DNA from: Gemmatimonadota bacterium
GTDB lineage: Bacteria; Gemmatimonadota; Gemmatimonadetes; Palauibacterales; Palauibacteraceae
DNA: 64,000 nt
Direction of reading: 5' to 3'
NCBI GenBank assembly: GCA_022825725.1
Contig: JAJDWE010000055.1
Coordinates: 92,919-156,918, forward strand
In this document: in pieces, positions 1-64,000 of the stretch
Numbering within the stretch: the first letter of the stretch is position 1
How the letters are laid out: each line of letters opens with the position of its first letter
Program-made: the position numbers and the translations under genes
Notes under the pieces: generated by a model
The model's database searches: none
The model's input: the letters and a program-made list of their open reading frames with translations, nothing else
What the model was told of the DNA's origin: nothing

Positions 1-140
1 GCGCGGGCCCGCTCGTCCGGACTCAGCAGGGCCTCGCCGCCGGACCCCTCACAAGCGGCGAGGTCGATTCTCCAGACGTGAAGGCCGGACCCCGGCAGAT
101 CCGGGGGACGGGCGCCCGCGGGCCAGTCCCCGCCGCTCAG
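1..140 (-). CDS. 4'-phosphopantetheinyl transferase, N-terminal part (runs off the window)
   Basis: Reading the minus strand leftward from 140 gives an open frame to the window edge. About 24 codons in, it reads LHVWRIDLAACEGSG and then LLSPDERAR, the usual N-terminus of Sfp/AcpT-type phosphopantetheinyl transferases (a strand with VW, then 'LLSPDERAR' before the core). Such enzymes attach phosphopantetheine to carrier proteins of fatty-acid, polyketide or peptide synthases. No ATG, GTG or TTG lies in frame between the left edge and about 180. The only candidate near the expected place is CTG at 140-138, which forms a CTGA overlap with the stop of the upstream epimerase gene. The catalytic core is outside the window, so the call rests on the N-terminal motif alone. 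Confidence 0.6.
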   Translation of the reverse strand, partial: MSGGDWPAGARPPDLPGSGLHVWRIDLAACEGSGGEALLSPDERAR

Positions 141-1156
141 AGGGCGGCGTACCAGTCGAGCGTGGACTGAAGACCTTCGCTGAGCGTCCAGCGGGGTTCG
201 TATCCCAGCCGTTCCCGGGCTTTCGAGATGTCCGCGTAGGAATGCCGTACGTCACCGACCCGGAAGCGCTCGTACACCGGTTCCACGCTTCCCACGTCCG
301 GCCGCTTCTTCTCGAGCCCCGACCGGATGAGGGCGAAGAGCTCGTTCAGCGTCGTCGGATCTCCCGCGGCGACGTTGTAGACGCCCAGCGCCGCCCCCGC
401 CCCCGTCGTGGCGGCGAGCAGGTTCGCCTGCACCACGTTGTCGATGTAGCAATAGTCCCGGGTCGTCTTCCCGTCCCCGAAGATCTGGCACGGCTCTCCC
501 GCGAGCATCCTCAGGGTCCAGCGCGGTATGACCGCGGCGTACGGTCCGTTGGGCGCCTGCCTCCTGCCGAAGACGTTGAAGTAGCGGAGTCCGACGACCT
601 CGAGGTTGTAGCTGCGCCGGTACATCTCCGCGTACAACTCGTTGACGCGCTTCGTGGCCGCATAGGGGGAGGACGGGTTTCCGATGCGGGCTTCCACCTT
701 CGGGAGGTAGGGCGAGTCCCCGTACACCGAACTCGAGGAGGCGTAGATAAGGCGGGAGACTCCGGCGTCGCGGGCCGCGTCCAGCACGTTGATGAACCCC
801 TCGACGTTGCGGGCATACGTCTCCTGCGGCTCTTTGACGGATCGGGGCACCGAACCCAGCGCGGCCTGGTGCAGCACGATGTCGACATCGCGGCATGCCT
901 CGAGGACCGCGTCGGCATCGACGACGTCCTGCTCGAGGAAACGGCACCGGTCCGCCGGGGCGCCCGAGGCCGCCACGGCTTCGTCGATGTTGCCGCGGTT
1001 TCCGGTCGAGAGGTCGTCGAGCGCCACGACCTCCTGTCCCAGCGTCAGGAGCCGCTCGACGAGGTGCGACCCGATGAACCCGGCGCCCCCCGTGACCAGC
1101 CATCGTCGAGGGGCCGCGGCGAGTTCTTCGCAGGCGAGATCATAGGCGGTTTTCAC
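137..1156 (-). CDS. UDP-sugar 4-epimerase, WbpP/TviC-type extended SDR
   Basis: A 339-residue NAD-dependent epimerase that would interconvert UDP-GlcNAc/UDP-GalNAc or their uronic acids for surface polysaccharide. The NAD-binding GGAGFIGS motif is at residues 23-30, the SSS segment at about 140-143, and the catalytic YxxxK is Y165/K169. The N-terminal extension before the Rossmann fold (Y5 and RRWLVTGG) is typical of the WbpP/WbgU/TviC branch rather than GalE. Start is GTG at 1156; no Shine-Dalgarno sequence precedes it, but a TAACAT box lies 7 nt upstream, as expected for a leaderless mRNA. The gene ends in a CTGA overlap with the next reading frame. The UDP-sugar dehydrogenase at 5001-6458 is a plausible pathway partner. 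Confidence 0.88.
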   Translation of the reverse strand: MKTAYDLACEELAAAPRRWLVTGGAGFIGSHLVERLLTLGQEVVALDDLSTGNRGNIDEAVAASGAPADRCRFLEQDVVDADAVLEACRDVDIVLHQAALGSVPRSVKEPQETYARNVEGFINVLDAARDAGVSRLIYASSSSVYGDSPYLPKVEARIGNPSSPYAATKRVNELYAEMYRRSYNLEVVGLRYFNVFGRRQAPNGPYAAVIPRWTLRMLAGEPCQIFGDGKTTRDYCYIDNVVQANLLAATTGAGAALGVYNVAAGDPTTLNELFALIRSGLEKKRPDVGSVEPVYERFRVGDVRHSYADISKARERLGYEPRWTLSEGLQSTLDWYAAL

Positions 1157-1174
1157 GCGCTACATGTTATGCTT
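1157..1174. promoter_or_regulatory. Overlapping divergent -10 elements between the epimerase and DUF2281 genes
   Basis: On the minus strand TAACAT (1169-1164) ends 7 nt before the GTG of the epimerase, which suits a leaderless transcript. On the plus strand TATGCT (1168-1173) overlaps it and could serve the gene starting at 1311. No convincing -35 box is seen on either strand, so this is a motif-level suggestion only. Confidence 0.3.
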
Positions 1175-1310
1175 GTGGCGCCGGACGGCGGAACCCCTCG
1201 CGCCGCCGCGCGCGCTGCGTACTTGAAACCTGCCCCCCGTCGGGCGGAGTATGAGGGGACCGGCGGAGGAACGCGGGGCGGGTTCGACGACCACGGAGTC
1301 GGAAGGCGCC

Positions 1311-1688
1311 ATGGCCGAAGAAGGCATGAACGAGATCCTGAGGAAGAAGATCTGGAGGAAGCTCCAGGCTCTCCCCGAGGACAAGCAGTACGAGGTCGTC
1401 GATTTCATCGACTATCTCGCATCGAAGTACGCATCCCGGCCGGCGGCCGGCGCGGATCCGTTCCAGCACTTCGCCGAATCCGTCCACCGGGGGCTGCGGA
1501 GGACGCGGGCCTCGACTACCGCGGTCAAGGGGACGATGAAGGTGCTCGGTGCGGCCGACCGCGTGATCGACTCGTTCCGCGAAGCCGGGCGGGGATTCCT
1601 CGCCGAACTCGAAGCGGGCAGCCCGGAACCGGAACCCCGGGAGGATCGCCCTCCGCCCGAGACGCGCGAGATCGTCGTCGACCCCTAG
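1311..1688 (+). CDS. DUF2281-like small protein
   Basis: A 125-residue protein of unknown function. Residues about 5-37 (NEILRKKIWRKLQALPEDK, then EVVDFIDYLASKY) match the short helical DUF2281 pattern, often found in small proteins of antitoxin-like size. The middle is basic and helical; the C-terminal 30 residues are rich in Pro and Glu and probably disordered. ATG 1311 is chosen because GGAAGG ends about 4 nt before it; an in-frame upstream ATG at 1251 has no ribosome site. No toxin gene is adjacent. guaB follows after 77 nt on the same strand, so the two may be co-transcribed. Confidence 0.6.
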   Translation: MAEEGMNEILRKKIWRKLQALPEDKQYEVVDFIDYLASKYASRPAAGADPFQHFAESVHRGLRRTRASTTAVKGTMKVLGAADRVIDSFREAGRGFLAELEAGSPEPEPREDRPPPETREIVVDP

Positions 1689-1765
1689 CCGACGTGCGCG
1701 CTCGTCAGGGCGGTCGGAGGCCGGCGGCTCGTTGACGTCGCGCGGGCCGTCGCCTACGATGGCGC

Positions 1766-3232
1766 ATGGAAGCTCCCACGCCGCACTCCAGCCGCGAAGC
1801 GCTGACCTTCGATGACGTTCTGCTCGCACCCGGGCACGCGCTCGTTCATCCGGCGGATGTCGACGTCTCCACTCGCCTGACGCAGCGGATCCGACTCCAG
1901 ATTCCGCTGCTCTCCGCCGCCATGGACACGGTGACGGAGTCCCGCATGGCCATCGCTCTCGCGCGCGAGGGGGGGATCGGCATCATCCACAAGAACATGC
2001 CGATCGAAGATCAGGCCCGGCAGGTCGACCGGGTGAAACGGTCCGAGAGCGGGATGATTCTGGACCCCGTCACGCTCGGACCCGACGCCACCCTGGGCGA
2101 GGCCCGACGGCGGATGAGGGACTTCTCGATCAGCGGGGTCCCCATCGTGGGCGACGACGGCGCCCTCGTCGGGATTCTGACCAACCGGGACCTGGTGTTC
2201 GAGACCGACCTCTCGCGGTCGGTGCGGGAGGTGATGACGAGCGAGAATCTCGTGACGGCGCCCGCCGGGACCTCGCTCGACGAGGCGGAGGAGATTCTCC
2301 GCCGTCACAAGATCGAGAAACTCCCCGTGGTGGGAGAGGACGGGCGGCTCGCGGGGCTCATCACCGTCAAGGACATCTTCAAGCGGCGGCAGTTTCCCAA
2401 CGCGACGAAGGATGGCCACGGACGGCTCCGGACAGGGGCGGCCGTTGGGGCGAGCCGGAACGAACTCGAGCGGGCGCGGGAACTCGCCGGGGCCGGCGTG
2501 GACGTCATCGTCGTCGACACCGCGCACGGGCACTCGGAAGGCGTCCTCGAGGCCGTCACCCGGGTGCGGGAGGCGCTCCCCGACATCGACCTCATCGCCG
2601 GCAACGTCGCGACCCGCGAAGGGGCGGCGGCGCTCGTCGAGCGGGGGGTGAACGCAGTCAAGGTCGGCGTGGGGCCGGGATCCATCTGCACGACGCGCGT
2701 CGTCACGGGGGTCGGCGTGCCTCAGATCACCGCGATCGAGGACAGCGTGGCGGGGGCCGAGGGCCGGGTGCCGGTCATCGGCGACGGCGGCATCAAGTAC
2801 TCCGGCGATCTCGTGAAGGCGATCGCGGCGGGGGCGGAGACGTGCATGCTCGGATCCATGTTCGCGGGCACCGACGAGAGCCCGGGGGAGACCTTCCTCC
2901 TCGAGGGGCGGCGGTTCAAGGTGATCCGCGGCATGGGTTCGCTGGCGGCCATGCAGGCCGGCTCGGCCGACCGGTATTTTCAGGAGGGATCGTCCGCCCA
3001 GAAGCTGGTCCCCGAGGGGATCGAAGGCCGAGTGCCCTACAAGGGGCCGGTGTCGGACACCGTGTTCCAGCTCGTCGGCGGTCTTCGCAGCGGCATGGGG
3101 TACTGCGGCGCCGCCGACATCGACGAACTCCGCCGCGATGCCCGCTTCCTCCGCATCACCTCCGGCGGACTTCGCGAGTCCCATCCGCACGATGTCGTGA
3201 TCACGCGCGAAGCCCCCAACTACCACGTCTAG
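1766..3232 (+). CDS. guaB: Inosine-5'-monophosphate dehydrogenase
   Basis: Oxidises IMP to XMP with NAD+, the committed step of GTP synthesis, in the cytosol. At 488 residues it has the normal length. The order is N-terminal barrel part with LTFDDVLL (13-20) and [12 protein letters not shown] (48-59), a Bateman pair of CBS domains (about 97-205), then the catalytic loop [20 protein letters not shown] with nucleophile Cys308. The flap carries SADRYFQ and the [12 protein letters not shown] segment near the C-terminus. All expected catalytic elements are present. It is probably transcribed with the small gene upstream; 151 nt separate it from mltD. Confidence 0.97.
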
Positions 3233-3383
3233 CAGCCGGGTCGATCTCGACACGGCACATGCGGTTCGGTACCATTATCCGCGTGTTGTCCGGTCCTGCT
3301 TCCGGAGCGACGCCTTGGCGGGGTGGAGGGGCCTGGGGGTAGCAGCACCAGAGTTGTGGCACCAAGGGGGGATTTGCCGTCTG

Positions 3384-5111
3384 ATGACCCATCGATCATC
3401 GAGAACGCCCGTCCCTGCGTGCCTTCATTGGGTCGGTCTTCTGCTCGCGGCGTTCGTGCTGCATGGCTGCGCGCTCACGCAGCGTACACCCGATGTCGGC
3501 CCGGCCCCGGAGGCCGCGAACGCCGAACCGGGAACGCCCGAGGCCGGCACGGCGGATCCGAACCGGGCGACCCCGGAACCGGCAGGCGCTCCCGCGTCGG
3601 CGCCGGCTCCGGACGACGAGTTGTTGCCGGAGGACCCGGTCGTGCCGGACCCGGCGGACGACACGGACGCCGAGCCGACGGCGGCGGAGATCGATCGCGC
3701 GATCCGCGATATCCTCGGCGGCGACCCGATGGGGCTGGTTCACGAAGGAGAGGATTCGCGCGTTTTCAGGCTCGAGATGAACGAGCGCGTCCAATCGTGG
3801 GTCCACTACTTCCAGACGGCCATCGGCGAACGCTTCGCGACCTACCTCGGCCGCAAGACCCGTTACGAGCCCATGATTCGCCGGAAGCTGCGCGAGGCGG
3901 GGCTGCCGCAGGACCTCATCTACCTTTCGCTCATCGAGAGCGGGATGAATCCGAACGCCTACAGCCGCGCGAGCGCGGTCGGTCTGTGGCAGTTCATCTC
4001 GGGTACGGGGCGCCAGTATGGCCTCGAGATATCCTACTGGATCGACGAACGGAGAGATCCGGAGAAGGCGACCGACGCCGCGGTCCGACACCTCAAGGAT
4101 CTTTATGAGGAGTTCGGCTCCTGGTACCTCGCCGCGGCGGCCTACAACGGAGGACCGAACCGGGTCCGCCGCGGGCTCCGCACCGTGCCGGGCGCGACGT
4201 TCTGGGATCTCGCCGACCGTCGTCTGCTGCTGCGCGAGACGCGGGACTACGTGCCGAAGATCATCGCCGCAGCCATGATCGGACACGATCCCGCGCGCTA
4301 CGGGTTCCCGGATCCGCAGAGAGAGACGATGCCGGAGTACGCGAAGGTACACGTGCCCGACGCGACGAGCTTCGACGTCCTGGCGGAGGCCGCCGGGACC
4401 GACGAGGAGACGATCAACCTCCTCAACCCCGAGTTTCCGCGCGACGTGACCCCGCCGAACCGCGGGGTCGAGGTTCGGGTCCCGGTCGAGGGCGCCGCCC
4501 GGTTCGCGGCGCGGTATGCGGCCGTGCCGGCGGATGAGCGGGTGACGTGGACGTTTCACACGGTACAGCGCGGTCACACGCTGGGGTGGATCGGACAGCA
4601 GTACGGCGTGTCGGTGGCGGCGCTGCGCGCGGCGAACGGCAACCTGAACCCGCGTCGCCTGCAGATCGGCCAGGAACTCGTGATTCCCCGGTCGGCGCGG
4701 GCCTCCGGCGCATCGATCGCGCGGAGTTCGAATGCTCGCCCGCTCACCGCGCGGACGAACGCCGAGGGGACGACCGTCGTTACGGTGCAGCGCGGGCAGA
4801 CGCTGGACGTGATCGCGCAGCGATACGGCGTGTCGGTGGCGGCGTTGCGGGCCGCGAACGGCAATGTGAATCCGCGACGCCTGCAGATCGGCCAGGAGTT
4901 GCTGATTCCGCGGGCGGGCCGGTCGACGGGAACGGGTTCGGCGGGGTCCGCGAGCAACGGCGCCGGGCCTGTGACGATCGTGGTCCGGCCGGGTGACTCG
5001 CTATGGTTGATCGCCCGCCGACATTCGGTATCGACGCGCGACCTCATCGAATGGAATCGCCTCTCCTCGACCCGGATCCATCCCGGCGACCGGCTCGAGA
5101 TCCGGCGCTGA
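3384..5111 (+). CDS. mltD: MltD-like membrane-bound lytic transglycosylase with three LysM domains
   Basis: Cleaves the MurNAc-GlcNAc bond of peptidoglycan, leaving 1,6-anhydroMurNAc. A lipoprotein signal with lipobox VLHGC (Cys29) anchors it in the outer membrane. A Pro/Ala/Glu-rich linker (30-110) is followed by the SLT domain (about 170-285): YLSLIESGMNP with catalytic Glu185, then SAVGLWQFISGTGRQYGL and AAAAYNGGPNRVRRG. Three LysM domains (about 389-436, 463-509, 530-575) bind glycan. ATG 3384 is preferred because a GGGGGGA run lies about 11 nt upstream and it places the signal peptide at the N-terminus. The last 111 nt are also read on the other strand by the UDP-sugar dehydrogenase gene. 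Confidence 0.92.
   Translation: MTHRSSRTPVPACLHWVGLLLAAFVLHGCALTQRTPDVGPAPEAANAEPGTPEAGTADPNRATPEPAGAPASAPAPDDELLPEDPVVPDPADDTDAEPTAAEIDRAIRDILGGDPMGLVHEGEDSRVFRLEMNERVQSWVHYFQTAIGERFATYLGRKTRYEPMIRRKLREAGLPQDLIYLSLIESGMNPNAYSRASAVGLWQFISGTGRQYGLEISYWIDERRDPEKATDAAVRHLKDLYEEFGSWYLAAAAYNGGPNRVRRGLRTVPGATFWDLADRRLLLRETRDYVPKIIAAAMIGHDPARYGFPDPQRETMPEYAKVHVPDATSFDVLAEAAGTDEETINLLNPEFPRDVTPPNRGVEVRVPVEGAARFAARYAAVPADERVTWTFHTVQRGHTLGWIGQQYGVSVAALRAANGNLNPRRLQIGQELVIPRSARASGASIARSSNARPLTARTNAEGTTVVTVQRGQTLDVIAQRYGVSVAALRAANGNVNPRRLQIGQELLIPRAGRSTGTGSAGSASNGAGPVTIVVRPGDSLWLIARRHSVSTRDLIEWNRLSSTRIHPGDRLEIRR
4602..4909 (+). repeat. In-gene direct repeat encoding LysM 1 and LysM 2
   Basis: An 86-nt segment at 4602-4687 recurs at 4824-4909, offset by exactly 222 nt (74 codons), with only scattered and mostly silent changes. 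Both copies encode YGVSVAALRAANGN and the RRLQIGQEL end of a LysM domain. LysM 3 is much more diverged. This points to a fairly recent internal duplication or gene conversion. Confidence 0.85.
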
Positions 5112-6458
5112 GCCGCCGCGCGCGGGGCCGGAAAGCGGATAGAGGGCCGCACCGGCCTGCTCGCCCAGCTCCCCGGATCGCTTCGGCAGGCCGTTGCGCG
5201 TATCGACGATGATCTGTGCCCGCTCGAGCACGAGACCGTAGTCCACCTGCGGGTGATCCGTGATGACGACCGTGGCGTGGCTCGATGCGAGCGACTCCGC
5301 CGTCAGGGGCTGCGATTCCAGGTCTCCGCCCTCCAGCGCCAGCCGCGGCACGAACGGATCGTGGTATGAGACCTCGGAGCCCTGCCGCCGCAGAAGTTCG
5401 ATGACGTCGAGCGCCGGACTCTCGCGGACATCGCCGACGCCCGGCTTGTAGGCGACGCCCAGCAGCAGGACGCGGCTGCCGTTCAGCGGCAGCCGGTGCC
5501 GGTTGAGCGCCTGCGCGACGCGATCCACGACGTAGCGCGGCATCTCGGCGTTGACCTCGGCGGCGAGTTCGATGAAGCGGGTCCGGTACTGGAGCGTCCG
5601 CATCTTCCAGGCGAGGTACTGCGGGTCGATCGGGAGGCAGTGACCGCCCAGCCCGGGGCCGGGCGTGAAACGCATGAAGCCGTACGGCTTCGTCGCCGCG
5701 GCCTCGACGACCTCGCCGATGTCGATCCCCAGACGATCCGCGATGACCGCCATCTCGTTCACAAGCCCGATGTTCACGGCGCGGAAGGTGTTCTCGAGCA
5801 GTTTCGTGAGTTCCGCGACCTCGGGCGACGAAACGCTCACGACCTCGTCGATGACTTTCTCGTAGAGGCCATCGGCGAGTTCGCGGCAGGAGGCGGTCAA
5901 TCCGCCCACGACCTTCGGCGTGTTCGTGAAGGTGTAGGTGGGATTGCCGGGGTCTACGCGCTCGGGGCTGAAAGCGACGAAGAATTCCTTGCCCGCCGTG
6001 AGTCCGCCCTGTTCGAGTTCCGGCTGCAGGAGTTCCCGGGTCGTGCCCGGGTAGGTGGTCGACTCGAGGACGATGAGTTGACCGGGCCGGAGGCCGTCGC
6101 GGATGTGCCCGAGCGCGTCGAGTATGTGGGAAACGTCGGGATCGCCGGTCTTCCCGAGCGGGGTGGGGACGCAGATGATGACGGCGTCCATCTCCGCGAG
6201 CCGGCCGAAGTCCGTTGTCGCATCGAGGAGGCCGCTCTCGACGGCGGCGGCGACGGTTCGCGCCGGGACATCGCCGATGTGGGAGTCGCCACGCCTCACC
6301 CGCCGGACGACACGCTCGTCGATATCGAACCCCAGCGTCCGAAAGCCTGCGCCGGAGAACGCCGTGACGACCGGAAGACCGACATAGCCGAGCCCGAGCA
6401 CGCCCACCCTGGCCGTGCCCGACTCGATCTTCTTCCGGAGCGCCTCCCGGTGGCTCAC
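5001..6458 (-). CDS. UDP-N-acetyl-sugar / UDP-glucose 6-dehydrogenase (WbpA/WecC type)
   Basis: Oxidises C6 of a UDP-sugar to the uronic acid with two NAD+, for capsule or LPS precursors. Visible elements: GLGYVGLP (22-29), FDIDE (44-48), CVPTPLG (96-102), ESTTYPGTT (132-140), SPERVDPGN (164-172), ELTKLLENTFRAVNI with Lys219, and GPGLGGHCLPIDP with nucleophile Cys274. The SPERVDPGN signature favours the WbpA/WecC side over UDP-glucose dehydrogenase. Start is GTG 6458, preceded by GGGGGA. The protein is 485 residues, about 50 longer than WbpA; the last 37 codons overlap antisense with mltD. It follows moaC by 19 nt at the end of a long minus-strand operon. Confidence 0.9.
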   Translation of the reverse strand: MSHREALRKKIESGTARVGVLGLGYVGLPVVTAFSGAGFRTLGFDIDERVVRRVRRGDSHIGDVPARTVAAAVESGLLDATTDFGRLAEMDAVIICVPTPLGKTGDPDVSHILDALGHIRDGLRPGQLIVLESTTYPGTTRELLQPELEQGGLTAGKEFFVAFSPERVDPGNPTYTFTNTPKVVGGLTASCRELADGLYEKVIDEVVSVSSPEVAELTKLLENTFRAVNIGLVNEMAVIADRLGIDIGEVVEAAATKPYGFMRFTPGPGLGGHCLPIDPQYLAWKMRTLQYRTRFIELAAEVNAEMPRYVVDRVAQALNRHRLPLNGSRVLLLGVAYKPGVGDVRESPALDVIELLRRQGSEVSYHDPFVPRLALEGGDLESQPLTAESLASSHATVVITDHPQVDYGLVLERAQIIVDTRNGLPKRSGELGEQAGAALYPLSGPARGGSAPDLEPVAGMDPGRGEAIPFDEVARRYRMSAGDQP

Positions 6459-6477
6459 CGCGTCCCCCGTATCCGCA

Positions 6478-6978
6478 TCACTTCGCGTCCGCCTTCCAGG
6501 CGCCGGATCGTCCCCCGCGCTTCTCGAGGAGTCGAATCGGCCCCAGCGTCATGCCCCGGTCGATCGCCTTGCACATGTCGTAGAGGGCGAGCAGGCCGGC
6601 CGCGACGCCGGCCATCGCCTCCATCTCGACGCCCGTGCGCCACTCCGCCGAGGCCCGCACGCTGAGCCGGTAGGCCGGCGGCGTCTCCTCGGCTTCGAGC
6701 TCGACATCGACCGCGTCGAGCGGGACCGGATGGCAGAGCGGAATGAGCGCGGACGCCGCCTTGGCCCCCTGGATCGCCGCGATACGGGCCACGGCGAGCG
6801 CCTCTCCCTTCTCGACCTCGCCCTCCCGGATGGCATCGAGCGTCGCGCGGCGCATTCGGATCCGGCCCTCGGCCACGGCCACGCGTCGCGTGAGAGGTTT
6901 CTCTCCCACGTCGACCATTCGCACCCGCCCGTCCGGGTCCAGATGTGTGAGTCCGTCCACGAAGCTGCCTCCCGTCAC
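6478..6978 (-). CDS. moaC: Cyclic pyranopterin monophosphate synthase
   Basis: MoaC makes cyclic pyranopterin monophosphate in the first stage of molybdenum cofactor synthesis, working with the radical SAM enzyme MoaA (not in this window). The 166-residue protein has normal length. Motifs seen: HLDPDGRVRMVDVGEK near the N-terminus, ALIPLCHPVPLD, TGVEMEAMAGV and LYDMCKAIDRGM, which build the active site. The GTG start at 6978 shares a GTGA overlap with the holB stop, so it is probably translationally coupled. Its place behind cell-division and replication genes is not functionally obvious. Confidence 0.95.
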   Translation of the reverse strand: MTGGSFVDGLTHLDPDGRVRMVDVGEKPLTRRVAVAEGRIRMRRATLDAIREGEVEKGEALAVARIAAIQGAKAASALIPLCHPVPLDAVDVELEAEETPPAYRLSVRASAEWRTGVEMEAMAGVAAGLLALYDMCKAIDRGMTLGPIRLLEKRGGRSGAWKADAK

Positions 6979-8162
6979 AGACTTCTCAGTACCCCCGCAA
7001 ACTGCGGTGTTCCCGCCGTCCGGCCAGTGGGGCGACCGGCGAAGGCCGCGCTCATCTCCTCGAGCAGGAGGGCTGTCGTCGCCTGCGGATTCAGGTTGCG
7101 GCCCACCCCTTCCATGGCCGCATCGATGGCCCCGAGGGCTTCGAGAACCGCGCCTTCCGCCGGGCCGCCGCCCGCGCCCCCGGCGCCCCGGCCGCCCGCC
7201 GGGTCGAGCGCCGCGTCGGGGGCTCCGGCGGCGATGCAGAGCATGTCCCGAAGGCGGATGCGCAGCGCCTCGAGCGCCGGCTCCAACTCCCCTCGCGCGC
7301 CGCGCGCGGAGTAGCGGGACGCGGCGCGATACCGCGCCTGCGGCGAACCATCGAGGGCGGCGGCCAGCAGGCCGTCCGCGGCGGCCTCCGATTCACCGGC
7401 CTCGGAGTCGACGAGCGTGCGCGCCCGGTAGACCGCGCCGCCGGCCCGCCGGGCGACCGCCCGCGCGCGGTCGTCATCGCGAACGCCGAGGTGTTCCGCC
7501 ACATAGGCCGCCACGCGTTCGGTCGGCAGCGGCGCGATGCGGAGCGGCACCGTGCGGGACCGGATCGTCGGCAGAAGGGCGTCCGGACGGCCGCTCGTGA
7601 GGACGATGTAGGCGAACGGCGGCGGCTCCTCCAGGAGCTTGAGAAAGGCGTTCGCCGCCTCGGGGCTCGCGCTCTGCGGCACCATCCGTTCCGCGTCCTC
7701 GATCACGAACACCGACCGGCGTGCCATCGACGGACGCCGCGACGCCTGGTCCCGGATGTTCTCCACGGCGGCCACGTAGAGTCCCGTGACCGCGTCCGGG
7801 TCCAGGCGCGCATGGAGATCCTCCCGCAGCCGCGCGAGACGCTCGTGCCGCTGCGCCTCGATGGCCTCGCGCAGCTTGGCCCGCGAGGCGGCCCGCTTCG
7901 GGCGCGGCATCGGGAAGTGGAGGTGGATGTCCGGGTGTTCCAGCCGCGCCGCCATGCCGCAGGGCCGGCACGCTTCGCAGGGCACGTCCCCTGCCTCCGC
8001 CGGCTCGCACTGGAGCGCGCGCGCGATCCACAGCGCCAGCGAACGCTTGCCGACGCCCTCCGGGCCGTGGACGAGAAGCGACTGCGGCAGTCTCCGGCCC
8101 GCGACCGCGCTCGCCAGCCGTTGCAGGAGGTCCTCCTGTCCCCAGGGACGCTCGGCGTTCAC
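6975..8162 (-). CDS. holB: DNA polymerase III delta' subunit
   Basis: Clamp-loader subunit of the replicative polymerase, a AAA+ family member. The 395-residue protein has LVHGPEGVGKRSLAL (Walker A, residues 33-41), four cysteines (52, 62, 65, 68) forming the zinc module typical of delta' and gamma/tau, VFVIEDAERM in the Walker B position, ANAFLKLLEEPP, and the SRTVPLR sensor segment. Start is GTG 8162, in a GTGA overlap with the stop of the envC-like gene; the same frame is open further upstream but there it merely shadows envC. The C-terminal collar domain is Ala/Gly-rich, with a low-complexity stretch near residue 325. Confidence 0.9.
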   Translation of the reverse strand: MNAERPWGQEDLLQRLASAVAGRRLPQSLLVHGPEGVGKRSLALWIARALQCEPAEAGDVPCEACRPCGMAARLEHPDIHLHFPMPRPKRAASRAKLREAIEAQRHERLARLREDLHARLDPDAVTGLYVAAVENIRDQASRRPSMARRSVFVIEDAERMVPQSASPEAANAFLKLLEEPPPFAYIVLTSGRPDALLPTIRSRTVPLRIAPLPTERVAAYVAEHLGVRDDDRARAVARRAGGAVYRARTLVDSEAGESEAAADGLLAAALDGSPQARYRAASRYSARGARGELEPALEALRIRLRDMLCIAAGAPDAALDPAGGRGAGGAGGGPAEGAVLEALGAIDAAMEGVGRNLNPQATTALLLEEMSAAFAGRPTGRTAGTPQFAGVLRSL

Positions 8163-9430
8163 GGGCGACTCCTCAGCCACCGGACCGGATCCACCGCGCG
8201 GGGCCCCACCGTCCCCGGCTCGTAGATCTGGAACTCGATGTGCGGCCGGGTGGCGTCCCCGCCCACGTGTCCGATCGCCTGCCCCTCGCCGACCGCCTGT
8301 CCCTCGCCGACCGTGACGTCGCGGAGCTTCTGATAGGACGAGTAGAACCCCCCGCCGTGATCGAGGATCACCGTCAGTCCCGAGGCGCGCGCCGCCACGG
8401 AGGCGACGGTGCCGCGGTCCACCGCGTTCACGGGCGTGCCGCGCGGCGCCGCGATCCCGATCCCTTCCCGCGGGATCGTCGTGCGTCCTTCCCGTTCGGG
8501 TCCGAAGCGCCAGAGGACCTCCCCCTCGACGGGCCAGGCGAGGCGCCCGAGATCCCCGGTCGTCAGCGAGGGGACCGACGCCGCGCCCGCCTCGCGCTCC
8601 GCCGAGCGGCGTCGTTCTTCCAGCCCCGCCATGAGCGCTCGCAGTTCGGCCTCTTCCGCCGCCAGCCGGGCCAGCGTCGACTGCGCCTCGTCGCGGCGGT
8701 CGGCGAATCGGCGCAACCGCTCCTGCCGCTGCCGCTCCAACCTCTCCAACTCGTCGTATTCCCGGCGATTCTCCGCTCGCACGCGCGCGATCCGGTCGCC
8801 TTCCCGGCTCAGTCCGCCGCGCAGCTCCGCGAGGGTGTCCTCCAGCTTCCTCACGTCCTCCACGAGCATGCGGTCGAAGACGGCGATGTCGCGGAGATAC
8901 CTGTAGCGATTGAGCAGGTCCGAGAACGACCGGGAGGAGAGGAGCACCTCGACGGTGCGGAGGGGGCCGCGCTTGTAGATGTCGCGGAGCCGCGCCCGCA
9001 GCACGACCTGGCGCGCCGCGAGTTCGTCGCGCGTGAGCAGCATCTCGCGCGTCATGGCCGTGAGCTGCTCGGAGAGCGCGAGCCGTTGTACGTCGAACTC
9101 GGCCAGGAGACTCGCCGAAGCGGCGATCTGTCGTTCGATGTTCACGAGTTCGGCCGAGTCGCCGGTGACCTGGCCCGCGATCCCCTCGAGTTCCCGGCGC
9201 AGCCGCTGTCGTTCCTCGCGGATGAGTTCGAGCCGTCCCTCGCTCTCCGCCAGGCGCCGCCGCACATCCGGCGACTCCTGCGCGATCGCGGGAGCGGGCG
9301 CGGTCCATGCCGGGCTCGTCGCGACGGCGAAGCTCACGGCCCCGACGAGCCGCGCCGCCCACGCGCGGCGTCGCAGACCCCCGGGCCGCCCGGGACTCCG
9401 CCCCCCGGACGGACGGCTAGGACGGGCCAT
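8159..9430 (-). CDS. envC: EnvC-like murein hydrolase activator (coiled coil plus degenerate LytM domain)
   Basis: A secreted protein of about 423 residues. After a basic N-terminus and signal peptide (cleavage near APAIAQ) come long coiled coils, then an M23/LytM domain in the last 130 residues. The catalytic metal site is degenerate: the position that is HxGxD in active enzymes reads PREGIGIAAP, and the second His motif reads RPHIEFQIY with only one His. That fits EnvC, which does not cut peptidoglycan but activates amidases when pulled by FtsEX. It lies directly behind ftsE and ftsX. ATG 9430 is used; GTG 9448 is an alternative. It overlaps ftsX by 14 nt and holB by 4 nt. Confidence 0.85.
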   Translation of the reverse strand: MARPSRPSGGRSPGRPGGLRRRAWAARLVGAVSFAVATSPAWTAPAPAIAQESPDVRRRLAESEGRLELIREERQRLRRELEGIAGQVTGDSAELVNIERQIAASASLLAEFDVQRLALSEQLTAMTREMLLTRDELAARQVVLRARLRDIYKRGPLRTVEVLLSSRSFSDLLNRYRYLRDIAVFDRMLVEDVRKLEDTLAELRGGLSREGDRIARVRAENRREYDELERLERQRQERLRRFADRRDEAQSTLARLAAEEAELRALMAGLEERRRSAEREAGAASVPSLTTGDLGRLAWPVEGEVLWRFGPEREGRTTIPREGIGIAAPRGTPVNAVDRGTVASVAARASGLTVILDHGGGFYSSYQKLRDVTVGEGQAVGEGQAIGHVGGDATRPHIEFQIYEPGTVGPRAVDPVRWLRSRP

Positions 9431-10292
9431 ACGCGCGTCCCACTTCACGGTGCACGGAGTAGGCGGCTGCGAGCAGGCCGAGGAGGGCGGCGGCGGCGAC
9501 GCCGGCCGCGGTCCAGAGGTGCGGGAGCCACGCGAGCGATTCGATGGCGGCGAAACGGATGGGGAAGACGACGTACGCGAGTCGCGTCACGCCGAGCGCA
9601 AGCAGCCCGCCCGCGAGCCCGGTGACCGCGCCTTCGAGGAGGAATGGCCGCTGGATATAGCCTTCCCGCGCGCCCACGATCTGCATGATCTCGATCTCTT
9701 CACCGCGCGCGAGGATGGCCATGCGCACCGTCGTGACGATGAGGAGCACGGCGATCAGCGCGAATCCGCCGCCCAGAGCCAGCGCGATCCCCGTCGCCGC
9801 GCTCCGCAGCGCGAAGAGGCGCTCCACCCACTCATCCCCGAACCGCGCCTCCTCGACAAACGGGTACGCCGCGAGCGTGCCCGCGGTCTCCGACACCGTT
9901 TCCGGAGTGCGGAAGCCCTCACGGAGCCGGAGGTGAAACGAGGCCGGAAGCGGGTTCACCCGCAGTTCCCCGTAGACGTCCGAGAACTCGACGAGATCGC
10001 GCCGTGCCCGCTCCAGCGCCTCGTCCTTCGATACGTAGCGCACCGATTCCACCGCCGGGAGCGCCTCCAACTCCCGCCGGGCGGCCCGCACCTTTTCCGA
10101 GCCCGCGTCGTCGAGCAGGTAGCCGACGACCTCCACGCGGCGTTCCACGTCGCCGATCGCACCGCCGATATTGTGCGCAACGAGCCCGAAGAGGCCGAGG
10201 ATCACGAGGCTGAGGCCGATCGCTCCAATGGAGAGGACGCACAGCAGAGGGGTGCGCCGGAAGCCGGCGAGCGCCTCGCGCATGGATCTCAT
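9417..10292 (-). CDS. ftsX: Cell-division ABC transporter permease subunit FtsX
   Basis: A 291-residue inner-membrane protein with the FtsX plan: one N-terminal membrane helix (about residues 16-40), an extracytoplasmic loop (about 45-165), then three helices (about 170-195, 220-245, 260-280). The EIEIMQIVGAREGYIQRPFLLEG stretch between helices 2 and 3 is the conserved FtsX/MacB cytoplasmic coupling region. FtsEX uses ATP hydrolysis in the cytoplasm to move EnvC in the periplasm and so switch on septal amidases. The start forms an ATGA overlap with ftsE; an in-frame ATG three codons later is an alternative. Confidence 0.93.
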   Translation of the reverse strand: MRSMREALAGFRRTPLLCVLSIGAIGLSLVILGLFGLVAHNIGGAIGDVERRVEVVGYLLDDAGSEKVRAARRELEALPAVESVRYVSKDEALERARRDLVEFSDVYGELRVNPLPASFHLRLREGFRTPETVSETAGTLAAYPFVEEARFGDEWVERLFALRSAATGIALALGGGFALIAVLLIVTTVRMAILARGEEIEIMQIVGAREGYIQRPFLLEGAVTGLAGGLLALGVTRLAYVVFPIRFAAIESLAWLPHLWTAAGVAAAALLGLLAAAYSVHREVGRAYGPS

Positions 10293-10957
10293 GCGGCGGA
10301 ATCGCGGGCAAGTCGCCCGTCCTCCAGCTCGAGTCGACGGATGTCCGGGTGTCGGCGCACGAAGTCGGCGTCGTGCGTGGCCATGAGCACGGCCGTGCCG
10401 AGCCGGTTCAGCATCCGGAACAGCTCGAACACTCCCCCCGCGGCGTCGGGATCGAGGTTGCCCGTGGGCTCGTCCGCGAGAAGGATCCGCGGTTCCGTCG
10501 CAAGGGCACGCGCCACGGCGACGCGCTGCCGTTCACCGCCCGATAGCTCCGAGGGTCGCGAGCGGTGGCGGGCGGCGAGACCGACCTGACTCAGCAGCCG
10601 CTGGACGCGCCCCGCGATCTCGCGTCGCGGCGTCCCGATGACTTCGAGCGCGAAGGCCACGTTCTCCGCGGCGGTCAGCCGTTCCAGCAGCTTGAAATCC
10701 TGAAACACGAACCCCACGCGCCGTCGCAGCGCCGGAATATCCCGGCGGCGGACCCGCCTGGAGTTGTAGCGCGAGACCTGAACCTCGCCTTCGGTCGGCC
10801 GGGTCTGGAAGTGGATCAGCTCCAGCACGGTCGACTTGCCCGCCCCCGAGGGTCCGGTGAGGAAGGCGAACTCCCCCTTCCGGAGGCGGAAGGACACCCC
10901 CCGAAGCGCGTCTCCGGAGCGCGGATAGGCCTTCGAGACACCTCTCAGCGAAATCAT
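10289..10957 (-). CDS. ftsE: Cell-division ATP-binding protein FtsE
   Basis: A 222-residue ABC ATPase. Motifs: ISLRGVSKAYP at the N-terminus, Walker A GPSGAGKST, Q-loop VFQDFKLLERLTA, signature LSGGERQRVAVARAL, Walker B ILLADEPTGNLDP, and H-loop MATHDADF. Each matches FtsE closely, and ftsX follows in an ATGA overlap. Start ATG 10957 lies in an ATGA overlap with the pdxA stop; the frame remains open upstream but that part is antisense-like shadow of pdxA. It acts with FtsX and the EnvC-like protein at the division septum. Confidence 0.96.
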   Translation of the reverse strand: MISLRGVSKAYPRSGDALRGVSFRLRKGEFAFLTGPSGAGKSTVLELIHFQTRPTEGEVQVSRYNSRRVRRRDIPALRRRVGFVFQDFKLLERLTAAENVAFALEVIGTPRREIAGRVQRLLSQVGLAARHRSRPSELSGGERQRVAVARALATEPRILLADEPTGNLDPDAAGGVFELFRMLNRLGTAVLMATHDADFVRRHPDIRRLELEDGRLARDSAA

Positions 10958-11901
10958 CCTGCCGCAACCCGCGCCGCGCAGAACCGGGCGCAGAGGTCGA
11001 TGGCGGCCCGCATCGCTCCCGGATCCGCGATCCCGCGGCCCGCGATGTCCATCGCCGTGCCGTGATCCGGAGAAGTTCGCGGGAAGGGAAGCCCCGCCGT
11101 CACGTTCACGCCTTCGTTCATCGCGAGCGTCTTCAGCACCGCGAGCCCCACGTCGTGGTAGGGCGTCACGACGAGATCCGCCTCCCCCGAGAGCGCCTTG
11201 AGGAAGACGGTGTCCCCGGGGAAGACGCCGAGGATTTCCAGGTCGGGGTCCGCGGCGAGCCGGGCGAGCGCCGGCGCGAACACCTCGATCTCCTCGTCGC
11301 CGAAGAGTCCGCCTTCGCCCGCGTGCGGATTGAGCCCGGCGAAGGCGAGGCGGGGCCGCTCGATCCCCCACCAGCCGCGCATCGCTTCGATCGCGATCTG
11401 CGACCTGCGTGCGAAAAGGTCCACATCGAGCACGGAGGGCACGTCGCGCAGGGGGAGATGCGCGGTGAGGAGCGCCAGGCGCAGCGATCCGCCGAGGGGC
11501 GTGCGCTCGGCGGACATCATCATCGTGACCTCGTGCGCTCCGGCCAGTTCCTGGAGAAACTCCGTGTGACCCGGGTGCGCGTACCCCGCGGCCCGCAGCG
11601 CGGTCTTGCTGATCGGCGCCGTGACGATCCCGTCGATCTCTCCCGTCTGCGCCATCGCTACGGCCCGTTCGATGGCCCGCCCCGACAGCACGCCCGCGAG
11701 CTTCTCGCCGCCGGCGGGGTCCCAGTCTCCCACCGCCTCGCGAGGCACGCCCTCCAGGCGGTCCTCTACCTTGCCGAGCGACCGCGGCCCCACGAGGACC
11801 GCTTCGATGCCGTCCATCTCCGAGAACGAGGAGAGCGCCGCCGCGGTCACCTCCGGCCCGATCCCGCGCGGATCCCCCAGCGTGATCCCGAGGCGCGGCA
11901 T
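10954..11901 (-). CDS. pdxA: 4-hydroxythreonine-4-phosphate dehydrogenase
   Basis: PdxA oxidises 4-phosphohydroxy-threonine in the DXP-dependent route to pyridoxal phosphate; PdxJ is its usual partner. The 315-residue protein shows LGITLGDPRGIGPEV, VTAPISKTAL, GHTEFLQEL, the metal-binding His in AFAGLNPHAGEGG, VTPYHDVGL, and TSPDHGTAMDIAG near the C-terminus. ATG 11901 is preferred to ATG 11910: GAGGGGG lies 9 nt before 11901 but touches 11910, and the family usually begins just before RxGITxGDP. It follows the surA-like gene by 14 nt and overlaps ftsE by 4 nt. Confidence 0.93.
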   Translation of the reverse strand: MPRLGITLGDPRGIGPEVTAAALSSFSEMDGIEAVLVGPRSLGKVEDRLEGVPREAVGDWDPAGGEKLAGVLSGRAIERAVAMAQTGEIDGIVTAPISKTALRAAGYAHPGHTEFLQELAGAHEVTMMMSAERTPLGGSLRLALLTAHLPLRDVPSVLDVDLFARRSQIAIEAMRGWWGIERPRLAFAGLNPHAGEGGLFGDEEIEVFAPALARLAADPDLEILGVFPGDTVFLKALSGEADLVVTPYHDVGLAVLKTLAMNEGVNVTAGLPFPRTSPDHGTAMDIAGRGIADPGAMRAAIDLCARFCAARVAAG

Positions 11902-11915
11902 GTGGGTCATCCCCC

Positions 11916-13319
11916 TCAGAATCTCACATCGATGTAGGTGTTGGCACGCACCTCCTGGAGAATGATGTCGATCTGCTTGCGGGTACGGAGGCTCTGCCGG
12001 ATCTGATCCCGCACGTCGCCGATCTCGATCGGGCCCTCGGGACGGAACGTCAGGATATGGACGAGCCCGAACTCGGTGGGACCGCCGCGCTCCATCGGCA
12101 GCGGCCCGTACACCGTCCCCTCCGTCGGGGCGGTGAGTCCGGACTCGGCGCCCGCGCCCGTGAACTGGCTGACGAGACTTGCGAGCGAGACGTCGTCGAA
12201 GCGGATCGCCTCATCCGCCACCTGTCCACGGAACAGCGCCACGAGCCGCTCCGGGTCCGAGCCCGCCCGCAGGCTGTCCGCGATCTGAATCGCGAGCGTC
12301 CGGGCCTCCTCGATGTCCTCTTCCTTGATCTCGGGACGCAGGAGGATGTGACGCAGAAAACGCTCCGACCCCCGCTGGCGCTCGATCTTGATGAAGTGGA
12401 GCCCGAACTGCGTCTGCACCGGACCCACCGTCTGGCCGGGGCGTGTCGTCCACGCGGCGTCGCCGAACGGCTTCACGAGCAGGTCGCGGCTCATCCAGCC
12501 CAACTCGCCGCCCTGCTCCCTGGTCCCTTCATCGTCGGAATGGCGGCGGGCGAGGACGGAGAACTCCTCCTCGTCGTTCGCGAAGTCGTTCTGAACGCGG
12601 ATCGTGCGCGCCAGGACGCTGTCCCGCGCCTCGCCGCTCGGCAGCGGCGTGACCACGAGCCGGTTGAACGAGACGAGCGCGGGGCGGGGCGGCTGGTTCT
12701 GCGCGAACTCCTCGAACGCGGCCTCGACCTCCTCCTCGCTGACGATGACCGGCGGCAGGTCCGTGCGCTGCTCGAGTTCGAACCGGTAGGCCTGGCGCAG
12801 CCCCTCGGCATGAGCCTGGGAGCGGAGCATCTGGCGGAACTGGAGCATGTTCATGCCCGTCTCCTCCACCGCCAGCATCATCTCATCATCCGAGGAGAAC
12901 AGGGATCGTCTCTCCGCGAAATAGCTGTCCGCCATCTCGGTCACCCGGTCCTCGGGCACCGTGACGCCCGCGTTCTTCGCCTGCTGGAGGTAGATGAGGT
13001 CGTCGATCATCGCCTCGAGCACTTCGCGGGCGAACGAGTCCCAGCGTTCGGTCCCTTCGGGCGGAACGCGCGCGCCGCGGGCCTGCAACTGGTAGAGCGT
13101 GACCTGGATGTCGGAGAGCAGGACCGCCGTGTCGCCGACCACGGCCACGATCCGGTCCAGCGGTTCCACGCCGGAGGGGAACTCCGTCGTCGGCACGGTG
13201 TCGGCCGCCGCGGGCTCGTTCTCCTGGAACCCGGAGAGCGGCGTGATGAGGGTGAGGGCCGCCGCGAGCAGACAGGCTCCGGCCCGCAGGAACTTCATTC
13301 CAGGATTGATATCGATCAC
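11916..13319 (-). CDS. surA: SurA-like periplasmic peptidyl-prolyl isomerase
   Basis: Chaperone and PPIase that assists outer-membrane protein folding. After a signal sequence (about residues 8-32) comes the SurA N-terminal helical domain (about 50-195: VAVVGDTAVLLSDIQ, then VLEAMIDDLIYLQQAKNAGV). A parvulin domain follows (about 220-330), with GELGWMSRDLLVKPFGDAAW and QFGLHFIKIE, then a second diverged parvulin region from RFLRHILLRP. Length 467, close to E. coli SurA (428). The GTG at 13319 is backed by GGGAGGAG six nt upstream; ATG 13298 lacks a site at proper distance. The start is only 1 nt past the mfd stop, suggesting coupling. Confidence 0.9.
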   Translation of the reverse strand: MIDINPGMKFLRAGACLLAAALTLITPLSGFQENEPAAADTVPTTEFPSGVEPLDRIVAVVGDTAVLLSDIQVTLYQLQARGARVPPEGTERWDSFAREVLEAMIDDLIYLQQAKNAGVTVPEDRVTEMADSYFAERRSLFSSDDEMMLAVEETGMNMLQFRQMLRSQAHAEGLRQAYRFELEQRTDLPPVIVSEEEVEAAFEEFAQNQPPRPALVSFNRLVVTPLPSGEARDSVLARTIRVQNDFANDEEEFSVLARRHSDDEGTREQGGELGWMSRDLLVKPFGDAAWTTRPGQTVGPVQTQFGLHFIKIERQRGSERFLRHILLRPEIKEEDIEEARTLAIQIADSLRAGSDPERLVALFRGQVADEAIRFDDVSLASLVSQFTGAGAESGLTAPTEGTVYGPLPMERGGPTEFGLVHILTFRPEGPIEIGDVRDQIRQSLRTRKQIDIILQEVRANTYIDVRF

Positions 13320-13320
13320 G

Positions 13321-16300
13321 CTAGACTCCTCCCGCGGTCACCGCAGTTCTGGTCTCCTTCGCCTCCGCGTGCCCCGGCGCCGCCAGGATCCCCAGGGCTT
13401 CCGCCAGCATCGGCAGGAGGGGCTCGGTTCCCGCTCGTCGCAGGACCAACGATAACGGTTCGAGCCGCCGTACTTCAACGTGCAACTGGCGGTCCGCGAG
13501 CGCGTTCGTGAGGAGCCTGAGCCGCGGCGAGGCCGTCGCTTCGAACGAGATTCGGGCGTCGTCGTCGGAGGCCCGGATCCAGTCCGCGCCGATCGCCGCC
13601 CCGAGAATCCGGAGTTCCGCCGCCGCGATCAGACGCGCCGCGGGCGGAGGAAGGCGACCGAAGCGGTCCTCGAGTTCCGCGCGGAACGACTTCACCTCTT
13701 CCCACTTCGTGAGACGCGAGAGGCGGCGATAGAGATGCATCTTCACCGGGGACCCGGCGACGTAGGCATCGGGGAGGAACGATTCTCCGTCCACGGAGAC
13801 CCGGGCGCGCGGCACGGGATCCGGGGAGTCGCCCTTCAATCGCCTGAGCGTGCTCTCGACGAGCCGCTGCCACGTCTCGATCCCCACCGCCGTCGCGAAG
13901 CCGCTCTGCTCTCCGCCCAGCAGGTTCCCGGCCCCCCGCAACTCGAGGTCTTTGAGCGCGACCTGGTATCCCGACCCCAGTTCCGTGTGGTGCTCCAGGA
14001 CGCGCAGCCGTTCGGCCGCATCCGGGGCGACGTCGGAGGGGACGACGAGATAGCAGTAGGCCCGGCGGTGCGAGCGGCCGACCCGCCCCCGCAGCTGGTA
14101 GAGCTGCGCGAGGCCGAAGTTGTGGGCCCGGTGGACGATCATCGTGTTCGCGGACGGGACGTCGAGTCCGTTCTCGATGATGGACGTGCAGATGAGGAGA
14201 TCGATCTCGCCGCGGACGAAGCGGTGCATCACGTCCTCGAGGTCGCGCTCCGGCATCTGGCCGTGCGCGATCGCGGCCCGCGCTTCGGGCATCAGCCGTT
14301 CGACCCGGCTCGCGACGGCGCGGATCGTCTCGACGCGGTCGTGGACGAAGAACACCTGGCCGCCGCGGTCGAACTCGCGCCGCAGCGCCTCCTCCAGGAT
14401 CCCGTCATCCCACGACAGCACGTGCGTGATGATCGGCATGCGGTTGCGCGGCGGCGTGCGGATCGTGGAGAGGTCGCGCAGCCCGCCGAGCGCGAGGTGA
14501 AGGGTCCGGGGGATGGGCGTCGCCGTGAGAGTGAGGACGTCCACCGTCTCGCGGTACTCCTTCAGCCGCTCCTTCTGGCGGACGCCGAAACGCTGCTCCT
14601 CGTCGACGATGAGGAGGCCCAGGTCGCGGAATTCGACGTCGCGCGAGAGGAGCCGGTGCGTGCCGATGACGATGTCGATGGTTCCGGCCCGGAGCCCCGC
14701 GACGACATCGCGCTGCTCGCGGGGGGTGCGGAAGCGCGACAGCCCCTCCACGTGCACGGGGAAGCCCGCGAGGCGCTCGCGGAAGGTGGTGAGATGCTGG
14801 TCCGCGAGGATCGTGGTCGGGGCGAGCACGGCGACCTGCGCGCCGTCCTGTACCGCCTTGAACGCCGCGCGGATGGCGACCTCCGTCTTCCCGAAGCCGA
14901 CGTCCCCGCACACGAGGCGGTCCATCGGGACCGGCGCCTCGAGATCCCGGCGGACGGCCTCCCAGGCGCCGAGTTGATCCGGCGTCTCATCGTAGAGGAA
15001 GGCGGATTCCATCTCGCGCTGCCACGCGGTCTCGGCGGGGAAGGCGCGGCCGGGCGACATCTTGCGGCGCGCGTAGAGTTGGAGGAGTTCGACCGCCGTG
15101 GCCTCGATCGCCGCGACGGTCCGGTTCCGGAGTTGCTTCCACTTCCGGCGCCCGAGCTTGTGGACCGTCGGCGGCCGGGCGTCGGAGCCGGCGGCGCTCC
15201 AGCGTTCGATGAGGTCCAGCCGATAGTGCGGGAGTCTCAGGATCTCGCCGTCGGCGTAGCGGATCTCCATCGTCTCGATCGTCTCGCCGCGCACTTCGAC
15301 GCGTTCGAGGCCCATGTAGCGGCCGATCCCGTGCTCCATGTGAACCACGTAGTCTCCGGGTTCGATGGCCGCGATGGACTCGATGGTCGCGGCGCCGCGC
15401 AGCCGGACGCGGTGGCGGCGATACCGCCGCCGAAACACCTCGTGATCCGTGAGGACGAGCAGGGTGCCGGGAACCCCGACCCTGAACCCGCCGCTGAGCG
15501 ATCCGATGGCGAGGGCGACCTCGCGGGCGAGCGCGGCGCCCCCGCGTTCGGTGAGGATCTCCTCCAGCCGCTCGACCTGGCCGTCGTTGTCGCAGAAGAC
15601 GATGAATCGTTCGCCGCGGGCCCGCGCCGTACCGATCTCCGCCACGAGCCGCTTCATGTCGCGGTCTACGGCGGGCGGACGTTCAACGGGAAGCCGAATC
15701 GCGGTCGGCGCCTCCTGCTCCGGGGCCGTGAATTCGAGACGGCGGAACGCCGCGAGCCGCTGCTCCGCCCCGGAGGGCGGGACGACGAGGGATTCGGCCG
15801 GCTCCGCGCCGGCTCCGACGCGCTTCCTGGCGTCCCGGACCTCATCCCACAGGCGTGCGCGGGCCCGGACACCCCCTTCCGGGTCGAGGATCAGGGCGAG
15901 CGCCGTCGGAGGCAGCGTCTCGACGAGGGCGCGCCGCTCCACGTCGCCCGCCGTCTCGGAGCTCCGCAGCGCGACCGGGAGGACATCGACGCTCTCAAGG
16001 GGTTCGGTCGAACGCTGCGTGAGCGCGTCGAAGCGGCGCACGGACTCCACCTCGTCGCCCCAGAGTTCGATCCGAAGCGGCGCGGGATGTCCGAACGGGA
16101 ACAGATCCACGATCCCGCCCCGGATCGCATAATCCCCGACTTCGCGCACCGTGTGGGTGCGGTCGAATCCCATCTCCTCCAGGCGGCGGCCGAGTGCGGC
16201 CAGAGGGTGCGCGGCCCCGCGCCGGACCGTGAGCGCGAGGCTCGTGCCGGGGCCGACGGGGATCGGCGCGCGCTCGGCGAGCGCGCGGGCCGTCGTGGTC

Positions 16301-16620
16301 AGGATGCGGCAGCGCCCGGCGAGGAGTGCCCCCGTGGCCTCCACGCGCTGGGCCTCGATCTCGACGTGAGGGTCCGCATCCTCGTACGGGAGGGCCTCGC
16401 GCTGCGGATAACAGCGGGCGCCGCTCGCGCCGAGCGTGCGGAGATCCTCGTGGAGCGCGTCGGCCCGCTCGGGAGTCTCGGCGACGAGGACGACGGGGGC
16501 GCCGACGGCCAGGTCGTCGAGCGCGAGCGCGAGTGCGGCGGGTCCCGCACCCGGGAGCGGGTGGACGAACGCACGGGCACCACGCCGCGAGAGCGCCTCC
16601 GGGACTCCGGCGGCTCGCAC
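13321..16620 (-). CDS. mfd: Transcription-repair coupling factor
   Basis: Removes RNA polymerase stalled at DNA lesions and recruits UvrA. The 1099-residue protein has the full Mfd layout: UvrB-like N-terminal domains (about 1-340), the RNA-polymerase-interacting domain ([18 protein letters not shown], near 420), the RecG-like translocase with Walker [17 protein letters not shown] (near 577), the DEEQ box VDEEQRFGV (near 675), [10 protein letters not shown], and [17 protein letters not shown]. The TRCF C-terminal domain (FLPDAYV) completes it. GTG 16620 is the first in-frame start; no Shine-Dalgarno sequence is seen. It lies 23 nt behind the BatA-like gene. Confidence 0.95.
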
Positions 16621-16643
16621 GGTCTGGAGGAACGACGTTCGAA

Positions 16644-18632
16644 TCAGTTCGACGCGCCCGATGTCACCTCGCTCCCTTCACCGTCCGCGCTCGGGCGGCG
16701 CGACCGGCCCGGCGTCGCCAGGTACAGCTCGATCCCGATCAGCGCGAGCGCGAGCACGATCATCCACGGGGCCATGTCCCGGCCCCGCCGCGCTCGAAAG
16801 ATACCGTCTTCCCAGGCGCTCGCGTCGGGGCCTGCCGTGAATACCGGCCGGCCAGCGAACAGTTCCTCGAGTTCGCGCCGCGCCATCGGCGTGGGATCGG
16901 CCTCCTCCGCCGGCACGTTCGCCGCGAAGTGCGTTTCCACGCCCGCCCCGTCGCTCCCGGTACCCCGGACCGCATACACCCCCGCCCTGAGCGGCGTGAA
17001 TCGCGCTCCGCCCTCCACGCCGCGCACCGTCCCGTCGGGGGATTCGACCTCGCTCGCCCACTCCGGGAGGGTCAGCTGCCGCCCCGCCCCGAAATCGGCG
17101 AAGGGCCAGGTGGCCAGGTGCGACCAGTGCACGAGGAGCGCTTCGAGGAAGGGGACCATGGCGGGATGCGCGGGGAGGTCGCTCGCGTCGGCCGTGAGCG
17201 GCGAAGCGAGGACCAACGCCATCCGATCACCCGACTCGGTGCGGATGAGCCAGGGTTCGCCGTCTTCCGTGCGCAGCAGCGCCGTGTCGGCGGCCGACCC
17301 GCCGCCCGTCGCGCGAAGGAGATAGCGCTGCCGGACCCGAACCCCCGAGAGCGAGAACGCGGCCTCCGGCTCCGCGAGTCCGAGGTCGCCCGATCCCGCA
17401 TCGACGCGCGCCTGCCAGGCGATCCCGACGGAGGCCAATCCCTGGTTGAAGGCCGCGAGATCCACCGGGTCCTCGGGCGGAACGAAGACGACGGTCCCCG
17501 CGCCCTCCCACGGCGCGCCGACGCTCGCGTCCCCGTCCACGACCGCGACGGCCCCGTTTCCTCCCGCTCCGAGCCTTCCTCCGTCGCGGAGCGTTTCGAT
17601 CCCGAGTCCGACGAAGCTCGCCGCGTCGCCGTGGAAGCGGACCGTGGGAGGAGGCACGATACGGATCGCGAAGTAGCGCAAGTCGTCGGCCCGCGCGCCG
17701 GCGGGGTTCACCTCCAGCCGCCCCTCGTGCAGCCCCGGCCCCAGTTCGGGCAGGCCGAGGACGGCGCTCGCTCCCCAAGGGGCCCGGGCGGCGCCGGCGA
17801 GCCGTCCGTCGAGTTCGAGGCGGATGTCGGCTTCCGCCGCGGCGGCGTCCGGCGGTTCCGGCGGGGCGGCCGGCCCGCTGCGCGCGCTTCGCACGATGAC
17901 GCCGTGTCCCGTCCCCGACGGCGCGGTCGTGCCGCCGGTGAGTTCGACATCGACGAGAGCCCCGTTCGGCTCGGCCGGCGGCCGCGGCGCGTAGACCACG
18001 AGGGGGGCGGCGTCGCCGGCCGCCGCCGGGGCGGTCCGCAGCGCCGACGCCTGGAGGTCCGACAGCAACTGGATTTCGCGCCGCCGCTCGCCGTCGGCCG
18101 GGAGCGCCGCGGCCGCCCGGGCCACGGCGGCGGCCAGGTCGGCTGCGCCGTCCGTCGGCCGGAGTTGCCCGAGCGCCGGCGCGGCCCGCCCGGCGGAAAC
18201 GCCGGCCGCGAGCGGTTCCCCGACGGTGGGGAAGAGCCACACGCGGTCTTCCGGGCGGGCCGCGGCTAGCGCCGACCGGGCGAGCTCCACGAGCGACTCG
18301 AACAGGAGGCGGTCCTCGTCCAGCCGCCCGACGCTTGCCGAGTTGTCCACGATGAGCGCGAGGTCCGTCGGGTCGTGGTCGTGGGCGCCGCCCCGTCCGA
18401 TGAGCGGACCCGCCGCGGCGAGCGCGAGCGCGATGAGGAGGCCGATCCGCACGGCGAGCAGGAGCAGGTCCGAGGCCGCGAGCGATCGCGAGCGCGCGTC
18501 TTCCGCGCGGCTCAGGTAGCGGAGCGCCGGAAAAGACACACGCCGGTCGGTCTGGCGCCGCCGCAGGTGGAGGATGAGGGGCACGACGACGCTGAGCCCG
18601 AGCGCCAGCGCCGACAGGTAGAGGAAGCTCAA
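16644..18632 (-). CDS. BatA-domain membrane protein with a von Willebrand-like domain
   Basis: A 662-residue membrane protein of unknown exact role. The N-terminus SFLYLSALALGLSVVVPLI, followed by LHLRRRQ, is the BatA / aerotolerance N-terminal module (two membrane helices, about 5-25 and 58-78). A VWA-type domain follows with a partial MIDAS motif, LALIVDNSASV. The large extracytoplasmic middle is Ala/Gly-rich and ends in one membrane helix (MAPWMIVLALALIGIELYLA). Start is a TTG at 18632, placed by the family's usual beginning MSFL; GGGGTGGC precedes it. It lies 16 nt behind a DUF58 gene, the common pairing; a MoxR ATPase, normally the third member, is not seen here. Confidence 0.75.
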   Translation of the reverse strand: MSFLYLSALALGLSVVVPLILHLRRRQTDRRVSFPALRYLSRAEDARSRSLAASDLLLLAVRIGLLIALALAAAGPLIGRGGAHDHDPTDLALIVDNSASVGRLDEDRLLFESLVELARSALAAARPEDRVWLFPTVGEPLAAGVSAGRAAPALGQLRPTDGAADLAAAVARAAAALPADGERRREIQLLSDLQASALRTAPAAAGDAAPLVVYAPRPPAEPNGALVDVELTGGTTAPSGTGHGVIVRSARSGPAAPPEPPDAAAAEADIRLELDGRLAGAARAPWGASAVLGLPELGPGLHEGRLEVNPAGARADDLRYFAIRIVPPPTVRFHGDAASFVGLGIETLRDGGRLGAGGNGAVAVVDGDASVGAPWEGAGTVVFVPPEDPVDLAAFNQGLASVGIAWQARVDAGSGDLGLAEPEAAFSLSGVRVRQRYLLRATGGGSAADTALLRTEDGEPWLIRTESGDRMALVLASPLTADASDLPAHPAMVPFLEALLVHWSHLATWPFADFGAGRQLTLPEWASEVESPDGTVRGVEGGARFTPLRAGVYAVRGTGSDGAGVETHFAANVPAEEADPTPMARRELEELFAGRPVFTAGPDASAWEDGIFRARRGRDMAPWMIVLALALIGIELYLATPGRSRRPSADGEGSEVTSGASN

Positions 18633-18648
18633 GCCACCCCGGCTCCCG

Positions 18649-19590
18649 TCATCCGCCGGCCCGCCTGCGCATGAATTGCCGCAGCGCGAGCCCGAGGGGG
18701 GTGTCCGTCGTGAGGAGCGCGTAGTCGGCCCCCCAGCGCAGCGCCTCCTTGCGCCAGCCGTCGACCGCTGCCTCGACCGCCTCCCGGTACTGCCTGCGGA
18801 GCGCGGCGGAGTTCGCGCCCAGCTCCTCGCCCGTCTCGGGGTCGAAGAAGATCGCCTCCCCCTCCGCGGGAAGTTCCCGCTCGCCGGGGTCCATGATGTG
18901 GAACAGGATCACCTCGTGGCCGCGGTGCCGGAGATAGCGCAGCGACAGCCGCGTCGTCTCCGGGTCCACGAGCAGGTCCGAGATGAGCACGACGAGGCCC
19001 CGCCGCTGAAGCCGGCCGGCGATCTCCTTGAGCGCGGAACCCGCATCGGTCCGGCCATCGGCGTTGAGGCGCGTGAGTTCGCCCAGCAGCCGGCGCCAGT
19101 GGCGGCGCGTGGTGCGCGGCGCCAGGTGCGCCCGCAGCGCCTCGTCGAAGGCTATGAGTCCCGTCGCGTCTCCCTGCTGCACGAGGAGCAGCGAAAGCGA
19201 GGCCGCGAGCAGCCGCGCGTAGGCGAGCTTGGTCGGAAAGCGCTCCTCGTCCGACACCCATCCCATGGACCGGCTCACGTCGACGAGAAGGTACGCCCGC
19301 AGGTTCGTCTCCTCCTCGTATTGCTTGATGAAGAGGCGGTCCGTCCTCGCGTAGGCCTTCCAGTCCAGGTAGCGGAGATCGTCGCCGTGATTGTAGGGAC
19401 GATCCTCGGCGAACTCGGCGGAGAAGCCGCGCTTCGGCGAGTCGTGGAGCCCGATCAGAAACCCCTCGACGATATGGCGCGCCACGAGTTCGAGGTGCGA
19501 AAGCCCCACGATCTCGCGCGGACTCGCGAGGTCGAGGCGCTGCCGGGAAGCTTCGAGAGCGGGGGTGAGAGTTGCGGTGCCTTCGGTCAT
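18649..19590 (-). CDS. DUF58 (VWA-fold) protein
   Basis: A 313-residue cytosolic protein of the DUF58 family, which in other genomes is encoded with MoxR AAA+ ATPases and BatA-like proteins and is thought to act in envelope or complex assembly. Typical features: GDDLRYLDWKAYARTDRLFI, then QYEEETNLRAYLLVDVSRSM, which carries a MIDAS-like DxSxS, and LVVLISDLLVDPE. It is the first gene of the minus-strand operon and its ATG at 19590 lies 86 nt from the divergent M28 peptidase start. No clear Shine-Dalgarno sequence is present. Confidence 0.85.
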   Translation of the reverse strand: MTEGTATLTPALEASRQRLDLASPREIVGLSHLELVARHIVEGFLIGLHDSPKRGFSAEFAEDRPYNHGDDLRYLDWKAYARTDRLFIKQYEEETNLRAYLLVDVSRSMGWVSDEERFPTKLAYARLLAASLSLLLVQQGDATGLIAFDEALRAHLAPRTTRRHWRRLLGELTRLNADGRTDAGSALKEIAGRLQRRGLVVLISDLLVDPETTRLSLRYLRHRGHEVILFHIMDPGERELPAEGEAIFFDPETGEELGANSAALRRQYREAVEAAVDGWRKEALRWGADYALLTTDTPLGLALRQFMRRRAGG

Positions 19591-19609
19591 CGGAAAAGAC
19601 TAGCAGCCC

Positions 19610-19627
19610 GTGGCGGAGCCCCGCCAC
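19610..19627. repeat. Perfect 7-bp hairpin in a divergent intergenic region
   Basis: GTGGCGG (19610-19616) and CCGCCAC (19621-19627) are perfect complements around the loop AGCC. The hairpin lies between the divergent DUF58 and M28 genes (19591-19675). It could be part of the M28 leader or a protein-binding site; no poly-U run follows, so it is not a typical terminator. Confidence 0.45.
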
Positions 19628-19675
19628 ACGTCGCGGACTCGCCCTCGGTCGAACGTCTCTCCGGGAAGGAAGCGG

Positions 19676-21166
19676 ATGAAAAGGAAGCTGCCGGGAATCA
19701 CGACGACCCGGGCGGGCGCACGGCCCGCCGCGATGTGGGTCCCGCTGCTGGCCCTCGCGGCCTTCCCCGCGGGCATCTCAGCGCAGAACGAGGCTGGCGC
19801 GACGACGATCACCGCGGACGACCTGCGGCTTCGCATCGGCGCCCTCGCGCACGACTCGATGCGCGGCCGGGCGACGCCGAGCCCGGAACTCGACAAGGCG
19901 GCGCGGCACATCGCCCGCCGTTTCGAGGAGTTCGGCCTCCAGCCGGCGGACGGCGACAGCTATCTGCAGGAGTATCCGCTGACCGCTTCCCGAGCCGGCT
20001 CCCCCGGCCGGCAGCTGCTCGAAATCGACGGTCCCGGCGGGGGCACGATCGACGTGTCCGACTACCTCGCCGTTCCCGGCGGTCGCGGCGAGGCCGCGGG
20101 TCCGCTCGCGATCGTCACGCCCGGCGGCGCGGACCCGCCCCCCGGCGCCGTCGCGGTGATGCCGGTCACGCCCGAGGAGACCCGGCGCGGCCTCGAATCC
20201 GTCCGCGGCATCCTCGATGGCGGCGCGGTCGCCGTCCTGCTCGCGGTCGATGCGTCGGACGACTACTTCGCCGGCATCCGGCGCTTCTACGAGCGGGAGC
20301 GGCTGTCCGTCGGCATGCCGGAGGAACTCGGCGCCCCGGTGGCGCTCGTCCGGGCGCCTGCGCTCCCCGAGCCGCTGCGCGCGGCCCTCGCTTCCGGCGC
20401 GGGCACCAACGCCTACGAGGCGACGGTGCGCACACATTCCGTATTCCGCGAGGAGAGGGCCTTCAACACGATCGGCTGGATCGAGGGTTCGGATCCCGAC
20501 CTCCGCGGCGAGTTCGTCGTCTTCACGGCCCACATGGATCACGTGGGCGTGGGGCGACCCGTCGACGGAGACTCCATCTACAACGGCGCCGATGACGACG
20601 CCTCCGGGACCGCGGCGATCATCGAACTCGCGCAGGCGTTCGCGTCGCTGGAAACGCCGCCCCGCCGCTCCCTCGTATTCCTGACCGTGAGCGGGGAGGA
20701 GCGCGGGCTCCTCGGCTCCGGGTGGTATGCCGAGAACCCGCTGTTCCCCCTTGGGGCGACGGTCGCCAACCTGAACATCGACATGATCGGACGGAACTGG
20801 CGCGACACCCTCGTGGCGATCGGCGCCGACGAGTCGACACTCGGCACGACGCTGCGCCGGACGCTGCGGGAGCACCCGGAACTCGGGCTCGAGATGATCG
20901 ATGACCCGTGGCCGGAGGAGAATTTCTATTTTCGCTCGGACCACTACAATTTTGCGCGGAAGGGTGTGCCCGTTCTCTTCTTCTTCACGGGTACGCACGA
21001 AGACTATCACGGTCCCAACGACGAACCGGACCGGATTCTGTACGACAAGACGGCGCGCATCACGCGTCTCATCTTTCATCTCGGGCAGCGCATCGCCGAC
21101 GCCGACGGGCGGCCCGAGTGGGATCCGGCCGCATACCGGCGGGTTGTAGAGGGCAGCGGCCGATAG
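19676..21166 (+). CDS. Secreted M28-family zinc aminopeptidase
   Basis: A 496-residue exported peptidase. The signal peptide ends near AGISAQ. The M28 catalytic domain begins around residue 270 with FTAHMDHVG (zinc His and catalytic Asp), NGADDDASGTA (bridging Asp), SGEERGLLGS (catalytic Glu and zinc Glu), NIDMIGR (zinc Asp) and HEDYHGPND (zinc His). All five zinc ligands can be seen. A PA-like insert domain (about 110-250) precedes the last part. ATG 19676 is chosen because GGAAGGA lies 6 nt before it; an upstream in-frame ATG at 19610 would mask the signal peptide. It probably degrades peptides outside the cytoplasm for nutrition. Confidence 0.9.
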   Translation: MKRKLPGITTTRAGARPAAMWVPLLALAAFPAGISAQNEAGATTITADDLRLRIGALAHDSMRGRATPSPELDKAARHIARRFEEFGLQPADGDSYLQEYPLTASRAGSPGRQLLEIDGPGGGTIDVSDYLAVPGGRGEAAGPLAIVTPGGADPPPGAVAVMPVTPEETRRGLESVRGILDGGAVAVLLAVDASDDYFAGIRRFYERERLSVGMPEELGAPVALVRAPALPEPLRAALASGAGTNAYEATVRTHSVFREERAFNTIGWIEGSDPDLRGEFVVFTAHMDHVGVGRPVDGDSIYNGADDDASGTAAIIELAQAFASLETPPRRSLVFLTVSGEERGLLGSGWYAENPLFPLGATVANLNIDMIGRNWRDTLVAIGADESTLGTTLRRTLREHPELGLEMIDDPWPEENFYFRSDHYNFARKGVPVLFFFTGTHEDYHGPNDEPDRILYDKTARITRLIFHLGQRIADADGRPEWDPAAYRRVVEGSGR

Positions 21167-21253
21167 GTTCGCCGAGCCCGCAGCGGTCGCCGGGCCGTAG
21201 GGGGCCGCCAGGCCGCCAGTTTCGCCAGGGGCGCCGTCAGGAGAGTGAGTGAC

Positions 21254-21790
21254 ATGTCGGAGCAGGAACAACAGCCGTACGTCGTCGTGGAACGCCGGGC
21301 GTCCGGCGTCGTCGCATTCCTCTGCGGCGCGCTCGTGGGTGCGGGCGTCGCGCTGCTCCTGGCGCCCAAGTCCGGACGCGAGACGCAGGCCGACCTCAAG
21401 GAGGGAGCCCGCCGGCTCAGGGAAGGGACGGGCGAGCGGCTCACGGAGCTCAAGGACACGCTCGGGGAACGCTACGACCGCACGCGCGATCAGGTGGAAA
21501 CGCAGGTGGGGGCCTTCCGCCGGAACGTCGCCGACCGCCAGAAGAAGGCGGGGGAGGCGATCAAGGCGGGGAAGGACGCGGCCCGGCAGGCCCGATCCGA
21601 CCTCGAGGCGCGCGTCTCCGAGTCCAAGGAGGCCTACCGCGCGGCGCTGGCGGAAGGCGAGGCTACGGAGGACCACCCGGAGGATGGATCCGGGGATGGA
21701 TCGGGAGACGGAACCGGAGACGAGGCGGGCGAAGCGCCGGAGGCCGACGAGAAAGCCGGAGACGCGGACGGCGGGGCGTCCCGGGAGTGA
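21254..21790 (+). CDS. YtxH-domain membrane protein
   Basis: A 178-residue protein with one N-terminal membrane segment (about residues 18-38) joined to LLLAPKSGRETQADL, the YtxH hallmark. A long amphipathic, probably coiled-coil region follows (about 45-135), then an acidic Gly/Asp/Glu-rich tail. YtxH proteins are general-stress or envelope-associated proteins of unknown biochemical role. AGGAGAG lies 8 nt before ATG 21254, which is preferred over an in-frame GTG at 21245. smpB begins 4 nt after the stop, so it is probably in the same operon. Confidence 0.75.
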   Translation: MSEQEQQPYVVVERRASGVVAFLCGALVGAGVALLLAPKSGRETQADLKEGARRLREGTGERLTELKDTLGERYDRTRDQVETQVGAFRRNVADRQKKAGEAIKAGKDAARQARSDLEARVSESKEAYRAALAEGEATEDHPEDGSGDGSGDGTGDEAGEAPEADEKAGDADGGASRE

Positions 21791-21793
21791 GCC

Positions 21794-22267
21794 GTGGGCG
21801 ATCGCGATGGGGTCCGGGTCATCGCCCGCAACAGGAAGGCTCGACACGACTACGAGGTGCTCGAACAGTTCGAGGCGGGACTCGTGCTGCGGGGCGCGGA
21901 GGTGAAGTCGCTCCGCGACGGGAAGGCGAGCTTCACGGACTCGTACGGGCGGATCGACGGCGGGGAGGCGTGGCTCCATAATCTCCACATTCCTCCGTAC
22001 GACAAGGCGACGATCGACGCCCCCGACCCGGTGCGCCGGCGAAAGCTCCTGCTCAGGAGGCGGGAGATCGATCGCCTGCGCTCGAAGACGCGCGAGAGCG
22101 GGCTGACGCTCGTGCCGCTGGACATCCATTTTCGGCGCGGCTTCGCCAAGGTCACGCTGGGGCTGGCGCGGGGGAAGAAGCACCGGGATCGGCGGGAGGA
22201 TCTGAAGAGGAAGACGATGCAGCGGGAGGCCGAGCGGGCGAAGAGGGAGGCGGCGCGTGGGGGTTGA
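21794..22267 (+). CDS. smpB: SsrA-binding protein
   Basis: SmpB binds tmRNA and brings it to stalled ribosomes for trans-translation. The 157-residue protein has normal length. Conserved parts: ARNRKARHDYEVLEQFEAGL, LRGAEVKSLRDGKASFTDSY, GEAWLHNLHIPPYD, RRRKLLLRRREIDRL, and a basic helical tail beginning ARGKKHRDRREDLK that enters the mRNA path. Start is GTG 21794. The tmRNA gene itself is not seen in the window. Its end overlaps the next gene by 11 nt. Confidence 0.95.
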   Translation: MGDRDGVRVIARNRKARHDYEVLEQFEAGLVLRGAEVKSLRDGKASFTDSYGRIDGGEAWLHNLHIPPYDKATIDAPDPVRRRKLLLRRREIDRLRSKTRESGLTLVPLDIHFRRGFAKVTLGLARGKKHRDRREDLKRKTMQREAERAKREAARGG

Positions 22268-23516
22268 CCGGGGAGCCGGGAGCGAACGCGACCGGTTCGG
22301 CGCGAGCCGGCGAATCGCGGTGGCCGCCGTCGTCGTCGCGCAGACCGTGCTTTCGGGAACCCTGTCGGGCATCGATGCGCAGACGCCCCCCGAGACGGTT
22401 CAGGCGGAGGTCTCGGGCCGCACCGTGAGTCTCGCCGTCGCGCGACACCGGGCCTACCCCGCGGTCGATGCGGCGGATCTCGCGCTCGCCCTGGAGAGCG
22501 TCGTCGAGGACGTCACGCGAAACGGCGTCTTTTTTCGGGCCCGCCTCCGTGGAGAGACGGTCTCGTTCGAGGCGGAGTCTCCCTTCTTCCGACACGGAGG
22601 ACGCGCGGTGCAGCTGGCGAATCCGCCCTACGAGGAGGGCGGCGCCTTCTGGCTTCCGGCGGAGTTCGTCACTCGGTGGGTGTCGGAGGGACCGCCGCCC
22701 GTCGCCGCCGTGTCCGAGGGGTCCGAGGGGTCCGCCGCATCCCCGGCGTCTCCGTCCCCCCCGCCGCCGCCGGACCCGTTGCCGGCCCGCGTCGACCCGA
22801 CGGCGCCGTGGCGCGTGATCATCGACCCGGGGCACGGCGGCCGGGACCCGGGAACGCTGGGCAGCGCGAGCCACGAGAAGGACATCGTGCTCGCGATCGC
22901 GAAACAGCTGTACGGGGAGCTTGAAGGGCACGAGATGTTCGAGCCTTACCTGACCCGGGAGACGGACGTCTACGTGGACCTCGACGTGCGGTCGCAGTTC
23001 GCGGTGGACCGGGCCGGGGATCTCTTCGTCTCGATCCACGCCAACGCCGCGGCGGACGAGCGGGCGCGCGGGTTCGAGACCATCTTCCTCGGGCAGGCCC
23101 GCTCCGAGGAGGCGCGCGAGGTCGCGCTGCGGGAGAACCGGGGTCCCGAGGTGGATGACGCCCCGGGTTCGCCCTCCGACGTTCAGTTCATCCTCGCGGG
23201 AATGGACCGTAATGAGAATTATGCGGAGTCGCGGCTCTTCGCCGGGTTCGTGCAGAACTCGATCCGAAGCGTCCGGGGCGGCGGGGCCCCCGACCGCGGC
23301 GTCATACAGGGCCCGTGGTGGGTGCTCCTCGGGGCGCTCGTGCGCATGCCGTCGGTGATCGTCGAAGTCGGTTTTCTCTCGAACGATGAAGAGGAGCGCT
23401 ACCTGAACGGCGCGGAAGGACAGGGAGCCATCGCGCGGGCGATCGCGGACGCGATCGTCGCGTACCGGGAGGACGTGCTGCGCCGTTACGCCCCCGCGCC
23501 GGAGTCGGGGTGCTGA
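22257..23516 (+). CDS. N-acetylmuramoyl-L-alanine amidase (Amidase_3)
   Basis: Cuts the bond between MurNAc and the stem peptide in the periplasm, as AmiA/B/C do at the septum. The 419-residue protein has an N-terminal signal (hydrophobic about 20-38, cleavage near GIDAQ), a short uncharacterised domain (about 45-140), a Pro/Ser linker, and an Amidase_3 domain (about 183-412). Zinc ligands and catalytic Glu are visible in IIDPGHGGRDPG, SHEKDIVLAIA, SIHANA and VEVGFLSNDEE. Start is GTG 22257, overlapping smpB by 11 nt. The EnvC-like activator at 8159-9430 is a natural partner. Recycling genes lie downstream. Confidence 0.92.
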   Translation: MGVDRGAGSERDRFGASRRIAVAAVVVAQTVLSGTLSGIDAQTPPETVQAEVSGRTVSLAVARHRAYPAVDAADLALALESVVEDVTRNGVFFRARLRGETVSFEAESPFFRHGGRAVQLANPPYEEGGAFWLPAEFVTRWVSEGPPPVAAVSEGSEGSAASPASPSPPPPPDPLPARVDPTAPWRVIIDPGHGGRDPGTLGSASHEKDIVLAIAKQLYGELEGHEMFEPYLTRETDVYVDLDVRSQFAVDRAGDLFVSIHANAAADERARGFETIFLGQARSEEAREVALRENRGPEVDDAPGSPSDVQFILAGMDRNENYAESRLFAGFVQNSIRSVRGGGAPDRGVIQGPWWVLLGALVRMPSVIVEVGFLSNDEEERYLNGAEGQGAIARAIADAIVAYREDVLRRYAPAPESGC

Positions 23517-24322
23517 GCGCCGGCGGCGGTGTGGCCGTGGAGCGCGCGGCGCCGGTGAGCCGGCGGGCAACGCTGCTCTCCACGCGCTTCGTGGCCCGCG
23601 ATACCTGGTGGCAGGAGTTCGACTGCCCGGACATCGCGGCCGCCTCGCTGCCCGGGCAGTTCGTCATGCTCGGCGTCGGGCTCGACGAGCCGGGAGCCTG
23701 GCTCCTCCCGCGTCCGTTCAGCGTCGGCTGGACGGGCCCAGGCGGCGAGGTCGGCATCCTCCTGCGCGCATACGGACAGGGCACCCGGGCGCTCGCGAAG
23801 CTGGAGGTCGGGCAGACCGCCCTCCTCCTCGGCCCGCTGGGCCGCCCCTTCGATACGGAGGGCGCGGATGTCGAGTGCGTCGCGGGCGGCGTCGGGCTCG
23901 CCCCGTTCATCTTCCTCGCGGCGCGCGAAGCGGCCGCCGGGCGGCGCGTGCGGCTCATCTACGGAGAGCGGGACGCCGGAGCCGTCTTCGACCCTGTGCT
24001 CATCGCCAGCCTCACGGATCACGACCCGGAGTTGTTCACGGAAGACGGGAGCGCCGGCCGGAAGGGCCTCGTGACCGCAGGCCTCGACCCGGCGTCGAGC
24101 GCGCTCCTCCTCGGCTGCGGTCCGACGCCGCTCCTGCGGGCGCTCGCGGCCTTCGCGCGCGAACACGGCCGCCGGCTCCAGGTCTCCGTGGAGGAACACA
24201 TGGGCTGCGGGATCGGCACCTGCCAGGGGTGCGTCGTGCGCGGGGCGGACGGACGCTGGGTGAAGGCGTGCATCGAGGGCTCCGTCTTCCCCGCGGAGGA
24301 ACTCGACTGGGGGGCGATCTGA
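23510..24322 (+). CDS. pyrK: Dihydroorotate dehydrogenase electron-transfer subunit
   Basis: PyrK carries FAD and a 2Fe-2S cluster and passes electrons from PyrD to NAD+. In the 270 residues one sees the ferredoxin-reductase fold: RPFSVGW (FAD), GGVGLAPFIFLA (nucleotide binding), LLGCGPTPLLRALA, and the cluster motif HMGCGIGTCQGC with a fourth Cys 12 residues on (CxxxxCxxC...C). Start is GTG 23510, overlapping the amidase by 7 nt. The gene ends in a CTGA overlap with pyrD, as expected for subunits of one heterotetramer. Confidence 0.93.
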   Translation: MLSAGGGVAVERAAPVSRRATLLSTRFVARDTWWQEFDCPDIAAASLPGQFVMLGVGLDEPGAWLLPRPFSVGWTGPGGEVGILLRAYGQGTRALAKLEVGQTALLLGPLGRPFDTEGADVECVAGGVGLAPFIFLAAREAAAGRRVRLIYGERDAGAVFDPVLIASLTDHDPELFTEDGSAGRKGLVTAGLDPASSALLLGCGPTPLLRALAAFAREHGRRLQVSVEEHMGCGIGTCQGCVVRGADGRWVKACIEGSVFPAEELDWGAI

Positions 24323-25284
24323 CCCCGGCCGCGGCGTCCCCGGGCCTCGTCCAGCGCGTCTTCGGGGCGGAGTTCCCGAGTCCCGTGCTCCTGGCGTCGG
24401 GCACCTGCGGCTACGGGCAGGAATACGCGGACCTCATCCCTCTCGACGAAATCGGCGGGCTCGTCACGAAGGCGGTGAGCCTCGAGCCGCGCCCCGGCAA
24501 CCCGCCGCACCGCGTCGCGGAGACGCCGGGCGGGATGATCAACGCGATCGGCCTCGAGAACCCCGGCCTACACGGCTTCATCGCGGAGAAACTTCCCTGG
24601 CTGCGCGAGCACCTCAGCCGCGCGCAGGTGTTCGTGAACGTCGTTGGGCACTCGGCGGAGGACTTCGCCGCCGTCGTGAGCGGACTCGACGGAGAGGACG
24701 GCTTCCTCGGGTACGAGATCAACGTCTCCTGCCCGAACGTGAAGGGCGGCACGATGTTCGGCACCGACGAGAGAGCGCTGGCCGACCTCGTGGCGCGGCT
24801 CCGCGGCTGCACGGAGCGGCCGCTCGTGATCAAGCTCACGCCGAACGTCCCCGACGTGGGCGACTTCGCCCGCATCTGCGAGGAGGCGGGGGCCGACGGC
24901 CTGAGCGCGATCAACACCTTCCCCGGGATGGTCGTCGACATCTCGCGGCGCGAACCGCTCATCGGCAACCGGTCCGGCGGCGTGAGCGGGCCCGCGATCC
25001 TTCCCATGGGGGTGTACGCGACGTGGCGGGCGCGGCAGACGTGCGGGCTTCCGATCATGGGGATCGGGGGGATCCGCAACGCGGAAGATGCGTTGCAGTA
25101 CGTCCTCGCCGGCGCCTGTCTCGTCCAGATCGGGACGGCGTCGTTCGTCGACCCGGGCGCGGCCGTGGCGGTCCACGAGGGGCTCTCGGAGTACATGCAG
25201 GCGAACGGAGTGGCACGCCTCGAGGATCTCGTGGGGGCCCTCCAGTCCCGGCCGGGCAGGGGCCCCGCGATTCCGGCGGGCTGA
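24319..25284 (+). CDS. pyrD: Dihydroorotate dehydrogenase, class 1B catalytic subunit
   Basis: Oxidises dihydroorotate to orotate in pyrimidine synthesis. Conserved features: PSPVLLASGTCGYG, TKAVSLEPRPGNPPHR, NAIGLENPG, YEINVSCPNVKGG with the class 1B catalytic Cys, VIKLTPNV, AINTF, GVSGPAILP, IMGIGGIRNAEDAL and GTASFVDPG. The start is not an ordinary codon: no ATG, GTG or TTG lies where the family begins. CTG 24319, in a CTGA overlap with pyrK and after a GGGGGGCGAT stretch, gives a 321-residue protein starting (M)TPAAASPGLVQRVFG, which is the right length. GTG 24268 would add 17 residues and overlap pyrK by 55 nt. Confidence 0.9.
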   Translation: MTPAAASPGLVQRVFGAEFPSPVLLASGTCGYGQEYADLIPLDEIGGLVTKAVSLEPRPGNPPHRVAETPGGMINAIGLENPGLHGFIAEKLPWLREHLSRAQVFVNVVGHSAEDFAAVVSGLDGEDGFLGYEINVSCPNVKGGTMFGTDERALADLVARLRGCTERPLVIKLTPNVPDVGDFARICEEAGADGLSAINTFPGMVVDISRREPLIGNRSGGVSGPAILPMGVYATWRARQTCGLPIMGIGGIRNAEDALQYVLAGACLVQIGTASFVDPGAAVAVHEGLSEYMQANGVARLEDLVGALQSRPGRGPAIPAG

Positions 25285-26765
25285 TGAGTCCCGGCAAGGC
25301 GCTGGTCGACCTCGCGTCGGCGCTCTTCGTCGAGTGGCACGGCGAACCGCCGGTGGACATCCGCCCCGTCGCCTCGGACGGCTCCGCCCGCAGCTACTGG
25401 CGTCTCACCGCCGGGGATGGGGCATCCGCCGTCGGCGCCCACGGGCCCGACGCGATGGAGAACCGGGCCTTTCTCTCCTATTCCCGCACGCTCCGCGAAC
25501 TCGGCCTGCCCGTGCCGGAGGTGTACGGGGCGGACGAGAAATCCGGCGTGTGGCTCCTCGAGGATCTCGGCGACATGACCCTCTTCGACGCGATCAAGGA
25601 GGCGCGCGACCCGGGATCCGACGCCCTCCCCGACGCCGTCCTCCCCCTCTACCGGCGGGTGCTCGAGATCCTGCCGCGCTTCCAGGTCGAGGGTGGGAAG
25701 CGGATCGACTTCCGGCGGGCCTATCCCCGCGCGGCGTTCGACCGGCAGTCCATCCTCTGGGACCTCAACTACTTCAAGTACCACTTCCTGAAGCTCGCGC
25801 ACGTCCCGTTCAACGAGGCGCACCTGGAGCGCGACTTCTCGCGGCTCGCCCGCCACCTGCTCGCCGGCGACCGGTCCTGGTTCCTGTACCGCGACCTCCA
25901 GTCCCGCAACGTGATGGTGCGGCAGGGGCCGGAGGGTCCGGAACCCTGGTTCATCGACTACCAGGGGGGACGGCGCGGGGCGCTGCAGTACGACGTGGCG
26001 TCGCTTCTCTACGACTCGAAGGCGAATCTCGCGGACCGGCACCGGGAGGCGCTGCTCGACCACTACATCGGCGTCATCGAATCGCACGGGGTGGCCCGGC
26101 GCGAGGAGTTCCTCGAACTCTGGCCGGGGTACGTCCTCGTGCGTTTGCTACAGGCGCTCGGGGCCTACGGCTACCGGGGGTTCTTCGAGCGAAAGCCGCG
26201 CTTCCTGCAGAGCGTGCCGTACGCGGCGGAGAACCTGCGGGGGTTGCTCGAGGGAGGTCTGCCCGTGGATGTGCCCGAGCTCGAGGGGGCGCTGCGCGGG
26301 ATCGTCGATCGGTGGGGGCGCGCGGCGGAGGCGCCGGCGGTCGAAGGAGGGCTGGAGGTGACGGTCTCGAGCTTCCGGTATCCCGGCGGATATCCGGCGG
26401 ACACGTCGGGTCACGGCGGAGGATACGTGTTCGACTGCCGCGGGCTCCCGAACCCGGGCCGGGAGGAAGCGTACCGGGAACTCACGGGTCTCGATGAGGA
26501 GACGGTCGCCTTCATCTCGGCGCGGCCGGAGGCGCAGGAGTTCTGGGAACGCGTGCGGGGGATCCTGGACGCGCACATCGCGAACTACCTGGAGCGCGGG
26601 TTCCACAGCCTGAGCGTGCATTTCGGGTGTACGGGCGGACAGCACCGCTCGGTGTACATGGCGGAGCGGCTGCGCCGGCACCTGAGCGTGCGTTTCCCCG
26701 GCGTGCGCGTGGAGGTCACGCACCGGGAATCGGCGGACTGGCCCCGCCGTCCCGCGAGGGTCTGA
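25284..26765 (+). CDS. AmgK-like amino-sugar kinase fused to a RapZ C-terminal domain
   Basis: A 493-residue fusion. Residues about 1-335 form an APH-fold kinase like AmgK, which phosphorylates C1 of MurNAc/GlcNAc in peptidoglycan recycling: LLEDLGDMTLFD, Brenner motif YRDLQSRN with catalytic Asp204, and FIDYQGG with metal-binding Asp225. Residues about 356-490 match the C-terminal half of RapZ: VSSFRYPGGYP, YVFDCRGLPNPG, LTGLDEETVAFI and FGCTGGQHRSVYMAE (Cys449, His454). That half of E. coli RapZ senses glucosamine-6-phosphate and controls GlmS; the RapZ P-loop half is absent. ATG 25284 overlaps the pyrD stop by 1 nt. A MurU-like gene follows after 5 nt. Not an antibiotic-resistance kinase: context and LLEDLGD argue against it. 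Confidence 0.85.
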   Translation: MSPGKALVDLASALFVEWHGEPPVDIRPVASDGSARSYWRLTAGDGASAVGAHGPDAMENRAFLSYSRTLRELGLPVPEVYGADEKSGVWLLEDLGDMTLFDAIKEARDPGSDALPDAVLPLYRRVLEILPRFQVEGGKRIDFRRAYPRAAFDRQSILWDLNYFKYHFLKLAHVPFNEAHLERDFSRLARHLLAGDRSWFLYRDLQSRNVMVRQGPEGPEPWFIDYQGGRRGALQYDVASLLYDSKANLADRHREALLDHYIGVIESHGVARREEFLELWPGYVLVRLLQALGAYGYRGFFERKPRFLQSVPYAAENLRGLLEGGLPVDVPELEGALRGIVDRWGRAAEAPAVEGGLEVTVSSFRYPGGYPADTSGHGGGYVFDCRGLPNPGREEAYRELTGLDEETVAFISARPEAQEFWERVRGILDAHIANYLERGFHSLSVHFGCTGGQHRSVYMAERLRRHLSVRFPGVRVEVTHRESADWPRRPARV

Positions 26766-26770
26766 GACGC

Positions 26771-27517
26771 GTGGAGGCGATGATCTTCGCGGCGGGCCGG
26801 GGGCGCCGTCTGCGGCCGCTCACCGACACGACTCCCAAGGCGCTCGTCGACTTCGGCGGCGTCCCCCTCCTGCAGCGCGTCGCCGGGAACCTCGTCGCGG
26901 CCGGCGCGCACCGGCTGATCGTGAACGCGCACTACCTCGCCGGGCAGGTGGCGGCGTGGGCCGAGGCGTCGTCGCTGGGCGTCCCGGTGTTCGTGTCGCG
27001 GGAAGACGAGGAGTCGCCGGCCCCCCTGGACACGAGCGGCGGACTCTTCCACGCGCGGTCGCTGTTCGAGGGGCGGGAACCCTTCCTCCTCCACAACTGC
27101 GACGTTGCGACCGATGTCGACCTCCCCGCGCTGTATCGCGCGCATGTCGAGGGGGAGGCGCGGGACGGGCGGCTGGCCACGCTCGCGATTGCGGAGCGGG
27201 AGACGTCGCGCCCTCTCCTGGTGGACGGACGGGGCGTGTGCGGGCGTGCGAACCGGGATGAGGGGTGGGAGGTCGTCGCGCGGGAGCCGTCGGGCGCGGA
27301 CGAAGCCCGGGAGTACGGCTTCTGCGGCATCCACGCGATCTCGCCGCGCGTGTTCGAACGCTACGCGGAAGGAGGCGTCTTCTCGATCATGGATTCGTAC
27401 ATGGACTGGATCGGGGACGGGGAGCACGTCGCGGTGTTCGATGCGACGGGCGCGGCGTGGTACGACATTGGGACGCCCGAGCGGCTGGACGCCGCGCGGC
27501 GCGCCTTCGGCGCATGA
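26771..27517 (+). CDS. murU: MurU-like sugar-1-phosphate nucleotidyltransferase
   Basis: Joins UTP (or another NTP) to a sugar-1-phosphate; in the AmgK-MurU route this yields UDP-MurNAc and bypasses de novo synthesis. The 248-residue protein begins VEAMIFAAGRGRRLRPLTDT and continues TPKALVDFGGVPLLQRV, the pyrophosphorylase signature, with metal Asp in LLHNCDVATDVDL and EYGFCGIHAISPRVFE further on. Start is GTG 26771, since the family starts MxAMILAAG; ATG 26780 would have GGAGG only 2 nt away. The short length (no beta-helix domain) fits MurU rather than GlmU. Substrate is inferred from the kinase encoded just upstream. Confidence 0.8.
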   Translation: MEAMIFAAGRGRRLRPLTDTTPKALVDFGGVPLLQRVAGNLVAAGAHRLIVNAHYLAGQVAAWAEASSLGVPVFVSREDEESPAPLDTSGGLFHARSLFEGREPFLLHNCDVATDVDLPALYRAHVEGEARDGRLATLAIAERETSRPLLVDGRGVCGRANRDEGWEVVAREPSGADEAREYGFCGIHAISPRVFERYAEGGVFSIMDSYMDWIGDGEHVAVFDATGAAWYDIGTPERLDAARRAFGA

Positions 27518-28521
27518 GGGTGATCCGCGTCCGGGAGACCGGCGGCCCGGAGGTCCTCGAACTCGTGGAACGGGACGACCCGGTTGCGGGGGCGGGCGAG
27601 GTGCGGGTGCGCGTGCGGTGCGCCGGGATCAACCGGGCCGACCTCCTGCAGCGGATGGGCCGCTATCCGGCGCCCGCGGACGCTCCACCGGACATCCCGG
27701 GACTCGAGTTCGCCGGCGAGATCGAGGCGGTGGGGGCCGGCGTCACCGGCTGGTCCGCGGGCGACCGCGCGATGGGCATCCTGGGCGGCGGCGGATACGC
27801 CGAGCGCGTGACGGTCCCGGCCGGGCAGCTCCTGCCCGTCCCGCCGACGCTGAGCTGGACCGAGGCGGGCGCGATCCCGGAGGTCTTCCTCACCGCGGCG
27901 GACGCCCTCATCGAGCGCGGCCGTCTGCGCCCCGGCGAGCGCGTGCTCGTGCACACGGCCGGTGGCGGCGTGGGAACCGCCGCCCTGCAGCTCGCCCGGG
28001 CGGCGGAAGCGGGCTCGATCATCGCCACGGCGTCGGCCGCCAAGCTCGACCGCATCCGCGAGACCGGACTGCCGCACGACCTCGCCGTCGACCGCAGGGC
28101 CGGCTCCTTCGCCGACGAGGTCGCCCGCCACACCGACCGGGCCGGCGCCAACGTCATCCTCGACACCGTCGGCGCCCCGTACTGGGAAGCGAACATTGCG
28201 AGCCTCGCCACCCTCGGCCGCCTCGTCATCGTCGGCGTCATGGGCGGCATGAAGGTCGAAGCCAACCTCCGGACCCTCATGGGGAAGCGCGCGACCGTCG
28301 TCGGCACCGTCCTCCGCGCGCGCTCGAAGGAGGAGAAGGCGACCCTCACGGAGATGTTCGCGACCCGCTTCCTCCCCGGCTTCACGGCGCCGGAGGACGA
28401 CCCCTCCCACCTGCGCCCCGTCATCGACCGCGTCTTCCCCCTCGCCGAGGCCGCCGAGGCCCACCGCTACGTCGAGTCGAACCAATCCTTCGGCAAAGTC
28501 CTCCTCGACACCGACCCCTAA
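27514..28521 (+). CDS. Zinc-free NAD(P)H:quinone oxidoreductase (MDR superfamily)
   Basis: A 335-residue medium-chain reductase of the PIG3/QOR type. GroES-like half: CAGINRADLLQRMGRYP, PGLEFAGEIEAVG, GDRAMGILGGGGYAE. Rossmann half: VLVHTAGGGVGTAALQLARA, NVILDTVGAPYW, VIVGVMGG. The Cys/His ligands of zinc alcohol dehydrogenases are missing, as in quinone oxidoreductases. It would reduce quinones or enals with NADPH. ATG 27514 lies in an ATGA overlap with the murU-like gene, so it closes the operon, though a link to cell-wall recycling is not apparent. Confidence 0.85.
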   Translation: MRVIRVRETGGPEVLELVERDDPVAGAGEVRVRVRCAGINRADLLQRMGRYPAPADAPPDIPGLEFAGEIEAVGAGVTGWSAGDRAMGILGGGGYAERVTVPAGQLLPVPPTLSWTEAGAIPEVFLTAADALIERGRLRPGERVLVHTAGGGVGTAALQLARAAEAGSIIATASAAKLDRIRETGLPHDLAVDRRAGSFADEVARHTDRAGANVILDTVGAPYWEANIASLATLGRLVIVGVMGGMKVEANLRTLMGKRATVVGTVLRARSKEEKATLTEMFATRFLPGFTAPEDDPSHLRPVIDRVFPLAEAAEAHRYVESNQSFGKVLLDTDP

Positions 28522-28590
28522 CGCCGAATGTCCAGCAGGTCCGGGGCCGAACGGTGGTCAGGATTGCGGCTGGACGGCGACCAAGGGATA

Positions 28591-28613
28591 GACTAAGTTT
28601 ACAAGACTAAGTT
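28591..28613. promoter_or_regulatory. Direct-repeat operator candidate upstream of the Phd/PIN toxin-antitoxin pair
   Basis: GACTAAGTT occurs at 28591-28599 and 28605-28613, a 14-nt period, 21 nt before the antitoxin ATG. The stretch is AT-rich in an otherwise GC-rich sequence. Phd/YefM antitoxins usually bind short repeats in their own promoter, so an autoregulatory operator is likely. A good -35/-10 pair is not evident. Confidence 0.5.
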
Positions 28614-28633
28614 CTCATGTCGCGGAGATCGTG

Positions 28634-28897
28634 ATGCGCACCGTCAATATGCATGAAGCCAAAACACACCTTTCCCGTCTTGTCCAGGCGGCCGTGGATG
28701 GGGAACCGTTCGTCATCGCGCGGGCAGGCAAACCTCTGGTCAGGGTCATTTCGATCGAAGCCCGCGGGGGAGCCGAGGTGCGCCGCACGGGGTTCATGGC
28801 TGGAGAAATCTCCGTTCCTGACGACTTCGACCGCATGGGATCGGCGGAGATCGAAGCGATGTTCGAGGGCGACGAAGTCACGTTGCGCGACGCGTGA
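28634..28897 (+). CDS. Phd/YefM-family antitoxin
   Basis: An 87-residue antitoxin. Its N-terminal MRTVNMHEAKTHLSRLVQAA and PFVIARAGKPLVRVISI are the Phd/YefM fold that binds DNA; the C-terminal part (MAGEISVPDDFDRM, then an acidic end) should wrap around the toxin. ATG 28634 is chosen because GGAG lies about 6 nt upstream; a GTG three nt earlier is possible. The toxin follows in a GTGA overlap, so synthesis is coupled. Expression is probably self-repressed through the direct repeats upstream. Confidence 0.88.
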   Translation: MRTVNMHEAKTHLSRLVQAAVDGEPFVIARAGKPLVRVISIEARGGAEVRRTGFMAGEISVPDDFDRMGSAEIEAMFEGDEVTLRDA

Positions 28898-29280
28898 CGG
28901 TGCTCCTCGACACGCATGTGCTGTTATGGGCCGCGGGCGCGCCGGACCGGCTGTCGCCCGATGCGCGGGCGGTGATCGAAGATCCGGAGACGCCCCTCGC
29001 CTACAGCACCGCTTCGCTGTGGGAAATCGCGATCAAGAGCGGACTGGGACGGACCGACTTCAGCGTCGATTCGCGCGTTCTTCGCCGAAGATTGCTGGCC
29101 CACGACTATACCGAACTGCCGGTGACCGGTGCCCACGCGGCGGTCGTGGATCTCTTGCCGCCCATCCACAAGGATCCCTTCGATCGCCTATTGGTGGCCC
29201 AGGCACAACTCGAGGGACTGACGCTCTGGACGGTCGACGAAACCCTCGCGCGTTACTCCGGCCCGATTCGCGTGCTCTAG
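28894..29280 (+). CDS. PIN-domain toxin (VapC-like ribonuclease)
   Basis: A 128-residue PIN-domain RNase. The acidic metal-binding residues are in place: Asp6 (LLDTHVLLW), Glu44 (SLWEIAIK), Asp97 (HKDPFDRLLVAQA) and Asp115 (WTVDE). The HKDPFDR segment places it in the subgroup usually paired with Phd-type antitoxins. It is expected to cut tRNA or other RNA when free. Start is GTG 28894. The gene is complete and its active site appears intact, so the module could be functional. Confidence 0.9.
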   Translation: MTVLLDTHVLLWAAGAPDRLSPDARAVIEDPETPLAYSTASLWEIAIKSGLGRTDFSVDSRVLRRRLLAHDYTELPVTGAHAAVVDLLPPIHKDPFDRLLVAQAQLEGLTLWTVDETLARYSGPIRVL

Positions 29281-29318
29281 TCAGCACGGATCGGGTCTGG
29301 ACTTCAGCCAAAGACGCG

Positions 29319-29627
29319 TCAGCCGCCGCTCACGGCGGGGAGCACGACGACTTCGGCGCCGTCCCTCACGGGTGCATTCAGGCCGCCGAGGAAACGGATG
29401 TTCTCGCCGTCCACGAAGATGTTCACGTGCGGCCGCAGGTCGCCCCGCTCCGTGACCAGGCGGTCGCGCACGCCGGGGTGGGCGGCCCCGAGTCCGGCCA
29501 GGATATCTCCGACCGAGGCGGGCGCGCCGGGGATCTCGACCACCGCCCGTCCGCCCGTGAACTCCGTCAGCGCGGCGGGCAGCGTCACGCGCACCACGCC
29601 GCCGGCCGGGGTCCCGGAGGAGGGCAT
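29319..29627 (-). CDS. CysO/MoaD/ThiS-like beta-grasp sulfur-carrier protein
   Basis: A 102-residue ubiquitin-like protein ending in Gly-Gly, the site where sulfur carriers are adenylated and thiocarboxylated. The C-terminal part (HVNIFVDGENIRFLGGL, then VVVLPAVSGG) resembles mycobacterial CysO (VNIYVNDEDVRF...ILPAVAGG) more than MoaD or ThiS. CysO feeds sulfide to a cysteine synthase; a cysteine synthase gene lies 18 kb away at 47937-48866. Here the gene is instead coupled to a BNR-propeller gene, sharing one nt in a TGATG overlap. No Mec-like protease or E1-like enzyme is adjacent. MoaD-type function remains possible, as moaC occurs in the window. Confidence 0.75.
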   Translation of the reverse strand: MPSSGTPAGGVVRVTLPAALTEFTGGRAVVEIPGAPASVGDILAGLGAAHPGVRDRLVTERGDLRPHVNIFVDGENIRFLGGLNAPVRDGAEVVVLPAVSGG

Positions 29628-30769
29628 CAGGCTTTGCGGGGGGCGCACGCCTTCACGCAGACCACCGGCGGGAGACCCTCGCACACCAGTCGCCAGCTCG
29701 TCCCGTCGTCGCGGGAGGCGTACACCTTGCCGCTGCGGGTGCCGAAGAACACCTGTCCGGGGGCGAGCGTGGCCAGCGCGTCGCGCAGCACGGTCTCGTA
29801 CGCGTTCCGCTGCGGAAGTCCCTCGGTGAGCGCCTCCCAGCTCGCGCCGCCGTCCCGGGTCCGGTAGACGCGCAGCTTCGCCTCGGGCGTACACCGGAAG
29901 CCGTCCGATTCGAGGGGGACGATGTAGACCGTGTCGGCATCGCCCGGGTGCATCGCCATCGCGAAGCCGAAATCGGAGGGCACGCCGTTGGCGATGTCCG
30001 TCCACGAATCGCCCCAGTCGTCGCTCCGGTACAGTCCCCAGTGGTTCTGCAGGAAGAGCCGGGCCGGGTTCGACGGATGGTGCACGATCTTGTGCACGCA
30101 CTGGCCGAACTCCGGGTGCTTGTCCGGGAGGAAGTCCGCCCGCACCCCGTTGTTGCGCGCGGCCCACGTCGCGCCGCCGTCGTCGCTGCGGTACGCCCCT
30201 CCCGCCGAGATCGCGATCGTCGCGCGTCCGCCCGGCTCGCCGTCCGTGATGAGGGTGTGCAGACAGAGTCCGCCGGCACCCGCATGCCACCGCTCGCGGT
30301 GCGGATGGTTCAGCAGCCCGTCCACCGCCTCCCACCTCTCTCCCGCGTCGCGCGAGATGAACAGGCAGGCGGGCTCCACGCCCAGCCGAATCACCTCCGG
30401 TTCGCGCGCCGACCCCGGCTGGATCTGCCAGATCCGCTTGAGGGAAAGCCCGGAGTCCTCGGGAAACTTCACCGAACGCTCGGCCTTCCCCGACCAGGTC
30501 GCGCCGAAGTCGTCGGAGAAGCGCAGCGTCGTCCCCCAGAAGGGATTGTGCGGCGCGGCCCACAGGCGCGACCTGCCGGCCCGGTCGTCGTACGCCATCG
30601 CGTAGACTTCCTCCCCCGGAAAGTGCGGGCCGTCCAGATCCCAGCCGCCATCCCCCGCGCCGCCGCCGTCGCCCGCGCCGTCCCCGCCGCGCGCCCGCGC
30701 CAGGAAGGCGCCCTTCGTCGTGCCCAGCAGGAGCGTGCCGCCCCCGCTCGTCCCGTTTCCGCTCGCCAC
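29627..30769 (-). CDS. BNR-repeat beta-propeller protein (sialidase-fold, function unknown)
   Basis: A 380-residue protein with repeated Asp-box/BNR elements: FSDDFGATW, ISRDAGERW, RSDDGGATW, RSDDWGDSW, RTRDGGASW and ASRDDGTSW. These mark a six- to seven-blade propeller. Catalytic residues of true sialidases (Arg triad, Tyr, Glu) cannot be recognised. No signal peptide is seen, so it is probably cytosolic, unlike the BNR protein at 60821. Start GTG 30769 has GAGGGGA about 6 nt upstream; the open frame further upstream overlaps the divergent DUF72 promoter. The C-terminus is rich in Cys (LVCEGLPPVVCVKACAP). It is coupled to the CysO-like gene downstream. Confidence 0.75.
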   Translation of the reverse strand: MASGNGTSGGGTLLLGTTKGAFLARARGGDGAGDGGGAGDGGWDLDGPHFPGEEVYAMAYDDRAGRSRLWAAPHNPFWGTTLRFSDDFGATWSGKAERSVKFPEDSGLSLKRIWQIQPGSAREPEVIRLGVEPACLFISRDAGERWEAVDGLLNHPHRERWHAGAGGLCLHTLITDGEPGGRATIAISAGGAYRSDDGGATWAARNNGVRADFLPDKHPEFGQCVHKIVHHPSNPARLFLQNHWGLYRSDDWGDSWTDIANGVPSDFGFAMAMHPGDADTVYIVPLESDGFRCTPEAKLRVYRTRDGGASWEALTEGLPQRNAYETVLRDALATLAPGQVFFGTRSGKVYASRDDGTSWRLVCEGLPPVVCVKACAPRKA

Positions 30770-30792
30770 GATCCGTCCCCTCGTTTCTTGCC

Positions 30793-30834
30793 CGTCGCTT
30801 CCCGACCGAAGTCCGTCGCTTCGTGACAGAAGTC
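30793..30834. repeat. Two tandem 21-bp repeats in a divergent promoter region
   Basis: Copies at 30793-30813 and 30814-30834 match at 18 of 21 positions. Each has the form CGTCGCTTC, two variable bases, GAC, one base, GAAGTC, with CTTC and GAAG as inverted half-sites. A 21-bp period is two helical turns, so bound proteins would lie on the same DNA face. The repeats sit 24 nt upstream of the BNR gene start and 78 nt from the DUF72 start. Confidence 0.6.
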
Positions 30835-30911
30835 GCCGGCGGCCAATGTACCACGCGGGCGCTTCCCGGGTGCGTTGGCCCGCTGACGGCGGGGCGGGTA
30901 TCATCCCGGCC

Positions 30912-31646
30912 ATGCAGGTCTGGATCGGCACGAGCGGCTACAGCTATCCCGCGTGGAAGGGCAGCTTCTACCCGGAGGATCTCCCCAGCAAGGAGATGTT
31001 GTCCTTCTACGGCCGCCGGCTTCGGGCCGTCGAGATCAACAACACCTTCTACCGCATGCCGCGCGAGAGCGTGCTCGAGAACTGGGCCGACGCGGTGCCC
31101 GACGGATTCCGCTTCGCGCTCAAGGCTTCGCGCCGCATCACGCACTTCAAGCGCTTGCAGAACACGGAGGAGGAAACGGAGTATCTCGTGCAGACGGCGT
31201 CGGTGATGGCGGATCGCGCCGGCGTCATCCTCTACCAGCTTCCGCCCAACTTCAAGCGGGACGATGAACGGCTCGCGCGTTTCGTGGACCAGCTTCCGAA
31301 CCCTGGCACCTCCGCCTTCGAGTTCCGGCACGCCTCGTGGTTCGACGAGGCGGTGTTCGACATCCTCCGAGCCCGGAACTCCGCCCTCTGTCTCGCCGAA
31401 ACGGATGACGGGGACGACGCGCCGTTCGTCGAGACCGCGGACTGGACCTACCTCCGCCTGCGCCGGAGCGCGTACTCCACGGAGGAGCTGGAAGCCTGGG
31501 CCGAGCGGCTGCGCGCCTCGGACTGGGACCGGGTCTACACCTTCTTCAAGCACGAAGATGCCGGCGTCGGCCCCGCGCTCGCCGGACAGTTCACGGAGAT
31601 GATGGCGGAGAACACGGCGGGGATGACGGAGGGGACGCGCGCATGA
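30912..31646 (+). CDS. DUF72 (YecE-like) TIM-barrel protein
   Basis: A 244-residue member of the DUF72 family, widespread but biochemically undefined, with a TIM-barrel fold. Typical segments: VWIGTSGYSYPAWKGSFYP, AVEINNTFYRMP, FRFALKASRRITHFKRL, ILYQLPPNFKRDDERL, FEFRHASWF and the Tyr/Arg end TYLRLRRSAYS. Start is ATG 30912; no strong Shine-Dalgarno sequence is seen. The rhomboid gene follows in an ATGA overlap, so the two are co-translated. Confidence 0.9.
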   Translation: MQVWIGTSGYSYPAWKGSFYPEDLPSKEMLSFYGRRLRAVEINNTFYRMPRESVLENWADAVPDGFRFALKASRRITHFKRLQNTEEETEYLVQTASVMADRAGVILYQLPPNFKRDDERLARFVDQLPNPGTSAFEFRHASWFDEAVFDILRARNSALCLAETDDGDDAPFVETADWTYLRLRRSAYSTEELEAWAERLRASDWDRVYTFFKHEDAGVGPALAGQFTEMMAENTAGMTEGTRA

Positions 31647-32437
31647 CCCGGGTCGTCGGCCAGTTGCTGCTCGTCAACATCCTCATGTACGTGTTCACCC
31701 GCGGCAATCCGGCCCTGTTCCAGGAACTGTGGCTCGTCCCCGCTCAGGTCCTGACCAAACCGTGGACGCTCCTCACCTACCAGTTCCTGCACGACCTGGG
31801 CGGCCTGTCCCACATCCTCTTCAACATGCTCGCGCTCTTCTTCTTCGGGCGGAAGCTCGAGATGCTCCTGGGATCGAAGAGTTTTCTCAAGCTCTATCTC
31901 ACCGCGGGGTTCGCGGGAGCCGTGGTTCACATCCTGTGGACGCTGCTCGCGATGTCGCAGGGCGGTCTCTACGTGCCGATGGTCGGCGCATCGGCGGCGG
32001 TCTACGGCGTGCTCTTCGGCTACGCCAAGTACTGGCCCCGCGACCGCGTGCTGCTCTGGATGGTCGTCCCGGTGCAGGTGCGCCACCTCGTCATCGGGTT
32101 GACGGTGCTCTCGCTGTGGCTGGGGCTGGGCGGCGCCGGCGGGGGCGTGGCGCACTTCGCGCATCTGGGCGGGTTCCTCGGCGGCTGGATCTTTCTGAGG
32201 CTGCGGGCCACGCGCTCCTCGGCGGCGCAGTTCCGCAAGAAGGCCGAGAGTCCCGGCGTCCGCATGGGAGAGCGGGAGTTGAACACGAAGTGGGGGCGCA
32301 TCGATCCGAGCGCCATGCATCCCGTGAACCGGGCCGAGTACGAGCGCATCGCCGATAAGCTCAAGGCCGCGGGGTGGTCCGCCCTCACCGACCGCGAACG
32401 CACCTTCGTGGAGCGATTCGGCGGAGGCTTCGGCTAG
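31643..32437 (+). CDS. Rhomboid-family intramembrane serine protease
   Basis: A 264-residue membrane protein with six predicted helices. The catalytic serine lies in VGASAAVYGVLFG (GASA in place of the usual GxSG), and the catalytic histidine in AHFAHLGGFLGGW. The WTLLTYQFLHDLGGLSHILFN stretch is the typical rhomboid loop 1 and helix 2. The variant GASAAVYG is shared by other bacterial rhomboids, so activity is likely. A soluble C-terminal tail of about 70 residues (RKKAESPG, then NTKWGRIDPSAMHPVN) has unknown role. It follows DUF72 with a 4-nt overlap. Confidence 0.88.
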   Translation: MTRVVGQLLLVNILMYVFTRGNPALFQELWLVPAQVLTKPWTLLTYQFLHDLGGLSHILFNMLALFFFGRKLEMLLGSKSFLKLYLTAGFAGAVVHILWTLLAMSQGGLYVPMVGASAAVYGVLFGYAKYWPRDRVLLWMVVPVQVRHLVIGLTVLSLWLGLGGAGGGVAHFAHLGGFLGGWIFLRLRATRSSAAQFRKKAESPGVRMGERELNTKWGRIDPSAMHPVNRAEYERIADKLKAAGWSALTDRERTFVERFGGGFG

Positions 32438-32451
32438 CGCCCTCCAACGCC

Positions 32452-33561
32452 ATGGACGGACGCATTCTTTTTCTGCCCGGCGATGGGATCGGCCCCGAGG
32501 TCCTTCTCGAGGCGCGGCGCGTGCTGGAGGCCGTCGGCGAGATCCATGGCCACCGTTTCGACGTCATCGAAGCCCCGATCGGCGACGGCGCGCGGGAGCG
32601 GTTCGGGGATCCGCTGCCGGAGGAAACGCGGGCGCTCGCCGTCGAGGTCGACGCGGTGCTCGTGGGCGCGGTCGGGCTCGCGGTGCGCTCCGCGGATGGG
32701 GGGCGGGTCGACGCGTCCAGGCGACTGCTGGATCTGCGGCGGCTGCTCGGAAACCACGCGAACATCCGGCCCGTGGCCGTGCCCGACGCGCTCGTGGACC
32801 GGTCTCCGCTCCGTCCCGAATGCGTCCGCGGCGTGGACCTCGTCGTCGTCCGCGAGCTGCTCGGCGGCATCTATTACGGGCATCCTCGGGGGGTCGAGGA
32901 CGGCGTCGCGTTCGACACCGAGATCTATACGGAGGAGGAAGTCCGGCGGATCTCCGTGTCCGCGTTCGAACTCGCGCGCACGCGGCGGAGGAATGTGACG
33001 TCGATAGACAAGGCGAATGTCCTGGAGTCGTCGATCTTCTGGCGCCGGATCGCCGAAGAAGTGTCGCGCGACTATCCGGACGTCGAGTTCTCCAGCATGC
33101 TCGTGGACAATTGCGCGATGCAGTTGATCCACAATCCGCGACAGTTCGACGTGCTGCTGACGAGCAACATGTTCGGCGACATCCTCAGCGACGAGGCGGC
33201 GGTGCTCGTCGGGAGCCTCGGCATGCTGCCCTCGGCGAGCGTGGGCGGCGACATCGGTCTCTACGAGCCGGTCCACGGCGCGGCGCCGGACATCGCGGGG
33301 CGGGGGATCGCCAACCCCGTGGGCGCGATCCTCTCCGTCGCGATGATGCTCGAACTCACCTTCGCGCTGCCGGAGGAGGCTGGCGCGGTGCGGGCCGCCG
33401 TCGACCGCGTGCTCGAAGACGGACACGGCACCGCGGATCTCCACGCCGACGGCGGCCGGCCGCCGGTGTCCACGGCGCGGATGGGCGAGCTGATCGTCGA
33501 AGCCCTGGGCGCGGCGGGCACGGCGGGCACGGCGGGCACGGCGGGCGCGGCCGGCGCCTGA
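32452..33561 (+). CDS. leuB: 3-isopropylmalate dehydrogenase
   Basis: Oxidatively decarboxylates 3-isopropylmalate in leucine synthesis, using NAD+ and a divalent metal. Features: FLPGDGIGPEV, LLDLRRLLGNHANIRPV, VRELLGGIYYG, TSIDKANVLESSIFWRR (catalytic Lys), LTSNMFGDILSDEAAVLVGS (metal Asp), YEPVHGAAPDIAGRGIANP. The 369-residue length fits LeuB. The C-terminus has an Ala-Gly-Thr repeat added by a 9-bp DNA repeat. ATG 32452 is used, 14 nt after the rhomboid stop. leuA, leuC and leuD are not nearby. A TPP riboswitch starts shortly after the stop, so thiC is controlled separately. Confidence 0.92.
   Translation: MDGRILFLPGDGIGPEVLLEARRVLEAVGEIHGHRFDVIEAPIGDGARERFGDPLPEETRALAVEVDAVLVGAVGLAVRSADGGRVDASRRLLDLRRLLGNHANIRPVAVPDALVDRSPLRPECVRGVDLVVVRELLGGIYYGHPRGVEDGVAFDTEIYTEEEVRRISVSAFELARTRRRNVTSIDKANVLESSIFWRRIAEEVSRDYPDVEFSSMLVDNCAMQLIHNPRQFDVLLTSNMFGDILSDEAAVLVGSLGMLPSASVGGDIGLYEPVHGAAPDIAGRGIANPVGAILSVAMMLELTFALPEEAGAVRAAVDRVLEDGHGTADLHADGGRPPVSTARMGELIVEALGAAGTAGTAGTAGAAGA
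33513..33548 (+). repeat. 9-bp tandem repeat at the 3' end of leuB
   Basis: Three copies of GGCGGGCAC (33513-33539) and a fourth variant copy (to 33548) encode an Ala-Gly-Thr run at the C-terminus of LeuB. Being a multiple of three, copy changes keep the frame. It probably arose by slippage and lies outside the catalytic fold. Confidence 0.85.
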
Positions 33562-35436
<1,875 letters not shown>

Positions 35437-35460
35437 TTCGCCCGGCACGGCTCGCCTGCA

Positions 35461-35551
35461 TATATTTCAGTCATCGGGATGTGACGGGCCGAGGACCACC
35501 GGCGTCAATCCGGGTGAGCCAAAGCCCGATCGGGGAGGAAGGGAGGAAGGG
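35461..35551 (+). promoter_or_regulatory. Promoter and structured 5' leader of the lipoprotein gene at 35552
   Basis: TATATT at 35461-35466 is a good -10 box, which would place the transcript start near 35473. From there the leader can fold into nested stems: ATCGGG (35473-35478) with CCCGAT (35525-35530), GGC (35487-35489) with GCC (35518-35520), and CACCGG (35497-35502) with CCGGGTG (35510-35516, one bulge). A second ATCGGG copy (35529-35534) overlaps the 3' arm and abuts the ribosome site GGGGAGG, so exclusive pairings are possible. It matches no riboswitch class that I recognise. Confidence 0.45.
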
Positions 35552-36160
35552 ATGTTCGACCGAAGGAATGTGACCGCAGTGCTTCTCGCGGCCGCGCTCG
35601 CGGCCGGCTGCAGCGAGGGAACGACGGAACCACCTGTCACGGCGGAGCCGCTCTCCGCGGCCGAGTCCGTGGCGCTGTTCGAGGCGATGCGGGCGATTCA
35701 GAGCGACACCGCCCCCACGATCATCGGGGGCTCCGAGAACAGCATCGTGATCGCGTGTCCCATGGGAGGGCAGGTCGCCATCACGGGAGGTGTCGTGGAG
35801 GAGTCCGTGGCCGACACGGCGAGGCTGACGTCCGATTTTACGGCCTCACCCAGCGGCTGCCAGCTTTCGAGCGGCGAGATGCGGTTCACCGTCGACGGCC
35901 GCCCAAGCGTCCGCGACCGGACCGTCACCACCATCGTCGGTTTTTTCGAGGCGTTCACCCTCGAGGGTTCGGTGACCGGCGCGCTGGACTGGCAGTCCGA
36001 CGGTCGGTCCGGATCCTGCGACATCGATCTGACGCTGAGCGAGGCACCGGCCTCCTCCGGCACGGGATCGTCCGTGGCCGCCATCCTGGACGGCACGCTA
36101 TGCGGCCACGAAACCCGCCTCGAACTGGAGGGCGTAGTGGACCCCGACCCGTCCGGCTGA
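35552..36160 (+). CDS. Predicted lipoprotein of unknown function
   Basis: A 202-residue secreted protein with lipobox LAAGC (Cys20). The mature part has four further cysteines (in IVIACPMGG, SPSGCQLSS, SGSCDIDLT and GTLCGHET), enough for two disulfides, and beta-strand-like stretches. No known domain is recognised. ATG 35552 follows a strong AGGAAGGG. It has its own promoter candidate and folded leader. It converges with the acyl-CoA dehydrogenase gene, with 40 nt between the stops. Confidence 0.7.
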   Translation: MFDRRNVTAVLLAAALAAGCSEGTTEPPVTAEPLSAAESVALFEAMRAIQSDTAPTIIGGSENSIVIACPMGGQVAITGGVVEESVADTARLTSDFTASPSGCQLSSGEMRFTVDGRPSVRDRTVTTIVGFFEAFTLEGSVTGALDWQSDGRSGSCDIDLTLSEAPASSGTGSSVAAILDGTLCGHETRLELEGVVDPDPSG

Positions 36161-36200
36161 TCGACTCCCGCTGATCGACGACGGATTTGGCTAAGGGACG

Positions 36201-38201
36201 CTAGACGACCTCGGCTCCGGCGCCCGCCGGGCGGACATCGGAGCGGGGCTCCATGAAGGCTTCGGGCGCGGTGCCGTCGGGTCCGCGATCGGACGACGGA
36301 TCCGGCGCCGTGCCCTGCCAGGCTTCGAGCGCGGCCTTCTGCAGGCCGACGATGTCGCGCTCCATCCATTCGAAGCGGCCCGCCATGATGTCCTGCGCGA
36401 TGCGGTAGTCCGCCGCGTCGTGGTTCGAGCGGATGCGGCGGAAGAGTTCGCCCACGCGGCGGCGTGACTCGGCGGCGAACGAGTCGGCGAGGCGCACGGC
36501 CTCGCGGGCCTCTTCGCGCGCCCCCTCACCCTCCCGGCGTCGCAGCATGTCGGCCCGCGTGACGGCCGCCGCGATCGCGAACAGTTCCGCGCCGATGTCG
36601 ATGACGCGGAAGAGGAGTCCCTGTCGCCGCTCGAGTTTGGGTCCGTGGCGGAGTATGAGGTGGAAGGTCGTCCGCGCGAGCTGGCGGCTGTTGCGCTCGA
36701 CGAAGCGCAGGTGCTTCGCCAGCCGCCCGTGGCTCGCGAAGCGCGGCGGCAGGCTCCAGCCGATCCACGTCGACGGATACCAGGTGGCGTAGAACCACGC
36801 CGCCCCCGGCAGAAGCTTGAGCTTGGCGCCGAGGCCGAGGCGGGGGTCGACGAGGCCGCCCGCGATCTGGAGGTGCCGGTCCACGGCCTCGCGGGCCATG
36901 AACAGCCGCAGGATCTCGCTCGATCCCTCGAAGATCCGGTTGATGCGGAAGTCCCGCAGCCAGCGCTCGACCGCGACGGGCTCCTCGCCCCTCGCCGTGA
37001 GCGAGTCGGCCGTCTCGTAGCCGCGTCCGCCCCGCACCTGCAGGGCGTCGTCGACGAGTTGCCACCCCGTCTCCGTGTTCCAGAGCTTTGCCATCGCGGC
37101 CTCGAGCCGGATGTCGTAGCCGCCCCGGTCCGCCATCGACTGCGTGAGGTCGGCGATGGCGGACATGGCGTAGGTCCGGGTCGCGATGGAGGTCAGGTAG
37201 TGTGCGATCGTCTCGTGCTTGCCGACCGGCACGCCCCACTGGATCCGCTCCGCGCACCAGCGGCGGCACGCCTCGAGCGCGGCCTGCGCCCCGCCCACCG
37301 AGGAGGCGGGGATCGTGAGGCGTCCTGTGTTCAGCGTCATGAGCGCGAGCTTGAGTCCGCTCCCTTCCTTCCAGAGGAGGTTCTCGGCGGGCACGCGGAC
37401 GTTCGTGAAGCGGATGATCCCGTTCTCGAGCGCCTTGAGTCCCATGAAATGGCAGCGCCGCACGATCTCGACGCCCGGCCAGTCGCGCTCGACGATGAAG
37501 GCGGAGATGCGGCCCGTGTCCGGGTGGCGCGCCATGACGACGTAGAGTTCGGCCAGGGTGCCGTTCGTGCACCACAGCTTCTCGCCGTTGAGGATGAAGG
37601 CGGACCCGTCCTCCGTGCGCTCCGCGGAGGTCGTGAGCCGCGCCGGGTCCGAACCCACGTCGTTCTCGGTGAGCGCGAAGGCGCTGACGGCCCCCTTCGC
37701 CAGCCGGGGGAAGTACGCCTCCTTCTGCGCCTCGGTCCCGAACATCTTGAGCGGCTGCCCCACGCCGATCGACTGATGCGCGGAGAGGAGGGCGACGACG
37801 TTGCCGTCTACCGAGCCCACGACCCGCATCGCGTTCGCGTATTCCGTCTGGTTGAACCCGAGGCCGCCGTACTTCTCCGGCACCTTGATGCCGAAGGCGC
37901 CGCGTTCCGCGAGCGACCGCACGACCTCCGGCGGGATCTTGCCGTCCCGGTCGATGCCGTCCGAGTCCACCTCGTCCCGCAGGAAGACCCTCAGATCCTC
38001 CGTCCACGCGCGGGCGCGCTCGGAGATGAAGTCGTCGGGGTCGGGATAGGGGTGGATCGCGTCGAGCCGGAGCTTCCCGAGGAAGAGGTTCCGGACGAAG
38101 GTCCGCCCCGTCCAGTCGGTCTCGCGCGCGGCCTCGGCGACCTTCCGGGCCTCCGCCTCGCTGACGTGGGTTTTGCCGCTCGCTTCTGTATGTGCAGACA
38201 T
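36201..38201 (-). CDS. Acyl-CoA dehydrogenase (long/very-long-chain type)
   Basis: FAD enzyme of the first beta-oxidation step. The 666-residue length and extra C-terminal helical region (about 450-640) resemble VLCAD/ACAD9 rather than the 380-residue short forms. Motifs: [72 protein letters not shown] and [20 protein letters not shown], where the Glu of FEG is the likely catalytic base. ATG 38201 is chosen (GGCGGAAG upstream); in-frame GTG 38228 is possible. The tail ends in a Pro/Gly/Ala-rich stretch. It is divergent from an MFS gene; 178 nt lie between. Confidence 0.9.
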
Positions 38202-38379
38202 GTGAATCTTCCGCCTCTCGTGCCTCATATCGGGAAGCCGCGGCTGGAGCGCGACACTCCTGCCAAGCTACCCCGCGCGATGCGTTCGCGACAAACCGAC
38301 GGGTCGCGTCGCACGGACCCTCCTTCGTACCCTTGAGCGTTCCAAACGGACCTCCGCCTGCTTCGAAAGGCCGCCGCGA
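38202..38379. promoter_or_regulatory. Divergent intergenic region with a 6-bp dyad
   Basis: CGCGAC (38287-38292) and GTCGCG (38303-38308) form an inverted repeat with a 10-nt spacer, a layout typical of TetR/FadR-like operators. It lies midway between the acyl-CoA dehydrogenase and the MFS gene. In GC-rich DNA such a dyad can arise by chance; no other structure is evident in the 178 nt. Confidence 0.3.
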
Positions 38380-39669
38380 GTGAACTCGACCCCTCGAACC
38401 CCGCCCGTCGCGCGCCGGGAGATCGTCTCCTGGGCGATGTACGACTTCGCCCACTCGGCATTCGGCACGATCATCGTGACCTTCATCTTCTCCGCCTACT
38501 TCGCGCGCTCGATCGCACCCGACGCCGTCGTGGGAGGTGTCTGGTGGACGCGCGCAGTCACCGTCTCCGCAGTCACGACCGCGCTCATCATGCCAGTGGT
38601 GGGCGCGATGGGGGATTTCGGCGGCCTCAAGAAGCGGTTCCTGTTCATCGCCACCGTGGTTTGCGTCGCCCTGACGGCAGGCCTGTTCCGCATGGGGCCG
38701 GGCGACGCGTGGATCGCCGCGCTCATGTTCATCGGGGCCAGCGTGGCCTACGAGTCGATGCAGTCGCTCGCCAACGCGTTCCTTCCCGAGATCTCCACGC
38801 GAGAGAACATGGGACGGATATCCGGGCTGGGCTGGGGTCTCGGGTACTTCGGCGGCCTCCTCTGCCTTGTTCCGGCACTGGGAATGGTCAGCGGCTGGCT
38901 GCCGGAGGATGGGGGGCTGAACGTGCGGTCCACGAGCCTCCTCGCCGCCGGCTGGCTCCTCGTGTTCTCGATTCCGACCTTTCTCTTCCTTCGGGAGCGG
39001 CAGCCCCGCCGCCGCGCGTCACTCGGCACCTATGTGCGGATGGGATTCGGCCGCATCGCGGACACGGCCCGGGACCTGAGGCGCTATCGCCAGGCGGTCC
39101 GCCTGCTCGTCGCGCGTCTCGTCTACAACGACGGGCTCGCGACCGCCTTCGCCATGGCGGCGATCTTCGCCGGGGCCGAGTTCGGAATGGAGACGGCCGA
39201 CCTCCTCGTCCTCGGCATCGTCGTAAACGCGACGGCGGGCGCGAGCGCGATCGGCTTCGGCTTCGTCCAGGACCGGATCGGCGGGAAGCGAACGATCGCG
39301 GTCACGCTCGTGCTGCTGATGGTGGCGATCGGCATGGCATGGACCGCGCGGGATCTCCCCATGTTCTGGGCCGCGGCGATCCTTCTTGGGCTGATGGTCG
39401 GGCCGAACCAGGCGGGGAGCCGCGCGCTCCTCGGTTCGTTCGTGCCCGAGAACAAGCAGGGCGAACTATTCGGCTTCTACGCCTTTTCCGGCCGGCTTTC
39501 AGCCGCGGCGGGACCGCTCTCCTACGGGCTCATCCTCGGCGCCACGGGAAGCCACCGCTGGGCCATCGCCTCCATCCTCGTCTTCCTCGCCGCGGGGCTG
39601 CTGCTCCTGCTGCGGGTGGACGAGGAGGAAGGCGTGAAGCTGGCAACGGCGGAGGAAGCGCCCGGCTAG
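38380..39669 (+). CDS. UMF1/Atg22-type MFS transporter
   Basis: A 429-residue inner-membrane protein with about 12 hydrophobic segments. The N-terminus EIVSWAMYDFAHSAFGTII is the signature of the UMF1 (vacuole effluxer Atg22-like) family; GPNQAGSRALLGSFVPE is also typical. Substrate unknown, perhaps amino acids by analogy with Atg22. Start is GTG 38380 with GAAAGG about 9 nt upstream. The stop TAG shares the palindrome CTAG (39666-39669) with the stop of the convergent gene. Confidence 0.88.
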   Translation: MNSTPRTPPVARREIVSWAMYDFAHSAFGTIIVTFIFSAYFARSIAPDAVVGGVWWTRAVTVSAVTTALIMPVVGAMGDFGGLKKRFLFIATVVCVALTAGLFRMGPGDAWIAALMFIGASVAYESMQSLANAFLPEISTRENMGRISGLGWGLGYFGGLLCLVPALGMVSGWLPEDGGLNVRSTSLLAAGWLLVFSIPTFLFLRERQPRRRASLGTYVRMGFGRIADTARDLRRYRQAVRLLVARLVYNDGLATAFAMAAIFAGAEFGMETADLLVLGIVVNATAGASAIGFGFVQDRIGGKRTIAVTLVLLMVAIGMAWTARDLPMFWAAAILLGLMVGPNQAGSRALLGSFVPENKQGELFGFYAFSGRLSAAAGPLSYGLILGATGSHRWAIASILVFLAAGLLLLLRVDEEEGVKLATAEEAPG

Positions 39670-42600
39670 CCTTGCAGGCGGGCGGCGGCGGCGAGGGCGC
39701 GGCGGAGGAGGACCCGCTCGATCGCCGCGGTCGGGGAGATCGCGGCGGCGAGTGAATCGGCGCGAGCGCGCATCGAAGCGATGGTGACGGTCTCGAAGGC
39801 CCCGGGCACGGAGCCGCCATCGGGGCTTTCCGCCGCGGCGTCGAACAGGAACCGCACCAGCCGATCGTCGGGGTCGAAGGGACGGCCCTGGCCGAGCGAT
39901 TCCGGCCACAGCAGCGCGGCCTCCAGGTGGCGGCGGGCGGCCTCGCGGTCGCCGGCGTCCAGTTCATCGAGTGCGGCCCCGACGTGCGCGAATTCGTACA
40001 GGCGGTGGGCCTCGCCGGAGTTCTCCGACGGAAGGACGTGCGTGTCGCCGAGGATCCGGATCGCCTCGCCGTGCTCGCCGGCCTGGAGGAGTCCCCGCAC
40101 GTGGAGGAGGGCGAGGTTGAAGTCGTACGGGAAGAGTTCCCGTCCCCGCCCGGACGCCTCGCGCGCCTCCGCCCAGCGGCCCACTTCCTGCAGGTGCCGG
40201 ATGAGGGAGATGTGGAGGAGGCGGTGGTCGGGACCCACCTCGACCGCGCGCCGGAAGTCGGGGCCGGGGTCGCCGCTCGTGGCCCTCGCCAGGTGCGCGC
40301 GCGCCGCGTAGGCGGGTCCGTAGTCGGGCTCGTCGCCCAGGGTTGCCAGCACCTCGGCCGCCTCGGCGTCGCGGTCGAGCGCCCACAGGTTCAGGCCCAG
40401 GAGATAGCGCCAACCCCAGTGCGGGTCCTCGCCGGCCGCCCAGCGCAGGACCGGCAGCGTTTCGGGGCGGTAGGGGAAGGCGAAGGCGGGATCTGCCCCC
40501 GCCCGCAGCGCGTCCGCGTCTTCCGTCAGGAAGGCGCGCCACGCCGTGGCCACGGGGCCGCCGCCCACCTCGTCCGCCAGTTCCAGCAGGCGCGAGGCAT
40601 CGCCGGACAGCCCCCGGTTCGCGTAGCCCACGGTGAGCTCCAGCAGCGTCTGCCCCGGATACTCGCTCCGCATCGAAGCCGCGAGGCGCGCAGGGTCGGC
40701 CCCGCCAGCCGCCTCGTCGCCGTCGGTCGCCTCGTCGCCGCCGGATCCTCCGGCGCGCGCGGCGAGATAGCGCTCGGCCAGCACGAAGTGGTTCAGCGGG
40801 TCGAGTTCCAGAAGCTCCGCCCGCGCCTGCGCCGCGCCCGTTTCGTCTCCGTCCATGCGCGCCGCGATTGCCAGCACTTCGCGGGCCGGAATGCTCACGC
40901 GGTCGTGGTCGAGCGCGAGCCCGGCGTGACGCTGCACCTCGGCCAGGTCCCCGGCCTCGAGCGCCAACTCCGCCAGCCGAGTGCGCGCCGCGGCCCGGAA
41001 GCCGACCGACCGGGCGGCCCAGCCGAACGCGTCGAGCGCATCGGCACGGCGCCCGAGGGCGAGATAGAGGTTGCCGGCAAGGAAGTTGGCCTCGGCATCG
41101 TACGTGTCGAGTTGCAGCGCGCGCCGGGCGTGGACGAGGCCCTCTTCGTAACGGGCCGACCTCAGCGCCAGCGCGCCCAGCCCCAGGAGCGCCTCCCGGT
41201 TCCAGGGCTCGGCGGCGACCGCCCGTTCGTACAGCGTCCGCGCCTCCGGGTAGCGCCGCCCCCGCGCGAGTTCCCGCGCCTCGAACACCAGGCGATCCGT
41301 CTCCGGGAGGGCGTCCCACGCCTCGGCGTTCGTCGCAAACGGCCGGGACACGGACGGCTCTCCGCCGAATCCGCAGACCCCGGCGAGCCCGGTCGCGCCC
41401 GGCGTCGAGCACGCTTCCAGACCGAGCCCGGGCAGTGAAACGCGCCACGGCTGCGCTGGCGCGACGTCGAAATCCACCGTCAACGGCTCCAGCGGATCGA
41501 GCGCTACCGCCCGCGCGCCGACCTGTTCGCCGCCGGACCACGCGGTCACCGTGTCGGCCCCAGCCCCGAATGCCTGGACCACGACCCTCAGGCGACCACC
41601 CTCCCGCTCGACATGCATGGCGCCGTGGGGAGATGCGTCGGTAAGCCCGCCCGTCCCCTCCAGCGGGAACCACGTCTCCGTCCAGCGGCTGGCCGAGAGG
41701 GGATCGAACGCGCCCTGCGAGATCGGGTTGCGGTCCGCGCCCGGCTGGTACTGCGCGTGCAGCCGGCCCGCCTGGAACTCGACGTACTGTCCGTCCGTGT
41801 CGGTGAGCAGATCCTCCCAGACGCCGCCCGCCCGGGAGAGCGCCCACAGCCACATCTTGCGCCCGGGCATCTCTTCGTGCGGGGCCCAGTGCCCCCACCC
41901 GTAGTCCTCGTCGTGATAGTAGCCGCCGAAGAAGTCGTTCAGCGCCCCCACCACGTGATAGGACTTGTGTCCCCCGAACGCGTTGTTGCGGTACAGGGGC
42001 AGGAACCGTCCCTCTTCATCCTCGGGCCACGGGCGCACCCGGCCGGAGTGCTCCAGGTAGGCGTCCCCCGGCACGAACAGTTCCAGGTCGTCCTGCGCGA
42101 AGGCCGCGGCCGTCATCCAGTTGTAGTAGGGCTGCTCCAGCGGGGTCGGGTTGTACCACAGAACGCGCGTCTCGAAGGCGGCCCGGTCCGGCGGAAGGCG
42201 GATCTCGACCCGCCACGGCGTGCGCGACGGGAGGTCCGTGGCGCCGACGATCGTGCTGACGCTCCCGTCCGCGTTCTCCCGCACGAGATAGTCGACGGGC
42301 GTGGCCGTGGCCGGCGTGTGCCCGATGACGCCGAAGTTGAACTCGAGGCCGCCCGAGGTCCACGGTCCGCGCAGCGCGATGTCCCGGAACTTCATCACTT
42401 CGTTCCGATAGATGAACTCGTGGCCCGTCTCCTTCACCACGGCCCCCCACACCTTGCCGCCCACCTCGGGAAGGACGAAGACCTCGACGAGGTCGTTCTC
42501 CATCCTCACGACCTTCCACTCCCGGGGCTCCGACGTCGCCGCGTACCCCTCGAACGTGTGGTAGGGGTACAGCCGGCGGTCGGTGGCGAGCACCGGCACG

Positions 42601-42770
42601 GGGTTCGGATCCGAGAACGGGTACGTGTCGAGGACGCGCACCTCCTCGGAGATCCGCGCACGCGGTCCGGGGGCGTCGCACGAGACGACGGCCAGCGCGG
42701 CACACAGAACGGCCGCCCACGACAGCCCTCGCCTAAGCCGGGACCGCACTGGAGCACCGGGACATTTCAT
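39666..42770 (-). CDS. DUF5107 lipoprotein with C-terminal TPR repeats
   Basis: A 1034-residue secreted protein. Start ATG 42770 gives a lipoprotein signal with AVVSC (Cys31). The N-terminal half (about 45-400) is DUF5107: VLPEVGGKVWGAVVKETGHE, WTSGGLEFNFGVIGHTP, YNWMTAAAFAQDDLELFVPG, a beta-sandwich-like domain often linked with carbohydrate loci. From about 480 to the end it is a helical-repeat region of TPR type (ALLGLGALALRSARYEEGL, AEANFLAGNLYLALGRRADAL). It may bind or process glycans at the cell surface; the function is unproven. The convergent MFS gene shares its CTAG stop palindrome. Confidence 0.8.
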   Translation of the reverse strand: MKCPGAPVRSRLRRGLSWAAVLCAALAVVSCDAPGPRARISEEVRVLDTYPFSDPNPVPVLATDRRLYPYHTFEGYAATSEPREWKVVRMENDLVEVFVLPEVGGKVWGAVVKETGHEFIYRNEVMKFRDIALRGPWTSGGLEFNFGVIGHTPATATPVDYLVRENADGSVSTIVGATDLPSRTPWRVEIRLPPDRAAFETRVLWYNPTPLEQPYYNWMTAAAFAQDDLELFVPGDAYLEHSGRVRPWPEDEEGRFLPLYRNNAFGGHKSYHVVGALNDFFGGYYHDEDYGWGHWAPHEEMPGRKMWLWALSRAGGVWEDLLTDTDGQYVEFQAGRLHAQYQPGADRNPISQGAFDPLSASRWTETWFPLEGTGGLTDASPHGAMHVEREGGRLRVVVQAFGAGADTVTAWSGGEQVGARAVALDPLEPLTVDFDVAPAQPWRVSLPGLGLEACSTPGATGLAGVCGFGGEPSVSRPFATNAEAWDALPETDRLVFEARELARGRRYPEARTLYERAVAAEPWNREALLGLGALALRSARYEEGLVHARRALQLDTYDAEANFLAGNLYLALGRRADALDAFGWAARSVGFRAAARTRLAELALEAGDLAEVQRHAGLALDHDRVSIPAREVLAIAARMDGDETGAAQARAELLELDPLNHFVLAERYLAARAGGSGGDEATDGDEAAGGADPARLAASMRSEYPGQTLLELTVGYANRGLSGDASRLLELADEVGGGPVATAWRAFLTEDADALRAGADPAFAFPYRPETLPVLRWAAGEDPHWGWRYLLGLNLWALDRDAEAAEVLATLGDEPDYGPAYAARAHLARATSGDPGPDFRRAVEVGPDHRLLHISLIRHLQEVGRWAEAREASGRGRELFPYDFNLALLHVRGLLQAGEHGEAIRILGDTHVLPSENSGEAHRLYEFAHVGAALDELDAGDREAARRHLEAALLWPESLGQGRPFDPDDRLVRFLFDAAAESPDGGSVPGAFETVTIASMRARADSLAAAISPTAAIERVLLRRALAAAARLQG

Positions 42771-42877
42771 GCGAACGCTTCGCTCAACGTTGCACCTCGG
42801 GGAAGAAGGCCCTTCGTCCAGCCTAGCGGCGCTCGTAGCCGGACTCAACGTCTGGATTGCGTGGTTCGGTGCATCGG

Positions 42878-42907
42878 CAGCCCTCGGAACCTAGTTTCGA
42901 AGGGCTG
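42878..42907. repeat. Inverted repeat upstream of the HicB/HicA-like pair
   Basis: CAGCCCTCG (42878-42886) pairs with CGA-A-GGGCTG (42898-42907) as a 9-bp stem with one bulged A and an 11-nt loop. It lies 21 nt before the antitoxin ATG and just upstream of GGGAGGAG. An operator for autoregulation or a translation-control hairpin is plausible. Confidence 0.5.
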
Positions 42908-42928
42908 CGATTCGAGGGAGGAGAACCT

Positions 42929-43141
42929 ATGAAAACGGCGGAGATCATTTTTGAGGTGACGGAGGCCGCTGAAGGCGGCTACGACGCCCGGGCGCTCGGC
43001 CACGGCATCTTCACGCAGGGAGAAGACTGGGCCGACCTCAAAGCGATGGTCAGGGACGCCGTCCGTTGCCACTTCGACACCGATGCGCTTCCCCGCGTGA
43101 TCAGGCTTCACCTCGTCAAGGATGAAGCTATCGCTGTATGA
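42929..43141 (+). CDS. HicB-like antitoxin (short form)
   Basis: A 70-residue protein: IIFEVTEAAEGGYDARALGHGIFTQGEDW is the HicB partial RNase-H-like fold, usually FxVxxxxEGGYxAxxxxxxxxxxGdt. The C-terminal DNA-binding domain found in many HicB proteins is missing, so repression may need the toxin or another factor. ATG 42929 has GGGAGGAG 6 nt upstream. The toxin follows in an ATGA overlap. The antitoxin-first order is opposite to the classical hicAB order, but common for this short subgroup. Confidence 0.75.
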   Translation: MKTAEIIFEVTEAAEGGYDARALGHGIFTQGEDWADLKAMVRDAVRCHFDTDALPRVIRLHLVKDEAIAV

Positions 43142-43389
43142 AGTTGCCGCGCGACCTGTCGGGCGAGCGCCTGGCCCAATTGCTCCATCGTCACTTCGGT
43201 TACCGCCTCACCCGGCAAAGCGGCAGCCACATGACTCTGACCACCACGATCGAAGGCTCGCCCCAAAGCGTTACCGTTCCACGGCATCGTCACCTGAGTG
43301 TCGGAACGTTGAGCGCGATCATGTCTGCCGTGGCGGAAGCCACGGACGAGAGTAAGCGGGACGTGCGAAAGAGGTTGTTCGGAGGATAG
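43138..43389 (+). CDS. HicA-like mRNA interferase toxin
   Basis: An 83-residue basic protein with a double-stranded-RNA-binding-like fold. LAQLLHRHFGYRLTRQSGSH carries the catalytic His31 of HicA (GSHMTL), and VPRHRHLSVGTLSAIM is the second conserved element (normally VP.H..l..GTL). It would cleave mRNA when not bound by HicB. ATG 43138 lies in an ATGA overlap with the antitoxin. The active-site His is present, so the toxin could be functional. Confidence 0.82.
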   Translation: MKLPRDLSGERLAQLLHRHFGYRLTRQSGSHMTLTTTIEGSPQSVTVPRHRHLSVGTLSAIMSAVAEATDESKRDVRKRLFGG

Positions 43390-43403
43390 CCGGCTTTCGC
43401 ACG

Positions 43404-45614
43404 TTACGACGTTACGGTGGCGCCGTCGGCGGCGTCGGCGACGAACAGGGCGCGGCGGTCGACCCCTCCGCGGGCGGCGTAAAAACGATCGATCAACGCC
43501 TCGATCACGGCCTTCGCCCGGTTCGCGCGGCAGAGCGCGACCACGCAGCCGCCGAATCCCGCGCCCGTGAGCCGCGCCCCGGCCGCGCCCGCATCGAGCG
43601 CCACGCTCACGATCTCGTCGAGCGCCTGCGTGCTCACGCTGAAGTCATCGCGCAGGCTCGCGTGCGATGCGTTCATCAACCGGCCGAAGGCGGCCATGTT
43701 CCCGCTGCGAAGCGCGCGCTCGGCCTCGGTCACCCGGCGACCCTCCGTGGCCACGTGACGAAAGCGCCTCGACAACGTGAGCGGCAGGGACTTCCCGGCC
43801 CCGGCCAGGATGGCTGCGAACTCGTCCTCGTCGGCTTCCACGACCTCCGGCCAGGATGTCCGGCCCACCCGTTCGAGGGCCTCCGCGCACTGGGCCCGCC
43901 GCTCGTTGTACAACTCGCGTACCGCGCCCGCCTTCTCCGCGCGCGCCAGCGACGAGGCGACGATCCACCGCCATCCCTCCGGCACCGGCACCGGTGTCAC
44001 GCGCAGCGGCCCGAAGTCGATCCGCAGCGCGTGCCCTTCCTTCCCGCAGAGCGACGCCGCCTGGTCCATCCCGCCGCCCTGCACCCCGACGTAACGCTCG
44101 GCGCGGGCGAGGAGCGCCGCGAGTTCCAGCGCCTCCACCTCCGCTTCGTTGGCGTGCAGGAGCGCCAGCGCGGACGCCACCACGAGCGCGGACGAGGACG
44201 ACAGCCCCTCCGCCACCGGCACGGTGCCCGTGACCGTTCCGCGGATGCCTCGCTTCAGTCCCACGCCGTGGTCCTGCAACCCCCTGGCCGCGGCCCTCAC
44301 ATAGTTCGACCAGTGTCCCCGGGGTGCGGATTCGATCGTGCGGTCCAGCCGGAAGGCGAACGAACCGTGGGCGGCGTCGCCTTCGAGTTGGACCGTCGCG
44401 TGCTCGGCCCCCTCGAACTCCAGGTGGACGTGCCGGTCGAGAGCCATCGGCAGCACGGGCAGGCCGTTGTAGTCGATGTGCTCTCCGATCAGGTTGATGC
44501 GCCCCGGAGCGGTCGCGACCCCGCCGGGCGACGCCTGCGGCGGACCGAAGAGCGACGCCTGCGCCGCGCGGAGCGGCTCCGGGCGAACGTGCGGCGTCCA
44601 GAGATCGACGGGATACGCGCCGGCCTCGGTCAGTTGGCGGAGCGAGACGGCGACGCGCTCGCGGTCTTCGGGGAAGGTGACCCCCATCCACCCCGGCCCC
44701 ACGGGCACGAGGCCGCAGCGCGTCCGTTCGGCGGCGGCTAGGTCGCCGACGGCCTCCGACAGGTAGAACTCGTCCTCGAGCCCCGGGGAGGCCGCGAGGA
44801 AGTCCCGGAAACGCTCCTCCAGCTGGGGCAGGATCTCGGGGAAGAATCCCCACAGGCCCATGCACGCCGGACTGTCCGCGTCGACCCGGACCGCCGCGCC
44901 CGAGGCGGTGCGCCCGACGACGCCGGGCGGGGCGGCCGGGGATTCGGCGCCGGCGCCCGCCCGCGGCGCGTCGCCGTTACCCGTCCGCGATGCATCGCCG
45001 TCGAGGCGCAGATCCAGGCCCTCGGTCATGCGGAGCAGCGTGCCGTCGGGTCCCGCTTCGCACAGGCCGCGCGACACGCCGCCGTGGGCCGACAGAGTGT
45101 CCGCCAGAGGGGAGGTCGCCGTGAAGGCGCGGATGCCCGGGGGAGAAGCCGCGAGCGCGTGCGCCAGGCGCTCGTGCGCGACCCGCCCGTAGAAGTCGTC
45201 CGCGTTGCAGACGGCGAACGGACCCTGGCGGGGCAGGGCGGCCGCCGCGGCCAGCACGGCGAATCCCGTGCCCCAGGGCCGGACGCGCCCGGGCGGCGGG
45301 AGCGGGACCAGGTCCGCGTCAACGAGACGCTGGAAGGCGAAGGAGAGGGAGATCCCCGCATCCCGCAGCGGACGCAAGCGGGCCTCGAACTCGTCGCGCT
45401 GACTCTCCCGCACCACGAGCACGAAACGCCCGAATCCCGCGCGCACGGCGTCGTACACGGTGTATTCGATCAGCGATGCGCCGCCCGGCCCCACCGGTTC
45501 GAGCTGCTTGGCGCGACCGAACCGCGTGGATCGCCCTGCGGCGAGGATGACCAGCGTCGGCCGCTCCGGTCGATCGGCCGGCCGCGCGCCGCCGATCGGC
45601 CCGGTCCCGCTCAC
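43404..45614 (-). CDS. Fusion of a sugar nucleotidyltransferase and a galactokinase-family kinase
   Basis: A 736-residue two-domain enzyme. Residues about 19-342 are a nucleotidyltransferase: LVILAAGRSTRFGRAKQLEP (21-40), metal Asp in CNADDFYG (136-143). Residues about 365-736 are a GHMP kinase of galactokinase type: GRINLIGEHIDYN (371-383), PVAEGLSSSSALV (466-478), GGGMDQAAS with probable catalytic Asp517, and LTGAGFGGCVVAL near the end. Together they could phosphorylate a free hexose at C1 and then make the NDP-sugar. A low-complexity stretch (205-230) lies inside the first domain. Start GTG 45614 overlaps the GH63-like gene in GTGA. The sugar could be galactose, arabinose or an uronic acid; sequence alone does not decide. 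Confidence 0.85.
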   Translation of the reverse strand: MSGTGPIGGARPADRPERPTLVILAAGRSTRFGRAKQLEPVGPGGASLIEYTVYDAVRAGFGRFVLVVRESQRDEFEARLRPLRDAGISLSFAFQRLVDADLVPLPPPGRVRPWGTGFAVLAAAAALPRQGPFAVCNADDFYGRVAHERLAHALAASPPGIRAFTATSPLADTLSAHGGVSRGLCEAGPDGTLLRMTEGLDLRLDGDASRTGNGDAPRAGAGAESPAAPPGVVGRTASGAAVRVDADSPACMGLWGFFPEILPQLEERFRDFLAASPGLEDEFYLSEAVGDLAAAERTRCGLVPVGPGWMGVTFPEDRERVAVSLRQLTEAGAYPVDLWTPHVRPEPLRAAQASLFGPPQASPGGVATAPGRINLIGEHIDYNGLPVLPMALDRHVHLEFEGAEHATVQLEGDAAHGSFAFRLDRTIESAPRGHWSNYVRAAARGLQDHGVGLKRGIRGTVTGTVPVAEGLSSSSALVVASALALLHANEAEVEALELAALLARAERYVGVQGGGMDQAASLCGKEGHALRIDFGPLRVTPVPVPEGWRWIVASSLARAEKAGAVRELYNERRAQCAEALERVGRTSWPEVVEADEDEFAAILAGAGKSLPLTLSRRFRHVATEGRRVTEAERALRSGNMAAFGRLMNASHASLRDDFSVSTQALDEIVSVALDAGAAGARLTGAGFGGCVVALCRANRAKAVIEALIDRFYAARGGVDRRALFVADAADGATVTS

Positions 45615-47803
45615 CGGGACAACTCGACCGTTCGCATCTCGCCCGCGACGACGAGCCCTTCAACGCGCGCCCGGACGGCGCCGTCGCCGGTGGCCTCCCC
45701 GCGAGCGAGGAAGGCGGGCAGCCGGGAGCCGATGCGCAATCCGCGCCATGGACAGGCGTCGACGAACTCCTCGATCGCGCCCAGCGCGAACAGCGGCCCC
45801 CAGCTCTGGAAGCGGCGGCCCCGCCCCCGGCCGGTGCGCGCGTCGAAGTTCTCGCGGCAGAACCCCGTGCGCCGACGGTCGGACAGAAACATGAGCGCCC
45901 CTTTCCACGCCAGCTCGCTGGCGAATTCGTCGAACCCGTAGCGCCGCAGGCCCTGCAGCACGAGGTAATTCATGGGCGGCCAGATGGAGCCGCGCCAGTA
46001 CTGCTGGTCGTCGAACGCGGGGTCGTCGCGCGAAATCGTGGGCAGCACCCACTCTCCCCAAAAGCGCGCGGGGTCTCGCAGCACATCCACCATGCGCCGC
46101 GCTTGCCGCGCCGACGGCACGCCGGCGATCAGGGGAAGGAAGTTCGACGCCGCCACGCGCGGCGAGTGGCCCCCGGGCAGTTCGTCGAGGTAGAGCCCGG
46201 CGTCCTCGGACCACAGCACCCGGTTCATCGTTTCGACGAGGCGGCGACGCTCAACCTCCAACCGAGCCGCCTCCGCCGGGTCGCCGAGGATGCGGGCGAT
46301 CCGCGCCAGGCACTCGAGATCCAGGGCTCGGTAGCTGCACAGATCGACGGCGGACATGGCGAGGATTTCCCGCTCCGGATCCCATTCTGCCTCCTCCCAC
46401 AGCGGGAGGTCGTCCTGGCCCGATTCCCACGCCGCCCGCTGGTGTCCGCTCGCGCCCACTTCCCACTCCGGGAGCCGCCCGCGTTCCGGGACCAGGGCGG
46501 TATCCGAGCCCCACGCGAACAGACCGGGCGTGAGACCCTCCCGGCGCGGGCGCCCACCCTTGTCGGCCACCCACCAGTCGTTCCACGCGCGGAGCCCCGG
46601 CCAGGCGGCGGCCAAAGCGTCCGCATCGGGGCAGGCGAGGTGCAGCTTCAGCGCCGTGAACGATCCGACCGGGGGTTGAGAGCGGTCGGGCGTGCCGCCG
46701 AGACGGCTCTTCCAGTTGGGCACGTTCCCGTTCGGGTAGCGCGATTCGATCCCGGCGAGGAGGGCGTCCCAGGCGAGGGGTCCCGACGCGGTGGCGAGCG
46801 CGAGGGCGTTGAAGAAGGAATCCCACCCGAAGACGGTCCAGTCGTCGGGATCCGGCGCGCGGTCCCGGTCACCGTCCCACGGCTCCCCGTCGCCCTGCGC
46901 ATCGCCTCTCCGTGCGCCATCCCTCGGCTTCGGGAAGATCCAGCGGCGGCCGGCCGGTGCGTACAGGCGTCCGGTTTCCGGCTGCAGCAGGACGGTCCAC
47001 ATCAGGTTGTCCGTGACGGCCTCGACGAGTCCTTCCGCGGCTCCCGACCCACGAGGACGGCGGCGGTCCCAGTCGGCGCGCGCGTCGTCGATCCAGCGGT
47101 CCAGCTCGAGCAGGAGGCGGTGGGCACGGTCCAGGGCGGCACTGGATGGGGACGGCCGCCCCGGCGCGCCACGCAGCTCCCAGACGACCACGGCGGCTAC
47201 GCATTCCCCCTCCCGAGGTGCGAAGGCGGCTGCGATCTCCACGCCTCCCAGCGCGGCCCGCCAGCCGTCGGACGCGTCCTCCCACACCGTCTTCCATCCC
47301 CACGGATCGTCGCCTACCAACTCCACCCGGCCCGGCGCCCGCGCCACCGCCCGAAGCGCCACGGCATCCTCGCGGCGCGACCACTCCAGGATGAGCGTGC
47401 TTTCTCCGGGGCGGGACGTGGGAGACGGCTCGGCGGCGAGATCGAACTCCACGCGCGCATAGGATCCATCCGGCGCGTGGGGACCGACGCGGGAGACCAT
47501 CCAGTACCAGTCCTCCAGGTCCCGGCGCTCGCCGTCGGGCGCGGTGAAGACGAGGCGGAGCCCGATCCCGCCGCCGGATCCCGCCGCAAACACGAGCCCG
47601 GCCCAGCGGCGCGCCTCAAGCGCCCCGACCCGCATCATGCTGGTCCGATCCGCGTGCTCGGTTGGGCGGAATTCATGCCCTGCCAGTCTATGGCTGACCG
47701 TCCCGAGGGGCGACGGCCGCAAGGACTCGAGGGTTGGCAGGGCGGCCGTCACGCTCGCGAGCTTCAGCTCGGTCCGGCCTCCGCCGGCGGATCGGCTTGG
47801 CAC
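45611..47803 (-). CDS. GH63-like glucosidase/mannosylglycerate hydrolase ((alpha/alpha)6 barrel)
   Basis: A 730-residue glycoside hydrolase. Signature stretches of the GH63/GH37 fold: TVFGWDSFFNALAL, WESGQDDLPLW, YWRGSIWPPMNYLVLQGLRR, FCRENFDARTGRG and SWGPLFALGAIEEF. The N-terminal 230 residues form a beta-rich domain. No signal peptide is seen, so it acts in the cytosol on imported oligosaccharides. Known GH63 members cut alpha-glucosides, mannosylglycerate or glucosylglycerate. Start GTG 47803 is the first in frame and may be too early; a promoter candidate lies 19 nt upstream. The fusion kinase gene overlaps its stop by 4 nt. Confidence 0.82.
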   Translation of the reverse strand: MPSRSAGGGRTELKLASVTAALPTLESLRPSPLGTVSHRLAGHEFRPTEHADRTSMMRVGALEARRWAGLVFAAGSGGGIGLRLVFTAPDGERRDLEDWYWMVSRVGPHAPDGSYARVEFDLAAEPSPTSRPGESTLILEWSRREDAVALRAVARAPGRVELVGDDPWGWKTVWEDASDGWRAALGGVEIAAAFAPREGECVAAVVVWELRGAPGRPSPSSAALDRAHRLLLELDRWIDDARADWDRRRPRGSGAAEGLVEAVTDNLMWTVLLQPETGRLYAPAGRRWIFPKPRDGARRGDAQGDGEPWDGDRDRAPDPDDWTVFGWDSFFNALALATASGPLAWDALLAGIESRYPNGNVPNWKSRLGGTPDRSQPPVGSFTALKLHLACPDADALAAAWPGLRAWNDWWVADKGGRPRREGLTPGLFAWGSDTALVPERGRLPEWEVGASGHQRAAWESGQDDLPLWEEAEWDPEREILAMSAVDLCSYRALDLECLARIARILGDPAEAARLEVERRRLVETMNRVLWSEDAGLYLDELPGGHSPRVAASNFLPLIAGVPSARQARRMVDVLRDPARFWGEWVLPTISRDDPAFDDQQYWRGSIWPPMNYLVLQGLRRYGFDEFASELAWKGALMFLSDRRRTGFCRENFDARTGRGRGRRFQSWGPLFALGAIEEFVDACPWRGLRIGSRLPAFLARGEATGDGAVRARVEGLVVAGEMRTVELSR

Positions 47804-47821
47804 GGCCAGCCGGCCGGCGCC

Positions 47822-47849
47822 ATTATGCGAATAAGCGCCACACGGTCAG
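47822..47849 (-). promoter_or_regulatory. Promoter candidate for the GH63-kinase operon, within an imperfect palindrome
   Basis: On the minus strand CTGACC (47849-47844) and CATAAT (47827-47822) are spaced by 16 nt, resembling -35 TTGACA and -10 TATAAT. The -10 box lies inside an imperfect palindrome: GGCGC (47816-47820) with GCGCC (47835-47839) and TTAT (47823-47826) with ATAA (47831-47834). A repressor at this dyad would block the promoter. Confidence 0.4.
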
Positions 47850-47936
47850 CAGGACCGGACGCGACCGACCACGACGGCAACCAACCGGCCCCCGACAGCG
47901 CGGTGTCGGAACAGGCGACAACCGCGCAGAGCCACG

Positions 47937-48866
47937 ATGATCGACGCACTGATCGGATACACTCCGACGCTCCGCCTCCAACGCGTCGTGGAGCCGGGTA
48001 TGGCGGAGGTCTGGGTCAAGCTGGAGGGGATGAATCCGGCCGGCTCGATCAAGGACCGGACCGCGCGCGCCATGGTCGACGACGCCGAGACGCAGGGATT
48101 GCTCGAGCCCGGCGGCACTATCGTCGAGCCGACCTCCGGCAACACCGGCATCGGCCTCGCCCAGATCGCCGCCTGGCGCGGGTACAGGCTCATCCTGTGC
48201 ATGCCGTCGTCGATGAGCGAGGAGCGGAAGCGCACTCTCAGCGCGTACGGCGCCGAATTCGTGCTGACCGACCCGGAACGGCGCATGCTGGCCGCGCGCG
48301 AGGAAGCCGAACGCATTTCCCGGGAATCCGGCGCCTACTATCCCGACCAGTTTTCCAATCCTGCGAACCCGCGCGTCCACTACCAGACGACCGGACCGGA
48401 ACTCTGGACCGACATGAAGGGACGCATCGACGTGTTCGTATATGGCTCCGGGACGGGCGGGACCATCAGCGGCACCGGGCGATTCCTCAAGGAACAGGAT
48501 CCGAACATCCAGGTCGTAGCCGTCGAACCGGCTCGCTCGCCGGTCATCTCGGGCGGCGAACGCGGCCAGCACCAGTTCCAGGGAATGGGGCCGGGCTTCA
48601 TCCCCGAGAACCTGGAGCGCACGATCCTCGACCGCGTGATCACCGTCTACGAGGAGGACGCGTTCCCGCTGGGCCGGCGCCTGGCCCGGGAAGAGGGGCT
48701 TTTTCTCGGAATGAGCAGCGGCGGCATCATCTACGCGGCGCTTCAGATCGCACGCGAGATCGGCCCCGGCCACCGGGTCGCCGCCATCTCGCCCGACGAC
48801 GGCGCCCGCTACCTGAGTACCGTGCTGTATTCGCCCGAGGATCCGCCGGAGACCGTGGCCCGCTAG
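47937..48866 (+). CDS. cysK: Cysteine synthase (O-acetylserine sulfhydrylase)
   Basis: PLP enzyme making cysteine from O-acetylserine and sulfide. The 309-residue protein has NPAGSIKDR with the PLP lysine, EPTSGNTGIGLA (substrate loop), GSGTGGTISGTGRFL (phosphate binding), GMGPGFIPENL and MSSGGIIYAAL. These favour CysK over mycobacterial-type CysM, which uses O-phosphoserine and CysO, though the CysO-like gene at 29319 keeps that alternative open. Start ATG 47937. It splits two sugar-related minus-strand blocks and its stop shares CTAG (48863-48866) with the convergent permease gene. Confidence 0.92.
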   Translation: MIDALIGYTPTLRLQRVVEPGMAEVWVKLEGMNPAGSIKDRTARAMVDDAETQGLLEPGGTIVEPTSGNTGIGLAQIAAWRGYRLILCMPSSMSEERKRTLSAYGAEFVLTDPERRMLAAREEAERISRESGAYYPDQFSNPANPRVHYQTTGPELWTDMKGRIDVFVYGSGTGGTISGTGRFLKEQDPNIQVVAVEPARSPVISGGERGQHQFQGMGPGFIPENLERTILDRVITVYEEDAFPLGRRLAREEGLFLGMSSGGIIYAALQIAREIGPGHRVAAISPDDGARYLSTVLYSPEDPPETVAR

Positions 48867-49696
48867 CGGAGCCCTTCCAGCTGGATGCCGCGTACGAAGT
48901 ACCGCTGGGTGAAGAGGAACAGGAGCGCGATGGGCAGGACGGCGACGACGCCGGCCGCCATCTGGTAGGGCCAGTTGATCTCGTAGGTCGAATGGAAGGC
49001 GGCGATCCCCACCTCGACCACGCGCATCTCCGTGGAGCGGGTCACGAGGAGCGGCCACAGCAGGTTCTTCCACGCGTCGACGAACGCGAACAGCGCGAGC
49101 GTGGCCACGGCGGGCTTCGCGAGCGGCAGGGCGACGCTCCAGAAGATGCGCACCCGCCCCGCCCCGTCCACGCGCGCGGCGTCCTCCAGTTCCCGGGGCA
49201 CCGTCCGGAAATACTGTCGCATGAGGAAGATCCCCCACACGGAGACGAGTTCCGTGGAGACGAGCCCCTGGTAGGTGTCGATCCAGCCGAGGGCCTCGAT
49301 CATGAGGAAGCGTGGGATGAGTACGACGACCGCCGGCACCATCATCGTCGACAGGAAGAGCATGAAGAGCCCGTCCCGCCCGGGAAATTCGAGGCGCGCG
49401 AAGGCGTACCCGGCCGTGGCCGAGGTCGCGACCTGGCCCGCCGCCACCGCCGTCGCGAATAGGAGCGAGTTCAGGAAGTAGCGGCTGAAGGGCTGGACCG
49501 TGAGCGCCTCGGGATAGTTCGACCAGCGGGGCGCGCGCGGCAGGAGGCCCCCGCCGGCGAACACCTCGAGCTGTCCCATGAGGCTCGTCAGGCCCATCCA
49601 CGCGAAGGGCGCTGCCATGACGAGGCACGCTGCGGCGAGCAGGAGCCCGCGCGCCGTCCGGGGGAGGGTGCGCTCAGGCACGGGCGCGCCGCGCAT
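48863..49696 (-). CDS. Sugar ABC transporter permease, MalG family
   Basis: Second inner-membrane subunit of a CUT1-type carbohydrate importer. The 277-residue protein has six hydrophobic segments and the EAA loop EDAARVDGAGRVRIFWSVAL, then PLAKP, which docks on the ATPase. TSATAGYAFARLEFPGRDG is also family-typical. ATG 49696 is used; GTG 49681 is an alternative (overlap with the other permease 23 or 8 nt). It is the last gene of the operon hydrolase-ATPase-binding protein-permease-permease. Confidence 0.92.
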   Translation of the reverse strand: MRGAPVPERTLPRTARGLLLAAACLVMAAPFAWMGLTSLMGQLEVFAGGGLLPRAPRWSNYPEALTVQPFSRYFLNSLLFATAVAAGQVATSATAGYAFARLEFPGRDGLFMLFLSTMMVPAVVVLIPRFLMIEALGWIDTYQGLVSTELVSVWGIFLMRQYFRTVPRELEDAARVDGAGRVRIFWSVALPLAKPAVATLALFAFVDAWKNLLWPLLVTRSTEMRVVEVGIAAFHSTYEINWPYQMAAGVVAVLPIALLFLFTQRYFVRGIQLEGLR

Positions 49697-51461
49697 CGAG
49701 GAAGCGGAAGTGCAGCCAGGTGGCGGCGAACACGACCGCGAACAGCAGCCAGCTCATCGCCGCCGCGTTGCCGAACTGCAGGAACTCCCACGCCTCGCGG
49801 TAGATGTGATAGACGGCGACGTCCGTGGCGCCCAACGGGCCGCCCTCGGTCATCACATAGACGAGCCCGAACACCTGGAAGGAGCCGATCACCGATGTGA
49901 CAAGCACGAAGAACAGGGTGTGGCGCAGGCCGGGCAGGGTGACGTGGCGGAAGCGCTGCCACGGCCCCGCGCCGTCGACCCGCGCCGCATCGTACCAGTC
50001 GCGCGGGATCGCGGCGAGGCCTGCTTGAAAAATAACCATCTGATAGCCGACGACCATCCAGATGCCGATCAGCATCAGGCTGACGAGCGCGGTGTCGGGT
50101 GACGTGAGCCAGGGGACGGACTCGAGTCCGGCGCGCTCCAGACCGCGGTTCACCAGCCCGTACCGGTCGCTCAGCAACCACTTCCACACCACCGCGATCG
50201 CCGCCACGCTCGTGATGCCGGGCAGGAAGAGGGCGAGCCGCGCCCAGCGCATGGCGCGGCGCGATCCCCGGGTGAGGAGCGCCAGGGCGAGGGCGATGGC
50301 CATCGCGGCGGGCACGTGCAGGGTGAACAGCGCCGTGTTGCCGATCGCCGACCACCACTCGCCGTCCCCGAGCAGCGTCGCGTAGTTGTCGAGTCCGAGG
50401 AAGAGCGGCGCGGGGTCGATGAGGCGCCATTCGTGCAGCGAGATCCACAGGGAGAAGAGGAGCGGTCCGAGAGTGAACGCGAGGATGAGGGCCGCCGCCG
50501 GGGCGAGGAGACCCCACGCCGCCAGCGTTCGGCGCAGGGCGCGGGGGCGGGCCGCGAGCTGCGCGAGGTGGAGGGCCAGCGCCACGAGGAGGGCGGCGAG
50601 CGCGCCGGCCGCGGCCAGCGGGAGAGCGGGCGAGGCGGTGCGCTCGTATCCGAGGAAGGCGAGGTGGACGTCGGCGGTGCGAGCTGCGTGCCAGGTGGCG
50701 CCGTCCGCTTCCACCGCGTACGGCGCGCCCACGGGCGTGTCGCCGGGCAGCGCCGTGCTGCGGTCGGGCCGCGCGGCGATCGCCGCCGCGGCGGCGGGCG
50801 GCATCGTCCATTGCTCGTCCGCAGCCTCCAGCGAGCGGTCCTCGGCCCACGGGAGGTGGGCGACCCGGGCGGCGCGGGCCGGATCCGCGCCGGTCGCCAT
50901 AGCGAGTTCGACGGCCCGCGCGCCCTGGGCCACGGTGGAGGCGCTCAGCGCGCGGAGTTCGCGGTCCGCCCACCTCCCGGCGGCGACCGTCGTCAGGGCG
51001 ACGCAGCCGATGGAGAGGAGCGCGATGCCGGTCGGGTAGCGCCCGACCGTCGGCCCGCGGCGTCGTCTCGCGGCCCAGCCCGAGATGAGCGCCGCGCCCG
51101 CGAGCGCGATGGCCGTGGCGGCGAGGGGGAAGGTCGTCCCGGGACCACCGGCGCGGTGCGGCGCGACGGCGATCCAGACGGCGGGGTCGAGCGCGGCCGC
51201 CTCATAGGCGTATGCCCCGGCCCGGCCGCCTCCGTCGCCCGCACCGAGGATCGTCGCGCGCTCGCCCAGCAGCCCGGCCACCGCCTGGTCGCTGCCCCCT
51301 TCCTCCTCCCACAGCGCGGCCGCCATGCGAGCCTCGGCTTCCGCCGCGACCGTCCGTGTGCCCGCCACCCGGCCTGCGACGACGGCCAGCATCAGACCGA
51401 GGCCGGCCACGAGGGCGACGGCGGCGAGGGCGTCGAGCACCGGCTGCCGCAGGCCGCTCAC
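49674..51461 (-). CDS. Sugar ABC transporter permease, MalF family, with a ~310-residue N-terminal membrane module
   Basis: The C-terminal 285 residues (312-595) are an ordinary MalF-type permease with EAA loop YDAARVDGAGPWQRFRHVTL, then PGLRH. In front lies an unusual module of four predicted membrane helices (about 12-31, 110-130, 143-162, 279-302) enclosing two extracytoplasmic loops of about 78 and 116 residues, rich in Ala. This recalls the two-helix-plus-loop layout of sensor receptors. E. coli MalF has a periplasmic loop, but between its own helices, not as an N-terminal block. Start GTG 51461 is fixed by the GTGA overlap with the binding-protein gene; the next upstream codon is also GTG. 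Confidence 0.85.
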   Translation of the reverse strand: MSGLRQPVLDALAAVALVAGLGLMLAVVAGRVAGTRTVAAEAEARMAAALWEEEGGSDQAVAGLLGERATILGAGDGGGRAGAYAYEAAALDPAVWIAVAPHRAGGPGTTFPLAATAIALAGAALISGWAARRRRGPTVGRYPTGIALLSIGCVALTTVAAGRWADRELRALSASTVAQGARAVELAMATGADPARAARVAHLPWAEDRSLEAADEQWTMPPAAAAAIAARPDRSTALPGDTPVGAPYAVEADGATWHAARTADVHLAFLGYERTASPALPLAAAGALAALLVALALHLAQLAARPRALRRTLAAWGLLAPAAALILAFTLGPLLFSLWISLHEWRLIDPAPLFLGLDNYATLLGDGEWWSAIGNTALFTLHVPAAMAIALALALLTRGSRRAMRWARLALFLPGITSVAAIAVVWKWLLSDRYGLVNRGLERAGLESVPWLTSPDTALVSLMLIGIWMVVGYQMVIFQAGLAAIPRDWYDAARVDGAGPWQRFRHVTLPGLRHTLFFVLVTSVIGSFQVFGLVYVMTEGGPLGATDVAVYHIYREAWEFLQFGNAAAMSWLLFAVVFAATWLHFRFLDARRARA

Positions 51462-52827
51462 CACTCGAACTCCGCGTCGATGCGGCGGGCCACGTCCGAG
51501 GCGCTCGACGCGAGGGATTCTCCGCGCACCAGCCGGCGGTCCATGATCTCCACCGCCAGCGCCTCGATCCGGGAGAAGTCGCGCACCCGCGCGCCCCACG
51601 TCATCCGGGCGCCCGGCACGAGCGCGATGAACGCGTCCTCGACTCCGGTGCCGTCCGCCGCGGCGATCTCCGCCGCCACATCAGTCCGCGAGGGAATGGC
51701 GAGTCCCGACCGCGCCCGGATGCGCTGGGCCTCGGGCGAGGCGAGGAAGCCGGCGAGGTCGATGGCGCGGCGCAGGTTCGGCGCGTTGGGCGGCACGGCC
51801 CACCCCGAAGCGTAGAGCACGCTGGTCGCCGCCGTCCGCGAGGGGTGGTGCGGAATGGGGACGATGGCCAGGTCCAGCGCGCCCGCCTCCACCAGATCGC
51901 GGAACACGGGGAGCGTCCAGTGTCCCGAGAGGAGGAACGCCTGTCCCCCGGATGCGAAGCGCGCCTCCCGCGCGGGGTCCCCCTGCTGGACAAACTGCGC
52001 GCCCGGCGTGAGGCCGTCCTCCGCCAGCGCCGTGAGGAAGCGGTACGCCTCCAGCGCTTCCGGCCCGTCCAGGTAGCCCGCCGCGCGGCCTCCGTCGGGC
52101 CCGAGGATGTCGCCGCCCGCCGACCACACGAAGGGAACCCACTGGTACAGGTTGCGTGGGAAGTCGAACCCGTACACGTCCGGCCGGCCGTCCCCGTCGT
52201 GTCCCCTACGACCGCCTCCGCGGCTCGCCGGAAGTCCGTCCAGGTCCAACCGGCCGGCGCGACCTCCGATGGCCCCGCAGGCGACCAGACGGCGGGCAGA
52301 AGGTACTCGGCGCCCGCGGCGGCGAGCACGCTCCGGTTCGCGTACAGGACCATCGGCGTGAAGTCCTTCGGCAGCGCGAACATGGATGGGCCCCGGCGAA
52401 ACGCGTCCGCCACCTGCCCGAACACGCTGTCCGGCCGAAAGCCGAGCGCCTCCTGGTAGGGGGCGAGGTCCAGCGCCAGCCCGCGTTCCACGAAGGTGGG
52501 GATGTCGGGCGAATCCATGAGGTAGACGTCGGGGGGACGCCCCGCCGCGATCGAGGTCAGCAGCCGCTCCTCGTATCCGTTGGGGGCTGATTCGAGCACG
52601 ATCCGCACGCCGGGGTGCAGGGCTTCGTAGCGGTCGGCGACCTGGCGCTCGATCTCCAGTTCGTGGCCTCCGGCCCAGAGGGCTACGCGCAGGGCGGTGT
52701 CGGACCCGCCGGGGGCGCACGCGACCGTCGTGGCGGCGACGGCGAAGACGACGGCCGAGACGAGGGCCGTGGCCCCGCCGGTGGCTGGGCGAAGGGGTCG
52801 GCGGGTACGCGGCCGCGAGTTCGTCAT
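51458..52827 (-). pseudogene. Sugar ABC transporter substrate-binding lipoprotein, interrupted by a frameshift
   Basis: Two frames together encode one extracellular solute-binding protein family 1. The first part (52827 to about 52206) has a lipoprotein signal (TTVAC) and ALWAGGHELEIERQVADRYE, then RPPDVYLMDSPDI and FALPKDFTPMVLYANR. The second part (about 52203 to 51458) continues with DGDGRPDVYGFDFPRN, LYQWVPFVWSAGG and ASGWAVPPN up to the normal end. The switch falls at CCCC (52203-52206 on the plus strand; GGGG in the gene). One extra G would restore VVGGHDGDGRPDVYGF. Both ends keep exact 4-nt overlaps with their neighbours, so either a sequencing error, a very recent mutation or -1 slippage is likely. 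Intact length would be about 456 residues. Confidence 0.85.
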
Positions 52828-53990
52828 GGCGAGGCCGGCAGGTCCATGGGTCGCGGCGCGGCCTCCTCGCGGCGGCCGTCCGGACCGAACAGGTGGCTCC
52901 GCTCCCACGCGACCGAGACGCTCACGCGGTCGCCGGGGTCGACCCGCAGGGCCGGGGACGCGCGCGCCACCCAGGCCGCGTCGCCGGGGCCGTCCAGGTG
53001 CACCCGCTGCTCGCTGCCCAGCGCCTCGACGCGGAGCACGCCGGCCCGGAAGTCACCCGCTTCGCCCGAACCGCGATCCCCGGCGCGCGCTTCGCCGTCG
53101 CCCTCGCTCGTCCTCGCGACGGCCAGATCCTCCGGCCGCACGCCGAGCGTGGCCCGGTCGACCCCCGACGGCGCCTGGAGCGCGAACGGGCCGCCCGCGA
53201 GGCGCCCCGCATCGTCGCGGGCCAAGGCGATGCGGTTGATGGGCGGCGACCCAACGAACCCGGCGACGAACAGGTTGGCCGGGCGGCGATAGACCTCCTC
53301 CGGCGTGCCCACCTGGTGGAGCCGGCCCTGATCCATGACCGCGACCCGCTGGCCCAGCGACAGGGCTTCCACCTGGTCGTGCGTCACGAAGATCATCGTC
53401 GTGCCGAGGCGCCGGTGCAGGGCGGCGATCTCGTCGCGGGTCCGCAGCCTCAGCTCCGCGTCGAGGTTCGAGAGCGGCTCGTCGAACAGAAACACGCCCG
53501 GATCGCGGACCATCGCCCGTCCCAGGGCCACCCGCTGGCGCTGTCCCCCGGACAGCTCGCCGGGCCTCCGCGACAGCAGTTCGGCGAGCCCGAGTGCGGC
53601 CGCGGCCTCCGCGACGCGCCGCTCGATCCCGGCTCGCGGAGTCCCGCGCACGCGCAGGCCGAAGCCCAGATTCCCGGCCACCGTCATGTGCGGGTAGAGG
53701 GCGTAGCTCTGGAACACCATCGCCACGTCGCGGGCCCCCGGTTCGACGTCGTCCACCCGCCGTCCCCCGATCCACACCTCACCCGCGGTGGGTTCGACGA
53801 GGCCGGCGATGAGTCGCAACAGCGTGCTCTTGCCGCACCCGGAAGGGCCGACCAGAACCATCAGCTCCCCGGGCCGGACCTCGAGATCGAGCGACCGCAC
53901 GGCGACGACCTCGCCGTACCGCTTCTCCACGCCGCGCAGTTCGACGCCCTGCGGGGCGCGACTCACGGAGCCCTGTGATGCACGGCTCAC
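52824..53990 (-). CDS. Sugar ABC transporter ATP-binding protein, MalK/UgpC family
   Basis: ATPase of the importer. The 388-residue protein has Walker A VGPSGCGKSTLLRLIAG, Q-loop MVFQSYALYPHMTV, signature LSGGQRQRVALGRAMVRD, Walker B FLFDEPLSNLDAELR, H-loop FVTHDQVEAL, and a C-terminal OB-fold regulatory part (VGSPPINRI, LGVRPEDLAV, GSEQRVHLDGPG). Start GTG 53990 lies in a GTGA overlap with the hydrolase; a second GTG at 53966 follows a 24-nt imperfect repeat (SRASQGSV, then SRAPQGV). It overlaps the binding-protein start by 4 nt. Confidence 0.94.
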   Translation of the reverse strand: MSRASQGSVSRAPQGVELRGVEKRYGEVVAVRSLDLEVRPGELMVLVGPSGCGKSTLLRLIAGLVEPTAGEVWIGGRRVDDVEPGARDVAMVFQSYALYPHMTVAGNLGFGLRVRGTPRAGIERRVAEAAAALGLAELLSRRPGELSGGQRQRVALGRAMVRDPGVFLFDEPLSNLDAELRLRTRDEIAALHRRLGTTMIFVTHDQVEALSLGQRVAVMDQGRLHQVGTPEEVYRRPANLFVAGFVGSPPINRIALARDDAGRLAGGPFALQAPSGVDRATLGVRPEDLAVARTSEGDGEARAGDRGSGEAGDFRAGVLRVEALGSEQRVHLDGPGDAAWVARASPALRVDPGDRVSVSVAWERSHLFGPDGRREEAAPRPMDLPASP

Positions 53991-56269
53991 GGAGCCCACG
54001 GAACGCGCAGCGCCTCGCCGCGCGGCCCCTCCAGCCGCTCTCCGTCCACCGTGGCCGTCACCCGCCCCGGTGCCACGTCCACGCACACGGTGCGCCCCCT
54101 CGCGACGACGGGTCCCAGCGACACGCGAGCCGGACCGTTCGGCAGCGGCCGCACCTCGATGCCCGAGGCGTCCAGGTGGAGCCCCGCGAATCCGCGCGCC
54201 AGCAGATCGAGGATCCACGAGTGCTGGTAGTCGTCGATGCCCCGGAAGTGACAGGCCCGCCCCGTGTGCGGGTTGTAGTGCTCGAAACAGTTGGGGCGCG
54301 AGGGATCGCCGTCGGTGAACATCATGCGCGCGAAGCGGTTGAGCATGTCCGCCGCCAGCGCGCCGGCGCGCTGGCTCCCGCCGCGCCAGCACCGCAGCAG
54401 CCCTTCGATCACGTGGCTCGTCGTCATCGGCCAGACGCGTCCGTTCCACGGACAGTTGCGGCGCTTCCCCCGCCAGATGCCCTCCGCCGAAAATCGCGGA
54501 TCGTCCACGCTCGACGAGGGCAGCGGGAAGCGCGTGCCGAACGTCCGGGGATCCTCGAGGTGGTCGAGCAGGGCCTCGAGGCGGGCTCCGCCCACCCGGC
54601 CGGTGAGCAGCGGGTAAAATCCAACCGCGGCCTTCACGCCGGTGCGCTCGCCGGTGCGTCCATCCACATCCGTGAACAGACCGGCCTCCGCCGACCACAT
54701 GCGTCCGTCGATCGCCTTCCAGCAGCGGTCCGCGAGCCCGCGCCACCCGGCCTCGTCCCCCGGCCGCTCCACGCGGCGCGCCACCGAAGCGAGGGCGCGG
54801 AACAACTGGTGCGCGTACACGGTGACGTCGATCCCCTTGAGGCGGAGACGGGGACGCCACCCCGCCACGTCGGCCTCCCCGTCCACCGCCATGTAGCGCG
54901 ACATGTATTCCTGTCCCGTCTCGAAGTGGTTCGTGACGGTGAACATGCCCGACGCCTCGGGGTCGCGCTCCGCCGTCAGCCAGCGGGCGTAGCGCGACAG
55001 TCCCTCGTAGCAGCGGGCCAGCGCCGCCGCATCGGGGTGCATGTCATCGACCGCGAGCAGCGCGTCGCCCCAGTTCGCGTGGTAGAAGTCGGTCCCCTCG
55101 AGGCGCTCGGGATAGAGGCGCCCGTGGAAGGAGCCGTCGGGCTTCCGGTTGTCGACGAAGTTCAGGAGCGAGCCCCACGCCTCGCGCCCGCCCTTCCGCC
55201 AGCGCATCTCCATCATGTGGCACTGCGCGCTGTAGGCGATCGGCGCGTGGAAGTACTCCGGCCCCTCGGCGATGGCGGGATGCCGCACCGGCCCCCACCG
55301 ACCCTCGATGCGGTTCAGGCCGAGGCCGTAGATGCGATAGTCGAAATAGCGGTCGAGATACGGGTCGCCGCTCTCGAAGTGCGGAAAACCGCCGAAGAAG
55401 GACTCCCAGGCGGACGCCGTCCCGGACGACGGGGCCAGCCCCCGGGCTTCGGCGCCCCGGAGGCGGAGGGTCAGACGGAAGGTCTGAGGCCCGCCGTTGT
55501 CGATTCCTGCGAGCGGAAGCGCGACGGCGATCCAGATCCACCCGGAGCGTCGGACCCCCGGATCGGCGTTCGGATCGGCGTTCGGGTCGGGAGGCGGGCC
55601 GGACGCGGCGCCGGCACCCGCGGCCGCCGTGTTCCCCAGGGCACCGCCGCCGTCCGCGAAGGGCGAATGACGCCATTCCGGCGTGGCGCGGCCCTCGGAT
55701 GGGATGATGCGCCGCCATGCGGGCGAGACGGAGCCCGCGAGTTCCATGCGCAGGACCAGTTCCTGCCCGCGCCGGTCCGAGACGGTCCGTGTCCAGCCCA
55801 CCCCGGCCGCCGTGGGCTCCACCCCGTCCGTCGCGTCCGCCGGCTGCGCGGTGAAGCCGACGACACACCCCTCGAGTTCGGCCGGGACGTGCCACGCGGA
55901 TTCCAGAATACCGCCCGGCAGCACCTGGCGGCGCTCCTCGAAGATGAGGCCGCGCTCGTCCGACCACGTGGCGACCAGCCGCCCGGGCCGCCACCGGCGT
56001 GGCGTCGCCTCGCGACCGTCCGGGTCGCCGGCAGCTCCTCGGAGCCGGGCCTCCGCCCCGTCATCCACGAGCGCCACGGAGAACCCCGGGCCGACTTCGT
56101 GCTGCAGCAGATGGACCGGATCCCAGAACCCCGGCCGGTGCAGCCACCGCGGGAACGGCGGCGCCCACACCACGCCGTCCAGCCCGCCCAGAAACCACTT
56201 GTCCTCGCGCTCCAGCGCCGCGATGCGAGCCCGGGGGGAAGCGGCGGGGCGGGACGGAGGGGCGTTCAT
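53987..56269 (-). CDS. Glycoside hydrolase, MGH1/GH63-like (alpha/alpha)6 barrel
   Basis: A 760-residue cytosolic hydrolase heading the importer operon. Residues about 1-290 are a beta-rich N-terminal domain with LEREDKWFLGGLDGVVWAPP, and 320-700 form the helical barrel: YFDYRIYGLGLNRIEGRWG, FVDNRKPDGSFHGR, FETGQEYMSRYMAVDG, RNCPWNGRVWPMTTSHVIEG and DYQHSWILDLLARGF. The Asp/Glu in these stretches fit a retaining or inverting acid pair, but I cannot name the bond cut. A repeat of Asn-Ala-Asp-Pro codons lies at about residue 232. ATG 56269 is used (in-frame ATG 56290 possible). Its coupling to the ATPase implies the imported glycan is its substrate. Confidence 0.8.
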   Translation of the reverse strand: MNAPPSRPAASPRARIAALEREDKWFLGGLDGVVWAPPFPRWLHRPGFWDPVHLLQHEVGPGFSVALVDDGAEARLRGAAGDPDGREATPRRWRPGRLVATWSDERGLIFEERRQVLPGGILESAWHVPAELEGCVVGFTAQPADATDGVEPTAAGVGWTRTVSDRRGQELVLRMELAGSVSPAWRRIIPSEGRATPEWRHSPFADGGGALGNTAAAGAGAASGPPPDPNADPNADPGVRRSGWIWIAVALPLAGIDNGGPQTFRLTLRLRGAEARGLAPSSGTASAWESFFGGFPHFESGDPYLDRYFDYRIYGLGLNRIEGRWGPVRHPAIAEGPEYFHAPIAYSAQCHMMEMRWRKGGREAWGSLLNFVDNRKPDGSFHGRLYPERLEGTDFYHANWGDALLAVDDMHPDAAALARCYEGLSRYARWLTAERDPEASGMFTVTNHFETGQEYMSRYMAVDGEADVAGWRPRLRLKGIDVTVYAHQLFRALASVARRVERPGDEAGWRGLADRCWKAIDGRMWSAEAGLFTDVDGRTGERTGVKAAVGFYPLLTGRVGGARLEALLDHLEDPRTFGTRFPLPSSSVDDPRFSAEGIWRGKRRNCPWNGRVWPMTTSHVIEGLLRCWRGGSQRAGALAADMLNRFARMMFTDGDPSRPNCFEHYNPHTGRACHFRGIDDYQHSWILDLLARGFAGLHLDASGIEVRPLPNGPARVSLGPVVARGRTVCVDVAPGRVTATVDGERLEGPRGEALRVPWAP

Positions 56270-56322
56270 CGGAACAGCATCGAACCGCATGCCGCGCCGG
56301 TCAACGGCCCGACGTATCCGGC

Positions 56323-56338
56323 GGCGCCGCGCGGCGCC
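56323..56338. promoter_or_regulatory. 16-bp perfect palindrome upstream of the importer operon
   Basis: GGCGCCGCGCGGCGCC is identical to its reverse complement. It lies 54 nt upstream of the hydrolase start and 94 nt from the divergent lipoprotein gene, inside the only intergenic space serving the importer operon. A dimeric repressor (for example LacI type) could bind it; pure-GC composition makes chance occurrence possible. Confidence 0.4.
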
Positions 56339-56431
56339 TCGCAGCAGAGCCGTCTGACACTTCCCGCCGGCCGGGCGCGTAGACGCGCACAGGCCCCTGA
56401 AAACCATGCGTTCAGCGTCTGGAGGAAAGAG

Positions 56432-57154
56432 ATGTCCTGGAATCGTCGCTCTCTCGGCCGCCCCTCGCGGCGGATCGCCCTCGCAGCAGCCCTCTTCTGC
56501 AGCCTCACGTCGGCGGGCTGCATCTTCGTGGGCGACAGCGAGTCGCGGGACGAAGCGGAGGAAGTGCGGGAAGACCTGCGCGATGCCGCCGACGACATCG
56601 CGGCGAGCGTCACCGACGCGATGGAGGAGCTCGGCGAGCACCTGTCCGACTTCGCCGAGGAGGTGGGCGGTGAGACGCTGGTCGATCAGCCGATCCACTT
56701 CCGCGAGTTCTACGACTTCCTGCCCGAGCGGGCGGCGGGCCTGAGGCGGACCTCGCGCGAGGGGGCGACGGGCGGCGCCCTGGGGTTCCACATATCCGTG
56801 GCCGAGGCCGAGTACGAGGGGAGCGGCGGGGCCGAGATCGAAGTCTCCATCGCCGACATCGGCGCGATGCCGGTGATCGGCTCGGAGGGCTTCGTGGAGT
56901 GGCTCGATCTCTCGGTCGACGAGGAGAGCGACCGGGGGTGGGCACGCACGATCGAATACGAGGGCTATCCGGCCATGGAGGAGTTCCGCCGCACGCGCGG
57001 CGACCGCGGCCGCGCGGAGTTCACCTGGTTCATCGAGAGCCGCTTCGTCGTCGTGCTCGACGCACGGGACGTGACGATCGACGAACTCCACGAGCTTCGA
57101 GACGCGATCGACACCGACGCGCTGGCCGACCTGCGCGACCGCGAAGGAGGATAG
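56432..57154 (+). CDS. Predicted lipoprotein with coiled-coil segment
   Basis: A 240-residue secreted protein with lipobox TSAGC (Cys30 region). Residues about 35-75 are strongly acidic and helical (DEAEEVREDLRDAADDIAAS, then DAMEELGEHLSDFAEEV), probably a coiled coil. The remainder (about 85-240) is a compact alpha/beta region without a recognised domain. ATG 56432 has GGAGG 6 nt upstream. It is transcribed away from the importer operon and converges with the LRR gene; 33 nt separate the stops. Function unknown. Confidence 0.7.
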   Translation: MSWNRRSLGRPSRRIALAAALFCSLTSAGCIFVGDSESRDEAEEVREDLRDAADDIAASVTDAMEELGEHLSDFAEEVGGETLVDQPIHFREFYDFLPERAAGLRRTSREGATGGALGFHISVAEAEYEGSGGAEIEVSIADIGAMPVIGSEGFVEWLDLSVDEESDRGWARTIEYEGYPAMEEFRRTRGDRGRAEFTWFIESRFVVVLDARDVTIDELHELRDAIDTDALADLRDREGG

Positions 57155-57187
57155 CGGCGCGTCAGCCGTCCCGGCGCGACGCTACAA

Positions 57188-59848
57188 CTAACGGCCCCAG
57201 TCCGCGGGGTCGGGGATCCCGCGGCTGACGAGCACCTCCAGGGCGGGATCCACGGCCAGCGCCTCCTCTACGGCCCCGGCCAGTCCGGCGGGCGACGGAT
57301 CCCGCAGCATCGCGCGCACCTGCCGGGTCGCGGGATCGCGCACGATGGCGGCAGCCGCGACGAGGCCGCTCTCGCCGCTCTCGCCGTCGAGCGTGAAGGA
57401 CCCCCCGGGCCCGGAGAGCGTGAGACTCGCCAACTCGCCCGCCCACCCGGGCCGGACGGGCACGGCGAAGGCGAAACCCGAGCCGCCGTTCCCATCGGCG
57501 ATCCGCCACATGTCGAAGCTCACCGCGAACAGTTCCTCACCCGACGCGTTCCGGCCGCGGATGCGATAGTCGCCGCCGCCCACGGGCGGAGATGGCGGAG
57601 CGTCGAGGACGAACGCGGGCTCCAGGTAGGGAACGCCTCCTTCGCTGACGCCTCCCCAGAGAAGCAGCGAGCGGGCATCGCCATCGGCTGCGGGGCTCGG
57701 GGCGGATTCGAGCGGCTCGCTGCGGCTGCGGAAGCGCATCGCGTTGTAGAAGTGATAGTCCCCGATCCAGTGCGGATCGCAGTATCCCATGATGTCGGCC
57801 CTGTCCGGCGGCACGAGTTGCCCGCCGTCGCGAAAGTCGTATCCCCACGCGCCGATGAATCCGCTCGCCTCGGGATACCACGGATCGGGGCCGACCGCGC
57901 TGCAAGGGGCGTGGCTGAGGCTCATGTTGTGACCCAACTCGTGCCCGATGATGTCGGCCCGCGGGTCGGAGAAGCTGACGAACCCGCCGACGTGCGCGAT
58001 GCCTCCGCCGTCGCTGTTCGTCATCGTGCCCATGTAGTGCCGGGTGCCGCCCTCTGCGGCACGTATCGCCGCCGTCAGGCCCAGAAGCGCGCTCTGGCTG
58101 TTGGTGGATACCATCACGCGCTCGTGCGGCGTGACCGTCATGTCCCCGATCGGGAGCAGCGTATGCGTGTCCCAGAAGAGTTCGTGCTCCGGGGTCAGGA
58201 TGTTCACGAGGTTCACGATCGAGGGATCCGGTTCCGAGGTCAGCACGAACGGAATCACCGTGAGATCGAACGTGGGCATCGCCCGGACGTTGACCGCGCG
58301 CCGGCCGCTATCGGGGATCCGCCGCGTGAGTCCCAGGGTCGGGTCCAGCGTGCCGCCGGGATCCGTCTCGACGACGATCTCGAGCCCCGGCTGCACGACC
58401 CGCCCGGGAATCACGACGTTCGCGGAACCGGCGAGATCACCCTCCTCGATCGCCGTCGGCACGGGATTCGACTGCGCGGGAACGTCGGCGACGTGGATTT
58501 CGGCGCCCTCCAGGTAGAACCGGGCCCGGACCGCCGGAAAATCGACGGACGCGCCCTCGGGGGCCGTGAGAAACACGCGCAGGAGCGCGGAATCGCCCGC
58601 GACGAGCGGTACGGGAAACTCCGATGACTGCACGGCCTGGGTGATTACGATCGACCCGTCCTGCCCGCATGTGGCGACCCGGTACCTGTAGAGGCGCTCC
58701 AGCCAGCCCCGGAAGGCGGGCTCGGCGGGCGCGCAGAGCCCCGAGCCTCCCAGGTGCAGTTGGACCAAGTCCCGGATCGAAGTCAGCTCGACGGGCAGCG
58801 GGCCGGACATCCCGGCGTTGCCGGACAGGTTCAGCGCGCGCAGCGTCACAAGGCGCCCGAACGTCGCGGGCACCGGTCCCTCGAGGTCGTTGCGCATGAA
58901 CAGCAGATCCTCGAGCGCGGTGAGATCCCCCAGTTCGGGCGGCATCGGTCCCGTGAGATCGTTGTCGCTCAGATCCAGCAGACGCAGGTCGCGGAGGTTG
59001 CCCAGTGCGGCCGGGATCGATCCCTCGAACCCGTTGCGGCTCAGATCCAGTTGATCCATGTAGCTGAAGTCGCCGAGCCACGGCGGGATCTCGCCGTCGA
59101 AACGGTTGTCGCTGAGGTTCAGCAGGAGGAGGATCGGCAGTCGCCCCAGCTCCGCCGGGATGGTCCCATCGAGTTCGTTTCGTGACAGCGTGAGGGTATG
59201 GAGACGGTCGAGGTCTCCGAGTTCCGGAGGGAGATGTCCGCGGAGCCCGTTGAACTCGAGGTCGAGATCCGTCACCCGCCCGTCGTCGTCCACGCTCACG
59301 CCGTACCACGTGTCGAGCGGCCGACCCGTCAGCCAGTTGTCGTCGTGGGTCCAGCCCTCGCCTCCCGTCGCCTCGTACAGCGCCTGGAGCACGACGTGGT
59401 CCGCCGTCACGGGCTCGGGCACGAGGACCCTGAAGTCCAGCCGGGCCTGCAGCGCCCCGGGATCGCGGGCCCGGATCGTGACCTGCGCCTCTCCCGGCGC
59501 GACCCCGACGACGGTGACGGCAGCGTCGGAAAGCGAGACGGAGGCGACGCCGGCGTCGGAGGTCTCGGCCGAGAACCTGAGGGCGTCCCCGTCCGGATCC
59601 GTGAAATAGGCCCCCGCGTCCACCGTGAGCGTGTCGCCGGCCGCCAGTTCCTGCGGCGGGATCGTGCTCGTCGGCGTCGGCCGGCGGTTGGGAGTAGCGG
59701 TGGTTGGCGGCGCCGTGGCTTCGTCGCCGCACGCCGCAGCCGAGAGGATGGCGAACGCCAGCAGGCCCGCCGATACGACGGGCGAGGCTCTTCGCGGCCG
59801 GCTCAGGGGGCTCAGCGGTCGGCTCGCGAGGCGCCGCGGCCGCCTCAT
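57188..59848 (-). CDS. Lipoprotein with Ig/cadherin-like domain, leucine-rich repeats and a metzincin-type protease motif
   Basis: An 886-residue secreted protein. Lipobox SAAAC (Cys40). Then a cadherin/Ig-like domain (about 60-145: LTVDAGAYFTDPDGDALRFS), plant-type LRRs (about 150-370; repeated LxxLDLSxNxLxGxIPxxLGxL), a beta region, and a zinc-protease motif HELGHNMSLSH (His636, Glu637, His640, His646), matching HExxHxxxxxH of metzincins. YDFRDG and DIMGYC follow (a possible Met-turn at about 680). A secreted peptidase with LRR-mediated target binding is a reasonable reading. ATG 59848 overlaps the coiled-coil gene by 4 nt. Confidence 0.8.
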   Translation of the reverse strand: MRRPRRLASRPLSPLSRPRRASPVVSAGLLAFAILSAAACGDEATAPPTTATPNRRPTPTSTIPPQELAAGDTLTVDAGAYFTDPDGDALRFSAETSDAGVASVSLSDAAVTVVGVAPGEAQVTIRARDPGALQARLDFRVLVPEPVTADHVVLQALYEATGGEGWTHDDNWLTGRPLDTWYGVSVDDDGRVTDLDLEFNGLRGHLPPELGDLDRLHTLTLSRNELDGTIPAELGRLPILLLLNLSDNRFDGEIPPWLGDFSYMDQLDLSRNGFEGSIPAALGNLRDLRLLDLSDNDLTGPMPPELGDLTALEDLLFMRNDLEGPVPATFGRLVTLRALNLSGNAGMSGPLPVELTSIRDLVQLHLGGSGLCAPAEPAFRGWLERLYRYRVATCGQDGSIVITQAVQSSEFPVPLVAGDSALLRVFLTAPEGASVDFPAVRARFYLEGAEIHVADVPAQSNPVPTAIEEGDLAGSANVVIPGRVVQPGLEIVVETDPGGTLDPTLGLTRRIPDSGRRAVNVRAMPTFDLTVIPFVLTSEPDPSIVNLVNILTPEHELFWDTHTLLPIGDMTVTPHERVMVSTNSQSALLGLTAAIRAAEGGTRHYMGTMTNSDGGGIAHVGGFVSFSDPRADIIGHELGHNMSLSHAPCSAVGPDPWYPEASGFIGAWGYDFRDGGQLVPPDRADIMGYCDPHWIGDYHFYNAMRFRSRSEPLESAPSPAADGDARSLLLWGGVSEGGVPYLEPAFVLDAPPSPPVGGGDYRIRGRNASGEELFAVSFDMWRIADGNGGSGFAFAVPVRPGWAGELASLTLSGPGGSFTLDGESGESGLVAAAAIVRDPATRQVRAMLRDPSPAGLAGAVEEALAVDPALEVLVSRGIPDPADWGR

Positions 59849-60801
59849 TGGGCGGCGTGCGACAGCTGGCGCTCCAGATCCTCGAGCGCCGACCGCTCCC
59901 GGTCGGAACTCTCGATGATGTGGTCCGCCAGGTACTCGATGTTGTCCACGGGCGCCTCCCCCGCGAGCGACTTGATCCCCACCGTGGCGACCCCTCCGAG
60001 CGCCTCGGCGATGTTCCGGGCCTCGGCGACGAACTGCAGCGCGAGCGCCTGAATCGTGCCCTCGGCCTCGGCGATCACGACGTCGGCCTTGCCCGACAGC
60101 TCCTCGAGGCGCCGCGATTCCTCGATGTCACGGTTGCAGCGGTCCATGACCGCCAGCCGGGCGTCGCAGTCATTGTAGAACTTGCGGAGCGCCGCCGCCC
60201 GCGCGTCGAGCTTCCCGAGGGCCTCCCCGAGCTTCGCTTCGAGTCGGTCCGCGACCCGGCCCTGTGTCCGCGCGAGTTCGCTCTCCGGTTCGTCGCGAAG
60301 GCGTTCGCGCCAGTACGCGGCGGAACGCTGCGCCTCATCCGCCGCCCGGGTGAGTTCCGACCGCGCTCGTCCCCACTCCGAGCCCCTTCCCAGCGTCCGC
60401 TCGCGGTGCGCCTGGATTCGCTCCCGGAACTCCGTCACCGCGTACTCGTGTACACGGAGCACTGCCCAGGGCTCGCGCCGCCGGTAGGCGACGATTCCGT
60501 CCTCCGCCTCCTTCCGGATTGCGGACCGCCTCTGCCGGGCGGGATGGGCCTTGCCGAGCCCGTTCAGCGCCCAGAGCACGGCCGCGACGCCCAGAACGCC
60601 GAACATCCCCGGCCCGCCGCTTACGACGCCCGCATAGCACGACCCGACGATGACGAGCGGGACGACCCAGTGCGTGACCGACCGGGGGTCCCTGGTCCGC
60701 GAACGCGCCACCTCCGCATCGAGTTCGCGTTCGGCCGCCCCCGCCTCCCGCTCGAAGCAGCGGCGGGCGAGGGCGTCTATTGAAACGTCGGCCGCGCTCA
60801 A
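59845..60801 (-). CDS. Membrane-anchored coiled-coil protein of unknown family
   Basis: A 318-residue protein not assigned to a family. An Ala/Glu-rich N-terminus is followed by two close membrane helices (about 43-60 and 63-82: WVVPLVIVGSCYAGVVSG, then GVLGVAAVLWALNGLG) and a long helical, charged region (about 90-318) with heptad character. Both ends would face the cytoplasm. The start appears to be TTG 60801, giving MSAADVSIDAL; no strong ribosome site is seen. It sits 19 nt after the BNR gene and overlaps the LRR-protease by 4 nt, so the three likely work together. Confidence 0.55.
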   Translation of the reverse strand: MSAADVSIDALARRCFEREAGAAERELDAEVARSRTRDPRSVTHWVVPLVIVGSCYAGVVSGGPGMFGVLGVAAVLWALNGLGKAHPARQRRSAIRKEAEDGIVAYRRREPWAVLRVHEYAVTEFRERIQAHRERTLGRGSEWGRARSELTRAADEAQRSAAYWRERLRDEPESELARTQGRVADRLEAKLGEALGKLDARAAALRKFYNDCDARLAVMDRCNRDIEESRRLEELSGKADVVIAEAEGTIQALALQFVAEARNIAEALGGVATVGIKSLAGEAPVDNIEYLADHIIESSDRERSALEDLERQLSHAAQ

Positions 60802-60820
60802 GAGGCGCCGCTCTCGCCGA

Positions 60821-63800
60821 TCAGCTGGTGGCGCGGGGCGGGGTGCGCACGATCACGCCCGGTACGCCGGCCTCGCGCAGACGGTTGTTGAACTCGGCCA
60901 CGTCCGTGTCGATGATCTGCTGGAGCGTGCCCAGCCACCCGCCGAGTTCCTCCTCGAGTTCGTCGGCGCGGACCGCGGCCACCGCGTTCGGGCGGTCGTA
61001 GGTCGACGCGATGTAGCCGTACAGGTTGGCGATCTCGTTGTCGAGCATGGGCGGGAAGTTGAGCATGTCCTGCCCCGAGCGGTTCCTCGTCTGGAAGAGT
61101 TCCTCCTCCACGTCCGTGAGCTTCTCCCCCGCCGCGTCCGCCATCTCGGTGAAGTCATCGCCGTAGCCGGCCTCCTCCACGGACTCCGCGATGTCGCTCA
61201 TCTGCGACCGGATCGACCGCGCCTCGCGCACGGCGTCGTGCGACTGCTGCAGAAGACCGCGCACCCGGACCATCAGGTCGTGCTGCTGCCGCAGATCCGC
61301 GACCGTCACCTGGTCGGCCACCCGCGGATCGATGTGGACCGCCAGCGGCTGCGTCTGCGTCGCCTCGCCCGCCGTCAGACGCACCTCATAGCGCCCGGGC
61401 ACGGCGGGCACGCGCCCCGTGAAGCCCCAGATCCGGGCACCCTGCACGAGATCGGGCCCCTCTCCCTGGAGATTCCACACCATCCGGTTCATGCCCGCGC
61501 TCGTCTGCAGGCGGTCCGGCGACCAGCTCGACCCGCGCCCGATCGCGGCCTTCGCCTCATCGTCCCACGAACCGGGGTTCGAGGAGTAGACCCGCACGAC
61601 CTCGCCCCCCGCATCCACGATCTCAAGGTCGATCGTCTCCTCCATCTCCTCGCCTAGCGCGAAGTAGATCGACGCCCCGCTGGGGAAGACGCCCTGCGCG
61701 CGCACCGCCTCGCGCGGCGTGTAGAGGTGGACATCGGACGCCAGCGTCGCCGCCGACATCGTCCGCAGCGGCGTCACGTCGTCGAGGATCCAGAACGAGC
61801 GGCCCTGCGTCCCCATGACGAGGTCGCCCTCGTGCACCTGCATGTCCGTGATCGGCGTGATTGGCAGGTTCTGCTGGAAGCGCTGCCAGCTGTCGCCGCC
61901 GTCGAAGCTCACGTAGAGCCCGAACTCGGTGCCCGCGTAGAGGAGCCCCTCACGCACGGGGTCCTCCCGCACCACGCGCACGAAGTGGCCCGGCTCGATC
62001 CCGTTCGCCGAGAGGCGGGTCCAGCTCTCACCGTAGTCGTCCGTGCGCCACATGTAGGGGGTGTTGTCCTGCATCCGGTAGCGGTAGACGGCGACGTGCG
62101 CCCGCCCCGGGCCGTGCGCCGAGAGGTCGATCATGTTGACGGTCGAGAACTCCGGCAGGTCGCCCGGCGTCACGTCCGTCCAGGTCGCCCCGTCGTCCCG
62201 CGACACGTGGATGAGGCCGTCGTCCGAGCCCACCCACAGGACGCCCGCTTCGTGCGGCGACTCCTCGAAGGCGAAGATCGTCCCGTACATCTCCACCCCG
62301 GTGTTGTCCCACGTGATGCGCCCGCCCGCGTGCAGCATCTTCGTCGTGTCGTTGCGCGTGAGGTCGGGGCTGATCGTCTCCCACGAATATCCGGCGTCCG
62401 AAGTCCGGTTCACGAACTGGGACGTGTGATAGATGACGTCGGGGTTGTGCGGGGAGATCCGGATCGGCGCGTTCCACTGGAAGCGGTGCTTCATCGTCTT
62501 CGGCGCCTGCCCCAGCTGGAGCTGCGGATAGAGGAGCATCTGCCGCACGTCGCCCGTCTCGCGGTCCACCCGGTTGATGCTGCCGCCGTAGCAGCCCGCG
62601 TACGTCACGTTGGGGTTCCGCGGGTCGATCGCGATGTGGCCGCTCTCGCAGCCCCCGACCGCGGCCCAGTGCTGCGCCTGCTGCACCGCCGGCATCCCGC
62701 GGCTCGGCACCATGATCGTGGAGTTGTCCTGCTGCGAGCCGTACACGCGGTAGGGGAACTGGTTGTCGACGAACACCCGGTACATTTCGGCCGTGACCTG
62801 GTTGTAGTAGGTGGACCAGCTCTCCGCGCCGGTCGTCGTCACCTGGCCGCCGCCGTCGTTCGCCACGACCTGGAAGTCGGGGTTCTCGTAGTTGATCCAG
62901 AGGTCGTGCACGTCCCCGTGCGGGACGCCGTAGCTCTGCCACGTCACGCCCCCGTCGACCGACTTGTTGTAGCCCACGTTGAGGGCGTAGACCGTGTTCT
63001 CATCCACCGGATCCGCGTAGATGTGCGTGTAGTACCACGCCCGCTGCAGAAGTCCGCGGTCGCTGTTCACCCGCCGCCAGGTGTCGCCGCCGTCCTCGGA
63101 GCGGTAGACGCCGCCGCGGTCGTCGGACGCCTCGATGAGCACCCACACGCGGTCGGGGTTCGCCCGCGAGACGGTGACGGCGGACTTGCCGACGAGGCCG
63201 GTGGGGAGCCCGCCCTCGAGCCGGTCCCAGGTGTCCCCGCCATCGGTCGACCGGAAGACGCCGGACTCCTCCGAACCCGAGGTCGCGGTCCAGGGCTTCC
63301 GCTCGGCCCGCCACGCCGAGGCGAAGACGATGCGCGGATTCGACGGGTTGATCGCGAGGTCCACCGCGCCCGTGGAGTCGGAGATCGCGAGGACGTGGTC
63401 CCAGGTGTCGCCGCCGTCCGTCGTGCGGAACACGCCGCGCTCCGGGTTGGGGCCGAACGGGTCGCCGAGCGCCGCCACGAACGCGATGTCGGCATCGTGC
63501 GGATGGACCTTGATGTCGCCGATCTGGCCCGAGTTCGGGAGCCCGATGTGGGTCCACGAGTCGCCGCCGTTGGTACTGCGGTAGATGCCGATTCCCTTGG
63601 AGATGTTGCCGCGGATGCAGGACGAGCCCGTGCCCACGTAGATGACGTTCGCGTCGCTGTCCGCCACGTCGATCGACCCGATGGCGCCCGTTCCGATGTA
63701 GCCGTCGGAGATGTTGCGCCAGTTGAGGCCGGCGTCGTCCGTGCGCCACACGCCGCCGCCGGTCGCGCCCATGAAGTAGGTGAGCGGCTGCTCGGTAATC

Positions 63801-63994
63801 CCCGCCACGGCGGTGCTGCGGCCTCCCCGGGGCGGCCCGATCGAGCGGAAACTGAGGCCCGCGACGTCGGCGGAGTCGAAGACCACCGCCTCCTGGGCTG
63901 CGAGCGCCGAGGGCGCGACGGCGAGGTCCGCCGCGCCGAAAACGGCTGCGGCGAGGGTGAACGTGGTCGGCGTGAGGATGGCCAGCTTGCGCAT
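60821..63994 (-). CDS. Secreted sortilin/Vps10-like BNR propeller protein
   Basis: A 1057-residue exported protein annotated in many genomes loosely as glycosyl hydrolase. The signal peptide ends near PSALAAQ. Residues about 45-720 hold ten or more Asp-box repeats (RTDDAGLNW, RSTNGGDSW, RTTDGGDTW, RSTDGGDTW, RSEDGGDTW, SVDGGVTW, RTSDAGYSW, SRDDGATW, RTDDYGESW, SFDGGDSW), consistent with a large Vps10/sortilin-type propeller. A beta-sandwich (about 790-880) and a helical C-terminus (about 885-1020) follow. No sialidase catalytic set is visible, so hydrolase activity is doubtful. ATG 63994 is 6 nt from the window edge; any upstream control is out of view. Confidence 0.85.
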   Translation of the reverse strand: MRKLAILTPTTFTLAAAVFGAADLAVAPSALAAQEAVVFDSADVAGLSFRSIGPPRGGRSTAVAGITEQPLTYFMGATGGGVWRTDDAGLNWRNISDGYIGTGAIGSIDVADSDANVIYVGTGSSCIRGNISKGIGIYRSTNGGDSWTHIGLPNSGQIGDIKVHPHDADIAFVAALGDPFGPNPERGVFRTTDGGDTWDHVLAISDSTGAVDLAINPSNPRIVFASAWRAERKPWTATSGSEESGVFRSTDGGDTWDRLEGGLPTGLVGKSAVTVSRANPDRVWVLIEASDDRGGVYRSEDGGDTWRRVNSDRGLLQRAWYYTHIYADPVDENTVYALNVGYNKSVDGGVTWQSYGVPHGDVHDLWINYENPDFQVVANDGGGQVTTTGAESWSTYYNQVTAEMYRVFVDNQFPYRVYGSQQDNSTIMVPSRGMPAVQQAQHWAAVGGCESGHIAIDPRNPNVTYAGCYGGSINRVDRETGDVRQMLLYPQLQLGQAPKTMKHRFQWNAPIRISPHNPDVIYHTSQFVNRTSDAGYSWETISPDLTRNDTTKMLHAGGRITWDNTGVEMYGTIFAFEESPHEAGVLWVGSDDGLIHVSRDDGATWTDVTPGDLPEFSTVNMIDLSAHGPGRAHVAVYRYRMQDNTPYMWRTDDYGESWTRLSANGIEPGHFVRVVREDPVREGLLYAGTEFGLYVSFDGGDSWQRFQQNLPITPITDMQVHEGDLVMGTQGRSFWILDDVTPLRTMSAATLASDVHLYTPREAVRAQGVFPSGASIYFALGEEMEETIDLEIVDAGGEVVRVYSSNPGSWDDEAKAAIGRGSSWSPDRLQTSAGMNRMVWNLQGEGPDLVQGARIWGFTGRVPAVPGRYEVRLTAGEATQTQPLAVHIDPRVADQVTVADLRQQHDLMVRVRGLLQQSHDAVREARSIRSQMSDIAESVEEAGYGDDFTEMADAAGEKLTDVEEELFQTRNRSGQDMLNFPPMLDNEIANLYGYIASTYDRPNAVAAVRADELEEELGGWLGTLQQIIDTDVAEFNNRLREAGVPGVIVRTPPRATS

Positions 63995-64000
63995 GGGGCT

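Follow-up and report, generated by a model that had tools for sequence, protein, structure and literature searches.

Analysis of a 64,000-nucleotide stretch of DNA from a Gemmatimonadota bacterium (hereafter the window) revealed a gene in which an AmgK-like kinase of the APH fold is fused to the C-terminal domain of RapZ (RapZ_C) and is followed by a MurU-like nucleotidyltransferase gene. Here, we describe its architecture, operon, conservation and co-occurrence with recycling genes, and infer from them the substrates, chemistry and step order of the pathway it would serve. The kinase-RapZ_C fusion is widespread in bacteria: at least 583 relatives were confirmed by scan, and the titles of the best 80 of these come from at least eight phyla. 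The kinase-MurU pair probably has a salvage role, and RapZ_C may be the MurNAc-6-phosphate phosphatase of that salvage route, an assignment that we regard as close to evenly balanced. A literature search, which covered few subscription journals, found no paper describing the fusion, no paper with both RapZ and AmgK, and no published activity of any fusion. The features of the locus are:

22257..23516, plus strand: Amidase_3 gene, a lineage-specific neighbour
23510..24322, plus strand: PyrK-like gene, a lineage-specific neighbour
24319..25284, plus strand: PyrD gene, a lineage-specific neighbour whose stop overlaps the fusion ATG
25284..26765, plus strand: kinase-RapZ_C fusion gene, 493 aa (open reading frame, Pfam, homologues)
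25284..26291, plus strand: AmgK-like kinase half with APH fold, residues 1-336 (Pfam APH)
25887..25910, plus strand: presumed kinase catalytic loop YRDLQSRN (Asp204, Asn209)
25950..25970, plus strand: presumed metal-binding motif FIDYQGG (Asp225)
26355..26729, plus strand: RapZ C-terminal domain (RapZ_C), residues 358-482 (PF22740)
26628..26651, plus strand: C-X5-R-S loop CTGGQHRS, Cys449 to Ser456 (conservation; strand-loop-helix secondary structure)
26771..27517, plus strand: MurU-like nucleotidyltransferase gene, GTG start, conserved beside the fusion

A sequence-only reading of the window had described the 493-residue frame as an APH kinase carrying YRDLQSRN (Asp204) and FIDYQGG (Asp225), joined to the C-terminal half of RapZ, and the domain searches it proposed bear this out on both counts. 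Pfam APH (PF01636) covers residues 25-262 (E 5.2e-11, over the cut-off) and PF22740 covers residues 358-482 with 111 bits, well over its cut-off of 27 (E 4.7e-32). The open reading frame starts with ATG and overlaps the pyrD stop by 1 nt. Carrying over residue roles from the APH family, we take YRDLQSRN to be the catalytic loop and FIDYQGG, through Asp225, to be the metal-binding motif. R203, D204, R208 and N209 in the former and F223, D225, Q227, G228 and G229 in the latter are invariant in a 51-row alignment that includes the window's protein, and both aspartates are also invariant in a 13-row alignment that includes it; alignments A2 and A3 draw on 50 of the 80 named loci. With PF01636 over its cut-off and D204, N209 and D225 invariant, the kinase half qualifies as APH, and its top match by both sequence and fold is PDB 3csv. 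The label AmgK-like stands, AmgK being the best-scoring NCBIfam kinase model for the fusion, while identity with AmgK itself is unproven, the two AmgK models scoring 49 of 550 and 48 of 500 bits, below their equivalog cut-offs. MurU (NF045761) is likewise the best of the NCBIfam models listed for the MurU-like protein, with 119 of 250 bits, below the equivalog cut-off. E. coli RapZ aligns significantly with the C-terminal part of the fusion only (37% identity over 128 aa, E 4e-20), and the model of this part matches 5o5s with Z 19.8 and rmsd 1.6 over 123 residues. RapZ_C occurs once in the window's genome, in the fusion gene; the N-terminal P-loop half of RapZ (PF03668) was not found in the whole window genome, and across 298 genomes of the phylum it gave two weak partial matches, one of them over the cut-off.

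Conservation of RapZ_C is strongest in its polar loop residues. PTP-type cysteine phosphatases are recognised by a C-X5-R-S/T loop that joins a strand to a helix, and across the 81 fusion proteins examined the C-X5-R-S loop keeps its C, both G, H, R and S in 81/81 and its T in 80/81. In E. coli numbering, Cys247, Gly249, His252 and Arg253 are thus retained throughout and Thr248 is replaced once, by Ser; Asp182, Arg184, Asn188, Cys247, His252, Arg253, Ser254 and His276 are present in 81/81. A check for pocket-residue loss therefore came out for retention at these positions and for loss at one: the E. coli pocket residue His190 corresponds to Gly392 in the window's protein and is Gly in all 81. 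The basic positions that face RNA in E. coli RapZ are less uniform, as two of the seven are basic in the window's protein and five are not. Positions 170, 184, 194, 196, 211, 238 and 251 are basic in 70, 81, 18, 51, 31, 0 and 8 of the 81 fusions, respectively; Arg184, which is RNA-facing in E. coli as well, does not vary, and the 70 basic residues at the Lys170 position are either Lys or Arg. From residue comparison, loss of RNA binding across the 81 fusions would thus be a mixed picture and not clear-cut. The earlier suggestion that the fusion acts independently of the small RNAs GlmY and GlmZ agrees with the missing RapZ N-terminal half, with an Rfam search that found neither RNA within the window, and with the five non-basic positions here, but across the 81 fusions it receives only mixed support.

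The gene neighbourhood separates a conserved partner from local ones. The sequence-only reading had correctly placed the MurU-like gene after the fusion, its GTG at 26771 lying 5 nt past the fusion stop, and Amidase_3 upstream, where it forms one same-strand run with PyrK and PyrD. The kinase-MurU partnership proved conserved far outside the genus: MurU follows the fusion in 20/20 loci of the window's phylum and in 54 of the 80 named loci, and it is the sole widely recurring fusion neighbour among the latter, where the next cluster covers 8 loci. A survey of 20 wider loci of the phylum dealt differently with the upstream genes, since SmpB, amidase, PyrK and PyrD stand beside the fusion only in L141, the single same-genus genome in the survey; L125, L131, L140 and L143 have at most ~2.1 kb upstream, insufficient to test the amidase, and of these four L125 alone is too short for PyrD as well. 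We rejected the amidase and the pyrimidine genes as parts of the system; a functional role of these neighbours, such as the suggested UTP supply for MurU by pyrK and pyrD, is not supported.

RapZ_C is fused to or adjoins the kinase in 43/43 RapZ_C genomes of the window's phylum and in 24 of the 25 RapZ_C genomes of Bacteroidota (213 genomes, 188 of them without RapZ_C). In five of these 25 it stands as a gene of its own, encoding 133-135 aa, with the kinase gene adjacent in four and the order kinase, RapZ_C, MurU in three. On a tree of 48 chosen kinases, which has one very long branch (L169), the split state requires at least two changes. Kinases in Bacteroidota were surveyed in 80 of the 213 genomes, comprising all 25 with RapZ_C and 55 of the 188 without it (64 drawn evenly, nine dropped by hand). 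RapZ_C-less kinases form one distant clade on the tree, and genomes of this kinase-MurU clade have neither AnmK nor MurQ in 12/12 cases, although this absence may be a single event because the kinases are one clade.

AnmK occurs in 41/43 fusion genomes of the window's phylum, but its presence in 197/255 others makes it a weak marker of the fusion when taken alone, so a comparison based on MurQ was needed. Among AnmK genomes of Bacteroidota, MurQ is missing in 8/17 with RapZ_C vs 0/130 without (Fisher p 5e-9); in the window's phylum it is missing in 6/41 vs 1/197 (p 1e-4), and in family f6 alone in 3/6 vs 0/25 (p 0.004), in tests that ignore phylogeny, with MurQ losses not all independent and some genomes incomplete. 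The single RapZ_C-less exception in the phylum, G173, has a weaker AnmK match (E 1.4e-43). We scored MurQ as absent if no TIGR00274 match reached E 1e-12, a threshold chosen because of SIS-domain cross-matches; in the scan that covered 38 of the 80 named loci, the stronger of these cross-matches lie mostly in frames of ~610-640 aa. MurQ matches that were partial or of lower score counted as present in the phylum (G209, G089, G162), in Bacteroidota (G343, G348, G353, G358, G428, G472) and among the 38 named loci (G312, G314, G323). A rule by which a genome has either MurQ or the fusion is wrong, as 37/43 RapZ_C genomes of the phylum, the window's own included, have MurQ. In Bacteroidota, AnmK is present in 17 of the 25 RapZ_C genomes and missing in 8, and genomes without both AnmK and MurQ are common, accounting for 47 of the 188 without RapZ_C.

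We propose that the fusion is a two-step muramic-acid salvage enzyme. Its N-terminal half would act as an AmgK-type anomeric kinase that forms a sugar 1-phosphate, most likely MurNAc-alpha-1-phosphate, as the substrate of the adjoining MurU-like enzyme. The RapZ_C half would act on a sugar 6-phosphate through its cysteine C-X5-R-S loop, most likely removing the 6-phosphate from AnmK-made MurNAc-6-phosphate, the job of the unrelated HAD phosphatase MupP in Pseudomonas. The fusion with MurU, or the three-gene operon, could then carry MurNAc-6-phosphate to UDP-MurNAc by phosphatase, kinase and uridylyltransferase steps, bypassing MurQ. According to two reports (PMC5371409; PMC5371407), the known AnmK-MupP-AmgK-MurU route requires a MurNAc-6P phosphatase, and an E. 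coli delta-murQ strain with AmgK and MurU needs MupP to use endogenous MurNAc-6P; such a requirement favours the phosphatase reading, as do the RapZ_C-less kinase-MurU clade that also lacks AnmK and MurQ, and the eight polar or charged residues kept in 81/81, in contrast to RNA-facing positions 238 and 251, where 0 and 8 fusions have a basic residue. It is further favoured by printed observations on RapZ itself: its pocket is likened to a cysteine phosphatase loop (PMC7199280), C247A and C247S abolish its activity, and the density observed with GlcN6P is interpreted as probably that of a chemically transformed product (PMC9841335).

Other observations weaken the phosphatase reading. The eight RapZ_C Bacteroidota without AnmK would need another source of MurNAc-6P, MurQ is kept in most RapZ_C genomes of the phylum, and every fusion has Gly in place of His190, a residue that E. 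coli RapZ requires. The RNA-facing positions give the mixed picture described above, with position 170 mostly basic and Arg184 invariant. E. coli RapZ co-purifies with GlcN6P, which its C-terminal domain binds with a KD of 10 nM (PMC7073468); such behaviour suggests a bound ligand more than a rapidly turned-over substrate. The weight of the 12/12 AnmK-less clade is lowered by the 47/188 RapZ_C-less Bacteroidota that also lack AnmK and MurQ. Among the structural matches listed for RapZ_C there was no cysteine phosphatase, an absence that is not evidence.

The sequence-only reading had RapZ_C sense the amino-sugar pool. In that role, RapZ_C would bind GlcN6P, MurNAc-6P or a similar amino-sugar 6-phosphate and adjust kinase activity, acting in cis within the fusion and in trans as a separate protein, and salvage would thereby track the pool. 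The tight GlcN6P binding and the near-constant association with the kinase in both phyla agree with this, and a regulator, too, could become dispensable along with AnmK. Sensing alone, however, does not explain why MurQ-less AnmK genomes are nearly confined to those with RapZ_C, the eight invariant polar or charged residues, the loop cysteine included, exceed the apparent needs of binding, and the pocket His190 is lost; we thus consider a sensor possible but rather unlikely. Catalysis on MurNAc-6-phosphate matches the observations better: some kinase-MurU operons carry RapZ_C as its own gene, AnmK genomes that lack MurQ nearly always have RapZ_C, and the C-X5-R-S loop does not vary. The E. coli domain can dimerise alone (PMC7073468), which would suit a RapZ_C that only supports kinase structure or dimerisation, yet RapZ_C persists as its own gene where split and its strongest conservation lies in polar loop residues, leaving this a very improbable account. 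Finally, the kinase-transferase pair might salvage another sugar, such as GlcNAc or a heptose, the MurNAc link being wrong. Sub-cut-off AmgK and MurU scores and the Bacteroidota genomes with RapZ_C and no AnmK speak for another sugar; on the other side, three split kinases and three MurU-like proteins were scanned and had AmgK and MurU, respectively, as their best NCBIfam models, and the AnmK/MurQ link in two phyla points to muramic acid. We judge another sugar improbable.

Described until now in an RNA regulator of E. coli, RapZ_C may, on this genomic evidence, carry out a recycling step that has been overlooked. We tentatively extend the phosphatase reading to the root of the domain, with a confidence short of even: RapZ_C may have been a cysteine-dependent amino-sugar-6-phosphate phosphatase that supplies the missing MurNAc-6-phosphate phosphatase of AmgK-MurU operons in many non-Proteobacteria, and E. 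coli RapZ a descendant or cousin whose active site turned into a metabolite sensor and RNA-binding platform. If true, this would add a type of phosphatase to cell-wall recycling in many phyla, give the E. coli regulator an evolutionary source that accounts for its phosphatase-like pocket and essential Cys247, and make GlcN6P turnover by RapZ directly testable on the simpler ~133-aa protein. In PMC13041923, E. coli expressing AmgK and MurU of T. forsythia is the positive control when cells are labelled with MurNAc probes.

Compared with known systems, the locus resembles the AmgK-MurU pathway of Pseudomonas, Caulobacter and Tannerella in that a MurU-type transferase gene comes after the gene of an APH-fold kinase, with AnmK in 41/43 (phylum) and 17/25 (Bacteroidota) RapZ_C genomes and MurQ sometimes missing; it differs in that the kinase bears RapZ_C in cis, or adjoining in trans, and in that the fusion scores far below the AmgK model cut-offs. 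With E. coli RapZ it shares the C-terminal domain (37% identity over 128 aa), the predicted fold and the C-X5-R-S loop, whereas its kinase half is APH-type, the P-loop half is not found in the window's genome, and the fusions have His190 and several RNA-facing residues replaced and carry an H/N-GGG insert. RapZ_C would share with MupP the same pathway step, yet MupP is a HAD enzyme (PMC5371407), and neither the fusion nor the three stand-alone RapZ_C proteins scanned matched a HAD family at E 0.001. PTP-type cysteine phosphatases are alike in the C-X5-R-S loop, which in RapZ_C lies between strand and helix; the fold matches listed for RapZ_C are headed by RapZ and then phosphofructokinase (Z 6.8), with no phosphatase of this kind among them.

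Profile matching bore out the sequence-only reading that, in the window, an APH-type kinase is fused to the C-terminal domain of RapZ (RapZ_C). PF22740, the RapZ_C profile, was matched at E = 4.7e-32 and APH at E = 5.2e-11, both far beyond chance, and the nearest solved structures by sequence were 3csv for the kinase part (E = 4e-20) and E. coli RapZ 5o5s for the remainder (E = 4e-16). The AlphaFold2 model of the fusion was confident (mean pLDDT 92, pTM 0.71) apart from a weak linker, residues 348-354, and had 3csv as its top fold match; RapZ_C modelled alone (pLDDT 91) aligned with the E. coli RapZ-CTD at Z 19.8 and rmsd 1.6 over 123 residues. The start of the fusion gene falls within the pyrD stop, and a MurU-like gene follows after 5 nt:

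25284-26765, + strand: kinase-RapZ_C fusion gene (493 aa; APH-type half, then RapZ C-terminal half)
27514-28521, + strand: PIG3-type quinone oxidoreductase gene (4-nt overlap with the MurU stop)

The PIG3-type gene is also present in L141, the locus of the sole same-genus genome, and is partially matched in L127, one of two kinase-RapZ_C-MurU sets in G150, a genome of the same family (C1:649180; the other, L126, at C1:2960418). Directly downstream of the operon lies a Phd/YefM antitoxin and PIN-domain gene pair (28631-29280, + strand). Rfam at gathering thresholds gave a TPP riboswitch (33575-33673, + strand; 59.5 bits, gathering score 54.3) as the sole match in the whole window.

The pairing with MurU extends well beyond this operon. 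In the window's phylum, gene order is kinase, RapZ_C, MurU in 20/20 loci from 19 genomes, and in eight further loci MurU comes next in six and the other two stop at RapZ_C. Among 80 named loci, the best of at least 583 confirmed fusion relatives, 54 carry a MurU-like gene within 700 nt downstream on the same strand, two have it farther downstream, one has no room for it, and none was found in the examined stretch of 23, some of these stretches being short. The kinase-MurU pair probably has a salvage role. An amidase, PyrK, PyrD, and SmpB were found near the fusion only in L141 among the 20 phylum loci (four with upstream DNA too short to test for the amidase), so the previously proposed links to the amidase and to UTP supply through pyrK/pyrD look local.

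RapZ_C occurs in 43 of the 298 sampled genomes of the window's phylum (44 matches); the frames are 474 aa or longer, except for a gene in G011 split by a contig end, both pieces of which were seen. At this GC content long frames also occur by chance, so we looked for the kinase itself, in 35 genomes and then eight more; it was fused to or beside RapZ_C in all 43. The RapZ N-terminal half gave two weak partial matches in the 298 genomes, one over the cut-off; the RapZ_C of this phylum is therefore a kinase partner and not RapZ. Scanning named genomes with the fusion alignment matched at least 594 stretches, at least 583 of them confirmed, and record titles of the best 80, mostly metagenome assemblies, include Gemmatimonadota, Bacteroidota, Calditrichota, Elusimicrobia, Neomarinimicrobiota, Ignavibacteria, Acidobacteria, Planctomycetota, Deferribacteres, and Opitutia. 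This spread makes the fusion a common architecture, known in its parts and widespread as a combination; the literature searched yielded neither a published account of it nor enzyme data on any such fusion.

Bacteroidota were sampled after the window's phylum, as a replicate, and 25 of 213 genomes carry RapZ_C. In 20 of these it lies in frames of 478-524 aa, each with the kinase too, and in five it is a gene of its own (133-135 aa, in frames of 134-149 aa). The separate gene stands between the kinase and MurU genes in three loci (L117, L120, L121) and adjoins the kinase gene with no MurU nearby in L119; in L118 the kinase gene sits on a different contig, and RapZ_C (5938-6336, - strand) adjoins a T9SS-tailed endonuclease I gene. 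In the midpoint-rooted kinase tree, the split genes are nested in the fused-kinase clade and at least two changes are required. That RapZ_C persists in a genome once uncoupled from the kinase suggests that it has a job of its own in the pathway.

We searched 80 of the Bacteroidota genomes for the kinase half and found it in all 25 with RapZ_C; of the 55 without it, 12 have a distant kinase (27-34% identity; L157-L168). MurU adjoins this kinase in 11 cases, the twelfth lying at a contig end, and the surrounding stretches gave no RapZ_C match. AnmK and MurQ are both absent from all 12 genomes, whereas AnmK is present in 17 of the 25 kinase-RapZ_C genomes, a contrast that fits a need for RapZ_C where MurNAc-6-phosphate is produced, although the 12 kinases form one separate clade and the contrast may be a single event.

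MurNAc-6-phosphate, the AnmK product, has two known fates, the etherase MurQ or MupP with AmgK and MurU (PMC5371407, PMC5371409). Among AnmK genomes of the window's phylum, MurQ is absent from 6/41 with RapZ_C versus 1/197 without, counted as genomes and not independent events. Within family f6 the figures are 3/6 versus 0/25, and within f3 1/5 versus 0/3, which alone is no evidence. The Bacteroidota replicate ran in the same direction (8/17 versus 0/130), three of the eight (G354, G437, G551) being close relatives in the kinase tree. Incompleteness may imitate MurQ loss, and the six phylum genomes, from six genera and three families, are 82-97% complete; one, G098, is a single contig. Of 38 named fusion genomes, a set with no control group, 25 gave a MurQ match that was counted (22 above the cut-off, three under it); in the other 13 MurQ was not found, and these include records titled Planctomycetota and Elusimicrobia. 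In genome G347 (L172), the AnmK gene and the kinase-RapZ_C-MurU set share a strand and are about 10 kb apart.

We surveyed residues, in E. coli numbering, across 81 fusions (that of the window and those of the 80 named loci) and the five separate RapZ_C proteins. No protein departs from Asp182, Arg184, Asn188, Pro189, Cys247, Gly249, Gly250, His252, Arg253, Ser254, and His276, and 80/81 fusions have Thr248. The pocket residues Gly249, His252, and Arg253 are thus retained, as is the nearby Cys247, but not His190, which is Gly in every protein. At the seven basic RNA-facing positions described for E. coli RapZ, 170, 184, 194, 196, 211, 238, and 251 (PMC9841335), Lys or Arg stands in 70, 81, 18, 51, 31, 0, and 8 of the 81 fusions, and at two of the seven in the window protein, indicating that the RNA surface is partly lost. 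In the model of RapZ_C alone, a C-X5-R-S loop is set between strand and helix, and the conserved core consists of this loop and polar residues, as in an active site.

The best reading, which we hold tentatively, is that RapZ_C may be a phosphatase step: it would remove phosphate from a sugar 6-phosphate, on a route from MurNAc-6-phosphate through the kinase to MurU. Counting against it, eight RapZ_C Bacteroidota genomes lack AnmK, seven of them also MurQ, and MurQ is retained in 37/43 RapZ_C genomes of the window's phylum; the window's own genome has both enzymes. Since MurQ is kept there, the fusion would in that phylum form a parallel anabolic branch alongside it. The main rival, the earlier proposal that RapZ_C acts as a sensor, seems to us less likely.

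In E. coli RapZ, sulphate or malonate was bound at the loop (PMC5737377), Cys247 is essential, and the density in a crystal with GlcN6P was described as a likely chemically transformed product (PMC9841335). The literature searched contained no account linking RapZ to AmgK and MurU. Khan and Gorke (2020) speculated on GlcN6P hydrolysis by RapZ and likened its pocket to the loop of cysteine-dependent tyrosine phosphatases, so that this likeness was already known for RapZ (PMC7199280).

Follow-up and report, generated by a model that had tools for sequence, protein, structure and literature searches.

We found that a single gene in the window, the 64,000-nucleotide stretch of DNA analyzed here, encodes a 736-residue protein in which a nucleotidyltransferase of the 3pnn type is joined to a GHMP kinase of the GALK2 type. 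Judged by its sequence and genomic context, the protein is probably a bifunctional N-acetylgalactosamine (GalNAc) salvage enzyme that would convert GalNAc to GalNAc-1-phosphate and then to UDP-GalNAc. The kinase half would phosphorylate C1 of free GalNAc with ATP by means of Asp517, Arg372, and the glycine-rich GLSSSSAL loop, and the nucleotidyltransferase half would couple GalNAc-1-phosphate with an NTP, most likely UTP, to give UDP-GalNAc and pyrophosphate. An earlier note on this DNA had proposed a one-protein route from a free sugar through the sugar-1-phosphate to an NDP-sugar, with galactose as the likely sugar; our comparisons favor such a route, and signature positions and genomic context indicate GalNAc in place of galactose. 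We lean slightly toward a broader reading, in which the protein is the fused form of a widespread, undescribed Gemmatimonadota route that bypasses GalT and the GalNAc-6-phosphate/tagatose route, and in which it displaced a split native pair.

The window belongs to a 3.49-Mb Gemmatimonadota MAG, and nearly all of the genomes of the phylum that we compared are MAGs as well; from the names of matching MAG bins, the genus appears to be sponge-associated. The gene lies on the minus strand, which the earlier note omitted while placing it correctly at 43404-45614, and runs from a GTG start at 45614 to a stop at 43404. All the motifs quoted in that note occur in the 736-aa translation. The gene and its parts are as follows.

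43404..45614, minus strand: nucleotidyltransferase-kinase fusion gene, 736 aa (ORF, Pfam, PDB, congeners)
44595..45563, minus strand: N-terminal nucleotidyltransferase domain, residues 18-340 (motifs LAAGRSTRFGRAKQ, PWGT, NADDFYG; 3pnn match)
44532..44594, minus strand: linker, residues 341-361 (fast-evolving, low model confidence)
43413..44531, minus strand: C-terminal GALK2-like sugar kinase domain, residues 362-734 (GEHIDYN, GLSSSSAL, GGGMDQ with catalytic Asp517, GAGFGG)

The frame is uninterrupted, with a third-position GC of 0.84-0.96 along the whole gene. Twelve other congeneric genomes carry the intact fusion at 75-95% identity, which brings the count to 13 of the 17 genomes of the genus. 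A frame merge or assembly artifact was ruled out by the single frame, the coding composition, and the presence in 13 genomes. Across these 13 genes, dN/dS was 0.26-0.38 in the N-terminal half and 0.19-0.27 in the C-terminal half (about 0.19-0.38 overall); purifying selection acts on both halves. The same set shows no change at the catalytic residues of the nucleotidyltransferase or at those kinase motif residues that were sampled. AlphaFold2 modeled the kinase half confidently (pLDDT mostly >90) and the nucleotidyltransferase half with partial confidence.

In the N-terminal half, Pfam NTP_transf_3 matched residues 22-159 (7.6e-10) and the PDB chain 3pnn_A covered residues 18-338 (5e-53). The latter is a Porphyromonas structure deposited under the name "conserved domain protein," without an assigned function. 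Among 42 nucleotidyltransferase relatives, L24-A-A-G27, R31, K36, Q95, P113, G115, T116, N137, D139, D140, Y142, G143, and E198 never vary, a pattern that fits an active sugar-1-phosphate nucleotidyltransferase. Full-length homology and the conserved catalytic residues place it in the 3pnn type; we found no characterized member of that family, and a literature search on 3PNN returned no relevant paper. UTP is the most likely nucleotide, a guess from family resemblance. That the N-terminal half is instead a degenerate or regulatory remnant and the protein a kinase only is highly improbable: the half does evolve slightly faster and model less well than its partner, and zebrafish DrUP offers a precedent of a domain with no detectable activity in vitro (PMC3938481), but all of the family-invariant catalytic residues are kept in the 13 fused copies and the fused genomes hold no other nucleotidyltransferase of the 3pnn type. 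The 3pnn-type nucleotidyltransferases of Erysipelotrichaceae have Sir2, M19 peptidase, FGGY kinase, and Trk genes as neighbors, and no consistent sugar context was seen among the genes beside them.

The C-terminal half aligned with sugar kinases and not, as the earlier note had allowed for, with a non-sugar GHMP kinase. Pfam GalKase_gal_bdg, GHMP_kinases_N, and GHMP_kinases_C matched at 362-712 (1e-16 each), and the best PDB match was human GalNAc kinase 2a2c (residues 363-733, 1.7e-54), galactokinases following at 1e-46 and weaker. The half also passed the TIGR00131 galactokinase equivalog model (261.1 against a cut-off of 226.65 bits), which would suit a galactose version of the pathway, from Gal to Gal-1-P to UDP-Gal by a GalT-free, Isselbacher-type route. 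We consider that version unlikely. The "galactokinase" label stems from family models in which GALK1 and GALK2 are not told apart, and the loop reads GGGMDQ, as in human GALK2, in place of the galactokinase-type CGIMDQ. The half has the GGGMDQ loop, a one-residue deletion, and an insertion near the Tyr569 region, which makes it GALK2-type by criteria taken from our own comparison with human GALK2 rather than from a published definition. Gly-Gly/Ala-Met-Asp is common to the window kinase and to 42 relatives, human GALK2 among them; the same positions are Gly-Ile-Met-Asp in 58 of 59 galactokinases, with Val in the remaining one. These 43 GALK2-like rows also differ from the 59 galactokinases at Gly513 (Cys in galactokinases), Gly515 (Ile), and Ala519 (Phe), in the one-residue deletion, in an insertion at 556-558, and in having no Arg at 562.

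In a maximum-likelihood tree, a 100/99 branch sets the galactokinases apart (18 rows, including human GALK1 and Lactococcus lactis GalK), and the window kinase's clade lies opposite them together with human GALK2, a long branch that attaches to the stem between the two clades and the sole characterized GalNAc kinase in the comparison. The half has neither the CGIMDQ loop nor a position in the galactokinase clade. The small residues ahead of the catalytic Asp would make room for an N-acetyl group, and genomic context supports a preference of the predicted kinase for GalNAc over Gal. Fold was uninformative as a criterion between GALK1 and GALK2, Foldseek having ranked human GALK1 above GALK2 for the kinase half.

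No GalT was found in the window's genome or in any of the 35 genomes of its family, which bears out the earlier claim of independence from the uridylyltransferase; because GalT is absent, the Leloir route is unavailable in this family. This absence, together with that of any other galactokinase in the genome, is compatible with galactose as the substrate, but a profile search of the window's genome returned no GalE over the cut-off and relatives of the kinase are linked to GH109 genes. In the sister family f2, moreover, GalT occurs in six of eight genomes and the GALK2-like kinase stands beside a second kinase (36-39% identical) and GalT; since these coexist, the GALK2-like kinase is not the Leloir kinase there. 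For the GalNAc route, the window offers a candidate next step.

137..1156, minus strand: WbpP/WbgU-type UDP-GlcNAc/UDP-GalNAc 4-epimerase (1sb8 WbpP, 1.4e-112; TviC model, 5e-122)

This gene is not linked to the fusion operon. In three loci of the symporter-linked clade described below (L043, L115, and L158), the nucleotidyltransferase has as its neighbor an NDP-sugar epimerase that belongs to the same superfamily. Given these two observations, a step from UDP-GalNAc to UDP-GlcNAc, which the WbpP-type enzyme would catalyze, should be available.

Outside the fused genomes, the nucleotidyltransferase and the kinase are separate genes. The former adjoins a sodium/sugar symporter in almost every split locus, with the kinase nearby; the closest solved relative of the symporter is the bacterial sodium/glucose-type (vSGLT-like) cotransporter 2xq2. 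One clade has the gene order nucleotidyltransferase-symporter-kinase, and in the other the kinase follows a GH109 gene. The split kinase adjoins GH109 in about 14 Gemmatimonadota loci, and in 19 genomes of family f6 the two genes share a strand and are at most about 2 kb apart. The GH109 protein is a full-length relative of the characterized α-N-acetylgalactosaminidase NagA (2ixa, 4e-144), and the active-site residues E149, Y179, H181, Y225, H228, and Y307 are kept, including in the window's own genome. Matches to the fusion's halves were present in 37 of 38 GH109-positive genomes of family f6 versus 3 of 25 without GH109, and in 29 of 29 versus 3 of 14 in the window's order; these are raw counts from sampled genomes that ignore relatedness, and the linkage recurs in many genera. 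The proposed Gemmatimonadota GalNAc route would comprise GH109, the sodium symporter, the GALK2-type kinase, the 3pnn-type uridylyltransferase, and the 4-epimerase.

Some GH109 loci hold further genes. A type I phosphodiesterase family gene lies between GH109 and the kinase in several of them (L035, L120-L122, L124, and L126; 4207-5136 in L120), and in some of the phosphodiesterase-bearing loci an endo/exonuclease/phosphatase-family gene precedes GH109; this arrangement perhaps reflects a GalNAc-phosphodiester substrate. A conserved protein of about 280-300 aa without a Pfam match (2400-3311 in L141, 11413-12243 in L117) always follows GH109 in the loci of the genus that we read, except L145.

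Within the genus, the four non-fused genomes retain the native kinase in all cases and the native nucleotidyltransferase in three. Their locus reads GH109-hypothetical protein-kinase, converging on symporter-nucleotidyltransferase (L117 and L118; divided between two contigs, L130 and L131, in another genome). In the seven fused genomes inspected (L141, the window's own, L142-L144, and L146-L148), GH109, the hypothetical protein hyp277, and the symporter are kept, and no remnant of the native kinase or nucleotidyltransferase was found at this locus. No other copy of either gene was found in the fused genomes except G034, and in the window's genome the fusion is the only copy of both. Because it is the only copy while the GH109-symporter locus is kept without kinase or nucleotidyltransferase, the GalNAc route is the most likely one, and the replacement of the native pair there connects the fusion with the GH109-symporter pathway and hence with GalNAc. 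The sugar would be supplied by the GH109 enzyme and the sodium symporter from that other locus, and possibly also by the fusion's own ABC/GH63 operon.

The tree groups the fused kinase, on a branch of its own, with the nucleotidyltransferase-symporter-kinase clade of another family, and it does not descend from the congeners' native kinases; the loci of its parent clade are not adjacent to GH109, which counts against the GalNAc assignment. On the simplest reading, the role passed to a fused pair that came from outside the genus, and the native genes were lost. The fusion would have arisen once, from a co-directional nucleotidyltransferase-symporter-kinase set like that of the neighboring family, and would have taken over the function of the separate kinase and nucleotidyltransferase native to the genus. 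Two genomes depart from this distribution. G315, of another family, also carries an intact fusion, within the same 75-95% identity range, in a fused operon (L156, G315:C81); its contig matches G036 at 92-94% identity through most of that operon, and the genome is probably mis-binned; G034, a fused genome with a listed contamination of 7%, has the extra split copy (L115, G034:C13). Cross-binning of MAGs is the probable explanation for both, rather than recent transfer.

The fusion is part of a cluster with the following members.

53987..57091, minus strand: second MGH1-like glycoside hydrolase (PF22422, 3e-42; synteny)
52824..53948, minus strand: ABC ATPase of UgpC/MalK type, part of a longer open frame (profile match)
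51601..52908, minus strand: extracellular solute-binding protein (Pfam, synteny)
49674..51599, minus strand: ABC sugar permease, UgpA/MalF-like (profile matches, synteny)
48863..49696, minus strand: ABC sugar permease, UgpE/MalG-like (profile matches, synteny)
45611..47803, minus strand: GH63/MGH1-like glycoside hydrolase, coupled to the fusion (Pfam PF22422, 5e-47; YgjK and TTHA0978 relatives; synteny)
39666..42848, minus strand: DUF5107 and TPR protein, downstream of the fusion (Pfam, synteny)

The run from the second hydrolase through the ATPase, binding protein, two permeases, GH63-like hydrolase, and fusion to the DUF5107/TPR protein is conserved in all of the fused genomes in which we read the genes around the fusion. 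The stop of the GH63-like gene and the start of the fusion overlap in GTGA, and the operon link between the two is therefore real. The earlier note had taken this coupling to suggest that the sugar comes from a degraded oligosaccharide; the hydrolase is indeed conserved and coupled within the operon, but the enzymes related to it are of the alpha-glucosidase type and do not give the identity of the sugar. Neither the GH63-like hydrolases nor the Ugp/Mal-type ABC importer suggests GalNAc, and this is the weakest point of the GalNAc assignment. The enzyme could instead have shifted in specificity and now activate another sugar, one that the GH63-like enzymes would free from an oligosaccharide after its import, as the conserved, translationally coupled operon and the separate branch of the fused clade might suggest. 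We think this quite unlikely, given that GGGMDQ and the neighboring signature positions are constant in every fused copy and that the GH109-symporter locus is retained without another kinase.

Among the other genes of this region, the DUF5107/TPR protein has a lipoprotein-like N terminus and one solved DUF5107 relative (5cd6); a search on DUF5107, on which there is almost no literature, yielded no useful paper. Within the operon, but in the opposite orientation, lies a PALP-family (cysteine synthase-like) gene (47937-48866, plus strand); among the relatives read, it was found in L129 only. A leucine-rich-repeat protein with a Peptidase_M66-like C-terminal part adjoins the operon (57188-59848, minus strand).

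The predicted reaction pair from GalNAc through GalNAc-1-P to UDP-GalNAc resembles that of human GALK2, which shares the GGGMDQ signature, and its UDP-HexNAc pyrophosphorylase; the human enzymes are two unlinked proteins, whereas a single bacterial polypeptide would serve here. The human pyrophosphorylase belongs to another family than the fusion's nucleotidyltransferase. Zebrafish DrGKUP, a glucuronokinase/putative pyrophosphorylase whose pyrophosphorylase activity was undetected in vitro, likewise has a short bacterial-type nucleotidyltransferase at its N terminus and a GHMP kinase at its C terminus but is eukaryotic and uses glucuronate (PMC3938481). Bacteroides FKP, an L-fucokinase/GDP-fucose pyrophosphorylase, also performs one-protein NDP-sugar salvage with an N-terminal pyrophosphorylase and a C-terminal GHMP-superfamily kinase, and differs in its 949 aa, beta-helix, large linker, and use of fucose and GTP (PMC11982464). 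Its layout, described earlier as different, has the same domain order, as does DrGKUP; no FKP chain was among the PDB matches to the fusion at E<=0.001. In the Bacteroides thetaiotaomicron PUL BT4240-50, genes for a GH109 alpha-GalNAcase, a GalNAc-1-kinase, and a sugar transporter of the inner membrane are linked, much as proposed for the Gemmatimonadota loci, but the kinase BT4240 has the unrelated APH/NahK fold and no nucleotidyltransferase is described (PMC11992087).

Kinase/pyrophosphorylase fusion is thus known from fucose and glucuronate enzymes; the literature searched contained no GALK2-type kinase combined with a nucleotidyltransferase of the 3pnn type, and this pairing appears to be new. 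If the proposed function is correct, it gives a predicted role to the structurally solved, uncharacterized 3pnn family and a bacterial counterpart to human GALK2 that automatic annotation names galactokinase. It also suggests how GH109-released GalNAc, from mucin- or sponge-type glycans, can be activated without galactose-type or tagatose-type pathways, and a single enzyme that converts free GalNAc to UDP-GalNAc would be of practical use in preparing this sugar nucleotide and tagged analogues.

A similar salvage logic, with an anomeric kinase followed by a uridylyltransferase, operates in AmgK-MurU peptidoglycan recycling, where the sugars are MurNAc/GlcNAc and the enzymes are separate proteins of other families. 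The window itself encodes a MurU-like nucleotidyltransferase (26627-27517, plus strand; MurNAc-1-P uridylyltransferase models at 2e-33, below the cut-off) and an N-acetylmuramoyl-L-alanine amidase (22257-23516, plus strand), possibly peptidoglycan recycling genes.
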